Below, in pieces: positions 1 to 64,000 of a DNA stretch of 64,000 nt. A program made the translations under genes and the position numbers. The notes beneath the pieces were generated by a model. That model was not told the DNA's origin. It searched no databases and saw nothing but the letters and a program-made list of their open reading frames with translations. The stretch is taken from positions 30,758,934-30,822,933 of the forward strand of contig NC_063151.1 in assembly GCF_020921035.1 (NCBI RefSeq). The letters run 5' to 3'. How positions within the stretch are numbered: position 1 is the first letter of the stretch; each line of letters begins with the position of its first letter. Source of the DNA: Rhodamnia argentea (Eukaryota; Streptophyta; Magnoliopsida; Myrtales; Myrtaceae).

Positions 1-1306
1 ATGATCCATTTCCTGAAATCTATGGGATATTGGAGCTTGATAAAAAAAAAAAAAGGACTCAACCCGACTAGACCAAATATCTTGGACGTATATGATTCGA
101 GTATCGAGTCGGCCCGGCGCTATACGATTTCGGGCCGAGTCAGGCCTATATGAGACCCGGCCCGATCCGGCACATTGACACCAAGAGGCCGGGGTTCGGA
201 CCTGTCTAGGTCGGGTCCAATGACCTGACCCAGTGCACCTTGTAATAAAAAACAAAAATCAATTGATTAAAAATTAGAAAATTTCAGAAAATATCAAAAA
301 ATAGGAAATAGGTAGGAAATGCCTCCTTTGGCCTATATTGTCTCATTAGGCTTTTACATGCCTGAATATTGTTTATTTTCTATGTTTAATTTGCATGACT
401 TAGTTTTAACTTTGCATGTGAATGTCTGGATATAATTTATTCCGTAATGCATACCTCTAGCACGGTAGTTAGAGTTTAATTTGAAATGCTCGGTTTATCC
501 TTTAACTTGCTGAATTTTGCTAACTATCTACTTTGAGCAAATGCATAAGATTAATATTCCGATGTGGCGATCGACGACAATGCCCACGGAGACGACGGTC
601 CATTGGGGCTTGGCGATGATTGAAGACCGATGTCCGGTTTGGTCCGATTATCGTGTATCCGATCCGCCTATCGGAATTGTTTTATTTAAAATATTGTCAC
701 TATAGATTTGGTTTGCATGTGTACATTTCAATATAATATTTGGCATATTTTACCTGGTTGAGTGCTTATTACAGCACTGTCTTATTGCTTGTTAATTATT
801 TTCTTAAATAATAGGTCAAGGATAAATAGGTAATTGCATAAAATGACAGAAAAACATTATGCATGATCATTTAACACTGGTTAGATGTCCGGTAGGCTTT
901 AAAATAATATGTAGAGTGTGTGATCACTTTAGGAAACATTAACTGGTTAGGTACCGAAAAGGCGCTAATTATTCAATTAGGGTAAACAAATCCCGAGACC
1001 TAGAAGCTCGGGTTCCGAAAGAATCGAGACAACACTCCCATGTCTCGATTGATTTCTAGCCAACTCCAATAGGCTAGTGGGACTCCTAGTAACCTTTTAG
1101 GTTGCTAATCAGTAAAATGAAATCCAAAGTCACGGGAGGTAGGACTTGGGAGAGTCCGCGCCTAAACCAATATGCAATACCTCTAAGTCCGCCGGACCCT
1201 CGGGAGAGGTTAAGGCAAGTCGCGACATAGAGTCGCATGGTATGTAAATTCAAAAGGGATCCAACCTATTAGATCACAAAACACTAAATTCTATTCTTCA
1301 ATACTC

Positions 1307-1530
1307 TATTTGTTTTGCGAAAAATGAACGATTTAAAAAAAAATTCCTAAAATTAGCTTGTATCTCCTGCAAAAATGATAAACAAAAATAAAATATTCAT
1401 CGAAATTGTTTGGACATAAATTATTGGCGATTATATAAATATCTTTTATTAACTAATTATTTCGAGCGATACGAGTGATCATTTTTATGAAAATATATTC
1501 TTCATTTTTTGCGAAATAAACGGAATCTAA
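1307..1530. mobile_element. MITE-like element, family M6
   Basis: A short AT-rich element bounded by imperfect inverted ends: TTTGTTTTGCGAAAAATGAA on the left and, on the right, TTTTTTGCGAAATAAACGG, which reads back as CCGTTTATTTCGCAAAAAA. The interior carries the recurrent tract ATTATTTCGAGCGATACGAG. Related copies lie near 3370-3592, 7403-7628, 24462-24655, 27048-27295 and 42255-42545. It has no coding capacity. A non-autonomous hAT- or Mutator-type DNA element is likely, but I could not fix a target-site duplication. Confidence 0.5.
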
Positions 1531-1936
1531 ACAATACTCGTATGTAGATATTTAGATGCAATTTGTAATCAAAGTTCATCACAACGGCTTGTCCCACCCA
1601 AAAAAAAAAAAAAATTCAACTTTGGAGAACTCCTTGGAGCTGCATTCGTTTCCACAAGTGATGATATGACTGAAAAAAAAAAAAATACGGGGTCATCGTC
1701 ACCGATCGGGATTTGAATCGGATACGTGTCTTCAAAATTTGGGGATAAACTTAGATCAGTTCACAACCTGAACCGTGAGATTATTCTAATGTTCTCTTTT
1801 GACAATTTCAGGTTCATATGGTGTATTAAAGAAATATGCTTGAACGTTTCCACTTTTCTTTGAAATCAAGAATACCCATGTTCATCAAAAGGGATTCAAG
1901 TTGATTTGATGATGCCCAATTTATTACAAAAAATTT

Positions 1937-2344
1937 GGGAAATTCCAAATAAGGGGAACTACCCTCATTTTCTCAAATAAAGAGCCTAAAGTGGACATTG
2001 TTTCAAATAAGGGTCTGACAAAGGCCATTTTTGGCATTTTTGTCATTTTTTTCTTTTTTCCCATTGCTTCTTTTTTTCCTTTGTTGCCGCCAATGAGGGC
2101 TCCCCGGCCATTGTCAAGGGTCGCGAGTGAGGCAACCGCTTAGCCTTGCCGATGACCGGTCCGGCCAACCATCGGCAAAGAGGAAGAAAAAAATAAGGAC
2201 AAAAAAAAAATGATGAAAATGCCATTGGTCATATATTTATTTGAAACAAGGTCCACTTCGGGTCCTTATTTGAGAAAATAAGAACACTTCAAATCCTTAT
2301 TCGAGAAACTAAAAACACTTCAATCCCTTATTTGGAATTTTCCC
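1937..2344. mobile_element. MITE-like element, family M1
   Basis: The ends are inverted: GGGAAATTCCAAATAAGG at 1937, and TTATTTGGAATTTTCCC finishing at 2344. The subterminal tracts (ACCCTCATTTTCTCAAATAA versus TTATTTGAGAAAATAAGAAC) mirror each other too. The centre is GC-rich, with GGCAACCGCTTAGCC-like sequence and no recognisable protein. The mirror copy sits at 6579-6986 and a longer relative at about 35155-36208. This is typical of a non-autonomous Mutator-like element with a GC-rich core. The family assignment is inference. Confidence 0.55.
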
Positions 2345-2425
2345 AATTCAACTGAAGATGGAGGATTGATGGGATATAAAAATGAAGGGAAAATGGAGTA
2401 TAAAGATTCATTAGAGTACTTTCTT

Positions 2426-2968
2426 GGGGAAAAAGTTCAAAAAGTCCTAAGCCTATTGTACTATATCAAATTCAGTCCTAAACCTCTTAATGTTGCTAAT
2501 TGAGTCCTAAACCTTATCATACTTTGTTAATTGAGTCCATCCGATCAATTTTAGCCAAATCACTTACTTGGACATTAGTGATGCCGCGTAGGGCGATCGA
2601 TGTTGACGTGGATAAGTATAATTTCTTTAATTTTTCTTTCTTTCTTTCTTTTCCTTTTTCTTAATCAAGTCCGGCGATGGACGCAACCCTTACTCGGGGC
2701 CGGCAAGGGAAGCAAAAAAGGTAAATTAAAAAGAAAAAGAAAAAGGAAGAATTTTTAAAAAAAAACTCAGAGAATTTTTTAATAAATAATAAAAATTTAT
2801 CCACTTCACCGCCAACCGTTCCATGCAAGACATTTGGTGTCCACATTATCGATTTTTGGCTAAAATTGGCCAAATGAACTCAATTAACGAATTGTAAGAA
2901 GGTTTAAGACTCATGGCAAAATTGAAAGGAAAATGCAATAGATTTCGGACTTTTTCGATAATTTTTCC
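2426..2968. mobile_element. MITE-like element, family M2
   Basis: The left end is GGGGAAAAAGTTCAAAAAGT and the right end reads back as GGAAAAATTATCGAAAAAGT. The subterminal regions repeat the phrase AGTCCTAAACC and GTTAATTGAGTCCAT. A T-rich tract and a short GC-rich core lie between them. Related copies: 5953-6496 (mirror arm), 20323-20754, about 41545-42050, and a half copy near 62690-62950. No transposase is present. Confidence 0.55.
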
Positions 2969-3188
2969 ACTTTCTTGGTGTAAGAGATTAGATTAACATC
3001 AAATTTTAACGGAAATGAGGATGCTTATGTAAAAGTACTAGCAGGAAGGTTGACCTCTCATCATTGCTTGAACCTGACTTTCCAGGCTTATTAGAGGATG
3101 TGTGGAACTCGACAATTTTGAATGGCTTGGGTCATGTTGATACGTAAAATATCGTATCAAAAGCCATTTCAATAGATGTATGGTCCCG

Positions 3189-4960
3189 TTGACTCAAACT
3201 CCGGTTTGGTTTACATTAGTACAATCTTACTTGAAGTTTTATCCATTGACTCCTTGATTTTTCTGGATCACTCATGTCCGGAATCGTGATAAAACCCTTT
3301 TCCTACAATTAAAAATTGAATAATTACTTTTGGTGAAAAATATTTCGTTGCGGAAGAAATTCCAATGAAACAAAAATATTTTCCTAGAAATAATCGCCGT
3401 TATTGCTGACAAAAAATGAACGAACTAAAAATATTGTGACCGTCCATGAAAATATTTACATATGAAATGTTATCATTAATGGAGATACTTTTCATTGAGT
3501 AATTATTTCGAGCGATACAATCAATCATTATTAGAAAATTATTGTTCAAATCATTCAATTTTCTCGAAACAAAAGGAGCCTAATTCTTTGACTCGAAATT
3601 TCCAATCCATTAAGTTTGAGATTTATATGATTATAATGTGTTGAGAGAATTCACAAATTTGGATTAGCCCATTAGAATGTGTATTGGGTTGACTTGGACC
3701 CGGAAAATAAAGTTCATTCGATGCATAATACGTACGATGGTATGAGCAGTCTCATGATAAGATTAAGATTAGCGGGTACCGATATTATTCGCACTCAAAA
3801 TATTTAGTCCATTTAATATTAGTCATTTTCCAAAAAAAAAAATAAGTCGAAAACTTAATTTATGGAAGGTTGTAAATACTTTTTTATACATAAATATGAT
3901 CGATTTTGTGAAAAAGAAAAGATTGCTCATTTTAGCTTGGGAATGTAAATTCATAGTGCGCCTGTTTTATGGATAATCAATGATTAATATTTTTTTGAAA
4001 AATAACTATTTGTTGTTTAGAAAAATGAAAATATTTCTTATCAACAATAATTTACACCAATTTTTTTTTTTGTGAATGGTAAAAATATTATATGATAATT
4101 CATTTTTATAAATAATATAGGCGATCATCAAGATTCCTGGGAGAAAATCAAGAAGGCATTGATGTAAAAGATTTTTGGTTGAAACATTGATGTAAACGAT
4201 AACATTGCAACATTTTTGTTGAAAAAAGAATGTTAAGTACAGTGAATAAATAAAATTGTTGGCTAAAAAAACGAGATAAGTATGTTGAAAGTTCCAAAAA
4301 TTGTCACGAAAATGCAATTAAGTCTTAAAACTTTTAAAAAATGCAATTGAGTCTTAAATCTTATTTGAAAGATTCAATTAAGTCATAAGTGCAATTAAGT
4401 CGTAAAATTTGTTAAATTGATGAAATCAAATCATTCTATTGATTGCGCTTTTTAAGAGTTTTAGGATTCAATTACATTTTTATACAATTTCTGAATGTTT
4501 GAGAACTCGATTACACAAGAAGAGCATGAGCTTCCATTAGTCAACGTAATTAAATCATTCCATGATTAAGTCAAAAATTAATACAAGCCGTCCATTTCAG
4601 TGGAAAAAAGATCCATCTACCGCTTGGAAATATCGAATGGAGTCCATGGCGGTGGCGTAACTAAAGCAATGAATTAAACGACGCTTTGAAATCCTTCGGC
4701 AAAAAAGAAGGGTTAAAATTGTTGCTTTCGAATTCCCCAAAATTCCGACCAAAAAAAAAAAAGAAAAAGCAAAAAGGATTTCTCCAAAACGATAAACCAA
4801 ACAGTCCTATTGTTTTTAACATGTTCCTTTCCTCATGTTTTTCCCTCTTGTAGTCACACGGGTTGCCCCAACTCCTTTGGGAACACCATTGGTTAACGAC
4901 AGATTCCCAAAGTTTATATCAATGAGTGGCAAGGGATTTGCACGTATCTAAAAAGCATAC
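3189..4960. other. Gene-free spacer between inverted-repeat arms
   Basis: AT-rich sequence with no supportable gene. It includes an M6-family MITE-like element (about 3370-3592, with the ATTATTTCGAGCGATACAAT tract). Near 4317-4460 there is a run of near-repeats of the phrase AATTGAGTCTTAAA, read in both orientations, which looks like the ends of a decayed short inverted-repeat element. The longest minus-strand open frame (4006-4317) is low-complexity and resembles nothing I know. Confidence 0.6.
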
Positions 4961-5730
4961 GAGAGTCGTAGACGAACGATGTAGGATGCTTCGACACCCC
5001 TTGTCATGTGCGATTAAGAAGAACCGTGTGAAATTTGATGAACCGAGAGTCACGCACATGAGACAAACCGAGCATTATCTTACCAGAAACTTGCATCGCT
5101 TTCGAATCAGAAGCTTAAATTATTAAATGCAGGGTGGCCCCGAAAAATAACAGATTCGTGATACATCAACAAGTGCATGTATCGCTTTTGAATCTTGTGA
5201 ACTGTGAACCATGATCTTAACGTGTTCCTTGTGTTTTTCCTAGTCCAGTTTCTTACGGCTCTAGCCTCTTGAATTTGTACACGACTTGCCCAACCCTTTT
5301 TGGAATTTTCTTTTCTTCTTCCCAATAAGCACCCTCGGTGGAAAACAGAATGTACGTAAGAAAGAACATATTTTGATCTGTGACTATGGGACCACCTTGA
5401 ATCAAGTGTTCCAGAAGAAATGTCAAAGTGATGATCGATTGACTTTATATTGGTGAATGTCTACTGTAGTTACTTCACAGGCCCCCCTCTCAAGGGGCAA
5501 ATTCTGCAATTTAAAGCATCGACCCGCAGAGTCTAGCAATATGTTCCCTTGATCTGATTTTATGGTTTGGTTTTGCTTATCGATCCGATTTTATGGTTCG
5601 ATTTTGCTGATCCCTTTTTCGCTAACTTAAAAACCTCACCCTATCAATCCGATTTTAAAGTCTCGAAAATTGCTCTTTGCACTCCATCTGATCGATTTGC
5701 TAAAGGCAAGCCTAGCTTCTGTTCGGTCCA
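4961..5730 (+). repeat. Direct repeat D, copy 1
   Basis: This segment recurs in the same orientation at 9360-10143. Both copies start at GAGAGTCGTAGACGA and end at TTCGGTCCA. They differ by scattered substitutions and one short insertion in copy 2 (around 9920). On the minus strand both copies hold a near-identical small open frame of about 70 codons (5107-5325 and 9521-9724). Copy 1 abuts the right inverted-repeat arm exactly at its end. Nothing recognisable is encoded, so this is probably a piece of repeated DNA rather than a gene. Confidence 0.8.
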
Positions 5731-8700
5731 TCCGGGACCATACAGCTATTGAAATGGCTTTTGGTACGATATTCTACGTATTAAAATGACCCAAGCCATT
5801 CAAAATTGTCAAGTTCCACACATCCTCTAATAAGCCTGGAAAGTCTGGTTCGAGCAATGATGAGAGGTCAACCTTCCTGCTAGTACTTTTACATAAGCGT
5901 CCTCATTTACGTTAAAAATTGATGTTAAGCTAATCTCTTACACCAAGAAAGTGGGAAAATTATCAAAAAAATCTTAAATTTATTGCATTTTATTTTCAAT
6001 TTTGCCATTGAGTCTTAAGCCTTCTTACAATTTGCCAATTAAGTTCATTCGACCAATTTTAGTCGAAAATTGATAAAGGGGATGCCAAACGTCTTGCGTG
6101 GCACGGTTGGCGGTGAGGTGGATAAATTTTTATTATTTATTAAAGAAATCTCTCAATTTTTTTTTTAATTCTTCTTTTTTCTTTTTCTCTTTATTTTACC
6201 TTTTTTGCTTCCCTTGCTGGCCGCGAGTAAGGGTCGCAGCCCTCGCCGGACTTGATTAAGGAAAAAGAAAAGAAAGAAAGAAAAAGAAAAATTAAAGAAA
6301 TTATACTTATCCACGCCAGCATCAATCGTCCTACGTGGCACCGCTAACGTCCACATTAGCGATTTCGCTAAAATGGACCGGATGGACTCAATTAACAAAG
6401 TGTGGTAAGGTTTAGGACCCAATCGATAAAATTGAAAGATTTAGGACTGAATTTGATACGGTTCATTAGGTGTAGGACCTTTTGAACTTTTTTCCCCAAG
6501 GAAGTACCCTAATGAATCTTTATACTCCATTTTCCCTTCATTTTTATATCCCATCGGTCCTCCATCTTCAGTTTTATTGGGAAAATTCCAAATAATGGCT
6601 TAAAGTGTCATTATTTTCTCAAATAAATGTCTGAAGCAAACATTGATTCAAATAAGGATGTGACCAATGACATTTTCGTCATTTATTTTTTATTTTTGTC
6701 CTTATTTTTTCTTTCCTCTTCACCGATGGCCAATTCGACTTGTCATCGACGTGGCCGGGCGGGTCATCTCGCTCGCAGCCAGCAAGGGCCACCACCCTTG
6801 CCAATGGCCAGGGAGCCCTCGTCAGCCACAACAAAGGAAAAAAAGAAGTAATGGGAAAAATGAAAAAAATAAAAATAAAAAATACATGATAAAAATGCCT
6901 TTTATCATACCCTTATTTGAAACAAGGTCCACTTTAAGTCCTTTATTTGAGAAAATGAGGACAGTTCCCCTTATTTGGAATTTCCCAAATTTTTTTTAGT
7001 AAATTGGGCATCATCAAATCAACTCGAATCCCTTTTGATGAACATGGGTATTCTTGATTTCAAAGAAAAGTGGAAACGTTCAAGCATATTTCTTTAATAC
7101 ACCCTTATGAACCTGAAATTGTCCAAAGAAAACATTAGAATAATCTCGCGGTTCAGGTTGTGAACCGATATAAGTTTATCTCCAAATTTTGAAGGCACGT
7201 ATCCGATTCAAATCCCGATCGGTGACGATGACCCGTATTTTTTTTTTGGGGTCATATCAGCACTTATGGAAACGAATGCAGCTCCAAGGAGTTCTCCAAA
7301 GTTGAATTTTTTTTTTTTTTGGGGGAGGGGGTGTTGGGACAAGCCGCTGTGATGAACTTTGATTACAAATTGCATCCAAGTATCTACATATGAGTATCGT
7401 TTAGGTTCCGTTTATTTCGCGAAAAATGAAGAATATATTTTCATAAAAAAGATCACTCGTATCGCTCGAAATAATTAGTTAATAAAAGAAATTTATATAA
7501 TCCCCAATAATTTATGTCCAAATAATTTCGATGAATATTTTATTTTCGTTTATCATTTTTTAAGAGATACAAGATAATTTTTAGGAATTTTTTTTCTAAA
7601 TCGTTCATTTTTCACAAAACAAATAGAGTATTGAAGAATAAAATTTAGTGTTTTGTGATCTAATAGGTTGGATCCCTTTTGAATTTACATGCCCTGCAAC
7701 TCTATGTCGCGACCTACCTTAACCTCTCCCAAGGGTCCAGCGGACTTAGAGGTATTGCATATTGGTTTAGGCGCGGACTCTCCCAAGTCCTACCTCCCGT
7801 GACTTTGGGTTTTATTTTACTGATTAGCAACCTAAAAGGTTACTAGGCGTTGCCACTAGCCTATTGGAGTTGGCTAGAAATCAATCAAGAGATGGGAGTG
7901 TCGTCTTGATTCATTCGTTACCGGAGCTTCTAGGTCTCGGGATTTGTTTATGCTAATTGAATAATTAGCGCCTTTTCGATACCTAATCGGTTAATATTTC
8001 CTGAAGTGATCACACATTCTACATATTATTTTAAAGCCTACCAAACATCTAACTTGTGCTAAATGATCATGCATAATGTTTTTCTGTCATTTTGTGCAAT
8101 TACCTTTTTATCCTTAACCTATTATTTAAGAAAATGATTAATAGACAATTTATCAAACGACAGTGCTGTAATAAGCACTCAACCAGGTAAAATATGCCAA
8201 ATATTATATTGAAATGTATACATGCAAACAAAATCTATAATGACAATATTTTAAATAAAACAATTCCGATACACGGATCGGATACACATGAATCGGACCA
8301 AACTGGACATCGGTCTTCAATCATCGCCAAGCCCCAATGGACCGTCGTCTCCGTGGGCATCGTCGTCGATCGCCACATCAAAATATCAATCTTATGCATT
8401 TGCTCAAAGTAGATAATAAGCAAAATTCAGCAAGTTAAAGGATAAAACGAGCATTTCGAATTAAACTCTAACTACCGTGCTAGAGGTATGCACTACGGAA
8501 TAAATTATATCGAGACATTTACATGCAAAGTTAAAACTAAGTCATGTAAATTAAACATGGAAAATAAACAATATTCAGGCATGTAAAAGCCTAATGAGAC
8601 AATATAGGCCAAAGGAGGCATTTCCTACCTATTTCCTATTTTTTGATATTTTCTGAAATTTTCTAATTTTTAATCAATTGATTTTTGTTATCTATTACAA

Positions 8701-8935
8701 GGTGCACTAGGTCGGGTCCTTGGACCCGACCTGCACAGGTCCGAACCCCGGCCTCTTGGTGTCAATGTGCCGGGTCAGGCCGGGTCTCATGTAGGCCTGA
8801 CTCGGCGCGAAATTGTATAGAGCCAACCTCGGGCCAACTCGATGCCCGAATGATATACGTCTTGGTCTGGTCAGGTTGAGTCCTTTTTTTTTTTTTAATC
8901 AAGCTCCAATATCCCATAGATTTTAGGAAATGGAC
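5731..8935 (-). repeat. Right arm of the large inverted repeat
   Basis: Reverse complement of 1-3188, starting right after direct repeat D copy 1 and ending near the TCCCATAGATTTTAGGAAAT tract. It holds the mirror copies of the same nested MITE-like elements (5953-6496, 6579-6986, 7403-7628), with small indels. The two arms are separated by 2.5 kb, so a transcript through both could fold into a very long hairpin. Whether it is transcribed cannot be told from sequence. Confidence 0.85.
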
Positions 8936-9359
8936 TCTTTAACTGAGTTATTGAGAAACATAAAAAAAAAATGAGTTATTGAGAGAGTTTCTTTTTAAGT
9001 TTACTATTATATTGAAAAGTGAAGAGACATAGTCTGAAGTCTATTTAGATTTGTTTAAAGTAATTTTCACTTTTAATTGTCACCATCACACACATAGTCG
9101 ATCAAATCAAATTCAATAAACCATGGAACAAACAAACAAAATTTAATCTAGATGGCGTGGCTCTATGCACAATGATTTGCTAATGTCCCTTTCAATATCT
9201 ACTAGTTTCTAACCTGACTATCAATCGTGCCCCTTCTTTTTTTATTTAGTAGATTTAACATTGATTATGACATTTCAAATGTTGTTTTTTTGTCGCCAAG
9301 GGAAGTCCTATGGCGCTTAGAGAGTGGTGTTAAGAGGGCTTGTCCAATATACCACAAAA
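8936..9359. other. AT-rich intergenic sequence
   Basis: I see no gene, recognisable element or ordered repeat between the end of the right inverted-repeat arm and direct repeat D copy 2. Confidence 0.6.
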
Positions 9360-10143
9360 GAGAGTCGTAGACGAGCGATGTAGGATGCTTCAACACCCCT
9401 TGTCATGTGCGATTAAGAAGAACCGTGTGAAATTTGATGAACCGAGAGTCACGCACATGAGACAAATTGAGCATTATCTTACCAGATACTTGCATTGCTT
9501 CGAATTAGAAGCTTAAATTATTAAATACAGGGCGACCCCGAAAAAATAACAAATTCGTGATACTTCAACAAGTGCATGTATCGCTTTTGAATCTTGTGAA
9601 CTGTGAGCCATGATCTTAACGTGTTCCTTGTGTTTTTCCTAGTCCAGTTTCTTACGGCTCTAGCCTCTTGAATTTGTACACGACTTGCCCAACCCTTTTT
9701 GGAATTTTCTTTCCTTCTTCCCAATAAGCACCCTCGGTGGAAAACAAATTGTACGTAAGAAAGAACATATTTTGATCTGTGACTGTAGGACCACCTTCAA
9801 TCAAGAGTTCCAGAAGAAATGTCATAGTGATGATCGATTGACTTTATATTGGTGAATGTCTACTGTAGTTACTTCACAGGCCCCCCTCTCAAGTGGCAAA
9901 TTCCGCAATTTAAAGCATCGACCACATGAGCTTCGACCCGTAGAGTCTAGCAATATGTTCCCTCGATCTGATTTTATGGTTTGGTGTTGCTTATCGATCC
10001 GATTTTATGGTTCGGTTTTGCTGATCCCTTTTTCGCTATCTTAAAAACCTCACCCCATCAATCTGATTTTAAAGTCTCGAAGATTGCTCTTTGCACTCAT
10101 CTGATCGATTTGCTAAAGGCAAGCCTGGCTTCTATTCGGTCCA
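9360..10143 (+). repeat. Direct repeat D, copy 2
   Basis: Second copy of the segment at 4961-5730. It diverges after TTCGGTCCA, where copy 1 runs into the inverted-repeat arm, so this copy probably shows the sequence that originally followed. A short extra tract around 9920-9935 (ACATGAGCTTCGACC) distinguishes it. Confidence 0.8.
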
Positions 10144-11036
10144 ACGGAAAGGTCTAAAAAGTACATTTGTTACAATCGAGCCAACATAAACAAGTTTCGA
10201 CGAAGTTTGACTTAATGTAGGAGCATGAAGATGCTACGACACTCTACCGGAGTTTAATTTGACGGCAAAATGCCAAGGATAAAGATACACGTCGGAGTTT
10301 GACCCGACAACGAGAATCTGAAAGCTACAATTAAGGAAATTATATAGAAGTACATTAAGTAGAAATAAAAGATAAATTTTTTTGATTTGTCGGGGGTTCT
10401 TCTGGTGGGCATTTTGTGGTATATATAATGTTTGAATGGTAACTGCTTCTTGATGGTTGCGATGCTCAAATAAGCTCCATCAACTATATCTATGTCCCCT
10501 ATTCTTCATGAACCACTTGAACACGTTCTTCGGTAGTTACCATCACTATGTGTGTAGACGATTATGTAACCGTCGATAATCCTCTAACAACAGTTTAAAT
10601 CCTTCTGGTTACCTTCATCGATCATGTCCACGTTCTCCATTTCATTGTAAATTCCACAATCGTGCTTTCGGGCAATTATCTTTCACAATGCAAGTATTTA
10701 TGCAACCGTCCATGATCGTTCCATTACTGAGTGTTTAAACAACAGCCGTTCTTCACTCTGAGCGCGTATTTGTTTCTAATTACTTCAAATTTCTAGCAGC
10801 ACAACACGTATTGTTGGCTCCAAAATCGACGACTATGTTAACCGATTAGTGCATGAACTCCCCTTCGATAAATTAGTGTATGATGACATTCATATCCTAA
10901 TACTTGTATTAACTCCTCTTCACGCATTAAACACCTTATGTTTTGATGAGTAAATTTTGGTGTTAATAATTTTTCAAATCATTTATTTATTTTGCGGGAA
11001 ATAAATAGTCTTAAAAAAAAAAATCGGACGAATGCA
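10144..11036. other. Intergenic region upstream of the duplicated block
   Basis: No gene or clear transposon is visible. The sequence is of moderate complexity and the short open frames (for example 10254-10469 on the minus strand) look random. The homology shared with the second duplicated block starts just downstream, at about 11037. Confidence 0.55.
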
Positions 11037-11407
11037 CGTAACCGCGTGCCTGAAAATGGAAGCGAGTTCGGCAGGCATGAAGTCAACCGCTCAGATTCCT
11101 TCGTAACTTCACCAATTGGACAAAGGGGCCACCTGGAAGTCGAGATTAGCCTGCTTTTATTTTAACTCAGTACAATATGACTTGATCGACGACTTCTCCG
11201 AACTCGTTCTTCTCGCGTTTTTCACGTCTGGGCCGATGACGGCTTCTTTAAAGTGTCATTTGCTTGCGGTATTTCCGTGCAAATTCTACACGGTCACTGA
11301 CCACCTCGCGTTAAAAGCTCTTCCGCGCTTCCCCGTCTCTGTGGATTCAACTTCGAACGGAAAGGCTTGATGACTCTAAGCTTCGTTTCGGGGTTTTGGG
11401 TTTTGCA

Positions 11408-12526
11408 ATGGGGAAGGTGTGGGCTTGGTGCTGCGATGGAGTCTCTGCAATCGTCTTCGCTGTTTCTTATGCAGTCTCCGTCTTGTTCTTAGCTATCGGT
11501 ACGTCTGGATTCTTTGCCCTTCGATGTTTCCTTAGTCTCGTCGAAAGAAGTTGTGTGTCAAACATGGAATATCGCATGAAAATCGCAACTCGGGTAAGAG
11601 GAAAAAGGAAAGAGCATTGAGCTCGAGAATTTTTCAGTTGGAAATATTACCTCGGTGTTGCTTTCGTAGTTTATCTTCTACAGTTCTTGGGAATGAATGA
11701 AGTTGAGTTCAGTATAGTAGGACGTTGATTTTGATTCCATGTTAAATTTCCATTTGACCATGGGACATCACTCTTTTGCAGTCGAAAGTACATCCGGAGC
11801 TTTAGTAGGAGTTCTGATCGGCGTGAAAAGCAAGAACAACCTCTTCTACAGCATGGCGATAGGAGCAGTTACCGGCGGCAGGTTCTTGACTAAAGCCTTC
11901 AGGATGTCCGTTTCTTTCTGGCTGTCTGATGACTGTTTGTTCAGCAACATTCTTCGATCGGTAAGTTCTCGGCCTCTCGGGGCTCGAGCTTGAGTCAGTC
12001 GTAACTTCTTAGCTATTCACTTCCTAATCCCACATCTGCTCTCAGCAGACTAACTCGACTACGGAACTTGATGCCGGGAAATTAGTTCAACAATTGTTGG
12101 ATAGTCTCACCCTGTCAAGATTAGAGCAGACTCCGGCACATGCATACAACATGGTCAGCGAAATCGCAATGGATGGGGACAGCGTATCGAGGAATTCATC
12201 TTATAGGATTCACAAAATCATAATAACGGAGGACCACTTAATGGATTCTTTAGGAAAAAGAAACTCTTGCTCAATATGCCTTCAGGTATAAATTCCTAGA
12301 CCAGACCGAGAAAATTCGACCCATAACTCGTTTTACCAGGTATTAGAACTCCATTCCATCGATTAATCTTGCTTCGTGTTTACCGATCCAGGACTTCGAA
12401 TGTCGAGATGCGGCGAGGAGACTGCCTGACTGTCGCCACTTGTTTCATCTGCGTTGCATCGATAAGTGGATTTCCAGGCAAAGATCTTGCCCTTTATGCA
12501 GAAGTCCCGTAGTTCAAGTGAATTAA
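11408..12526 (+). CDS. RING-H2 zinc finger protein, NEP1-interacting-protein-like (copy A)
   Basis: Likely membrane-anchored E3 ubiquitin ligase. Four exons (11408-11498, 11782-11960, 12049-12285, 12392-12526), all with GT-AG introns, give 213 residues. Residues 9-31 are a hydrophobic N-terminal segment. Residues 31-90 hold a second glycine- and alanine-rich stretch (GALVGVLIG, AIGAVTGG) typical of the NIP1/NIP2 group. The C-terminus is a RING-H2 finger with CSIC, CRHLFHLRC and CPLC, all eight metal ligands present. The ATG at 11408 is chosen because it aligns with the start of copy B. An out-of-frame ATG at 11370 opens a 41-codon upstream frame overlapping exon 1, absent from copy B, which might lower translation. 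It is tandem-duplicated with 28154-29259. The NIP family comparison is from memory; the RING call is certain. Known NIPs sit in plastid or other membranes and bind partner proteins. Confidence 0.82.
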
Positions 12527-13599
12527 TTAGGTTATGCATTTTTTTTTCCACCCAAGTAGTTTAAAGATCACACATTTTTTATTTCCATTTCTTGGTCTAC
12601 TGTTACATTGGAAAACTCTGGTGAGTTGTGCTATGAGGGAGCTTTTGCATTCAAATTGCTCATCACCTGTAAATATATCCAAACGGAAGGGTAGAAAATG
12701 CTAAGTGTCGTATCAATCAAAGACTTAACAACCCTGACTTTGTAAGTATGTACTATAAAATTCGTCTTGGAAAAAGACTTTCTGCTTAACGACGAGCTGG
12801 TATATGTCACCATCAGTGACCTTTAATGATAATTGCGAGACTACTAAAGAAAAGAAAGTTGATTATATAACAGTTTTTGGATGACCGTAGATAATAATTA
12901 ATCAAAAATTATTGTGAGGTCCATTCTCTTAAGAATTTATGTCTCACAAGACACTGTTATTCTCATAGTCATCAAAAACTATTATGCTAATAAAGTCCGA
13001 AAAGAAAAAAAAAAATAGGTGAATGCGTGGCATCTTTTCGAGGACAACACCTGTGATAACATCGTTTCCAATTTTCCCTTTATTTAAGCTATAAATTAGA
13101 CGTTATACTTGATTTTTATATAGTCGACTACTTGTAACATGTCCTAATCCCCATGGTGAGAACAAATTGACAACTGGCACGTCCCTCCCATGAGTGATGT
13201 TATAATGGTAACGTGGCAAGTGTCAATATCTGGTTTTATTGTGTTTGGGTGCGAACGTCCTATTGGTGTTGAATTCTGACAGATCTTATTGTATTGCTAC
13301 TACCAAAGATAATATTCTTAGAAGTGTTACATTTATACGCAAATCGAAAGGGCATCTGCCATATCATAGACAACCAGTTTGTAATTTTTGAAATTATCAT
13401 CAATATTATTGAGAAGGTATAAAAAGAATATACTGACACAATATGAAATAGGATAAAACCTACTCCATTTTTTTTTTGATCGAAAAAACGTACTCCATTT
13501 GATGGGTAAAATATAACAACTTATAAATAGATCTTGCCAACATCGAAACGGTAGATTCAATGGGGAACCGATAGACTCACTTATAAGTAATTTGTAAAT
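12527..13599. other. Intergenic region between copy A and the CACTA element
   Basis: The first 170 bases match the region downstream of copy B, including the CTGTAAATATATCCAAAC tract at 12669. The rest has no counterpart in the second copy and no gene, and may be old inserted DNA into which the CACTA element later jumped. Confidence 0.5.
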
Positions 13600-13602
13600 T
13601 TG
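13600..13602 (+). other. Left target-site duplication of the CACTA element
   Basis: TTG directly before CACTAC. The same TTG follows the right end at 19892-19894. A 3-base duplication is diagnostic for CACTA/EnSpm insertion. Confidence 0.85.
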
Positions 13603-13630
13603 CACTACAAAAAAATAAGGATTTAGCCAC

Positions 13631-16600
13631 GGAAAATTAGCGACGAAAAAAAATCGTGGCTAATTTGCGACGAAAATAGCCACGAAAACAAAATTCGTCG
13701 CTATTTGCGACGACAATAGTGACTAAAAAATTCGTCTCTGATTAGCGACAAAAATAGCGATGAATAAATTTTTCGTCGCTAATTGGCGACGAAAATAGCG
13801 ACGAAAAAATATTCGTTGCTAAATTGGAGATGAAACTAGCGACGAAAATAAATTCGTCGCTAATTTGCTACGAAATTAGTGACGAATCACTTTTTCGTCG
13901 CTAAATTAGCGACGAAAAAGTGATTCATCGGTAAACGAACTTCTGTAATTTAGTGACCAAAAAATAGTTCATAACTAAATTAGTGACGAAAATCCATTTC
14001 GTTGCAAAATGCGTCGCAAAATTTGCGACAAAGGGGATTTTCATTGCTAAATTACAGATTTTTTTTGTTTCTATAGTCCACCAACATCTTTTCTTCGTTA
14101 ATTTATACAATTAACGATGAAATTTGCAATTCTCATCGGATTAACCACGTTCTACTATAAATAATTCAAACAAATACTTGGGTAAGTGTTTTTGACATGG
14201 TTATTTTTTTTCAATTTCAAAGTAATTGTCTTGTCACAAATAGAATTTAATTTTTAAAATTATGGTCTTAATTAAGAGCATTCAACATTAGATATGATAT
14301 TTTTAATATTTTATAAATCTTTAATTCGTGTTGAGGCACAATGCAAAAAGATAGGTCTTGGATGTATAATAAGAACTTACCCGAACGTCGAGGATTGGCC
14401 GATGAGTTTCATCTTGGGTTGAAACAATTTCTGGACTTTGCTCCTAATTACAAATCATTCTCAATTACATTGCTGCTATTGATCCTAATTACAAATCATT
14501 TTCTATTTCTAATTATCTTGGTCGATCTCTATGCTGCTGTATAATAAGATAGTACTTATGCTCATTTCTATTTCTATGCCGATGGTTAGTGGTGATACAT
14601 TTTAAGAAGCTTCAAATTGTGACATCTACTTTTAATGCATACGGGAGGCTGATGCTGTTGTTTTTGTTCTTGGTGAGATGGAGCATAGATAATCTGTTAG
14701 CGAATGAGATCTTTTTCCGAGGCAAGGATGAGGCCTTTTTCCGACGAAGATTGTTTCGTCACTAATTTGGCGAATTCTTTTGAATTCTATAGTATAGAAT
14801 TCGTTGCTAATTTTAAGAAGCTTCATATTGTTTCCATTTTTGTTGCTCATTTAGCAACGAAATTTCCAATATGATCGAATTCCAAACTTGAATTATTTTG
14901 AATTCTATTTTTTTCAAAAATAAGAATAGAAAGAAAATATTTAATAATAAATAGAATAAATAAAAATTTAATAAATTAAGAAATTGAAAATATATGAAAA
15001 TAGAATATGAATAAAAATAAAAAAAATATTCAAATTAGCGATGAATTCATTTTTCCGTCGCTAAATTAGCGATGAAAGAAAAATTTGTAGCTAATAGAAT
15101 ATGAATAAAAATAAAAAAGAATAGGGACAAAAAAACTATTTCGAAACTATTTGGTCGCTCAATTACTGACGAAAAAATGGTTCGCCGCTAAATTAGCGAC
15201 GAAACAAATCATTCATCGCTAAATTAGCGATGAAAAAACAGGTTTGTCGCTAAATTAGCGACAAAACATATTATTCGTCGCTAAATTAGTGACGAAAGAA
15301 ATATTCGTCGCTAATTGAACATGAATAAAAAGAAAAAAAAATTCAAATTAGTGACGAATTCGTTGTTTCGTCGCTAATTTAGTGACGAAAAAAAAAATTT
15401 CGTCGCTAATATAATATGAAAAAATGAAAAAGAAAATATTTAATTTAGCGACGAAAAAATGGTTCCTCACTAATTTAGTGACGAAAGATTTTTTTGTCGC
15501 AAATGGAATATGAATAAAAATAAAAAAAATATTCAAATTAGCGACGAATTCATTTATTTGTCGCTAATTTAGCGACGAAATAAATTGTTCGTCGCTAAAT
15601 TAGTGACGTATCCTTTTTTTGTCGCTAAATTAGCAATGAATCAGTTATTCGTCGCTAATATAATATGAAAAAATGAAAAATAAAATATTTAATTTAGCGG
15701 CGAAAAAATGGTTCGTCGCTAATTTAGTGACGAAAGATTTTTTCGTCGCTAAATGAGCGACGAAAGATATATTCGCCGCTAATGGAATATGAATAAAAAT
15801 AAAAAAAATATTCAAATTAGCGACGAATTCATTTATTTGTCCCTAATTTAGCGACGAAAGAAATTGTTCGTCGCTAAATTAGTGACGTATCCTTTTTTTG
15901 TCGCTAAATTAGCAACGAATCAATTATTCGTCGCTAATATAATATGAAAAAATGAAAAATAAAATATTTAATTTAGCGACGAAAAAATGGTTCGTCGCTA
16001 ATTTAGTGACGAAAGATTTTTTCGTCGCTAAATGAGCGACGAAAGATATATTCGCCGCTAATGGAATATGAATAAAAATAAAAAAAATATTCAAATTAGC
16101 GACGAATTCATTTATTTGTCCCTAATTTAGCGACGAAAGAAATTGTTCGTCGCTAAATTAGTGACGTATCCTTTTTTTGTCGCTAAATTAGCAACGAATC
16201 AATTATTCGTCGCTAATATAATATGAAAAAATGAAAAATAAAATATTTAATTTAGCGACGAAAAAATGGTTCGTCGCTAATTTAGTGACGAAAGATTTTT
16301 TCGTCGCTAAATGAGCGACGAAAGATTTGTTTCGTTGCTAAATTAGCGACGAAAGAGATATTCGTCGCGAATGAAATATGAATAAAAAGAAAAAAAATAT
16401 GCAAATTAGCGATGAATTCATTTATTTGTCGCTAATTTAGCGACGAAAGAAATTGTTCGTCGCTAAATTAGTGACGTATCCTTTTTTTGTCGCTAAATTA
16501 GCGACGAATCACTGATTCGTTGCTAATATAATATGAAAAAATGAAAAATAAAATATTTAATTTAGCGACGAAAAAATGGTTCGTCGCTAATTTAGTGACG

Positions 16601-16840
16601 AAATATTTTTTCGTCGCTAAATTAGCCACGAAAGATTTTTTTCGTCGCTAAATTAGCGACGAAAGAGATATTCGTCGCGAATGAAATATGAATAAAAAGA
16701 AAAAAAATATACAAATTAGCGACGAATTCATTTATTTGTCGCTAATTTAGCGACGAAATAAATTGTTCGTCGCTAAATTAGCGACGTATCCTTTTTTTGT
16801 CGCTAAGTTAGCGACGAAAATACGTTTCCGTCGCTAAAGT
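13631..16840. repeat. Left subterminal repeat region of the CACTA element
   Basis: Dozens of copies of GCGACGAA/TTCGTCGC, mostly as facing pairs separated by CTAAATTA or similar, giving 20-24 base palindromes. Part of it (about 15480-16840) has a higher-order period. The tract TGAATAAAAA recurs at 15511, 15790, 16069, 16379 and 16689, that is, two units of 279 bases followed by two of 310. The longer units contain one extra motif pair of 31 bases. An internal section (14140-14800) has few motifs. Confidence 0.85.
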
Positions 16841-16864
16841 CTCCAAACAAAACCCATTTACTGC

Positions 16865-17200
16865 GATCTTTCTTTCCCTTTTCCCTCTCCATCCCCAACC
16901 TTTTGACCCCACGCCTCGACTCCCTCCTCTCGCGGCGCTTCACATCCCTCAAGTCCATCAACCTCAATCCATTTCGCGGCAATCCGTCCTCCGTCCTTCG
17001 TCCTCCGCCAGATCGCGCAGTTCCCATTGCCCCTCGAGCGCCTCGACCTCTTGAACTAGGAGTTCCTCCGCTTCGATGGGTTGCGCAAGATGGGGTCCAA
17101 GTTCATGGCTTCGAGGCCTTGGTGCTGTCCAAGATTTGGCTTCTAGGAGACGACGATCGCCTGCTGCATTCCTTGACTGCGAGACGCCGATCTGAGCCGC
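16865..17200 (+). pseudogene. Captured gene fragment, F-box/LRR-like (tentative)
   Basis: GC-richer than the repeats around it. The frame opening near 16903 reads TPRLDSLLSRRFTSLKSINL. A second frame continues with QIAQFPLPLERLDLLN and the first resumes with ALVLSKIWLLGDDD. This pattern (a leucine-spaced unit, then a 'VCSKIG-L-D-DL' type phrase) resembles leucine-rich-repeat regions of plant F-box proteins, with frame changes. It cannot make an F-box protein as it stands. The assignment rests on remembered family patterns only, and it could be another leucine-rich gene. A 179-codon open frame (16903-17442) runs through it and into the poly(A) polymerase piece, so a chimeric peptide is possible if transcribed. 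Confidence 0.4.
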
Positions 17201-17234
17201 TGGCCTGCACCAAGGCGCCTCCTGCCAGAGAAGC

Positions 17235-17415
17235 ATGGAGTTGGAGAAGGTTGGATTTTGGTTTTCTTGGCATCTTGTTTTTTGTTCAGTGTTTGCAAAT
17301 TTCGTTTGTTTCACTAGAATTTCTCTTGGGCACGCAGTTTTTGGTCGATGCTGGACTCTGTGAGAGCCAAGAGGAAGCTTTGAAGATAGAAATGATTCTC
17401 CGTCGGATTGGGCAG
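17235..17415 (+). pseudogene. Captured fragment of a nuclear poly(A) polymerase gene
   Basis: Two exon pieces joined by a good intron: MELEK ending at 17249, then a GT...CACGCAG intron, then 17338-17415 reading FLVDAGLCESQEEA and ending RRIGQ before a GTAAAT donor. In plant PAPS proteins the phrase ELEKFLV-AGLYES-EEA...R-IDQ comes just before the nucleotidyltransferase core. The following exon (IVK-WVKQLT) and the catalytic part are missing, so the piece cannot be active. Exon boundaries coincide with codon phase and introns are retained, showing genomic rather than retro-capture. The match is from memory but specific. Confidence 0.75.
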
Positions 17416-17779
17416 GTAAATTGTGGGTTATACGTGGTTTAGATATTGAGGATGCTATTGCTTGGATTGAGTTTAAATCTGCGTATTGATGTCTTATTGC
17501 ACAAGAGGTCTATGATTCGTAGTTAAATTAATATTCCATGGGAGGAGCTGTTGTTGGTTAATCTTTTGTATTTTGTTTCTGCCAAGTCTGACGATTTATT
17601 GAAAGTAGTGAGGCCATTCTATGTTACTTTTTTGTGCTAATCACAAGTATGAAATTCGATTTGTAAATGCCGTTGGTATCTGAGGTATGGAGTTGTTGGT
17701 TCAAGTGTCGTATGCATCCTGTAGAACAATAGAGTCCATTTAGGACCCATCGACAGTTTCTGAGCAGAAGCTTGATCAT

Positions 17780-18660
17780 GTGGTAGAAGAACTTGAGGGC
17801 ACGCCAGATCAACGCACAACAAATAAACAAGATAGAAGAACTGTGGAAGACGAATCCTGATGCTTCCCTTGAGGATCTTGAGAAGCCTGGTGTGGATGAT
17901 GAGCCTCAACCTGTAGCACTGAAGTATGAAGATGCATATCAGGTTCCTACATTGACTGTGGTTCAGAGAGTGTTCTTGATTACTAATTGTGTCTAACTTA
18001 TGGATGTTGCTGTTCGCTGCAGTATCAAAATGTATTTGCTCCGCTCATCAAGCTTGAAGCTGATTATGACAAAGTATGTGGCCATAATCTTTCTTGTGCT
18101 CTCAGTTCTTGTGTTACAAACTTTAACAGTTATTGGTGATGCCTTTATCTTGCAAACAATTACTCGTTTCTACTATGTATGCTCTGTTGAGAAGACACTT
18201 CTACTTACCTGTTCGGTGAAGCTTAATATCCCATTTGTATTACTGAATTTGTTGTAGATGATGAAAGAATCCCAGAGCAAGGACAATGTCACTATCTGAT
18301 GGGATATTGGTCTGAACAAGAAGCGCATTTCATATTTTATTTTCCCAAAGGTGACTCAAGATGTGTTTATTCTTGCAAAATACATTGTTTTTTTTTTCTT
18401 TGCTTTGCTGCTAAGTTAAGATGCATCTGTTGTTAATTTAGGAAGACAATGAGTTGAGACTAATGCCTGATGATGAGTTGAGGCTCCGTTATTCAGGAGA
18501 TGCTGCTCATCCAGCATGGCAATCTGTGGGGCATGTGGTATGTCTTTTAAATTTCTTATGTGCCCAAAAGATATATTAACTCTTCTTTCTTGTGTTCTAG
18601 GGGCTCACCTAATACTTTTTCATTTCAGATTAAGCTAACCGCACAAGAAGAGGTTGCTTC
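17780..18660 (+). pseudogene. UPF1: Captured multi-exon fragment of UPF1 (nonsense-mediated decay helicase)
   Basis: Five consecutive exon pieces with intact GT-AG sites. About 17790-17942 ([20 protein letters not shown], then [18 protein letters not shown]); 18023-18073 (YQNVFAPLIKLEADYDK); 18258-18350 (MMKESQSKDNVTI, stop, WDIGLNKKR); 18442-18537 (EDNELRLMPDDELRLRYSGD); and 18629 to about 18660 (IKLTAQEEVA), after which similarity ends. In UPF1 this stretch lies after the cysteine/histidine-rich domain and covers the start of the helicase core (1B/stalk region). A TGA replaces the conserved arginine before WDIGLNKK in the third exon. ATPase motifs are absent. This is a host-gene fragment carried by a transposon, not a gene. 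Transcripts could yield small RNAs matching the parent UPF1. Confidence 0.88.
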
Positions 18661-18879
18661 CCTTCCTGATGCAACCTTAATAATCTGGTGTTTTTTTTTT
18701 TCCTTTTGTCCATAAATCCTACTATTAGACCCTCATGTTAGTCCCATTGTCCATTGATATGTCAAACTTCAATTTTTAAGGGTGATTTGGCTTAAAGATA
18801 TCTCGTTTTTCTATTTTGTGTTATTTGTGTCTGTCAGTTTATATGCCCCTGCTTATTTTCTTTCCATGTTCACCTTCAG

Positions 18880-19015
18880 ATTGATTGACTGGGCACATGA
18901 AGTTCTCTCTTCCAATGAAGATGATGTCATGGCCCCGAAGTTGTTTCTTCAGAAGATCTGGTGTTGCTTGCTAGAGATAGCATTGTTGCAGTACTTAAGA
19001 ATCTATGTTAAGTGA
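18880..19015 (+). pseudogene. Possible further captured fragment, unidentified
   Basis: A non-repetitive open stretch inside the CACTA element between the UPF1 piece and the right repeats. One frame reads DWAHEVLSSNEDDVMAPK and another continues LVLLARDSIVAVLKNLC before a stop, which looks like ordinary coding sequence split by a frame change. I do not recognise the parent gene. Confidence 0.3.
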
Positions 19016-19209
19016 ATGGTAGATGAATGGTTTTTTGTTTCTTTAGAAAACTCTCTCTTCCAATGAATGGTAGATGAATGTATTTTGTTTGTATATTATT
19101 ATAATATTTAAATCTTGCTTTATCAATGTGAAATACAAATTCTAGAAATTAATTTTATTTTTAAGTGTATATAAAATTGAAAATTAAAAAAAATTATTTT
19201 ATTATACGA

Positions 19210-19880
19210 TTACAAATTATAAAAGTTCATTGCAAAATTCGTCCCATGCTTGGCCGTCGCAAAATGCATGGCTGAACAAATTTCATCGCAAAGTTCGTCG
19301 CCAAATTTATCCTCGAACAACGTTTGTAGCAACAAAAATTTTCGTCGCAAATCGTCGAAATTCGTTCGTCGCAAATTAGAGACGAAAGTATTCGTCGCAA
19401 AGTAGCGACGAAACGTGTTTATCGCTAATTTGCGACGGAAAAAATTCGTCACAAAGTTCGTCGCAAATTAGTGACGAACTTTAATTTTTCGTCGCTAAAT
19501 TTTGCGATGAAGAATTGGCGACGAACTTTTTTTTGTCGCTAATTTTCATCGCTAATTTGCTACATAATATATTTCGTCGCAAAATTCGTCGCTAAATTAG
19601 CGACGACAAAAGTCTTTCGTCGCTAATTTGCCACGCACGTATTCCGTCGCAAAATGCGTCGCTAATTTGCGATGAACAATTTTGTCGCTAATTTGCGACG
19701 GATATTTTTTCGTCGCTAATTTCGTCGCAAATTAGCGACGAATTGTAAACTTTTCGTCACTAAATTTTGCGACGCCGTATTAGCCACGAATTTTTTTTCG
19801 TCGCAATTTTCGTCGCAAAATCAATTAGCGGCGAATTTTGCCAAAATTTTCGTCGCAAATTTCGTGACTAAAACCTTGTT
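19210..19880. repeat. Right subterminal repeat region of the CACTA element
   Basis: The same TTCGTCGC/GCGACGAA motif as on the left, at high density but in a shorter and less regular form, often as CGTCGCAAA rather than CGTCGCTAAA. There is no higher-order period. Confidence 0.85.
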
Positions 19881-19891
19881 TTTTTGTAGTG

Positions 19892-19894
19892 TTG
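19892..19894 (+). other. Right target-site duplication of the CACTA element
   Basis: TTG directly after the terminal GTAGTG, matching the TTG at 13600-13602. Confidence 0.85.
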
Positions 19895-20322
19895 CCTAAT
19901 ACAATGGCTGTCATTCAAAGGGATGCATCTCTTGATAGGTAGTTGATTGACTAGTCTACAACCAAAATTAATTATTGTCTTGTATACATGATTCTATCTA
20001 GCTAGTGACTAAGATGATACATTTAAACATTGAAGAGAGTTGATTACCCTCTAAGGAAAGTGAAAAAAAAAAGTAACAGATAAAGATTCGAATAATCAAT
20101 TTTGGAATTTGGATCCAACCAGATCTGATTCGAGACCGTAATGATATGTATCTATTATCTAATGATACAAAATTTGTTGTGGGACGTTAATAGAAATCCT
20201 TCATTTAGTGAACAGGTTCTGTCCATGAAAGGCAACATTTAAAGAACGTAAAACTAGTGGATTTAAACCTTATGTGGCTATTTTAGAGCTTCAATAGAGA
20301 ATGTGGTGCTTGAACTTCTGTA
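19895..20322. other. Intergenic sequence right of the CACTA element
   Basis: No gene or ordered repeat seen. The sequence is AT-rich and unrelated to the second duplicated block. Confidence 0.5.
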
Positions 20323-20754
20323 GGGAAAATTGTTCAAAAGTCCTAAACCTATTATAATGGTAATTCGGTCCTAAACTTTTCAATTTGACCAAATTAGTTC
20401 TAAAAATTTGATAATCTTTCAATATAGTCATTTTGGCCAATTTTAACCGAAAATCCCTGACATTGACGATTGTAAAAATTCCAAAAATTCAGAAATTGTT
20501 TAAAAAAAAATTCAAAAAGTTAAAAAAAAAAAGATTGAGAAAAATGCAAAAAATTGGAAAAATATTCCAACTCAAAGTCGACCGTGCCACGTAGAATGTC
20601 AACGCTGATTGGGCTGCCAAGTTAGTTATTTCCAACCAGTTTTGGCTACAATGGAAGATCGTCAAATAGTTTAGAATTAAATTGGTCAAATTGAAAAGTT
20701 TGAGATTAAATTAACCCCTGCACAATAGATTTAAGACTTTCTAGAAAATTGTCT
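20323..20754. mobile_element. MITE-like element, family M2
   Basis: The left end GGGAAAATTGTTCAAAAGTC is mirrored by the right end, which reads back as GAGACAATTTTCTAGAAAGT. The subterminal AGTCCTAAACCTATTATAA faces TTATAGATTTAAGACTT-like sequence. It has an A-rich core and no coding capacity. Same family as 2426-2968. Confidence 0.55.
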
Positions 20755-21369
20755 CAACTTCTATAGGCATCCATCCAAGCTTTACTCTTCTTCACTCAGT
20801 TGTTTATGCGTTTCATAAAGACTACTTTCATACTTATCAAAATTGTACGACTCGATCCAATTCGAGACCCTAACAACACACATCTATTTAGTCCTTTACT
20901 TTTTAATTTTATCAATTTAGTCATAAACGTTTTAGTGAAATTCCAGTGAAGCCCTTTAGGTCAAATTTGACCAGAAATCTCTTACAAGACGATCCAATCA
21001 TCGTTGGCCGTCGCATATGGCACGTTACCGCGTTAGCGATTTTCGGCAAAAAAGTAAAGGATTATATTGTACTTAGACAAGACTCCTTATATGTACGAAC
21101 TTGTTATCAGAAATAGACTAAGGTTTCTAGATTTGTCCAGGAAATTCATGGACTTTGCTCTAGCAACTGATGACATGTCACATATGCATTCCCTCTTATC
21201 CTTTCTGAACATACCAGAAGATTACAACATATATCGGAGGATATAGAACCACGACAGCAATGTGTTGCTTATCACGCCGCGACAAGCCACCGTCTCGCAC
21301 TTATCAGCTGGTGAATGCACCTTCTGTACTTCCTTACCTACTTTCGCGGCGAACGTTTATTTGGAAACA

Positions 21370-22175
21370 AGTATACTATAAGTATCAATAGTTATGTATG
21401 ATGCTCATTTTAGTATCAAAAATTTCAAAAGAATCGCTTAAGTGCCAACTCCAATCTAGTTGACCGGAAATCCTACGTGGATTTTTTATTAATATCTGAG
21501 CTGACATGATTCGCCGAAAAGTCTATTTGGACTTCCACGTGGACTTCTAACCTTGTAAGTAAACTAAAAAATTTTAAAAAATTAAAATAAAAAATAATTT
21601 AAAAAAGGGGGCCTCGTTTTGGTGGTGAGGGCTGTGTAAGCCCTCGCCGCTGCCGCCCTACCATCGCTTGCTATGGTCAACAAGGGTGGGGACGGTTGGC
21701 GAGCCCACGTTCGGCAAATCTACTCTATACCAGATGAGCAAAGCGTTTGAAGAGAAGATATTCCTATGGGAAATTCCATATGAACACCATGCGGGCTTCG
21801 CAAAGGTGGTTCGATCACGCGTAGAAGGTGACGAGCTTCGAAGCGAGGAAGCTGTCGGGGACGACGGAAGATGAGGCAATGCTTGCATGGAGCTGCTTGG
21901 CTTGGCAAGTGAGCCTTGTGCTAGGTCAAGCCTCGCTCGATAACCACCGCGGGCCATCCCTCACCCTCGTCACCTAAACAAGGCCCCATTTTCTTTTTAA
22001 TTTTTATCTTATTTTTAATTATTTTTAAAAAAATTTAGTTTATTTTTAAGGTTAGAAGTCCACGTAGACTTTCCGGCAAGTCGCCTCAGCTCATATATAT
22101 ATAAGCCACGTACGATTTCCAGCCAAGCAGATTGGAGCTGACATTTAAGTGATTGTTTTGAAAAAGTGAGGGCCT
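21370..22175. mobile_element. MITE-like element, family M3, with GC-rich core
   Basis: The flanks mirror each other over about 200 bases: GCTTAAGTGCCAACTCCAAT on the left against ATTGGAGCTGACATTTAAGT on the right, then TCCTACGTGGA against CCACGTACGAT, and AACCTTGTAAGTAAACTAAA against TTTAGTTTATTTTTAAGGTT. The GC-rich core (21600-21960) contains several short open frames but no domain I can name. A related element is at about 38090-38893. It interrupts the left copy of the segmental duplication. Confidence 0.6.
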
Positions 22176-22184
22176 AATACCTAA

Positions 22185-23040
22185 AAATATCCCAACTTTA
22201 GCATTTATCTCAATTATATCCAAAACTTTTTTTGCCTCATAAAAAACCCTGAACTTTTAATTTTGTCCCAATTCTACCCCATAATACCAAAAAACCCCCT
22301 ACTTTAATATTTGTCCCAATCATATCCAAAATTATTTTTTTGTTTCATAAAAAATCTCCAACTTTTACTTTTGTTCCAATTATACCATGGTTAGCCTTTC
22401 GTCCGGAATCACTATTAATTAATCCTAAGTGGCTTGAATTTCCTCGTCGAACTTACCAATGAATTCTTGAAATTCAAAAATAGCAGATTTTATGGACGAT
22501 GAGATTTGAGATCATTCGTCCAAATAATTAGATCTCCACGTCTAACTGTTCTTTAGGCTATTGAGTATTGGGGATAATTTGAAATGCGCCATCTTGAATG
22601 GTGTTGTATCTCTCTTCAATTTGTGGGGGAATCAGACGACATAAGAGAAATTAGGATTTTTTTTTCGTATCAGTTTTATTGAGATATAATTCATTAATAA
22701 CGTGAAAATGCCACGTAAGATTAACTAATGGTGATTATGAACAGAAGACTAATGGTGGTAAAATTGAGATAAAAGGAAAATTTGGGGATTTTTTATGAGA
22801 TAAATAAATAGATTTGGATATAATTGGGATATATACTAAAGTTGAGGGTTTTTTGGGTATTAGGCCGAAAGAATTGAGACAAAAATAAATGTTGAATTTT
22901 TTTTTTTTTTGTATTAGATCGGTAGAATTGAGAGAAAAATAAAAGTTAGAGGTTTTTTATGAGACAAAAAAAAATTCGGATATAATTGAGACAGAGGTTA
23001 AAGTTAAGTTTTTTTTTTATAATGTGCCTTAAAGGGAGCG
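22185..23040. mobile_element. MITE-like element(s), family M4, possibly nested
   Basis: Repeated phrases of the type CCAACTTTAGCATTTATCTC and AATTATATCCAAAACTTTTT occur near the left end. Their reverse complements (AAAGTTGAGGGTTTTTTGGG, ATATAATTGGGATA) lie near the right end. Each phrase occurs two or three times, suggesting one copy inside another. A related array is at about 46925-47455. Confidence 0.5.
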
Positions 23041-23399
23041 TCGTACGTAGCTTTTGGTATTTTTAGCGTATTTCTCTCTGTTCCATCAATAGGTAAGTTT
23101 TTTTTTTTTTTTTCTTTTGATCGGACATTGACAGGTGAGTTTGGGGTTCATAATGTGTCCACTCTAAAAGCTGAGAACTAAGAAATTCTAGGTGCAGTCC
23201 ACGTTAAACAAACGCAAACATAATTTCTGTCGGCGATTCAAATGAAGAATTCTAGGTATATCTTTCTGCCCACGGAACAGTTCACTCGACAACTACAGCC
23301 CTGAAAATTAAAGAAGGGATTTTACTTTATTTTTTTTCATCCGACAATGTATAAGGGACGAGTATACAAGGACGAATGAGAAGTGAGAAGCTAGTGAGC

Positions 23400-23690
23400 C
23401 ATCATAGGTTGCTCCTCAGAGCTGGTGTTGCTTCAGGGAAGCCAACAGATGAGACGAGAGAGCACCGTCGAGTGGTGACAGCATCGAGATGAATAGAAAT
23501 CACGAATCATTACTTGAAAAAGGGAAATGGAGGAGGAAAACCATGCAGGACAATCCAAATGGTTCGCACGAGAAAGAAAGAGAGAGACCGAATCCTCTGG
23601 AGATAGAGCTTCTCGTCCAATCACTGCTTTCATAGCTTGGATATCTAGCCCAGGCGCGCAAGACAACACTTCTGACCTAGAATTTTTGCT
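23400..23690 (-). pseudogene. Decayed 3' fragment of V-ATPase subunit B
   Basis: Reading the minus strand, 23589 to about 23670 corresponds to exon 13 of the intact gene at 30461-30544. It gives IQAMKAVIGREALSPED where the intact gene has [17 protein letters not shown]. The downstream intron, with its GTCTCTCTCTTTCT start, also matches. The 5' half of the exon has drifted beyond recognition and most of the last exon is gone, as are all upstream exons. It is the left-copy remnant of the segmental duplication that includes the RING-H2 gene, lies in the same convergent orientation as in the right copy, and cannot encode a functional subunit. Confidence 0.85.
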
Positions 23691-23699
23691 TTAGAAGTA

Positions 23700-24390
23700 T
23701 TTATGGAGCATAAATAACACAACTTCTGAAATAAAAATCTATTTGATTACTTAGACGGTGCATGAAAACGTTTCAAAAATAGAATTTTTGTTCCAAACCT
23801 ATTTCTGGAACGGAAATTCGTTTGGTAACGTAATTCTATTTTTCTATTTCTGAAACAAAAAGTTGTTTTAGAAATAGATTTGAAGGAGAAATAAGAAACA
23901 ACAATTTTCTACTTCTCCGAGAAACAAAAATAGAAATCTCATTTTTTCTCAAATGGCCACCGTCACCGACCACCACCCGCCGACCACCGGTCACCGGTCG
24001 CCACCGTCTGCCTACCCGCCGCCTGTCTCCGGTCGTCACATTTTCCAGAAGTAAAAATTTTCAACGATTGTCAAATAATTTCAACTCTATGATAAAAATT
24101 TTTACGTCGTTATCAAACGCATTTTTTTGGTCAAAAACTCATTCAGAAACAGAAATAGAAAAAACTATTTCTAGCCGTAAATCTATTTCTGAAATAGAAT
24201 GGTTATCATTTACCCCCTTAATTTCATTTTGTTTTACTTCTGATATATATATTTTTTTACTCCAGAAGTAGTTTTGGAACCACTTGAATAAGTAAAAAAA
24301 ATTTACTTCTTTCGAGAAGCAGAAAAACCAACTTTTGCTCAAATGCAAAAGTAGAAAAATCAGCTCCTAGCTAGAAGTTAATTTTTATGG
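23700..24390. mobile_element. MITE-like element, family M5, with proline-codon-rich GC core
   Basis: The outer parts are built from phrases such as TTCTGAAATAGAA, AGTAGAAAAATC and GAAACAGAAATAGAAA in both orientations. The core (about 23950-24035) is a GC-rich run of CCACCG/CCGACCACC units. The family is the same as the better preserved copy at 40711-41461, from which the ends can be judged. There is no transposase. Confidence 0.5.
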
Positions 24391-27300
24391 CGGAATTGTC
24401 TATATGCAAGTCATTTGTAGATAACTACTAAAGATAAAAAAAAACAGCTTTTTCTATAGACTTTATTTGTTTTGAAAAAAAATGATTTAAAATTTAAGCA
24501 TGATTGCTTGTATCTCTTACAAAATTTAAGAAAGAAAAGTATTTTAATCTGTCATAAAAATGTTTAAAATAAAATATTTTTATTGACTATATATTTTAAG
24601 TTTTTAAGAAAATATTTTTAAATATTTCTTTTTTTGCAAAATAAATGGAGCCATAGTTTTGCAACTTAGACTTTGCCATAGGTGACTTCATGATTATCCT
24701 CACAATAAGTTTCTAATCAGCAATCGCCTGCATGGCAATACAAAAAATTCGCCTCCTCAGCAAAGTTAGAGAGGAGATAATGCGGAGGAATTTATTGTGA
24801 CTTCTCACAAAAATTTAAAAGTGAATTTGTTTGGTCAAAATTAATACTTTGCCAAACATTTACTTAAAAATAATTCGTTTGTAGCATTAACGAAGATTAT
24901 CTAAAGTTACGTAAACTATTATTGTTAAAGAAAATATTTTATATTGACTAATTTTTGTAAATAATTTAACCAATTCTTCCAAAAAAATATTAGACATCTC
25001 ACAAACCAAAATAATTAGACTTTTCCTTTCCCAGAAAATGAGTAAAACTCAACTACATTTTACATAAAAGAACGATTTAAAACCTTCCATAGAATTATGG
25101 TTTGACATCTTTAGAAATAAATTTTAGTAGTACGAGAAACTAAATGTTAGAAATGTAAATGATACCAATATCAACGAATCTTTCTTTATAATAAGACTTG
25201 TCACACATATCAAGCACAGGCCTATCGAGTGGGATGGGTCGGATCAAGAATGATCCGATTCACATTGATCCATTTTTATGCAATACTATTCTTGTTAGGA
25301 GTGATCGGTTCTAGGGCGGTCGAATGAAACCGGTGGATTATTAGTAGGAGCGAGCAACACGGACTTTATTTTTAATATATTGATTAAAATTATATCTTTT
25401 TAAAGAAATAAAAAGATAACAGGTGGATTATAAGGAATATATTTAAGAAATAAAAAAATAATCGATTTGGTTTCCTCTTGAAATCGAAAATCGAGAATCA
25501 CCAGGTCCAATTTTATAGAATAAGGAACCGGCTGGTTCGATCCGATCCAGGCTATTCTCGGTTCGATTAGTCAATCTTGCTCATCCCTAATTTCTGTGAT
25601 TTATGCCCGACCGTCCCGGACCCGAGCTTTAATTTTTTTAGTAAATTTTCCCCTTAATTATGAACAATAGCATACTTTAAAATATGAAAAACAAATTAAA
25701 CATGGAAAAAATTAGCAAACAGGTAATTACAAAAAAAATTGATGGATCAAATTATTAGAACACATCTCATGTTGTTTTTTTCTAGCTAAAATTTTCAGCC
25801 AATTTACCAAAAGAGACCATATCTGAGAAGATATACACGAGAGAAACTCTCGAAAACATTAAAAGGCCTGAAAGTACTCAAAGATTTGAAAATACGAGTC
25901 TAAATTGCCATGGTATTAATTTCTCAGTCAACAAGAGCTACGATACTCTGATCTGACCCATAATATGATAAGAGTAACATCCCTCGTGATTGAGGAACTA
26001 ATTATAATACACTTAAAATCGTATGATTTACCAGTATATTTTGAGAAATTACCCAAAAAATTTTCAAATTTATTGTAATTGTGGCAATTCTCAATCCCAA
26101 ACCTTTTTTTTTTCCAATGCAGTACTAAATATTTTGCATTTGTATTAATTCAGTCCTTCCGGCTAAAGGCATCAAAATGGGTTGAAAATCAATATATTAA
26201 CCCATATTAAATGAGATGGATCAAATATAGGTTAGTCAAATTTTAATAAATGGGTTGTTAATGAGTTTGAATTGTAAACTTAATTATAAGTGGGTTCTAA
26301 ATGAGTCTAAAGACAAACCCATCTTTTAATCAATTTACAACCCATTTAATTTATACAGGTTATTAGTTGAGTCATGTGCCTCTTGAACAATTTTTATATT
26401 TATATTTTTTAAATTTTGAGTTCTTTTAATTTATATATTTTTTAATTTTCCTTTTTCTCTATTTCTTTCATATAACAAATTAAAAGTCTAGTTGACGTTC
26501 ACCTGCCAACCGCCACCCTCATGGCCGATCGCCACCGGGCAATTGGGCAAGTGGCCGTGGCGGGTGGGTTGCGGCGGGGCGAGCATGAGACGAAGCAAGT
26601 GCTTTTATTTCTTTTCTTTTTTTTCCTCTTCTTCCTCTAGCTCATCTCCCGACCGACCAAAGTTGATTGGAAGGAATGAATCCGTACAAATGATAAATGT
26701 TTATGATTGAATTGCAAAAAAAGAAGAAAAAAGATTAACACTTTTTTGGAAAATTTTTACATATATTTTTGTATGCATAAAGAATACACAAAGAGAAGAT
26801 TTGGGACTAATTACATTCACTATCTCAATTTGAAAAAAATTGGTTTAATCATGAATTTTCTTTTTCTTCGTAATATTGAAAGAAAGGGTTGTGCTCATGC
26901 ACCCACCCAAACCCAAGATTCAAGCTGCTCAGGGGGCCAAAGGCCCAACGCTTCAATCTACTCTGGGCCTAAGGGAGTGGGCTGGCGGAATGTGACTGGG
27001 TTGGGCTAATGATTATTCCCCAATTTGATGAAGCTATCCCAATTATCTCAGTGTGTTTGGTTCATGAAAAATAAAAAAAGAAGTTAAAAATTATTTAAAA
27101 AACGCTTATATCTCTTGGAAAAATTAATGAACGGAAAATATTTCATTATCGATAACAATTTATGCCTAACTATTTTCATGGATGATGAAAATATTTTGCA
27201 TTCATTCATTTTTACAAATGATACAAACGTTTATTTTTTTGAAAAATATTTTTCAAATCTGTAATATTCCGCGAAACAAACACACCATGTGTGTCCGATA

Positions 27301-27540
27301 TTCCATCAATTTTCATCGTGTATGAATCAAAACACGGTTTTGGACCTGTTTTGCCTCCTCTGATTAGTTACAAAATGAAATTCATTTTTGGAATCCAAAT
27401 CGACCCAATATAGGTTCCTATGAACTAATCGAAATTCGTGAATTTGCTCACTGCATTCTAACCATCTAAAACCTTAAAGTTAACGGATTGAAAAATTGAA
27501 GTCAAAAGACTTTGTAAAAATGCTGGTTGAATAAAACGCA
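24391..27540. other. Repeat-rich intergenic region between the duplicated blocks
   Basis: No supportable gene. It contains M6-family elements (about 24462-24655 and 27048-27295, the latter with GTGTGTTTGGTTCATGAAAA facing TTCCGCGAAACAAACACAC). A stretch at about 25205-25600 carries phrases like GGTTCGATCCGATCC, related to the element at 53797-54400. Near 26170-26370 a run of AACCCATTTAA-type phrases looks like another short element. A GC-rich island at 26500-26590 is unexplained. Confidence 0.5.
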
Positions 27541-28153
27541 CGTACCATCCTTGTTCGCTAGTGAGACCGCGTGGCGAAAATGGAAGAGAGTTCGTTCGGT
27601 AGACATGAAGTCAACTACTCGGATTCGTAGGTTGACTCGATCCTACGTTCTTCTGCTTCTTCTTTTTTATTTTGGGTTTCTTCTTCTTGAATTTTGGCGA
27701 TTTTAGATAACAATTTCACTGCACAGGACATAAGGAAAGTCCAACACTCTACCTAAAAAGCCAGAGGAGGACAAAGAAACTGCCACTCCCGTTTCGTCCA
27801 CGTCTCTTCATGTGGAAAAGTCATCTCAAGAATTAAATGGGATTTTATTTTCCTTCGAGGGAAGAATTTGCATGAACATCACCTGTTTGAAAAAGAACAG
27901 AGAGGAGACAATCCCATTCTTGACCACCTGGAACACGACGTTCATCTGCTTCGGCCATTTTCTTCTCGCATGCTTCATGTTTTTGGGCTGACGGACTATT
28001 GACCAATTCCGCCCGCGGGAACGTTCGAATGTGGCTGCGCTATTTCCACGATCTTTCGACGACGGCTTCGTATTAAGGGGATCCAACTTTGAACGCCAAG
28101 GCTTTAGTGTCAAGCTTCGTTCCGGGGGGGAGGTTCAGTTCAGGCTTCGTCTT

Positions 28154-29259
28154 ATGGAGAAGGTGCGGGTTTGGTGCTGCTGTGGAGTCTCTGCAATCAT
28201 CTTCAGCGTCTCTTATGCAGTCTCTGTCTTCTTCTTGGCTATTGGTAGGTCCAGTTTTCTCGTTAGTCGCCTTTTTATTTCTCTCTCTCTCCAAGATTAT
28301 TTGCTTTTGAATGATTCCTCACGAGACGAACATCAGCCAATCACCAAATCAGAAATAGCATTTCCATCGCATGCTTTCCGGTTTCTTTCCTCGGAACAAC
28401 CTCGTTGTTCCGAGCACGAAAGGAAAATATCTGACTAGCAAATTTTTCTAATCACTAAGTTTTTGATGTTGTAATACCACATCATCTTTCTAACTGCGAT
28501 GGCGCCGCGGGATATTACTCTTTTTGCAGTAGGAAGTACACTGGGAGCATTCGCCGGAGTTCTGCTCGGCATAAAAAGCCAGAGGGGCCTCTTCTGTAGC
28601 ATGGCGGTAGGAGCAATTTCAGGCGGCGCGTTCTTGATTAACGCCTTCAAAACATCCGTTTCTTTCTGGTTCTCCGATGATTGTTCACCTGGCGACCTTC
28701 TTCGATGGGTAAGTTTTCAGCTTCTCGAGGCTCGAGATGATAACTTATACACTTTCTAATCCCACTTCTTCTCTTAATAGACTGACTGGACGGCAGAACT
28801 TGATGCGGGAGAATTAGTGCAACAGTTCTTGTATAGTCTCACCCTGTTGAGATTAGAGCATACTCTGGCATATGCTGACAATATGATTACCGAAATCGTG
28901 GTAGACCCGGCCAAAATATCGAAGCGTTCATTTAAAAGGATTCATAGGATCAGGCTAACAGAGGACCACTTGATGGATTCTTCAGGAAATAGAAACTCCT
29001 GCTCGATATGCCTTCAGGTTTGTACTTTTAGACTAGACTAAGAGAATTCAACCCATGACTCATTTTTACCTGGTATTAAAACTCCATTCCTTTGCTTAAT
29101 CCTCATTCTTGTTTATTGATCCAGGACTTCGAATGCAAAGATGTGGCGAGGAGGCTGCCTGCCTGTCGCCACTTGTTTCATCTGTGTTGCATCGACAAGT
29201 GGATTTCCAAGCAAAGGTCTTGCCCTTTATGTAGAAGTCCCATAGTTCAGGTGAATTAA
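28154..29259 (+). CDS. RING-H2 zinc finger protein, NEP1-interacting-protein-like (copy B)
   Basis: Same structure as copy A: four exons (28154-28244, 28530-28708, 28781-29017, 29125-29259) of exactly the same lengths and phases, 213 residues. The N-terminal hydrophobic segment (VSAIIFSVSYAVSVFFLAIG) is followed by the glycine-rich membrane-like stretch and a C-terminal RING-H2 with CSIC, CRHLFHLCC and CPLC. In the last exon the two copies differ at 6 of 44 residues and in the first at 7 of 30, with more change in exon 2. The finger is therefore conserved while the membrane part drifts. Both look functional. It lies convergent with the V-ATPase B gene. The role is inferred as a membrane-bound E3 ligase; the substrate is unknown. 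Confidence 0.82.
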
Positions 29260-30138
29260 TCAGGTTATGCATTCTTTCAGTCAGGTAGTTTAAGCAGGTC
29301 GCCAATTCTTTCATTTCTTGGTCTTGGTCTTGGTCGATGGTGAACATGCTATAAGACAGCTTCTGTATTGAAAACGCAACACCTGTAAACATATCCAAAC
29401 AGAAGGGTCACAAATTGTACTTAAACACAACTCCCTTCATATGTACCTTTTGTTAGGACAGGCTAATATGTCGACACTTGTCAAAGACATTCATGGACTT
29501 TGCTCAAGCAACTGTTGACATGTCATGTATGCATTTCCGCTTATCCTTTTGGCATCTTTTGGAACATGCCAAAAGATTTTAACATATATCAGAGGATATC
29601 GAACGGTGAGAGCCAAGCGTTGCTTATCAAACCGCAAGAAGCCACCATCTCACACTTATCAGCTGGTGAATGCCGCTTCTATGCTTCCTGAATTACTTTC
29701 GCGGTGAACATTCCATTAACAGGTGAGTTGAGCGTTCATAATGTGTCCACTCTAAAGGCAAGAACTAAGAAATTCTACGTGCAGTTCACATCGAACAGAT
29801 GCGTACAAATTTTCTGTATCTACTCTCCGCGATTCAGATTTGAATTATAAGCATATCTCTCTCCCAACATTCTACAAATATCCGAAACAGTTCATTCAAT
29901 AAATACAGCCCTGAAAATATAGGGGAGGAATTATAGTTCTACGCGACTATGTATAAGGGAGGAGCATATAAGGATGAATTTGGCTGGAGAAGCTAGTGAG
30001 CCATCGTAAGTTGCTCCTTAAAACAGGGGTTGGTTCAGGGAAGCCAACAAAAGATGGCACTGCCCTGGTGAGCAGCATCAAGACTAATCATGTGATGAAA
30101 TGAACTGATTTTGGTGACAAGCTTGCAGCTCCTTCAGA

Positions 30139-34432
<4,294 letters not shown>

Positions 34433-34446
34433 CTTCAAGTCCCAAG

Positions 34447-34961
34447 CTGCTCAGAAATCTATACAGAGGAAAAGCGTCAACCGAAGTGACCGATCGGGAA
34501 TGTCTAGCGAGTCACGCGCGCACCCAAACCGAATCAAGAAGTGACTAGAGGATGCCAAAATACACTAAAATCGAACCACTGCTGGACCGAGCTTGACTTA
34601 GCACTACTCGCCCACTGCGAAGGATTTTCACAACGCTTTCAGTTCAATAGTCGCTTGTTTCCAGGCGCCTCGGATTCGTGATTGAAACAAGAAATAATCA
34701 CGACATAAACTCCATTGATGAGCAAAACGACAAGAGCATTAAAACTCGCTCGAGGCTACCAGATTCAAACCTTAGTCAAACGCGTAAAAATTCACAAAAT
34801 GAAAACGCGATTCAAACCGGAAGAAGAAGAGGGAGAAGATCACCAAAGTTTTTAAAGATGGCGAGAGACAGAATCGACGACGAGACTTGCGCAGAAAACA
34901 CGTGAATCCAACTCAGTTCAATGCGGCACGCAACGATGCGATGGAGAGACCCGGAACTCAC
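34447..34961 (-). other. Probable 5' UTR intron of the V-ATPase B gene
   Basis: On the minus strand, a donor CTCA|GTGAGTTCC at 34961 and an acceptor TTTCTGAGCAG|CTTGGG ending at 34447 lie 15 bases upstream of the start codon. The segment before the donor (to about 35130) is GC-richer and pyrimidine-rich, as expected of a first untranslated exon. Inferred from splice-site quality only. Confidence 0.5.
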
Positions 34962-35154
34962 TGAGTCGGAGTGCCGAGATGGAGGAGAGATGCAATAAGG
35001 TACGTGAATGGCGTCGTCAATGGAGGAGATGAGGTAGCTTCCTCCCACGACCAAGCTTTGTTTGATAGTTTGTCGCGGATTGGGAGAGTGTTTGGGGAGT
35101 CACGTACTCTCTCGCCTTTTTCTCCGGAGGTCGTGAGCGGTTTCACGGGACTGT

Positions 35155-36208
35155 AAAGAAAAAACTATTTTCAAATAAAGATCTAGAGTTTATTCATTTC
35201 CTTAAATAAGGATTTACAGTAAATTTTATTTTAAATAAGGCTATGAACCTATGAGGTGCCTCTTTGTTCAGAAAAAAAACCCCTAGTCTTTTGCATTTTT
35301 TCTTCTTTTTTTTCTTTTCTTCTTTCTTTCTTTTTTCACTTATTTTTTTTTCCACACCTTTTCATCTATGGCGGATCTCAAGCAATGACTGTCCACCGGC
35401 GAGAGTTAGATGTGGCCATCGAGGTGAGGGCGGCCTCACCCCGCCCAAGCGAGTCAACGGCTTGTGGCCATCGAGACAAGGCTGCCCTCAACGGCCACAA
35501 GGGACGGTCTCACCTTCTTCAAATGACGAAAGAGCAGAGATCGGCAAGCTCCAATAGGCCGATAATGCCATCACTACTCCCTTCTAGCTCCGTTGAAGCT
35601 CATCACTAACATCACCATGCAGCACCAGATTAACCTCGACATGCGCTCTTCCTCACTCGACAAAGGACAAACCACCACATTTCTCCTCTCTAGATTTTCT
35701 CTTTCGGATGATCTCACCAGTGCCTTCTTCTCCTTAATCACCTTCATCTCAACTTCTTTACATCTTTGGAGCTTGGTCACAACAGAGTCCGGGTGCTTAG
35801 TCACACATTGACCATCCTTCATGTCGCCGGCCGCCTAGCCCGTTGTAGTCTGAGGACCTTCAGCCGATACCTTCTCTCATGTGACTCACTCCCGTATCTC
35901 GGCATTTCTAGTGGGTTTATCTTTCAGTCTGTCCCTCATGGCCGTCGAGGGCGGCCTTGCCTTGACAGCCACTCCTAATTCTCGCTGGTCGCCAACCACT
36001 AGCAAAAAGGTATGGGAAAAAACAAAGGAAAAAAGAAATAAAGAAAAAGGAAAAAATTAAAAAGAAAATGACAAAAATGCATTTGATCATGCCCTTCTTT
36101 GAAATAAAGATGGCACTTTAGACCCTTATTTAAAATAAGATTCACTTCGGACCCTTATTTGAAAAAACGAAGGCATTTCGGGCCCTTATTTGAAATTTTT
36201 CGAAAAAA
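35155..36208. mobile_element. MITE-like element, family M1 (long form)
   Basis: The outer parts carry AAATAAGGATTTACAGTAAA on the left and the mirrored TTATTTAAAATAAGATTCAC and CCCTTATTTGAAATTTTTCG on the right. These are the same phrases as in the M1 elements at 1937 and 6579. The 700-base GC-rich core has several overlapping open frames (for example 35256-35609) without a recognisable domain. Core composition unlike the flanks may reflect captured DNA. Confidence 0.5.
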
Positions 36209-37735
36209 CTCTTTATTCTTTTGGCAAAAAAGTATTTGAGGCAAAGTTCAAAAAGAAAGTAGAAAAGTAAAATTAAAAAGGCAAAGCGCAAATGATAATC
36301 ATTTTATTCCCGAGAGCTATTTCTTCTATTCAAGTTTCTAAACAGGAAAACGCGTTTAATAATGATGCAAAACTTCTATGGTTGCCTAGCGGTGGACCGG
36401 AGAACTACGACCAGCGATCAACACATGGCGAATTGGCGAGCGGCGATAGGGGGGTGAGAAAGAGGGAGTGAGTGATGAAAAGAATTATTATTTATGTTTA
36501 TGTATCGGAAAAAGAAAAGTAGGAAATTTCTATTTCTCATTTATGTTCCAAACCTATTTTTGAACTAAGTATTTGCCTTAGAAATTAAAATAAAAAAAAA
36601 GTATTGGGTAGCCCCGAGCCTCTCTCACCCCAAAAAATCTAGCTTGAAAAAGGAAAATTCAACAATCAATATGGGATAACTCCAACAATAACAATACATA
36701 TCTCCCATGTGATTGTTAGATCCAAACTTGTTGATAAGTCGAACTCGATACCAGGTGTTGGGCGGTCTTGGATCTCTCTCGCCCCAAAGTTAACTTAATT
36801 GATGAGACTTTTCCTCACACTTATAAATCGACCACTAACCCATTTCACAGCCGATGTATGATAACTTCAACAAAATGTAATTATTTTGCCAAACATATTT
36901 CTATTCCAAACCTATCTCAGGGAATAGAAAAATAGAGAAATAGATTGGTCATCATTTACATCCTAAGAGTCCCATTCCACGTACTTCCTACACTTGACAA
37001 GAGAAACAATGAGTTAATAAAATCATAATTAAATTTGGACGGTAAATAAGAGATCGTTTGATTGCCTTCGCATAAAATTTTTCATTCATTTTTTGAAAGC
37101 AAAAAATAGTTGGTCACATTAAAACACTTACACATAAAATTGAATTTTTTAGAAACAATAATCAACATAATTTATCACAATTTTTTTGTAGTCCTATTCT
37201 ATTTTATTTTATAAGTTACCGTGTGTGCTATGTGTGTGCGCATGTTGAGAAAACCCTACTTTCCCCTTACGCGTCCCCACCCCAATTCCTCCCGAAGGTG
37301 GAGATTCGAACCCCCCATCTCCCCCTAATTTATCGCATGAAAAGCAAGAAAAAGACTCCAAATTTTCTTAATTTTGGAGCTTTCGCAATTTGCTTTTACT
37401 CTGTACAAATTATTTGGCAGCTTCTCAAGTACATAAAAATTGACATTAGCATTGCATTTGGACACATAATTTTTCAAACTTCAAATATCGACCTGAAAAA
37501 ATAATAGATACACTATACTTCTTTCGGAATGGTATTTTTTTTTTTCTTGAAAGTATCTTATTTACAATCTCACTCTTGAACCCCAACATGAATATAACCT
37601 ATTTTGGTTGATTCTAAAAGGCGCTCTTAATTTTTTTTACTTTTCAAGGGAAATGTCATATTCAATCGCAACTCCGTAATACTAGCTATTTGCATGTTTC
37701 ATGTGAGACTCCTACAAATCTGAGTTATACGGGCA
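36209..37735. other. Intergenic, repeat-like
   Basis: AT-rich with no supportable gene. A segment near 36600-36850 repeats the phrase ATCTCTCTCGCCCCAAAG/GAGCCTCTCTCACCCC and may be a fragment of a transposon. A small GC-richer stretch at 37215-37330 is unexplained. Confidence 0.5.
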
Positions 37736-37739
37736 TAAT

Positions 37740-38045
37740 AGCATAAATGATCCATGAACTTTAGTCCGATGTGCAATGTGATTCCTGAATTTTTTATTTA
37801 TGCATCGAGGTATCGAAGTTTGGCTCGAGTGTTTAATGTCATCCCTAAATTTTAAAATTGTTCAATGTGATCCATAAATTACGGGTAGATGTTCAATGTA
37901 GTCCCTAAACTATATAAAACTGTCTACAAAATTAGGGACAACATTGAATATTGGATCAAAATTCAAGAATCATTTTAAACAAATTAAAAATTCAGAGATA
38001 ACATTATATATCGGACCCAAGTTCAAGAATCATTTTGTCGTTTTC
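37740..38045. mobile_element. Short MITE-like element (family M8)
   Basis: The left end AGCATAAATGATCCATGAAC is mirrored by AAGAATCATTTTGTCGTTTT on the right. Phrases of the type TTCAATGTGATCC and GACAACATTGAATATTGGA face each other inside. Non-coding. Confidence 0.5.
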
Positions 38046-38089
38046 CCATGAGCAAATGGGAATATATACTTAATCAGAGGCAAAAGTAC

Positions 38090-38893
38090 AGCAGGAGTGC
38101 TAATATTTGTGTATAGCGCTCACTTTAGTGTCAATATTTTTTTTGGATCACTTCAGTGCCAAATCGGAGAAAAAACGATCACTTAAACGCCAATTTCGGC
38201 AAAAAAATGATTATTTAAGTGCTAATTCCGTCCAAACAGTACAAGTGACATTTTTTTTTATTAATTTCTTACTATTTTGTGGAATTCTTTTAAAAAAAGT
38301 TTGTCCACATTGCGTCCACGTGGCAATTTTTCTTTTGAAATTCAGTCCACTTAGATGCCACATGGACCTAAAAATTAAGTTAATTTTTTTAAAAAATCAA
38401 AAGTAAATAGAAAAATAACTTTAAAAAAATTAAAAAAAAGCTTGCATTTGTAGCGGCAAGGGCTACGAGGCCTTGCCGCCGCCGCCGCTCACCATTGCCG
38501 GCAGTGGCCGACCGGCCACGGTCGGGCCTCGCCGACCCCCGGCAAGGCCTCGGCGGGGTCGTCGGGGATCGACGAGGGCCGTAGCCCTCTCCACCGCAAC
38601 GTTAGATTTTTTTAAAATATTTTGTTTTTTTTATTTTTTTAGCTTATTTTCAGCTTTTTAGTTTATTTTTACTTTTTTTAATATTACATGGATTTTTTTA
38701 TTGATTTTTATTTATTTTTTGCTGACTAGGATGCTCCGGGGAGCCACGTATACGCCACGTATGCTTTCCGGCGATTCTCATTAGAGTTGACACTGAAATA
38801 ATTATTTTTCAAAAAAATTGGCACTTAAGTGATAAAAAAAAATATTGACACTAAAATTAGCGTTATACATAAATATTGACATTCTTATTGTAC
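38090..38893. mobile_element. MITE-like element, family M3, with GC-rich core
   Basis: The left end AGTGCTAATATTTGTGTATA is mirrored by TATACATAAATATTGACATT on the right. TCACTTTAGTGTCAATATTT faces AATATTGACACTAAAATTAG. The core at 38450-38600 is strongly GC-rich (GCCGCCGCCGCTCACC, CGGTCGGGCCTCGCCG). Same architecture as 21370-22175. Confidence 0.6.
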
Positions 38894-38899
38894 TTTTAC

Positions 38900-40705
38900 C
38901 CTTAATTAGATTTAGGACCTCATTCTACCGCTAGGATCAGTCCTGGCTGAGCGAAAATAAAAGGGGAAATTATAAAATACCCCGTTTCCATCACTGTCAT
39001 GCTTCCACATTCGACAAAGTGTAACTAATTGATTGCCTCAGCAATTATCGTGTCGGATATCAATCGATACGTGAATGCATTGGCAACTTCATTGATGGGT
39101 CCACGACAGCGATTCAAGCAGGTCGAACATATGGAACGAGAAAATCGTGAGGCAGAGAAAAGAAAACGACGGAGGATGATGCTTTTTCGGCCGTAGGAAT
39201 ATCCCATTTCCATCGCCCCGGGGGACTTTAAAAACGACAAGACTTTTCATTCGAATGCGGAGCCAACGGGGACGATGCGGGAATGCGCGTGTTAATGTCG
39301 AACTTGGACGGCCATCTTACCGAGAGTAACCGGGTCAACGCGTCCGGGTTTCGGGTTCAAATTGGGCCTCCCCGCTAATTTTGGGAGAGAAACCGGATGT
39401 GAAGTATTCAAATGAGGATTCTCAATCTCAAGGGTCCGACCCTTTTATCTAAATGAACAACTTTACCTTATAGAGACGTTTTCCCTTGGCTGATAATTGG
39501 CAATACTCGGCGACAATTGCCGGGGGAATTAATGCACTCTATTGAGAACGCTCGACGCTTCCACAATGCATAATACATGAATGGCTTTTTTATTAGTAAA
39601 GGCACCGCTGTAGTTGCCAATGAGATGGGGTTTAAATGATGTTCTATTCTAGACTAAACAAGTATGTTTGGTTCGTTGACAATCCGTTTTCAATGAGTGG
39701 GTTTTGTTTACTCGAAACTGTTATATGATCTTTTGACGGGTCATTTAGAAATTCCTTTATCACTTGCCCTCCACTCTCGAGCGCTCAAGAATTCTCAAGA
39801 GTGTTACGTCATGAAAATTTGAGACCGAAACTTATAGGTGAGGTGCTAGCAAATTAAGACGCCATTTCCTTTTGAATGATTGTATCTCCATTGTGTATCG
39901 GTACCTGTATTAAGGCTTGTAGGATCTCTTTTTCACATAACACCGTTCACTTCTCCCATCTTCCCAAATTTATCCTTTGTCTCTTTCAATCTTTTGCTTT
40001 CATCTCCCTATATTCATTATTCAGGGAGCTCGATTAAACGGCAGCCTCGGATTCACAACCAGACATTGCATTTCCCCAAGTAGAGTCCTCCACGCGCTCC
40101 TCTTCTAGATAATATCAAGGTCCTTTGCTCCCTCCACTTCACAAATTCCCCTTAAGCTTCGTTGCGATTGCAGCATGCGGTTCGTCTTTCAGCGATCCTG
40201 GAAAGGATTATAGGTTTAGTGCCGGTAGCATCAAGAGTACAATTACGTCCCCGACGGCGTAAGGGCTTTCGTCCTCCGGGAATCGGCTAAATCCGGGTGG
40301 TCTATGGCCTTCACCTCGGATCATTTAACCGACGACCTAGGCCTTCCGTCTTAAGTTGGCGTTCCTGACAGCCGAAGGCTTTCATCTTAAGAGAAGTCAA
40401 AAGAGATGCGAGTACAATGAAGAATGGACAACGACGAGGGACCATAATTCTGCATAGACACGTCCTTCGTTTCCGCATTTCGATTGTCGAATGGAGCGTA
40501 CAAGGCGATGGGCACGAGCTTGGAATGGGATTCCATCCGTTGAAATTACGATGACGAACCAAACGATTGCGAAACAATAGTGCGTCTAAATAATACGAAT
40601 ATTAACTGTTGGGGCATAAATGTTGATTGAAACGGAACACTTGCGAACATTGGATTTGCACATAAGCCGATTGGCAAGTCACATGTAGATTGCGAGGATA
40701 TGGCC
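38900..40705. other. Intergenic, no gene recognised
   Basis: Higher-complexity sequence than the neighbouring repeats, with scattered short open frames on both strands (for example 40311-40577 minus) that match nothing I recognise. Possibly degraded old sequence. No clear transposon ends. Confidence 0.5.
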
Positions 40706-40710
40706 CAAAG

Positions 40711-41461
40711 CTTAGGGTGTGCATGAAAACACTTCTCCATGAAAAATCAATTTCTGATTAGAAGTTGATTTCTCTACTTCTCCTCAAAAGTATAAGTTGA
40801 TTTTTCTATTAAGGGTGCGCATGGAAACACTTCGGAAATTGCATTTCTCTGCCAGAAGCTCATCCGACGGAGAAATGTGTTTGATAAAAACTTGATCGAA
40901 GTAGAAATTCATTTGGTAAAAAAATTGACTTCTGATAGGATTTTTCACTTTTTGTAAGATTTTTCACTTCTGATAGGATTTTTGGCCAATTTTGAGAAGT
41001 AAAAAATTTTAACTTCTCGACTCCAGAATAACTTCTTGGACCACACCCGCCTCCGCCGACCACCGTTGTTGTGACCGGCGGCCGCCGACCACAGCAGCCA
41101 CCGCCCTCGCCAAACGCCGCCCCCGCCGCCGGAGACCGCCACCGACGATCGGCGATGACCGCAGCCGCCACCGCCGCCGCCTCCGCCGACCACCGTTGTT
41201 ATGATAGCCGGCCGCCGACCCGACCCGCCCTTGCGCCTCGGCCCGCCGTGCCCTCACTGACCACCGCCGCCGAAGATTTTGTTAATAATGTTTCAAAAGA
41301 AGAAATTTTCAACCGTTATCAAACGAATTTTTTCGATCAGAAGTCAATCTAGAACATAAGTAGAAAAATCAATTTCTACTTTTGAGAAGAAGTAGAGAAA
41401 TCAACTTCTGATCAAAAGTTGATTTTTCATGAAGAAGTGTTTTCATGCGCACCACCCTTAG
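40711..41461. mobile_element. MITE-like element, family M5, well-preserved inverted ends
   Basis: Long terminal inverted repeats of about 70 bases. The left begins CTTAGGGTGTGCATGAAAAC and the right reads back as CTAAGGGTGGTGCGCATGAA. Both continue through ACACTTCTYCATGAAAAATC and AGAAGTTGATTTCTCTACTT. A second, nested or duplicated end starts near 40818 (AGGGTGCGCATGGAAACACT). The 180-base core is extremely GC-rich, made of GCCGCC/GACCACC units. A hAT-type non-autonomous element is likely from the TAGGG-type ends, but no clear 8-base target duplication was found. Confidence 0.65.
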
Positions 41462-41544
41462 AGATCGCTGATTTGCGTAATCTTTTATCACAAGTTGTTT
41501 CATCCTCATTTTCGTGACTAAACAATTATTTCATCGTTCTTGCA

Positions 41545-42050
41545 ACATCGGTGTTAAAGTACAAAAAAAAAGTTTTAAATATATTGCATCGGTATCAATT
41601 CAATTCCAAATATTTCAATTTGATTAATTTAGTTCTAAACAAATTGACCACTTAAAAAATCATTGACATGGACGTTGATCATCCTATGTGGCATGGCCAG
41701 AGGCGACATGGATAATTTTTTAATTTTAATTTTTTTGATATTCTTTGTTATTTTTTCCTCTTTTTTTTTTTGTGTCCTTCCCTTTTTGCCCAAATGTGGG
41801 GCACCCTTACCTAGATCTTGGTGAGGGACCTCATTGCCTGGAGTTGTAAAATTTTTTTATCCATATCGGCATCGGTCGTGCCACGTAGGACAACCGATTT
41901 CTATGTTAGCGATTTTCAATCAAAATTGGCTAGATCGACTACATTACGAAATCGCCAAAAGGCTTGACCCTAAATTGATTCAATTGAAAGATTCAAGATT
42001 GAATTTGTACAAATGCAATACCTCTAGAATTTTTTTTCCATAGTTTTTTC
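41545..42050. mobile_element. MITE-like element, family M2
   Basis: The left part reads TTTAAATATATTGCATCGG then AATTTAGTTCTAAACAAATT. The right part mirrors it with AAATTGATTCAATTGAAAGA and TTGTACAAATGCAATACCTC. A T-rich tract and the phrase GCCACGTAGGACAACCGA are shared with other M2 copies (for example 20323-20754). Confidence 0.5.
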
Positions 42051-42867
42051 CCTCGAAGAATTTTCTTCTCATTAACTTTCCCATTTATGATTTTCTCAAA
42101 CGAGCATTCCGTGGTGGGGAGGAAAAATCAAGACTTTGAATAGTCAAAGTAAACGTGAGGAAGACAAATTATGGACTTCTAGAAGAATCCTCCAAATAAA
42201 TTACGATAAAGGTCGATACAAGGATCAAATTGGCTTGCTTTATCGAGTTTCATCGAAATGATGATTCGTTTATTTCATAAAAAATAAATAATTTAAAAAT
42301 ATATATTTAAAATAATTATCTATATCGTTTGAAATAATTAATTATATCAATTGAAATAGAGGGATTCTTCAAACAACAAGGAGCTGGGTCAACTATTCGA
42401 TCAAATGATTTTCGATAAAAATTTTTATTTAAATATTTTGGTGAATGATGAAAATATAATTTATTTAATATATTGATATATAAGTAATATTTTTTAAAGA
42501 CATATTGTTTAAATTTTTTTTATTTTTGGGGAAATGAATAAATGCGAGCAAGGACTTTTATTTTATCACGGAACAATTATTATATGCTGTGGTAGAGTGC
42601 TCGCAATGGCAATGCACATCAACCGTCGTGATTCCTACAATGAAATTAAACCCGTGATCCAATGGCTCTGATTTCCTGAGAGCAAATGCATTTCCATCCT
42701 AGCGTATCTAGGTCGGAACCATAGAATCCAATCCGAAGAAGTTGGAAAAAACCATTGAAGACAAAGTTGACGGCAGCGGAATAAAGAGAACATGCGCCTG
42801 GTTCCACCTTACTACCAAAGAGAGGCCATCCCACTCACCCTCTCGCCAGAAAACGATACTAAAAGCC

Positions 42868-45463
42868 ATGGCGACACCGAGAACTCTCTCTTTCCTCTTC
42901 CTCTTCTTCTTCTTCTTCTTCGTCGTCGTCGTCGTCTTCGCTTCGGGGGCGATCGCGCAGTCCCTGCCGCCGCCGAGGCAAGACGGCTTCGTGTACACCG
43001 ATCACCGAGTCGACTCGGACACCGTCGTCGTCGAGGCGTTCCTGGACCCGGTCTGCCCGGACAGCAGAGACTCCTGGCCTCCCCTGAAGCAGGCGCTTCA
43101 GTACTACGGCCCTCGCGTCTGGCTCGTCGTTCACTTGCTTCCCTTGCCGTGCGTGAGCGTCTCTCCTCTAGCTTTCACTTACGTAGCTCTAGCTCATTCG
43201 TCGCGTGTTCTAGTTTCATGCTCGAGAAGGTCGAATGACTCGAATTGAATCCGGCTTCGATGGATTTAGCTTCGACGACTTACTCGGATACACGAAGCTG
43301 ATTTTGGTTTTCTTTATCTGGATCTTTTTTTATATTTTTGGTCCTGATTGACCGATGACTTCGAATATTGTGCAAGCGCCGAGAATTACTCGGTTTCCAC
43401 CTGATCGGGTTACAACTTGCATCATCGCTAGAAGGCTGGTCGTTTCGTCGTCCTTGGTTTTTCTGTTTTTTGTTTTTTGGAACTGCTCGGACATTTGGAT
43501 CTCACTTGTGTCTCGTACTGAAAGCAAATTCATGTCGAGGTTCTTGAATTCTACCCGAGAGGGATTCAATTTGAATTTGTGCTTACATTTTGTATTTGCG
43601 TGGCTCAGAATGATGGGAAATTTGCTGACACATTCCTTCATTAACGTCGTTAATTAATTCCCAGTGCACGTATCGTTCCAGTAAACCAACAGAAGCACCA
43701 AGATTGGCCAGGCTTTCGAGCCTTCAATCACACTCTTGTAATGGCCACTACCGCCAGTCGTCAGGAAAGCAAAAGTTCTTGAGCAAAATACTTAATAAAC
43801 AAATAAAAATAAAGAAAGAAAGCGGGAGTTATGGTTTACACCATCCATTCTACGTTCATGAATTCAGGAGCAATTTACCTTGATGATGTCTCACATTCAG
43901 GAACACCGACTGGAATCTGTAATGTCTTACTGCTAATCCAAAATAGCGAAATTAGGTGGGAATCTATAAGTTCGCCCTTTTTGCTCCCTGTTAGGCATTT
44001 ATGGACCAAGTATGATGTACAAAAGTTATTCGATAGTGGTTGAATAATTATATTTTAGAATGCTTGATGACATTTGGTTATATCTTTTGTGCTTGCAGTT
44101 ACCACGACAATGCATATGTTGCATCCCGTGCTTTGCACATCGTAAACGCGCTGAATACTTCTGCTACATTCCATTTGCTGGAGATGTTTTTTAAGCAGCA
44201 GGTTGGTATTACTCACACTATTGCCTTGGCTATCCATTAGGGGAAGCTCTGGCCCTTGCTTTGCTTGCAGGGGTGTAAAACCCCAAAAGCCCATTTTGTA
44301 AATATTTAACTGTGCGTCATTGTATACTCATTCCTACTGCACAAATTCCATGATCAATGCATTGAGCTTGATTGATATTATTTGCAACTTAAGGACTTCA
44401 CTCCTTGAAGTAGCTTTACTAGAACAATCTATTCCTGTTGTATGCATTGGATGTACCGCTGTCAAATCTCTAAAGTCAGGCTTCAAGATCCTTATGGTGC
44501 TGTTGGACTCTTGGATTCTGTTGTCCTAAACCTATCTTGCTCCAATTCTGGGTTTCTGCAGAATATTTAGCGAGTTCCTATTATGCTGATCGAATGGTCC
44601 CTTTGACTTGAGGTGAGGCTAGAGTAGAAAACGAGGTTTTATGCGGAAGTCTCGTGGTGTATATGTAAGTCAACAAGAACTGAAGAGGAGAAGATCATTA
44701 GATGCATGACTATGGCATCTAGCAAGTTCTACCCACCACGTGACTTTTATGATTGATTTCCCAGCACGTGTTCATCCAGTAGATCCAACGCTGCATTATT
44801 CCTTCTTCAATTCTGCCTCTTCAAATATACCTGTTTCTGCACTATCTTTGTCATGAGCCTGATTGAATCAAGTACGTGAGAGAAGTCGAAAAGCGGTGGT
44901 TGATGATGTTGCTACAAAAAAATACATCATTCTTCACTGTAGTGACTCAAAGAGCTCTTCCCTACATAACATGAGATTGACTAAATTTCATCCATACAAT
45001 CAAACAGGAAAGATTCTACAATGACCAGACGAAGAACATGTCAAGGGCTGCTGTTGTGAATTCTATTGTGAAATTTGCTGCACAAGTGGTTGGGAACTCC
45101 TACTACTCTAGCATTGCATCAGGTTTCAATGACCGGTTAACTGATCTCAAAACAAGGGTATCTTTCAAGGTAAGAACAGATCAACCACCTTTTCTTTTGC
45201 TATTAATGATCGAAATCTTAGCCTAACAAGACGACTCGTGTTATTTTTGAAAGATTGATGTTTATTATCTCGGGTTTATCATTTCCTGATACCTTTCCAT
45301 TTACCCTTTGGCCGTGCAGTATAGTACTTCAAAAGGAGTGTATGCAACTCCGTCATTCTTCTTAAATGGATTCTTATTGCCCGATGCTGGCTCCCCTATA
45401 GATTACAATGGATGGAGGAGCTTTATCGATCCACTGATTGCTGCACAGGGACAAAGAAGATAG
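42868..45463 (+). CDS. Secreted thioredoxin-superfamily protein (DsbA-like fold)
   Basis: Four exons (42868-43148, 44099-44201, 45008-45169, 45320-45463) with GT-AG introns give 229 residues. The ATG at 42868 is preferred over an in-frame one at 42742 because a signal peptide starts directly after it: a run of phenylalanine and valine ending FASGAIAQ. The mature part begins with VVVEAFLDPVCPDSRDSWPP, the first strand and helix of a thioredoxin-like fold. It continues with YHDNAYVASRALHIVNALN, a helical insert, and ends with VYATPSFFLNGFLLPD carrying the cis-proline of the fold. The active-site position reads CPDS, not CxxC, so a dithiol oxidoreductase role is unlikely. One N-glycosylation sequon (NTS) is seen. 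It resembles the uncharacterised Arabidopsis proteins At1g20225 and At1g76020 (from memory). The biochemical role is unknown. Confidence 0.88.
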
Positions 45464-46920
45464 GAAACCATTCACTTTTCCAAGTGAAAAACCCGGTTCT
45501 AAAATAAATCAGACTATGTCTTACTTTGCTCGATGTCATTGAGTTCTATTTCTGCAGAGAAGCAGAGCTTCCGGGATCTCTCTGTTGTATGCAGTCATCT
45601 ATCTGACTATAAGCGAATAAATCGCCCAGTAAAATTCTGGTTATCACACTCTGGCTTGCAAAATATCTTACTAACATAAACAGGGTCTTAGTAACAAGTG
45701 TCGTATTGGTAGATAATAGAAAAGAATGCGTGTTCAACCGCTTTAGACATTGATGAGAAAGCTAGTTCAAATAGTGAACAGGTCACATTTCCAATCACAT
45801 CTTATGAGGGGACTGTGTTGCACCTTGGAGCTAACGCTAGTCTTGGGTTCTGTCACAACGCGCATGGATGGAAGCACCAATTTGGGAGGCAGAAAAGGTA
45901 GAAGGATGCATGAAATTCTGTGGACCGCTTCCTCGGAATCTATATTGGACTTCATTTGCTGATGTGAATTTATGATGGGACTTATCATTTCAATGCCTTA
46001 CAATTTTCTGCCTACATGTAAAGAAAGGCCCTTGCATGGAAAGGGTGTTGAAATGGCACGCCTTTGCAAACTGTCAATGTGAATTCCACATGGACGATGG
46101 AGAAAAAAGCTGGAGTTTGTTTGGGTCCCTCGGAACCCAATTTGAACGGAAGCCTGAGTACTTGTGCTCTCTATATTGGCCCATTATGTTCTCGCCGTAA
46201 AGCAAGGTCACTGCTACTCTGTGTTAGGATTGGGTAATAGTAACGCCATGAGCCAGCGTTTGAACGCGTGGCGCTCTTGGGTCCATTTATTTGAAGAAAA
46301 ACTGTACCGGAAAATTATTTTTTCGATTATTTGGTATTTGCATGACGGCGGAAAACTAATCGATTTATGAAAAACGTTTTCTATGGACCGAAACAATAAG
46401 TTTAGATTGGGGGAAAATAATTTTTCCTTCTTATAAGAATGAAATCATTTTTTCTGACTCATCAAACAAACGAGAACTATCCATTTTCTTTGAAAAGTGA
46501 TTTCCACATAAAACATTTTCCTTTATCGTGAATTTTTCTATGAAACAAGCGACACTCGATTAGCGAGAGCATTTACATTAAGTATCGCAAAAAATTAACC
46601 TCCTCCCAATGGATACATTGCACAGAATATCAATTCTGGAAGTTCAGACTATGGTTCCCGTCATTCATGTTACCAAGAGAAATGGAGTTCCAATGAATCA
46701 AATTGCTATTTTAAGTGAAACTTATCACAATGTATGTTTAAATTGATTGTTTAATTGAAACTTATCATAGTGTGATTCCACTAAGGTTGGGGTTTTAGAA
46801 GCAACTCAATTGATGCGGCGATCTTTAGAGTTCAATCACAACGAAGTTACACAAATCTCGTAATCTGCTACGGTTATTATTTTATAGTTTATTAGCGTTT
46901 CTCCCCTAAAAATTATTTCA
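45464..46920. other. 3' flank of the thioredoxin-fold gene and intergenic sequence
   Basis: Includes the likely 3' UTR. No further gene seen. Near 46310-46560 an AT-rich element-like stretch (CGTTTTCTATGGACCGAAAC facing TTCTATGAAACAAGCGACAC) may be another short inverted-repeat transposon. Confidence 0.45.
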
Positions 46921-46924
46921 GAAA

Positions 46925-47455
46925 AAAAGTTGCCAAAAATCCTAAACTATGCCCACTATAACGCATTTATCCTAATTTTTTTTTAAATGACACCAAAAAC
47001 TCTAAATTTGGACCGTGTGACATATTTACTCCAAGTTTTTTTTTTTACACCAAAATCTCAAGCTTTTACCGGTGTGAAACATTTATCCCAAATAATTTAA
47101 TTATGACACCAAAAATCTCAAACTTGTTAACTTTAAACTTGGACCGTGTGACATATTTACTTCAATTTTTTTTTACACCAACAATCTCAAGCTTTTACCC
47201 GTGTGAAATATTTATCCTAAATTATTTTATTACGACGCCAAAAATCCCAAACTTGTACAAATTTGGGATTTTTGGTGTCATGATAAAAAGTTTTTGAGTA
47301 AATATGTATCACATTGGTACAAGTTTAAGGTAATTATATCATACGGGTATGAGATTTGGATTTTTGGCATCACAAAAAGTTTTGGGGAAATTGTGTCACG
47401 GGAAGCGCAGTTTAGGATTTTTTGTGGCTTTCAACCAATTATTTTTAGGGTGAAA
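46925..47455. mobile_element. MITE-like array, family M4
   Basis: Tandem-like copies of CCAAAAATCTCAAACTTG and GACACCAAAAAT occur on the left. The reverse complements AAATTTGGGATTTTTGGTGT and GAGATTTGGATTTTTGGC occur on the right, ending with TTTAGGATTTTTTGTGGC, which mirrors GCCAAAAATCCTAAACTATG. Probably one element with internal duplication. Confidence 0.55.
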
Positions 47456-47459
47456 ACAC

Positions 47460-48256
47460 AAATTAATTAAGTATGACAATTGATTAAAAAAAAGTTAAGT
47501 ATGACAAAGATACAAGACCTGCAAACTAATACGTAAAACTCACAAATGTATATATACTTACAATCACACACTCATCCACTATTAACGTTCATCATCATTT
47601 GATTTTGCACTACTCTGCTTTCCATGTTTTTAAGTTTTACACGAGTTACCATAGTCAGCATTCTCCCGTTAAATCTCCATTTACAAAATTCTCCAATAAC
47701 TTAATCTAAACACAGTATCCTAATTTACTCACACCAAACACATAAACTCAATTAACTGTTTAACAAATTGACCCGCCAATTGAATTAAATCACGAGATGA
47801 AGAATGAACAGGCTAAGCCACGTTTCATTGCAAGAATAACCGGCTAGGAAATTTATCGACGGCCTACTTTCGATTTCCTTTCAAGAAACGGAGCGCTGTT
47901 TCGCGGGAATTGTGAAAATATCATAACGTTCGTCTCGCTTGTTTACAAATTACACGAAGGAAACAGAAAGGTCAGAAACCAACGAGAAATTCGTCATGCC
48001 GTAACACAATTTGCGTGCAAATTGCCAAATAATGCACATAATAAAGTCCTCCACAAGATCGATGAAATGAAAAGTTAAACTTTTTATTCAGCATCCCCCG
48101 AAATTAAAAATTGTTTTTCATTCCCGGAAAATTTTTCTTTTTTTTGGGTCGAAATTGCATTTCCGGATTAAACGAGTAGTTCCGAGGGCAGTTTTTGCCA
48201 CGAGTCCGCGTGCATACGTGTAGGTAACTTCGTTTAGCTCCCCTCCTCCGGCTCCC
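47460..48256. other. Intergenic region and promoter-proximal sequence of the Alba gene
   Basis: No gene. It runs up to the TATA box of the Alba gene. The last 200 bases become GC-richer, as expected near a housekeeping promoter. Confidence 0.5.
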
Positions 48257-48258
48257 CA

Positions 48259-48265
48259 TATAAAA
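48259..48265 (+). promoter_or_regulatory. TATA box of the Alba-domain gene
   Basis: TATAAAA in the context CCCCATATAAAAGCTCGG, followed some 30 bases on by a pyrimidine-rich start region and CT repeats (near 48330). It is correctly placed for transcription into the long leader of the gene starting at 48657. Confidence 0.55.
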
Positions 48266-48640
48266 GCTCGGCACTCCCTCCGCGAGCGGTTTAGGGCGTC
48301 AAGAGAAGAAACAAGCCGTAGAAGAGGGCTCTCTCTCTCTATCCGTGCACCAGAAAACTCTATCCGTGCGAGAGGTATAGGTTCTTTGCTTCGATCTCTC
48401 TTCTCTATCTCCGTCTTCCTCGATTCGCTGCGTCGATCCCTGGCGGCGGCTCCTCCTTCTTCTCCGCCGCTGCGGTGTGCTGGGGCCGTCTCGGCTTTGG
48501 AATCGCGGCCGAGTGCTTCTGAGAGGCGCCGGTGCTCCGTCGAGCTCGTTCTCTCTCGCAGATCGAGGTTTCTCGGCTGCAATTTCGGGATTTTAGCTTT
48601 TGAGGTTTCATTTTGTTATTTTTTTGTAAGAAAATTTCGG

Positions 48641-48679
48641 ATGGTGACAGAAGAAGATGGATCGTTACCAGAGAGTTGA
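48641..48679 (+). promoter_or_regulatory. Short upstream ORF overlapping the Alba start codon
   Basis: An ATG 16 bases before the main start opens a 12-codon frame (MVTEEDGSLPES, stop) that ends inside the main coding sequence in another frame. Its context GGATGG has G at +4. If the leader is unspliced here, scanning ribosomes would meet it first. It could reduce translation or depend on leaky scanning. Conservation is unknown. Confidence 0.5.
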
Positions 48680-51600
48680 GAAACCAAAGGCGGACACACC
48701 GATTGACGAGAATGAGATTCGTATCACCAGCCAGGGCAGGATGCGGAGCTACATCACCTACGCCATGGGCTTGCTTCAGGTACTTGTGTTTTTCCTGCTC
48801 CTTTTTTTTTGTTAGCTTGAAGATGATAGTTTCTCCCTGTTGTGCAACCGTTTCTTGGGGTTCCTGCTTGGAGATTTGCGGTATTAGCTGCATTTGGACT
48901 TGTTGGCGCTGGCTCTAATGTTCTTGTGTGAAATTATATTCTGTGTGCGCTGATTAGGTAATGCGCGCGTAGGTTAACATGATGCATGTGGATATTCTGA
49001 TGATGTTGTTAGGTTGGTTTTTTAAGCTGCACGTGACTTTAACTTTTAGGATGTCCATATATGTTACTATGCACTGTTTATGAAGTACGAGCACAAGGGA
49101 GGAAGTAGGGGGAAATATTTTGTTCCGGTTAAAAGCATCAGTACAATAATTATATTTCTTGAACTAGCTGTTAACACGGGGTTTTGTTGTGTTGATGGAC
49201 GTTTCACGGATTGTTTCACGTTCTTCACTGTCTATGAAGATGCTGAGGAAAGAATCTGTGTTGTTTGTGTTGTCTAGGAGAAAGGTTCAAATGAAATTGT
49301 CTTCAAGGCAATGGGAAGAGCTATTAACAAGACTGTTACCATAGTGGAGCTTATCAAGGTATGTGTTAAGCTAGGTGTTCCCTTAAATGTACAACTCTTA
49401 TTCTATTAGTGAGATAAGTTTGTTCCTTGTGACAATATGTGCAGAGGAGAATTGTGGGTCTTCATCAAATAACAACTATTGGATCTACAGATATAACTGA
49501 TACCTGGGAACCCCTTGAGGAAGGACTCCTTCCGTAAGAGCATTATCAATTTGAAAATAAGAGAGTTGTATTTTTGAGTTTCTACACCAGTTATGACCTG
49601 CATTTTCACGTTTTCCTACGGGTGTTCCTGGATGTTTGTGTAGATTGGAGACTACAAGGCACGTGTCGATGATTACGATAACCCTGTCAAAGGAGGAATT
49701 GGATACTTCATCTGTAGGGTGAGTCTGAATACATTATGCTTTGATTGATTTTATTGCATTACTGTCAATAATGAAACTCCATAAGTGTGCATATTGGTTT
49801 GTCCCTTCTTGTGAACTTTCTTGTACAAATATTTCACTAGGTCTACTACTCTTGTAAAGTTCATTCTATTAAAGCCTATATGAGCATCTATAATTGCTGA
49901 AATGCATGCTCTGGACTGTGATCTGATCGACATCTTTTTCCTTTGTCTCTTGTTCTGTTCTTCCCCCTGATCTTGTTGTATCATGTGAGAGATATCTGAG
50001 GTTTAAGGATGCATTAAATAGTTCAAACTCTTTGTGTAGGAATGTTTGAGAATGAATGGTTAAGCTCAGAGCTCTAATAGAACTTATTTGTTTGATCTTG
50101 GAGTTTCCATCTTTCAGGATAGTATAATTGAGAGTTAGCTGCAATGCAAAGTTAATTTTCACTCTGACAGTGCGTTCTGCTTCATGAATGTTATTTTCCC
50201 TTTTCGTTGACGGATTGAATTGTCATTGTGTCTAAAGAAGTTACTGCAGCATTTTGAATACGATTGATATCTCCTTGAATTACCTCAGCCCATAATTTCT
50301 TTATAATGAAGATGCTCTTGTTCTCTTTGGATATAGCTGAAAAGGAGCTTTTCCCCTTCTAGTGTTACACTATATGTCCTGGCTACATATTTCACTAAAA
50401 GCATGCTGTTGGCAATTTCTTGAAAGGTTTTTGGTTTGTGAGAGAATTTACTTCTGAAATTGAATTTTCATCTGCTGTATCTGCCATATCTCATTAGCCC
50501 CTGGATGCTGTTTAATGCAGGTATCAGCCTCCACTACCTGCAGAACAAGTGAAGGTCTTGGGGGAGTTTGAAAATGAAGGAGGTTATTGATACTTAATGA
50601 TGTCTATTGTTGACACTTGTTTTCTCATAAGAATCATTTAAAGGTTATTTTTCTCAACTGCAGAGGGCTATCCAAATGGTCGAGAAAGGGTCATCAGTGG
50701 TAGAGGAAGACCAAGGGGTAGAGGTACTAATTGTTTTTTCTGTCATCGTGTTCCTCTTACCCGATTTTGACTAGTTTCTGGAGAGTCCAGCATGATTGCA
50801 TGGGTCAAGTTATGGTCAGCAATAAATTGTGTCTGGCTTTTGAACCAATCTCTTCTCATTATTTACTGAAATCTACCTAAATAGCTGGAATTCTTGAAGG
50901 TTTTTTGACTCTATGTTGTTGGAAATCTATGACGTGAATAGTTATGCTGTCATTTTTAGGTAATGGTTACATGAATGCTGATTATGACGATGGGGGTTGG
51001 GAGCACAACCGAGGATATGCCAGAGGCAGGGGTCGAGGAAGAGGCCGTGGTTTCCGTGGACGTGGAAGAGGAGGATATAATGGACCACAGGCTGATATGC
51101 AGCAAGATGGTGGATATTATCAGGAGCCGCCTGCTCGAGGCCGCGGTATAATTTTAATCTATTTGCTCCCTGAAGTGCTCTTTCATCAGTTGACATTGTG
51201 TGTAGACTTCTTTCATTGCACTGTAAATTGTATTTCCTTGGGAACATATGAGTTGTTAGTGACTTGTTTGGTTGCTGTAGTTGGTTGGCATTAGATATGT
51301 TGCATAATCTGAATTATAGAAAATTCAAACTTATAACTTTGGAAATATGATATGTCTCATGTAAGTTGTTTCATATCGAGACATATCCTTCCATATTTGC
51401 CTTTTTCCTCATCACCGTCCTCGAATTTGGAAAAAATGAAGATTGCAGAAAGATGTGCTGTTACACGGTTCTGTTGGTGTTACTGGTTCCGTTGTGTTGT
51501 ATTTTTGATTGTTAGCTGTTTCTTTTGCAAGGCCCCCTGTGAAAGTTTGAACATGTGCAATTTAAGTGGGAGATCTATGTTCTGTCTATCATGGGTGTGA

Positions 51601-51710
51601 GTCTTGACAATCGTGCATTGTGCTTTGTGATAGGTCGTGGGAGGGGAAGGGGAACTCGTGGAAGGGGCCGTGGCTTCAGAACAAACCGACCAATCCAAGC
51701 AGCTGCCTAA
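48657..51710 (+). CDS. Alba-domain RNA/DNA-binding protein with C-terminal RGG repeats
   Basis: Eight exons (48657-48779, 49278-49358, 49445-49533, 49644-49718, 50521-50582, 50664-50723, 50960-51145, 51634-51710) with GT-AG introns sum to 753 bases, 250 residues. Residues 19-100 are the Alba fold: NEIRITSQGRMRSYITYA, EIVFKAMGRAINKTVTIVEL, RRIVGLHQITTIGSTDI, then HVSMITITLSKEEL. After a linker (GYPNGRERVISGRGRPRGRG) a low-complexity tail rich in RGRGRG and YN/GGY repeats runs to TNRPIQAAA. This is the long plant ALBA type (Arabidopsis At1g20220/At1g76010, ALBA4-6 group, from memory), reported to bind mRNA and join stress or processing granules. The Alba fold is related to RNase P/MRP protein Rpp25. 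The ATG at 48657 gives the conserved MDRYQRVEKPK start. Confidence 0.93.
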
Positions 51711-53790
51711 AGGTGTTCGATGTCTCTCTTGGAAGTTAGGAGCAACGGTGGATGCCTTCTCTATCTCTATGTTTGTCATCTTTTAGGGTTTTTTTTCCCA
51801 ATCAACAAATGTAGGATGTCGCTGTGTAACTGTTTCGGACACACTAGTAACTTAGAACTCACCCAAGCTTCCTTTGTTTTTACCCCCTTTTTCTCCGCCG
51901 AAGTGTTAGGTTATATCGTGAGCATTGTTGTTTTTCCCATCTTTATTTATCAGTGGCACATTCTTTGAATTGTTTCTTGCTTTTTTTTTTTAGAAGAAAA
52001 TTTGTTACATGGAAGTGTTGGGAGGCATTTTGGAGTTTCCTTCTTCCTTCGTATCTGCATGTTTTGGTGTCTTTAGTTTCCCTATGAAGCACATGAAGCG
52101 TGGGCTTGTGCATGATGTGCTTGGACGTCATTATAAGGTTTCGATCCAATGTTTGAAGCTGATAATATTACAGAGCAGTCTGGCCTGGAATTTGTGTCTT
52201 GGTAACTTGATGAGAGGGCATTGGGCGAAGTGACCGTGTTCATGAAACTTGATGTTGTGCATGTTTGAAGTGTGTTGAGTGAAGTGAAGAGAATGCGTAG
52301 AAAATCACCATGTCCTGCTTTTGCGGTTGAAAGTAAGTGTTATTTCTGTATAGGTAGAAATTCACGTGCAGGATTTTCATCATTTTTATATATAGGGAAA
52401 TCCATGTGTTCCAATCAACTAAGCTATTGAGTGAAATTGAATGTTTCAATAGCTCCACAACTGAATAAAATCTCGGGGATCCAATCCTACATTGGCAAAC
52501 GTAACTGAATTAATAGGCACCGGAGGAAAGTGCTTGGGAAATTTGTGGCTTCTTTTGTATATTAGCCCACGTTTCCCCTTGGTTTTGACAGGAAGCTTTT
52601 TTTTTTTTTTTTTTGGGCCCTTGCCTGGGCTGGCGAGGTGGTGCGAGGGCGGCTGTCGCTCGACGCTCACCTAGGTGAGGGCAAAAAGGAAAAACTCACA
52701 TAGCTAATATGATCGAATTAGCAAGAGGTGAAAATGTTTAAAACTGAATAGGAAAAGTGAAAAAAGGATTTAGTACTTTTTTGATAATTTTTCTCTTATA
52801 ACTATGTTAAGATTTGGATATTTTTTCTTTTATCCTTATCGGTCAGTTTATCATATATTGTCAATTCACTCTGGAGTTTCACTTTTTTTCTTGGGAAAGC
52901 TCTTAAATTTTCACTTGAAAAAAAAAGGAAAATAAAAAAGAACTCCCTTCATTAACATTTGATGCATTTAACGTGCAAAGTCGCTTTTAGTATAACGTAG
53001 TAGAATACCCATGTGCTAAACCAAATTCAAACCATAACCCTTCCATTCATGTAATTTGCAATACAAAGCCACAAAGGGGTGAGCAACGGGTGAACTGAGA
53101 TTGCATCGAACCCAAAGATTCAATCTGATTCCTCGCCCCTGCCTGAACTTACTAATTTCCCGAAAAAACACATTGAAATTTTTTCGATTGGCACACACGA
53201 ACCACGGTCGGTCTCTGTCTTCTGAAGTGCTTGCGAAAGCTAACCGCTTGCCCTTCAAATGTCACGGGCCTGACCGGGCCAATAGAATTGCTCGATCCGT
53301 AGTTACCTTTGGCCATAGCTACACAAACCACCCGCCTAAATGCACATACCATAAGAATTCTAAATTTTAACAGAATTAATTTGAGTGTGGAAAGCAGAAG
53401 CAGTATTAAAATGCTGCGGATCATGGATTGGAATGGTAATTTAATATTTGTCTAAAATTAAAACACGCATTGTAAGTCATTAAAAATTGTGAAAGGAGTT
53501 TTAAATGATTTTATAGCTGATTTGAAAAGCCGTATATATACTTTCAACATTATTAACTATCTAACTTCAATCTGCTCGAGAAACTACGCGCATGGCAGCA
53601 ATTCTGCTTCGGAGCGGAAGTTAATCGTTCAATTTTTAGAGAGAAGTAGAAAAATGAAATTCGTAACAAGAAACAAAAAATGTTTTTTTTTTTTACTTTG
53701 TCAAGTGGCTCCAAAACTACTTTTGGAGCAAAAAAATGCTTTAAAAGTAGAAAAATGAAATTACGTAACCAAACGAATTTTTGCTCCAAA
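51711..53790. other. 3' flank of the Alba gene and intergenic sequence
   Basis: The first several hundred bases are likely 3' UTR. A GC-rich stretch near 52600-52690 next to a T tract (GGGCCCTTGCCTGGGCTGGC) looks like the core of a truncated MITE-like element. Near 53590-53790 phrases such as AAGTAGAAAAATGAAATT occur, as in family M5. No gene seen. Confidence 0.45.
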
Positions 53791-53796
53791 TAGGGG

Positions 53797-54400
53797 TGTG
53801 CATGGTCCAGGTCGGTCCGACCTAGTGAGAATGCTAACACCAATTGTTTATAGAAATCTAATTCTTGAATCTAAACGAACAACTTCCAATTTAAATAATC
53901 CAACTTAATAAGACATATACATGGCCATCATACAATCATCACATGAGTGTTGATAATCCTAAAATAATGAGAAAATACTAAATTAAGATGGAGACGAGGA
54001 GAGGAAGCGGCAAGTTGACGATGCCAATGATCGCGATAGGTCTCGCCAATGGTCGTGAGACGCGAAAAGAGCGACGATCCCGACGAGCGAGAGACGGGAT
54101 CGTGAGAGGAGCAAGCACCTAGAAAGCTATGTTGAGAAGGCGAGACGTGAGCGTCAAGCAAGAGGAGAAGAGTGAGTGTCAAGCGGAAGATGAGAAAATT
54201 AGTTTAATTAGTCTTAAAAAATTTCTATTTTTTTTGTAATTATGTATATATATTTGGGATGGTCTCGTCCGGTCCCATCCACCATGGAACCGGGGATTGG
54301 ACCGCTCGATCACCGGTCCTATTTGTTAAGATGGGGGACCGGACCACCCCCGCAAGGATCGAACCAATTGGTCCGGTCCAGTTTGCTCACCCTAACTCCA
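53797..54400. mobile_element. MITE-like element (family M7) with GGTCCGGTCC ends
   Basis: The left end TAGGGGTGTGCATGGTCCAG is mirrored imperfectly by the right end, which reads back as TAGGGTGAGCAAACTGGACC. GGTC/GACC-rich palindromic phrases lie inside both ends. The middle (53990-54180) is GC-rich without a known domain. Related sequence is at 25205-25600. A hAT-like non-autonomous element is plausible. Confidence 0.5.
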
Positions 54401-54624
54401 AAAATATTGTCATCCCCACCCTAAAAAGAGCAAAATGTAAACACTAAGCCAAGCATTTTTTTTAAATTATTAAAATAAATAAAAAAAGAGAACCAAAAGC
54501 GAGAAAATTAACTTGCGGAGAAAGAAAAGAGTGCGAGCGAGACTGATGCATTGCTGCTCCGATAGCAAAACCAAGCTTCAAACCCTAGATTTCCATTCCT
54601 TCGCCCCTCTCCCTCACCAGATTC

Positions 54625-54697
54625 GTAAGCACGAAGGTCTCTGTCTTTTCCTCGATTCGATCGATTTCAATTGATTTCTCTCTCTTTCCTCTTTCAG
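54625..54697 (+). other. Probable 5' UTR intron of RPN3
   Basis: A donor ATTC|GTAAGC and an acceptor CCTCTTTCAG|AGCAGC, with a T-rich tract before the acceptor, lie 70 bases upstream of the start codon. Inferred from splice-site quality. Confidence 0.5.
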
Positions 54698-54766
54698 AGC
54701 AGCAATCGGTACCCGCAGATTGATTTGACTCCGTGCTGTTGCGAGTTTCAACGCAGTTTCTCCGAG

Positions 54767-57700
54767 ATGACTCAGGACGTGGAAATGAAGGATCACCCGA
54801 CTCCGTCGCACTCCGTCTCTTCAGCTGTTCCCTCGACTCTGCAGCGTAAGTCTTTGGTTTGTCGTTCAGTTGGAGGTTTTCCTTCGTGTTCTTAATGGTG
54901 AACTCCCGGGAAATAGATTTGAAGGAGATCGCTACGCTGATTGAGACTGGTTCCTACGCGAAGGAGGTCCGCCGAATCGCTCGCGCTGTGCGCCTCACCA
55001 TTACTTTGCGCAAGAAGCTGACCGCACCAGTGCTCACTGCGTTTCTTGATTATGCCCTAGGACCGGGTTCTGAAGCTCGTTCTCGGCTGTCTGCTTATCT
55101 CCCCAAGGTATGATTTTGGTGAATTCTCAGTTTCACTGAACTTTCCTGAACTCATGTCACTTTAGCTTAAAACTTAGCTTTTCCAGAGTTTTGTTTTGTT
55201 TCGAAATTTTTGCTTGGATATCTGTTCCGTGAGGTATGCGGTTTAGGTATGGGAAAGTGTTGTCTTTTAAGTGCCGGAGTTGATGGAATTTAGATGAAGA
55301 AGGTGAATGATGTGGCTCATAATCTGAGGTGTTTCTAGATTCTTAATCTACATTTGATTGTCCTACGATGTTCGTTACTTTTGAGTATTGCTGTGTTGCT
55401 GAGGTAGTTGGACTAGGTTAATGAGGAATTTAAAACCAAAAGAGAAAGATTAATTAAGAATTGCATTATATGGCGCTTCAATCTATTGTTACTGTGACTC
55501 TTAGATCTTATTTTGACCAAAGGCAGAGTATGAAGGTAGTAGTCCCGATGCCAGATGTTACTTATAAGGTCCACTATATGTAGCAGCTGAAGTAGTTGAT
55601 GTTATTAAAGATACATCTGTGTAGAAGTTGCAGAAATTTGGTTGTCCTTTATCAAGTAGGTCACAAGGGTTAAAAATGGCTAGTCAGTTGTCCAGAGCTT
55701 TCAGAAGACTCTGATTATTACATGGTACTCAGATGAAGGTGAATGGTTAAGTTGATCTGTCTCGAGAGAATTATCCTTTTCATTAACAATAAATAGAAGT
55801 TTCCAGTAGGCGCTTACGTTGAGTTTCAGGATGATCTTTCTTCCTGATCTGTGCATTTTAAGAGGGAGTGAACGGGTTTTTCCTCCTAAAGCACATCTCA
55901 CACAACACTTGCACAATAAGCTGTCAAAAGACATAAAGCATAAATTAATTCCATTGGAATGCTAATTTGGATGATTAGAGATTGTTTCAGAAAAATGAAG
56001 TATTTGTATTCAGAAAAAGTTGAGGCTCTAGTCCATTTTGATTGAAGAAAAATGTCATAGACAATGAGATAACGTTACCATGGTGGCTTTAAGATAAAGT
56101 CTGTCTCTTCGAGGTGCAAACTACTATCCGCTTGTCTTCTCCATTGACAAGCTGGACAAGTTCTAATGTTGATTTCACTTCTGCTGTTATTATTCTGAGT
56201 AATGTCTGCACGAACTAAATCTAGTGATTCATTGTGCGTGAGTTGTGAGTGTGATAAACTGAAGTACCTTAGGATTGAATTGGATGTACCATGGGATTGA
56301 TATGAAAGTTGTCGATATTTTCTTTGTGAGAGCACCTTCGAATGTACTTAAATCAGTTGATATGTTGTTTTTCTTGCGATACCTGCAGCTGCCAACGAAA
56401 TAATGCATTGAGCTGTGTTTTGAAACCCTTGATTTATTGCTCACTTGATTTTAAAATGAATTACTCGCCAGAATGTGATATCCTGTTTTGAAGGAGCAAC
56501 ATTGTAGTATGTATAGCAGGTCTTGAAAAGGTGACACGGAATAAGTTTCCTCCTGATATTGGTTTTGTAGGAAGATGAGCACGATATGGAAGTCGATACT
56601 GCATCATCGGCTAATCAGGCTCCCGCGAAACATGTGTTGCCTGAGCTTGAGATCTACTGCTACTTGCTTGTGCTGCTTTTTCTAATTGATCAGAAACGCT
56701 ATGATGAGGTAGCAATAGCTTTTTCACTTGCCTCATTTCCTTGTCCCTGTAAAAGTCCCTCACCATTTATACTTTCAGGCTAAAGCTTGTTCCTCTGCTA
56801 GCATCATTCGGCTGAAGAATTTAAACAGGAGAACCATTGATGTATTAGCTTCCAGATTGTACTTTTACTACTCGTACTGCTATGAGATTACGGGTGATCT
56901 TGCAGAAATTCGGGGGTATGTCAGCTCAATGTTTTTAATCATCTGGAAACTGTTCCTCCTCTCTTAGTGGACTTATGTGCTCACTGCAGTGACCTGTGTG
57001 TGCATATTTTATGCATGCGTGTCTGGTCATTCTACTTGGACATAATAATCGGGTATTTCGTTTTTTTGTGTGATATCATTATATTTGGGGCAAGTCCAAT
57101 TTTCATTAGTTTGCATCAATAGAAGTAGATATCTTATTATACCGAAACTCAGAGTAGACTAATTCTGTTCACATGAAATGCAAGCGGTATCTGCCTTCTG
57201 TTATTAGCTATACCACTGTACTTTTTATATGCATGCATTGTTATGGCATCATATTTATATATGCGGACGGGGCATCTCGATCAATAATAGATTCTATTGG
57301 ACTCCTAGGGGTTGGTCTGACACCGACAGCAGGAAATATCAAGGAGTGGGTTATGTTATTGAGATTTACCCTGTGCATCTTATGTTTTCAGGAACCTTCT
57401 TGCTTTGCATCGAATTGCAACATTGCGCCATGATGAGCTGGGGCAGGTTTGTCGCTGACCTTCTAAGTAAGGATGCAATGTTTGGGATGTGGAAACTTAC
57501 GTATAATTTATGTCATGTTACAGGAAACTCTTCTCAACCTATTACTTCGTAACTATCTCCATTACAATCTTTATGATCAGGCGGAGAAGCTGCGTTCTAA
57601 GGCACCAAGGTTTGAAGCGCATTCAAACCAGCAGGTAAAGAGAGATATCCAACCATGATGAGAATTTATTTATCATTCTCTGTCTCTTGCAATTTTTTAT

Positions 57701-59322
57701 GGAGATTTTTCGTGGACTTCTCTTTCCATTCATTTTATTAGAGCATCCTGTTTAGGTGCCTATTTATTAACAAGGGAGTCTTTTTCATTCTGTTTTACCG
57801 GCTCATCTTATGTGACCTAGTCATTCTTACTTTTGCATACTTCTATTTACTTTGGTCCTTATTTTAGGTAATGTTGTTGACTAAAAGTGCATGCAGCCAA
57901 TTTTGTTTATGATGGAATTGTTTCCCTCTGCAGTTTTGTCGCTATCTTTTTTACCTTGGGAAAATACGTACAATTCAGTTGGAGTACACCGATGCAAAAG
58001 AGGCTCTCCTACAGGCTGCTCGGAAAGCCCCCATTTCGGCTCGAGGATTTCGAATTCAGTGTAACAAGTGGTCTGTTTTAGTCCGTTTGTTGCTTGGTGA
58101 AATACCAGAGAGGACTATCTTTATGCAGAAAGGGATGGAAAAGGCTTTGAGGCCATACTTTGAACTGACCAATGTAAGTATGAGTTTGGCATATCTGGAA
58201 TTGTGCCCGTGATCACATTCATCTGCTTTCTTTACTGAACTTATGTTGTGATATAGTAGTATGGCATGTTTCCGGTCTTTTTCCTTGGTAGTGAAACACA
58301 TAAATATTTGAGTGGAGAGCAAAGAGTATGCTAGCTCAGAACCACATGCCGCCTTTGAGCAGTATGGCCTGTTCTCAAGTTGCAATAATGTCACTGTTTC
58401 TTGCTCTCCTTGTTTTGTGGATTTGTTCTAGAAAGCATGACAGAAAGAAAATGACGAGGACTGTTTTCAGTTGTTATGACTTATGGAGAGTGCTTGCCAT
58501 CATTGGACTGAATTTTATCAATTTGTAGTTTGCTATTATAAGCTATTTGTCACTAGACAGAACGAGCGTCTATTATCGTTATATGAAGATGGAAACAATT
58601 GAATAGTATCAGTCTCCCAGGTTCCAAATTTTGAATGTAACAAGGTCTGGCTGAAAATGGTCATTTTTGTCTTGTTTACTACTCCCCAAAATGGGCTTCT
58701 GTCAAAAACTGTTTGAACCAACTTTTAATACAGTTTGCACGATGAACTTTCGAACTATGTTCTCTTTTACAACCATGACTAAAAGAAGCCTCATTCCTCA
58801 CTTATTCAGGCTGTTCGGATTGGTGATCTGGAGCTCTTTAGGACTGTTGCAGAGAAGTTTGCTGCAACTTTTAACACAGACAGAACCCACAATCTGATTG
58901 TACGACTGAGGCATAATGTCATCAGGACTGGTCTACGCAATATCAGCATCTCTTATTCTCGAATCTCTCTTGAGGATGTAGCCAAAAAGCTGCGTCTGGA
59001 CTCGGCAAACCCTGTGGCAGATGCAGAGAGCATTGTGGCCAAGGCCATCCGCGATGGAGCAGTTGATGCCACTTTGGACCGTACTAATCGGTGCATGGTA
59101 TCAAAGGAGACCGGAGACATTTACTCAACAAATGAGCCTCAGATGGCATTTAACTCTCGGATAGCATTTTGTCTCGACATGCACAATGAAGCTGTCAGGG
59201 CCCTGCGGTTTCCACCGAACACACACAAGGAGAAGGAGAGTGCAGAGAAAAGGCGTGAGAGGCAGCAGCAGGAGCAGGAGCTTGCCAAGCATATTGCGGA
59301 GGAGGAAGATGATGACTTTTGA
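54767..59322 (+). CDS. RPN3: 26S proteasome regulatory subunit RPN3 (PSMD3)
   Basis: Scaffold subunit of the 19S lid. Eight coding exons (54767-54845, 54917-55107, 56571-56708, 56779-56915, 57392-57446, 57524-57634, 57934-58173, 58810-59322), all GT-AG, sum to 1464 bases or 487 residues, the plant family length. The N-terminus is short and acidic ([16 protein letters not shown]). It is followed by helical repeats ([57 protein letters not shown]) and a C-terminal PCI domain with [19 protein letters not shown] and [11 protein letters not shown]. The tail is charged ([20 protein letters not shown]). No broken exon. It resembles Arabidopsis RPN3a/EMB2719. Expected in nucleus and cytosol, assembled with RPN5-9, 11 and 12. 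Confidence 0.97.
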
Positions 59323-60880
59323 ACGGGATGATGTTTCTTGGTGTTTTCTGTCGGGACGAGCTTCATTTATCTGCTCTTGAAGTCTTTGCTTCATGTGGTG
59401 ATGTGCTTTTGGGGATACTATCTGTACTCTGCTAGAACATTGTTGGCATTGTGTTCTTCCATTCCTAGCAAGCAGGAGCAAACTATGGTGCGAATACTTG
59501 GAGGGAAAGGAGGTAGGACAAACTAGTTAGTATGATGGCGGAGCTAGAATGCTTGAATTTATTGGATTCATCACTCAGCGTTACTTTTGACAACCTTCTG
59601 TTCTGTCGTCCTTCGTTTTTATCGGTTCTTTTACTTGACATCTTCCCAAGACGCCTGTGTATTTTTTTTTTCTTGGCATACGTGATTGGAACCTTTTAAT
59701 ATTTCTTTTCTCCAGGATGCTTCGTCTTTTACGTGCAAGCATGTGCAAACATTGGGTGGCTAGATGTCTAAATGTTGAGGAGTGAATCTCTCATTGTGCT
59801 TCCAAAGTTTCCTTGACTGTGAAACAGTTAGCATCCGCGAAAAAGCAGGAGTAGCGGAATGAAAAATCCTAAGGCAAACGATGCTTTCTCCAATGAAAGG
59901 GCATTTCGGATTGAGAATTGGATTTGTGCATAATAAAATTTCATCTTTTCTTTATTTGGGACCAGAAGTATGAAATCACTCTTTCAACTGCTCAAAGGAA
60001 TTCCAATTCCTGTCGGTAGATCACGAATGCAATGCCCGTGTCCGGCTGGGTCCTTTTGGCATAATTGTCAAGGATAAGGAAAAGAAGGAAAGAGATTCTC
60101 TCAAAGTCTCAAGGTGGAAACAACCAAGAATCCTTTACCAGCCTATCCCTACTGGAGAAATACATAAACAACTCATCCGTCGTCTAAATGCCAAAAATGG
60201 GTCATGTGCACTTGACCAGAATAATGGTGTCTGTAATCTGCATCATATGCTTCGCAGAACTACCCATGTGAAGCAGCAATCGGTGATCTAGGCAAATACA
60301 TTATCCTAATCCCACAAAAACAAAATTGAGTAAGCGATTTTTATCCTTTCACCTAACAATAATGTATTTCGTTGTTTTAGACGACACGGATATTCTGACC
60401 TTCAGCTTGACCAATCCCACAAATACACGCAACCGCTCCTGCCCCATCCATAGAGTGACTATTGGCGAACGCGACTTCTGGAGATTAATTTGGGCGAGAG
60501 ATGTTATGATTTGAATGTAATACTCATCGTAATAGAACCAAACGCTTTACTATCCAGTTTAGACTAAAAAAAAAATTCAATAGCTAAAAGAAACTCAATG
60601 TAGTAGCAAGAGGGACTCCGGAAAAAAACAAGAGCAATTGGTCGGAGGCAATTTTGATTTGTTCACGGCTCTTCTTGGGGGAAGATGCATGTGGATTTTG
60701 GCGCCGACGGGTAACGAGAACGTGGGAATGATTGAATGAAAATCAGAAAATCATCAGACATTGCAAGGAGAAACAATTCAATTGTTGGTAAGTCTTTATT
60801 AATGCGCTCTCTCTTCATGTTGGGATCAAATGTTCGGTTTTTTTTTTTTTTTTTTCCACTGATGTGTTGGAGTTGGACTT
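59323..60880. other. RPN3 3' UTR and intergenic sequence
   Basis: The first few hundred bases are probably the untranslated tail of RPN3. The rest holds no recognisable gene or transposon. A T tract of about 20 bases lies at 60838-60856, just before the expansin core promoter. Confidence 0.5.
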
Positions 60881-60885
60881 TTCCT

Positions 60886-60892
60886 ATTTATA
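60886..60892 (+). promoter_or_regulatory. TATA box of the expansin gene
   Basis: TATTTATAG in the context TTTTCCTATTTATAGTTTGC, about 80 bases before the start codon at 60972, leaving a short leader of about 50 bases. Confidence 0.5.
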
Positions 60893-60971
60893 GTTTGCTG
60901 CTATCGGGTTCCTAGGAATCCCTCTCATTATCTCCCTCCTCTCTGTTTCTTCCATCTTGGGCAGCTGAGAA

Positions 60972-62158
60972 ATGGCGAAACCCGGTTTTGCAATGGCGAC
61001 TCTTCTTGCGTGCACTTGCCTTGCTGTGACGACTCTGGATGCCTTCTCTCCCTCAGGGTGGACTCGAGCCCATGCCACCTTCTATGGAGGGAGTGATGCT
61101 TCAGGAACCATGGGTAATTCGCCCTTCTTTTGCCTTTCATGCTTCAGGAAAAGGAAAAATTGTAGCTTTCTTGACACCCAGAACTTCCCTTGAACGTCAG
61201 ATTCGTCTCTGACCTCACGTTGCTTGCTTTTTTGGGCTGTTCCGCTGGTAGATAAGTCTTGCACAACCAGCTTTGAAGCCTTGTGGGCACGGACAATATC
61301 GTGTCGGCTTGGCGGCCGGTAGTTTGGGGCTTCTCGGTGTACTAATTGCTCATTCGTCTTTGGTTTGCACTTTGCAGGAGGAGCTTGTGGATACGGGGAT
61401 TTGTATTCAGCTGGGTATGGGACTAGAACAGCTGCTCTGAGCACTGCACTGTTCAACGAAGGTGTTTCTTGTGGACAGTGCTACAGGATCATATGTGACC
61501 ACAATGCAGACGCCCAGTGGTGCAAGAAGGGAGCTTCCGTAACCGTCACCGCGACCAACTTTTGCCCTCCCAACTTCGCTCTTCGGAGCAATAACGGCGG
61601 TTGGTGCAATCCTCCCCTCCAACACTTTGACATGGCTCAGCCTGCGTGGGAAAAGGTCGGCATCTACAAAGGCGGGATCGTCCCTGTCTTGTTCCAAAGG
61701 CATGTCCTTCTTGTTGCTCCCTCGTCTTCCTATCAGAATCTAAGATAAAACTACCATAATCGTGGTCAGGCTTTAAGGAATTACAAGCACTTGTGATGCA
61801 TATTCAGGAGGAAACACAATTGCTGATGACCGATCACTATGAATCTTGCAGGGTCCCTTGCAAGAAGCACGGCGGGGTGAGATTCGCAGTCAACGGTCGA
61901 GACTACTTCGAGCTCGTCCTCGTCACCAACGTTGCGGGAGGCGGATCGATCCAATCTGTTTCGATCAAAGGGTCGAGAACTGGCTGGCTGGCTATGTCAA
62001 GGAACTGGGGGGCCAATTGGCAGTCCAACTCCTATCTGAACGGCCAGTCTCTATCTTTCAGGGTCACTACTACCGACGGAGAGACTCGGGTCTTCGAAGA
62101 CATCGCGCCATCGAACTGGGCTTTCGGCCAAACGTTTTCGAGCTCCATACAGTTTTGA
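60972..62158 (+). CDS. EXPA: Alpha-expansin
   Basis: Secreted protein that loosens plant cell walls by disrupting cellulose-xyloglucan contacts. Three exons (60972-61113, 61378-61699, 61852-62158) give 256 residues. A signal peptide (to about residue 24) is followed by the mature start [20 protein letters not shown]. The catalytic-fold-like domain has [16 protein letters not shown], conserved cysteines, the alpha-expansin phrase TATNFCPPN and the HFD motif ([13 protein letters not shown]). The C-terminal wall-binding domain has [19 protein letters not shown] and ends [11 protein letters not shown]. The second intron uses a GC donor (CAAAG|GCATGT) with a normal CAG acceptor. This is the only reading that joins FQR to [11 protein letters not shown]. 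The position next to RPN3 points to Arabidopsis EXPA11 (At1g20190) as syntenic counterpart. The exact subgroup was not resolved. Confidence 0.95.
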
Positions 62159-64000
62159 TTCAGTGAAGGGTGTGAGGGCATGAGAGTGAAGCCCTGGAAG
62201 TTCAGAAAGTTTGGTTCACTTGCTGGCAGAGGCGTGCTTGTTGCTTTCAATGCTTTTGCAGAAGCAGCCCGCCATAGTCTGGAGGAGAATAGTACCAACT
62301 TCAAATCTATGCGGAGATGAGACTGAGAGATCAGATGTAGTCATTTTAGCTGTTTCTATTATACTCTGATTCGTTGGATTAATGCGGAAATCAATAAGAT
62401 GCACAAAGAAATAGCAGCTTGCTCGCTTGGGAATAATGTAAATTCACTTTATATGCTTGTTGCAAGAAAATTATCTAGGACCCTTGCATAAGATTTAACT
62501 TGGGAAGATCAGCCAACTTGATTTTCAGGAGATTCCTAAAGGTTTTCCCCCCGTGTCGGCCTTGACAGAAAACCGTTTATGTCATAATCAACTGATCGTT
62601 CATGCTGTGTCGAGTTATGTTGGGTCACTTTGATCACACGGAAAAATCTCCAAGCGGGTTTGCGAGGAGGAATTTGGGCCTACCTGGACTCCGTGTTTTC
62701 TTCGCTTAAACTTGATAGATGGCCGGCCATCGCCTGACACTGGCTATCGGCAAAAATGAAAGGAAAAAACAGAAAAAGGCAAAAGAAAATTTAAAAATTG
62801 TCCATATTAGTGTCGGTATGCCACGTAGAATTTTCGGCGTTGAGTGGACCATCATGTCAGCTTTTTTCAGTTAAAATTGGTTGAAATGCTTATATTGATA
62901 AATTGTCAAAATATTTATGATTGAATTAATGCAAGCGAAAAAAAAAATTAATGCCCACCATTCGAACAAAAAAAAAAAAAAACTATGTTACTAAAAGGCT
63001 ACACTTTTTGGCGGCAATCAGTTGGTTAACTGAGGTTATTGATACGAAACTCTTTATTGGTTGAACTCCAATTCCTGTCCTGTCCGACCAAACATCATTC
63101 ATCTGAATTTTGTGGGGCCCATTTCTGCTAACGAACCTCCCTTAATCGACGTTATATCACCTAATCTTCCTTTTACTTACTCTATAATCAAAGCCTCAAC
63201 AAAGAGGAAGAGGAAAAGCAATAGGCTGATGCACTTTGGTGGCTTCCTCGCTGGCTTTGTAATGGCTTCTTGCCCTCGTCGTGTGTCACCTCATGCAAAT
63301 TCTTCAGCGGTGCTCTCTAATTTTTAACTTATAATCGCTGAGAGATTGGTCGGTTTTCGGTGGACCACAAAACAAAAGAATGGACCGATATTTCGTGAAT
63401 CATATGCTCGAAGAGTTTTCTAAATCATAGATGACGTATACAATACATTTCATATATCAATCTATCTTTTTAGAGTAATGAGATGCGATATTGCACGTCG
63501 CATGATTACTTTTAGGCAATTCGTCTCTCTTAAATCGAGAAAATCTTATCATGTCAAAAACTTTAAGCGATTCAGTGGACATTAGAAATCAGATTTACCT
63601 TGCCGGGTAGTTGGCTTATCATCCTACACAGGACAAGAATGTAAGGAAGATAGAATGAATTAGGATTGGAAGGAGGTCAGTTGATGAGAATGTTCTGGTT
63701 ACCACGGAAAGCAAAGTGAGCAGTTGACGTCCTTGCTCAAAGGAGTTCATACGTCGCACGACACGGTACGACATCACAGGTTGTCGTTTTTGTGAGGTTC
63801 GCGTCGAGACAACAACTCCACTCAAAAAGGAGTGAGCCTTCTTGATCACCAAATCCACTGACCCGCCATTACGTCCATCCCTCTTGTTGGTAACAACTCC
63901 TGTAGCTCTCTGAGTTCTCGCTCTCTCTCTCTTCACTATAGATAGCCCATCTTCTACTTTGTCTGAGTTTGCACACGAACACTAAGCATTTTGATCGGAT
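62159..64000. other. Expansin 3' flank and intergenic sequence to the right edge
   Basis: The first 300 bases are likely 3' UTR. About 62690-62950 is a half copy of an M2-family MITE-like element (TATGCCACGTAGAATTTTCG, AGTTAAAATTGGTTGAAATG). The open frame at 63061-63327 matches nothing I know. The last 100 bases (CT repeats, then CACTATAGATAG) could be the promoter of a gene beyond the window. Confidence 0.45.

What the first reader, a model, noticed from the sequence alone, without database searches (positions are those of the whole stretch)
13603..19891. CACTA transposon carrying pieces of UPF1, poly(A) polymerase and a probable F-box/LRR gene
Perfect CACTA-type ends, a TTG target duplication and motif-dense subterminal regions define a complete non-autonomous element. 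Its unique interior is a mosaic of host-gene pieces with introns retained, all in the same orientation. UPF1 and poly(A) polymerase both act in mRNA quality control and 3' processing, so if this element is expressed or amplified it could feed small RNAs against two central RNA genes. Gene-capturing CACTA elements are known in plants (soybean, Brassica, grasses), but this combination is new to me.
Basis: partly seen in the sequence, partly recalled or inferred. Interest (0 to 1): 0.78.

Follow-up and report, generated by a model that had tools for sequence, protein, structure and literature searches.

The report
Gene-fragment-carrying CACTA transposon in plant
This is a 6.3-kb plant jumping gene of the CACTA kind that has picked up broken pieces of host genes (UPF1 and, very probably, a poly(A) polymerase); such elements are well known in plants, so it is real but ordinary.

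Summary
A complete CACTA element spans 13603-19891 with a TTG target duplication, terminal inverted repeats matching at 13/14 (26/30 extended), and dense subterminal repeats of which 71 of 72 exact copies in the window lie inside it. Its interior holds a genomic UPF1 fragment: five exon pieces, four GT-AG introns, 92/131 columns identical to human UPF1, one in-frame TGA. A 30-residue piece fits the poly(A) polymerase NTPase profile in register (+22 bits; nine shuffles at most +4), a test that leans on a recalled anchor. The "F-box/LRR" piece was not confirmed. Most likely it is a Pack-CACTA-type element that captured host DNA and moves by transposase supplied in trans (movement inferred). Soybean Tgm-Express1 (5.7 kb, five host gene fragments, exons and introns) is a close precedent. 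Small-RNA action on UPF1 or PAPS is untested. New member of a known kind.

The parts
13600..13602 (.). target-site duplication TTG, left copy
13603..13632 (+). 5' terminal inverted repeat (CACTACAAAAAAA...; 13/14, 26/30 with the other end)
13603..14070 (+). 5' subterminal block A: GCGACGAA 14, TTCGTCGC 8 copies (at most 1 mismatch)
14341..14442 (+). probable start of the CACTA transposase gene (MQKDRSWMYN...), Pfam Transpos_assoc positions 1-27 of 74; truncated remnant
   Evidence: 15.5 bits, E=0.019, below the curated cut-off of 27.7; unrelated families reach similar scores in other ORFs of the element, so the case rests on which family it is and where it lies
15001..16840 (.). internal repeat array B: palindromic TTCGTCGCTAAATTAGCGACGAA-type units in 279/310-bp higher-order repeats, motif balanced between strands (39/42, at most 1 mismatch)
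16841..17234 (+).
17235..17415 (+). probable poly(A) polymerase piece: MELEK exon end 17235-17249, intron 17250-17337, FLVDAGLCESQEEALKIEMILRRIGQ exon 17338-17415, then a GTAAAT donor
   Evidence: (+22 bits in register); negative alone
17799..18658 (+). UPF1 genomic fragment: exon pieces 17799-17942, 18023-18073, 18258-18350, 18442-18537, 18629-18658, all phase 0; 4 GT-AG introns
18297..18299 (+). in-frame TGA in the UPF1 fragment, at a position that is R in human UPF1
18659..19011 (+). unidentified further piece (LIDWAHEVLSSNEDDVMAPKLFLQ...) after the UPF1 homology ends
   Evidence: no family found
19216..19891 (-). 3' subterminal block C: TTCGTCGC 23, GCGACGAA 12 (at most 1 mismatch), mirror bias to block A; ends in the 3' TIR 19862-19891
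19892..19894 (.). target-site duplication TTG, right copy
29406..29424 (.). paralogous locus without the insertion: copy 2 of a local segmental duplication is contiguous at 29414/29415 where copy 1 has 8.37 kb extra (12700-21065)

Best explanation
The feature is a non-autonomous, gene-fragment-carrying CACTA (En/Spm) DNA transposon of the Pack-CACTA kind. Shown: both ends, the 3-bp target duplication, subterminal repeats with mirrored bias, a UPF1 fragment with exons and introns, and one stop in that fragment. Probable: a poly(A) polymerase piece, and a truncated transposase start at the 5' side, so that the element derives from a transposase-coding one whose coding region was lost. Inferred: it moves by cut and paste when a related autonomous element supplies transposase, with the GCGACGAA/TTCGTCGC repeats and the TIRs as binding sites. 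Inferred: host DNA was captured as genomic DNA, in more than one step if two or more loci contribute, as in the published model in which two nearby copies fuse by aberrant excision and enclose the DNA between them. The pieces are most likely passengers with no coding function.
For: Ends, TSD and unique pairing; 71 of 72 exact motif copies of the window inside (30/30 and 41/42); mirrored strand bias GCGACGAA:TTCGTCGC 14:8 at the 5' end and 12:23 at the 3' end; Transpos_assoc match from model position 1, + strand, 738 bp from the 5' end; UPF1 E=1.2e-60, 92/131 columns identical to human, 4 GT-AG introns; PAP_NTPase +22.2 bits in register against -1.0 to +4.0 for 9 shuffles; paralogous locus lacking the insertion. 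Capture model and multi-locus Pack-CACTA elements: PMC8903248 (passages and one section) and PMC13317346 (passages); Tgm-Express1 in PMC1947982 (abstract and two sections).
Against: The transposase match is below Pfam's cut-off, covers 27 of 74 positions, and 3 of 10 other ORFs of the element gave unrelated sub-threshold matches of 12.3-16.5 bits, so its score alone proves nothing. The PAPS test uses an anchor recalled from memory and the piece has no direct hit. No second copy with these ends and no intact donor genes could be looked for. Array B and the transposase remnant lie between the 5' end and the captured DNA, so the build is more complex than a simple Pack-CACTA. The paralogous locus lacks 8.37 kb, not just the 6.29-kb element, so it is not a base-exact empty site.
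Confidence: 0.93

Rival explanations
1. The element is expressed and its captured pieces give small RNAs (or chimeric spliced RNAs) that act on the intact UPF1 and PAPS genes.
For: The array at 15840-16818 would fold far better than shuffles if transcribed (-443 vs a mean of -215 kcal/mol, 0 of 20 shuffles as good), so a transcript through it would be partly double-stranded. The four UPF1 introns keep GT and AG, and Tgm-Express1 fragments are spliced into chimeric transcripts. A review passage reports captured sequences as siRNA reservoirs in maize.
Against: No expression data. The hairpin array is not the captured sequence. No gene was found that spans the element: it lies 1.08 kb past the RING-H2 frame and before an opposite-strand V-ATPase relic, so the intron read-through of the soybean wp case is not indicated; gene finding here was by ORFs only. 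The same review passage says that silencing of essential donor genes may be removed by selection; that UPF1 and PAPS are essential is recalled.
Confidence: 0.06
2. The interior is not captured DNA but independent insertions or pseudogene debris that CACTA ends happen to bracket, or an assembly artefact.
For: The right flank also holds repeat debris (20361-20713 inverted repeat), and ends, array B and gene pieces differ sharply in composition.
Against: One clean TSD brackets the whole; no Ns in the window; no copy of either 13-bp end with at most one mismatch inside the element other than the two ends (one with two mismatches at 17815, in the UPF1 exon).
Confidence: 0.04

Closest known systems
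Tgm-Express1 (CACTA, soybean wp allele; PMC1947982, abstract and two sections read)
   Same: CACTA superfamily; 5.7 kb; several unrelated host gene fragments with exons and introns
   Different: Carries fragments of five other genes (UP, CDC2, FPK, malate dehydrogenase, cysteine synthase); sits in an F3H intron and is transcribed from the F3H promoter. Ours carries UPF1 and probably PAPS, and no gene was found that spans it
Pack-CACTA elements of Arabidopsis, maize and rice (PMC8903248, passages and one section read)
   Same: TIR core CACTACAA (as used for Arabidopsis), TSD, captured coding DNA, in maize often from several loci; the paper suggests that some keep small transposase fragments
   Different: Host unknown here; sister copies and donors not testable
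Tpn1 family of Ipomoea nil (only passages about it in PMC8195511 seen)
   Same: Shared subterminal regions around a wide range of captured gene fragments
   Different: Different host; its sequence was not compared

Membership tests
CACTA (En/Spm) superfamily | TIRs beginning 5'-CACTA | tested here: met
   CACTACAAAAAAA at both ends, 13/14 and 26/30
CACTA (En/Spm) superfamily | 3-bp target-site duplication | tested here: met
   TTG on both sides
CACTA (En/Spm) superfamily | repeat-rich subterminal regions with direct and inverted short motifs | tested here: met
   blocks A and C; 71 of 72 exact copies of the window lie inside the element
CACTA (En/Spm) superfamily | relationship to a TNPD/TNP2-type transposase gene | tested here: inconclusive
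   Transpos_assoc 15.5 bits, E=0.019, below cut-off 27.7; 14.2-15.6 bits for three other cuts; unrelated families reach 12.3-16.5 bits in 3 of 10 other ORFs
Pack-CACTA / gene-capturing CACTA | contains host gene fragments between the TIRs | tested here: met
   UPF1; PAPS probable
Pack-CACTA / gene-capturing CACTA | no functional transposase of its own | tested here: met
   only a 34-codon remnant recognised; the longest stop-to-stop frame inside is 211 aa and has no Pfam match; 5 further ORFs at 14.4-14.9 kb (one search lists 36 there) and the other 9 ORFs show no transposase match. Not all short ORFs were scanned
Pack-CACTA / gene-capturing CACTA | sister elements with the same ends, and intact donor genes, elsewhere in the genome | not testable with these tools
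   no genome held for this window

The most novel reading that the evidence does not exclude
A CACTA element carrying pieces of two RNA-surveillance/3'-processing genes next to a self-complementary repeat array makes double-stranded RNA that lowers UPF1 and PAPS activity and so helps transposon transcripts escape quality control.
Probability: 0.02. Interest if true: 0.8.

Novelty: new member of a known kind. Interest (0 to 1): 0.2.

Why it matters
It adds one well-delimited example of genomic-DNA capture by a CACTA element, with a probable transposase relic and a paralogous locus without the insertion in the same 64 kb. It would help place the capture in time once the host genome is searched. 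It does not change the general picture.

Tried and rejected
F-box/LRR label: hand-joined readings against Pfam gave 0 families, the 211-aa frame that covers the stretch gave 0, and PDB gave only E of 0.77 and above; left as unconfirmed. The 3' piece LIDWAHEVL...: 0 Pfam families and one PDB row at E=0.37, to a toluene o-xylene monooxygenase component. The peptide [18 protein letters not shown]... before the UPF1 piece: only a sub-threshold match to YyzF, rejected. Sub-threshold matches to DUF3591, Peptidase_M24_C and DUF7516 in three chance ORFs of the element: rejected as chance, and they show how little a 15-bit match means by itself. PAPS piece against three animal/fungal sequences directly: 218, 475 and 453 of 2000 shuffles scored as well, so no support at that distance; against a recalled plant sequence 18/31 identical and 0 of 2000 shuffles as good. 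Relatives in viral contigs: UPF1 query, 26 pattern matches, none confirmed; repeat motif, 0 exact matches. Rfam (gathering threshold) and tRNA scans of the window: nothing. Literature for this combination: CACTA, gene capture, transposon, UPF1; 25 papers hold 3 of 4 terms, 20 listed; 3 listed rows mention both CACTA and UPF1, their titles are not about captured UPF1, and none was opened; CACTA, poly A polymerase, captured, host gene fragments; 10 papers, all listed, 0 mention poly A polymerase. Searches searched wider terms and the repeat motif; one found 2 unrelated papers. So the combination was not found in these searches of an incomplete library. PMC4938662 (passages) added nothing.
Full report
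What is there. The window is plant nuclear DNA: Pfam recognises an ATP synthase alpha/beta and V/A-type ATPase C-terminal domain (read here, from memory of the family, as V-ATPase subunit B), a proteasome Rpn3-type subunit, an expansin and a RING-H2 domain. No host genome is held, so all comparison is within the window, with Pfam, with PDB sequences and with papers.

Boundaries. The element runs from 13603 to 19891 (6289 bp) and is flanked by TTG on both sides. The ends agree at 13 of 14 positions and 26 of 30. Of 46 CACTA/TAGTG pairs 0.2-20 kb apart with 10/14 or better, it is the only one with a TSD. That loose criterion alone is not rare in simulated sequence (20 pairs in 40 simulated windows); 13/14 without a TSD occurred 7 times in 40, and 10 times in the real window, 8 of the others being inside the element's repeats and 1 in a large inverted duplication. 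The combination with the repeats makes it firm: GCGACGAA has 30 of 30 and TTCGTCGC 41 of 42 exact copies inside the element. With one mismatch allowed, the 5' block is biased to GCGACGAA (14:8), the 3' block to TTCGTCGC (12:23), and the inner array is balanced (39:42).

Transposase relic. At 14341-14442 a frame reads MQKDRSWMYNKNLPERRGLADEFHLGLKQFLDFA. It matches the first 27 of 74 positions of Pfam Transpos_assoc at 15.5 bits, E=0.019, under the curated cut-off (14.2-15.6 bits for three other cuts). From memory, this domain begins CACTA transposases. The score itself is not convincing: 3 of 10 other ORFs of the element gave unrelated matches of 12.3-16.5 bits. What speaks for it is that the match is to the one kind of family expected, on the expected strand, from model position 1, 738 bp from the 5' end. 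Five other ORFs of that region matched nothing.

Array. 15001-16840 is made of palindromic units in 279/310-bp higher-order repeats. As RNA, 15840-16818 folds at -443 kcal/mol against a mean of -215 for shuffles, 0 of 20 as good. This follows from the palindromes and says nothing about transcription.

UPF1. Five exon pieces between 17799 and 18658, all in phase 0, with four introns that keep GT and AG, read 138 codons with one in-frame TGA at 18297-18299 and no frameshift. Against human UPF1 (2wjv) E=1.2e-60, 92 of 131 aligned columns identical; Pfam UPF1_1B_dom 69.3 bits. The stop stands where human UPF1 has arginine; a CGA to TGA change, as expected from methylated cytosine, is a possible cause (inference). 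The introns show that genomic DNA, not mRNA, was captured.

Poly(A) polymerase. The piece MELEKFLVDAGLCESQEEALKIEMILRRIGQ alone gives no Pfam or PDB match and is not better than shuffles against three animal/fungal PAPs. From its second residue on, joined in register to a plant PAP stretch recalled from memory, it raises the Pfam PAP_NTPase score from 69.3 to 91.5 bits and carries the alignment back to model position 21; nine shuffles gave 68.3-73.3 bits. The recalled stretch itself hits PAP structures at E=3.3e-27. I take the identity as probable, about 0.9 (my judgement). An intron (17250-17337) lies inside the piece and a GTAAAT donor follows it.

Other pieces. The stretch after 18659 remains unnamed.

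Surroundings. The window holds a tandem segmental duplication of a RING-H2 gene and a 3' part of the V-ATPase gene: 11343-12699, 21066-21357 and 23126-23652 against 28079-29415, 29414-29712 and 29714-30524, at 72-79% identity over the aligned stretches, with gaps between them. The V-ATPase relic of copy 1 (23433-23690, minus strand) has only a sub-threshold Pfam match (16.1 bits). Copy 2 is contiguous at 29414/29415 where copy 1 has 8366 bp extra (12700-21065) that contain the whole element. This shows the locus without the insertion, though not a base-exact empty site, since about 2.1 kb of other DNA is extra too, or was lost from copy 2. The element lies 1.08 kb past the RING-H2 reading frame and no gene spanning it was found, by ORFs only.

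Mechanism and comparison. The best reading is a non-autonomous Pack-CACTA-type element. Published work describes CACTA elements with captured gene fragments: Tgm-Express1 with five, spliced into chimeric transcripts (PMC1947982, abstract and two sections); [quoted passage not shown] Tpn1 types share subterminal regions around gene fragments (passage in PMC8195511); some Chenopodium CACTA elements carry gene fragments upstream of the TAD domain, and some carry satellite arrays (PMC8978399, passages). Capture by fusion of neighbouring copies is described in PMC13317346 (passages) and PMC8903248 (passages). The original 2019 paper is not held.

The small-RNA idea. It is possible but unsupported here. 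A review passage reports such silencing for Helitrons, Pack-MULEs and Sireviruses in maize and adds that individuals in which essential donors are silenced may be removed by selection. The joint presence of UPF1 and PAPS needs no functional reason: with many captured fragments per genome, some pairs will share a pathway (inference).

Verdict. Real, correctly delimited, mostly correctly read, and ordinary: a new member of a known kind.

Noticed in passing
11343-12699, 21066-23652 vs 28079-30524: Tandem segmental duplication of a RING-H2 gene and a 3' part of a V-ATPase gene; the first copy keeps only a V-ATPase relic (23433-23690, minus strand, sub-threshold Pfam match) and has extra DNA in several places.
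   Followed up: partly
5-3188 vs 8934-5733; 4961-5730 vs 9360-10143: A 3.2-kb inverted repeat at 88% identity, combined with a 0.77-kb direct repeat at 93.5%.
   Followed up: no
20361-20713; 41569-41648: MITE-like inverted repeat beside the element, with a related stretch elsewhere in the window.
   Followed up: no
2263-2334, 36092-36196: 31-bp tandem repeats with similar-looking units (TCCTTATTTGA... / CCCTTATTTGA...) at two distant places.
   Followed up: no
46998-47256: Two tandem copies of a 129-bp unit at 88%.
   Followed up: no
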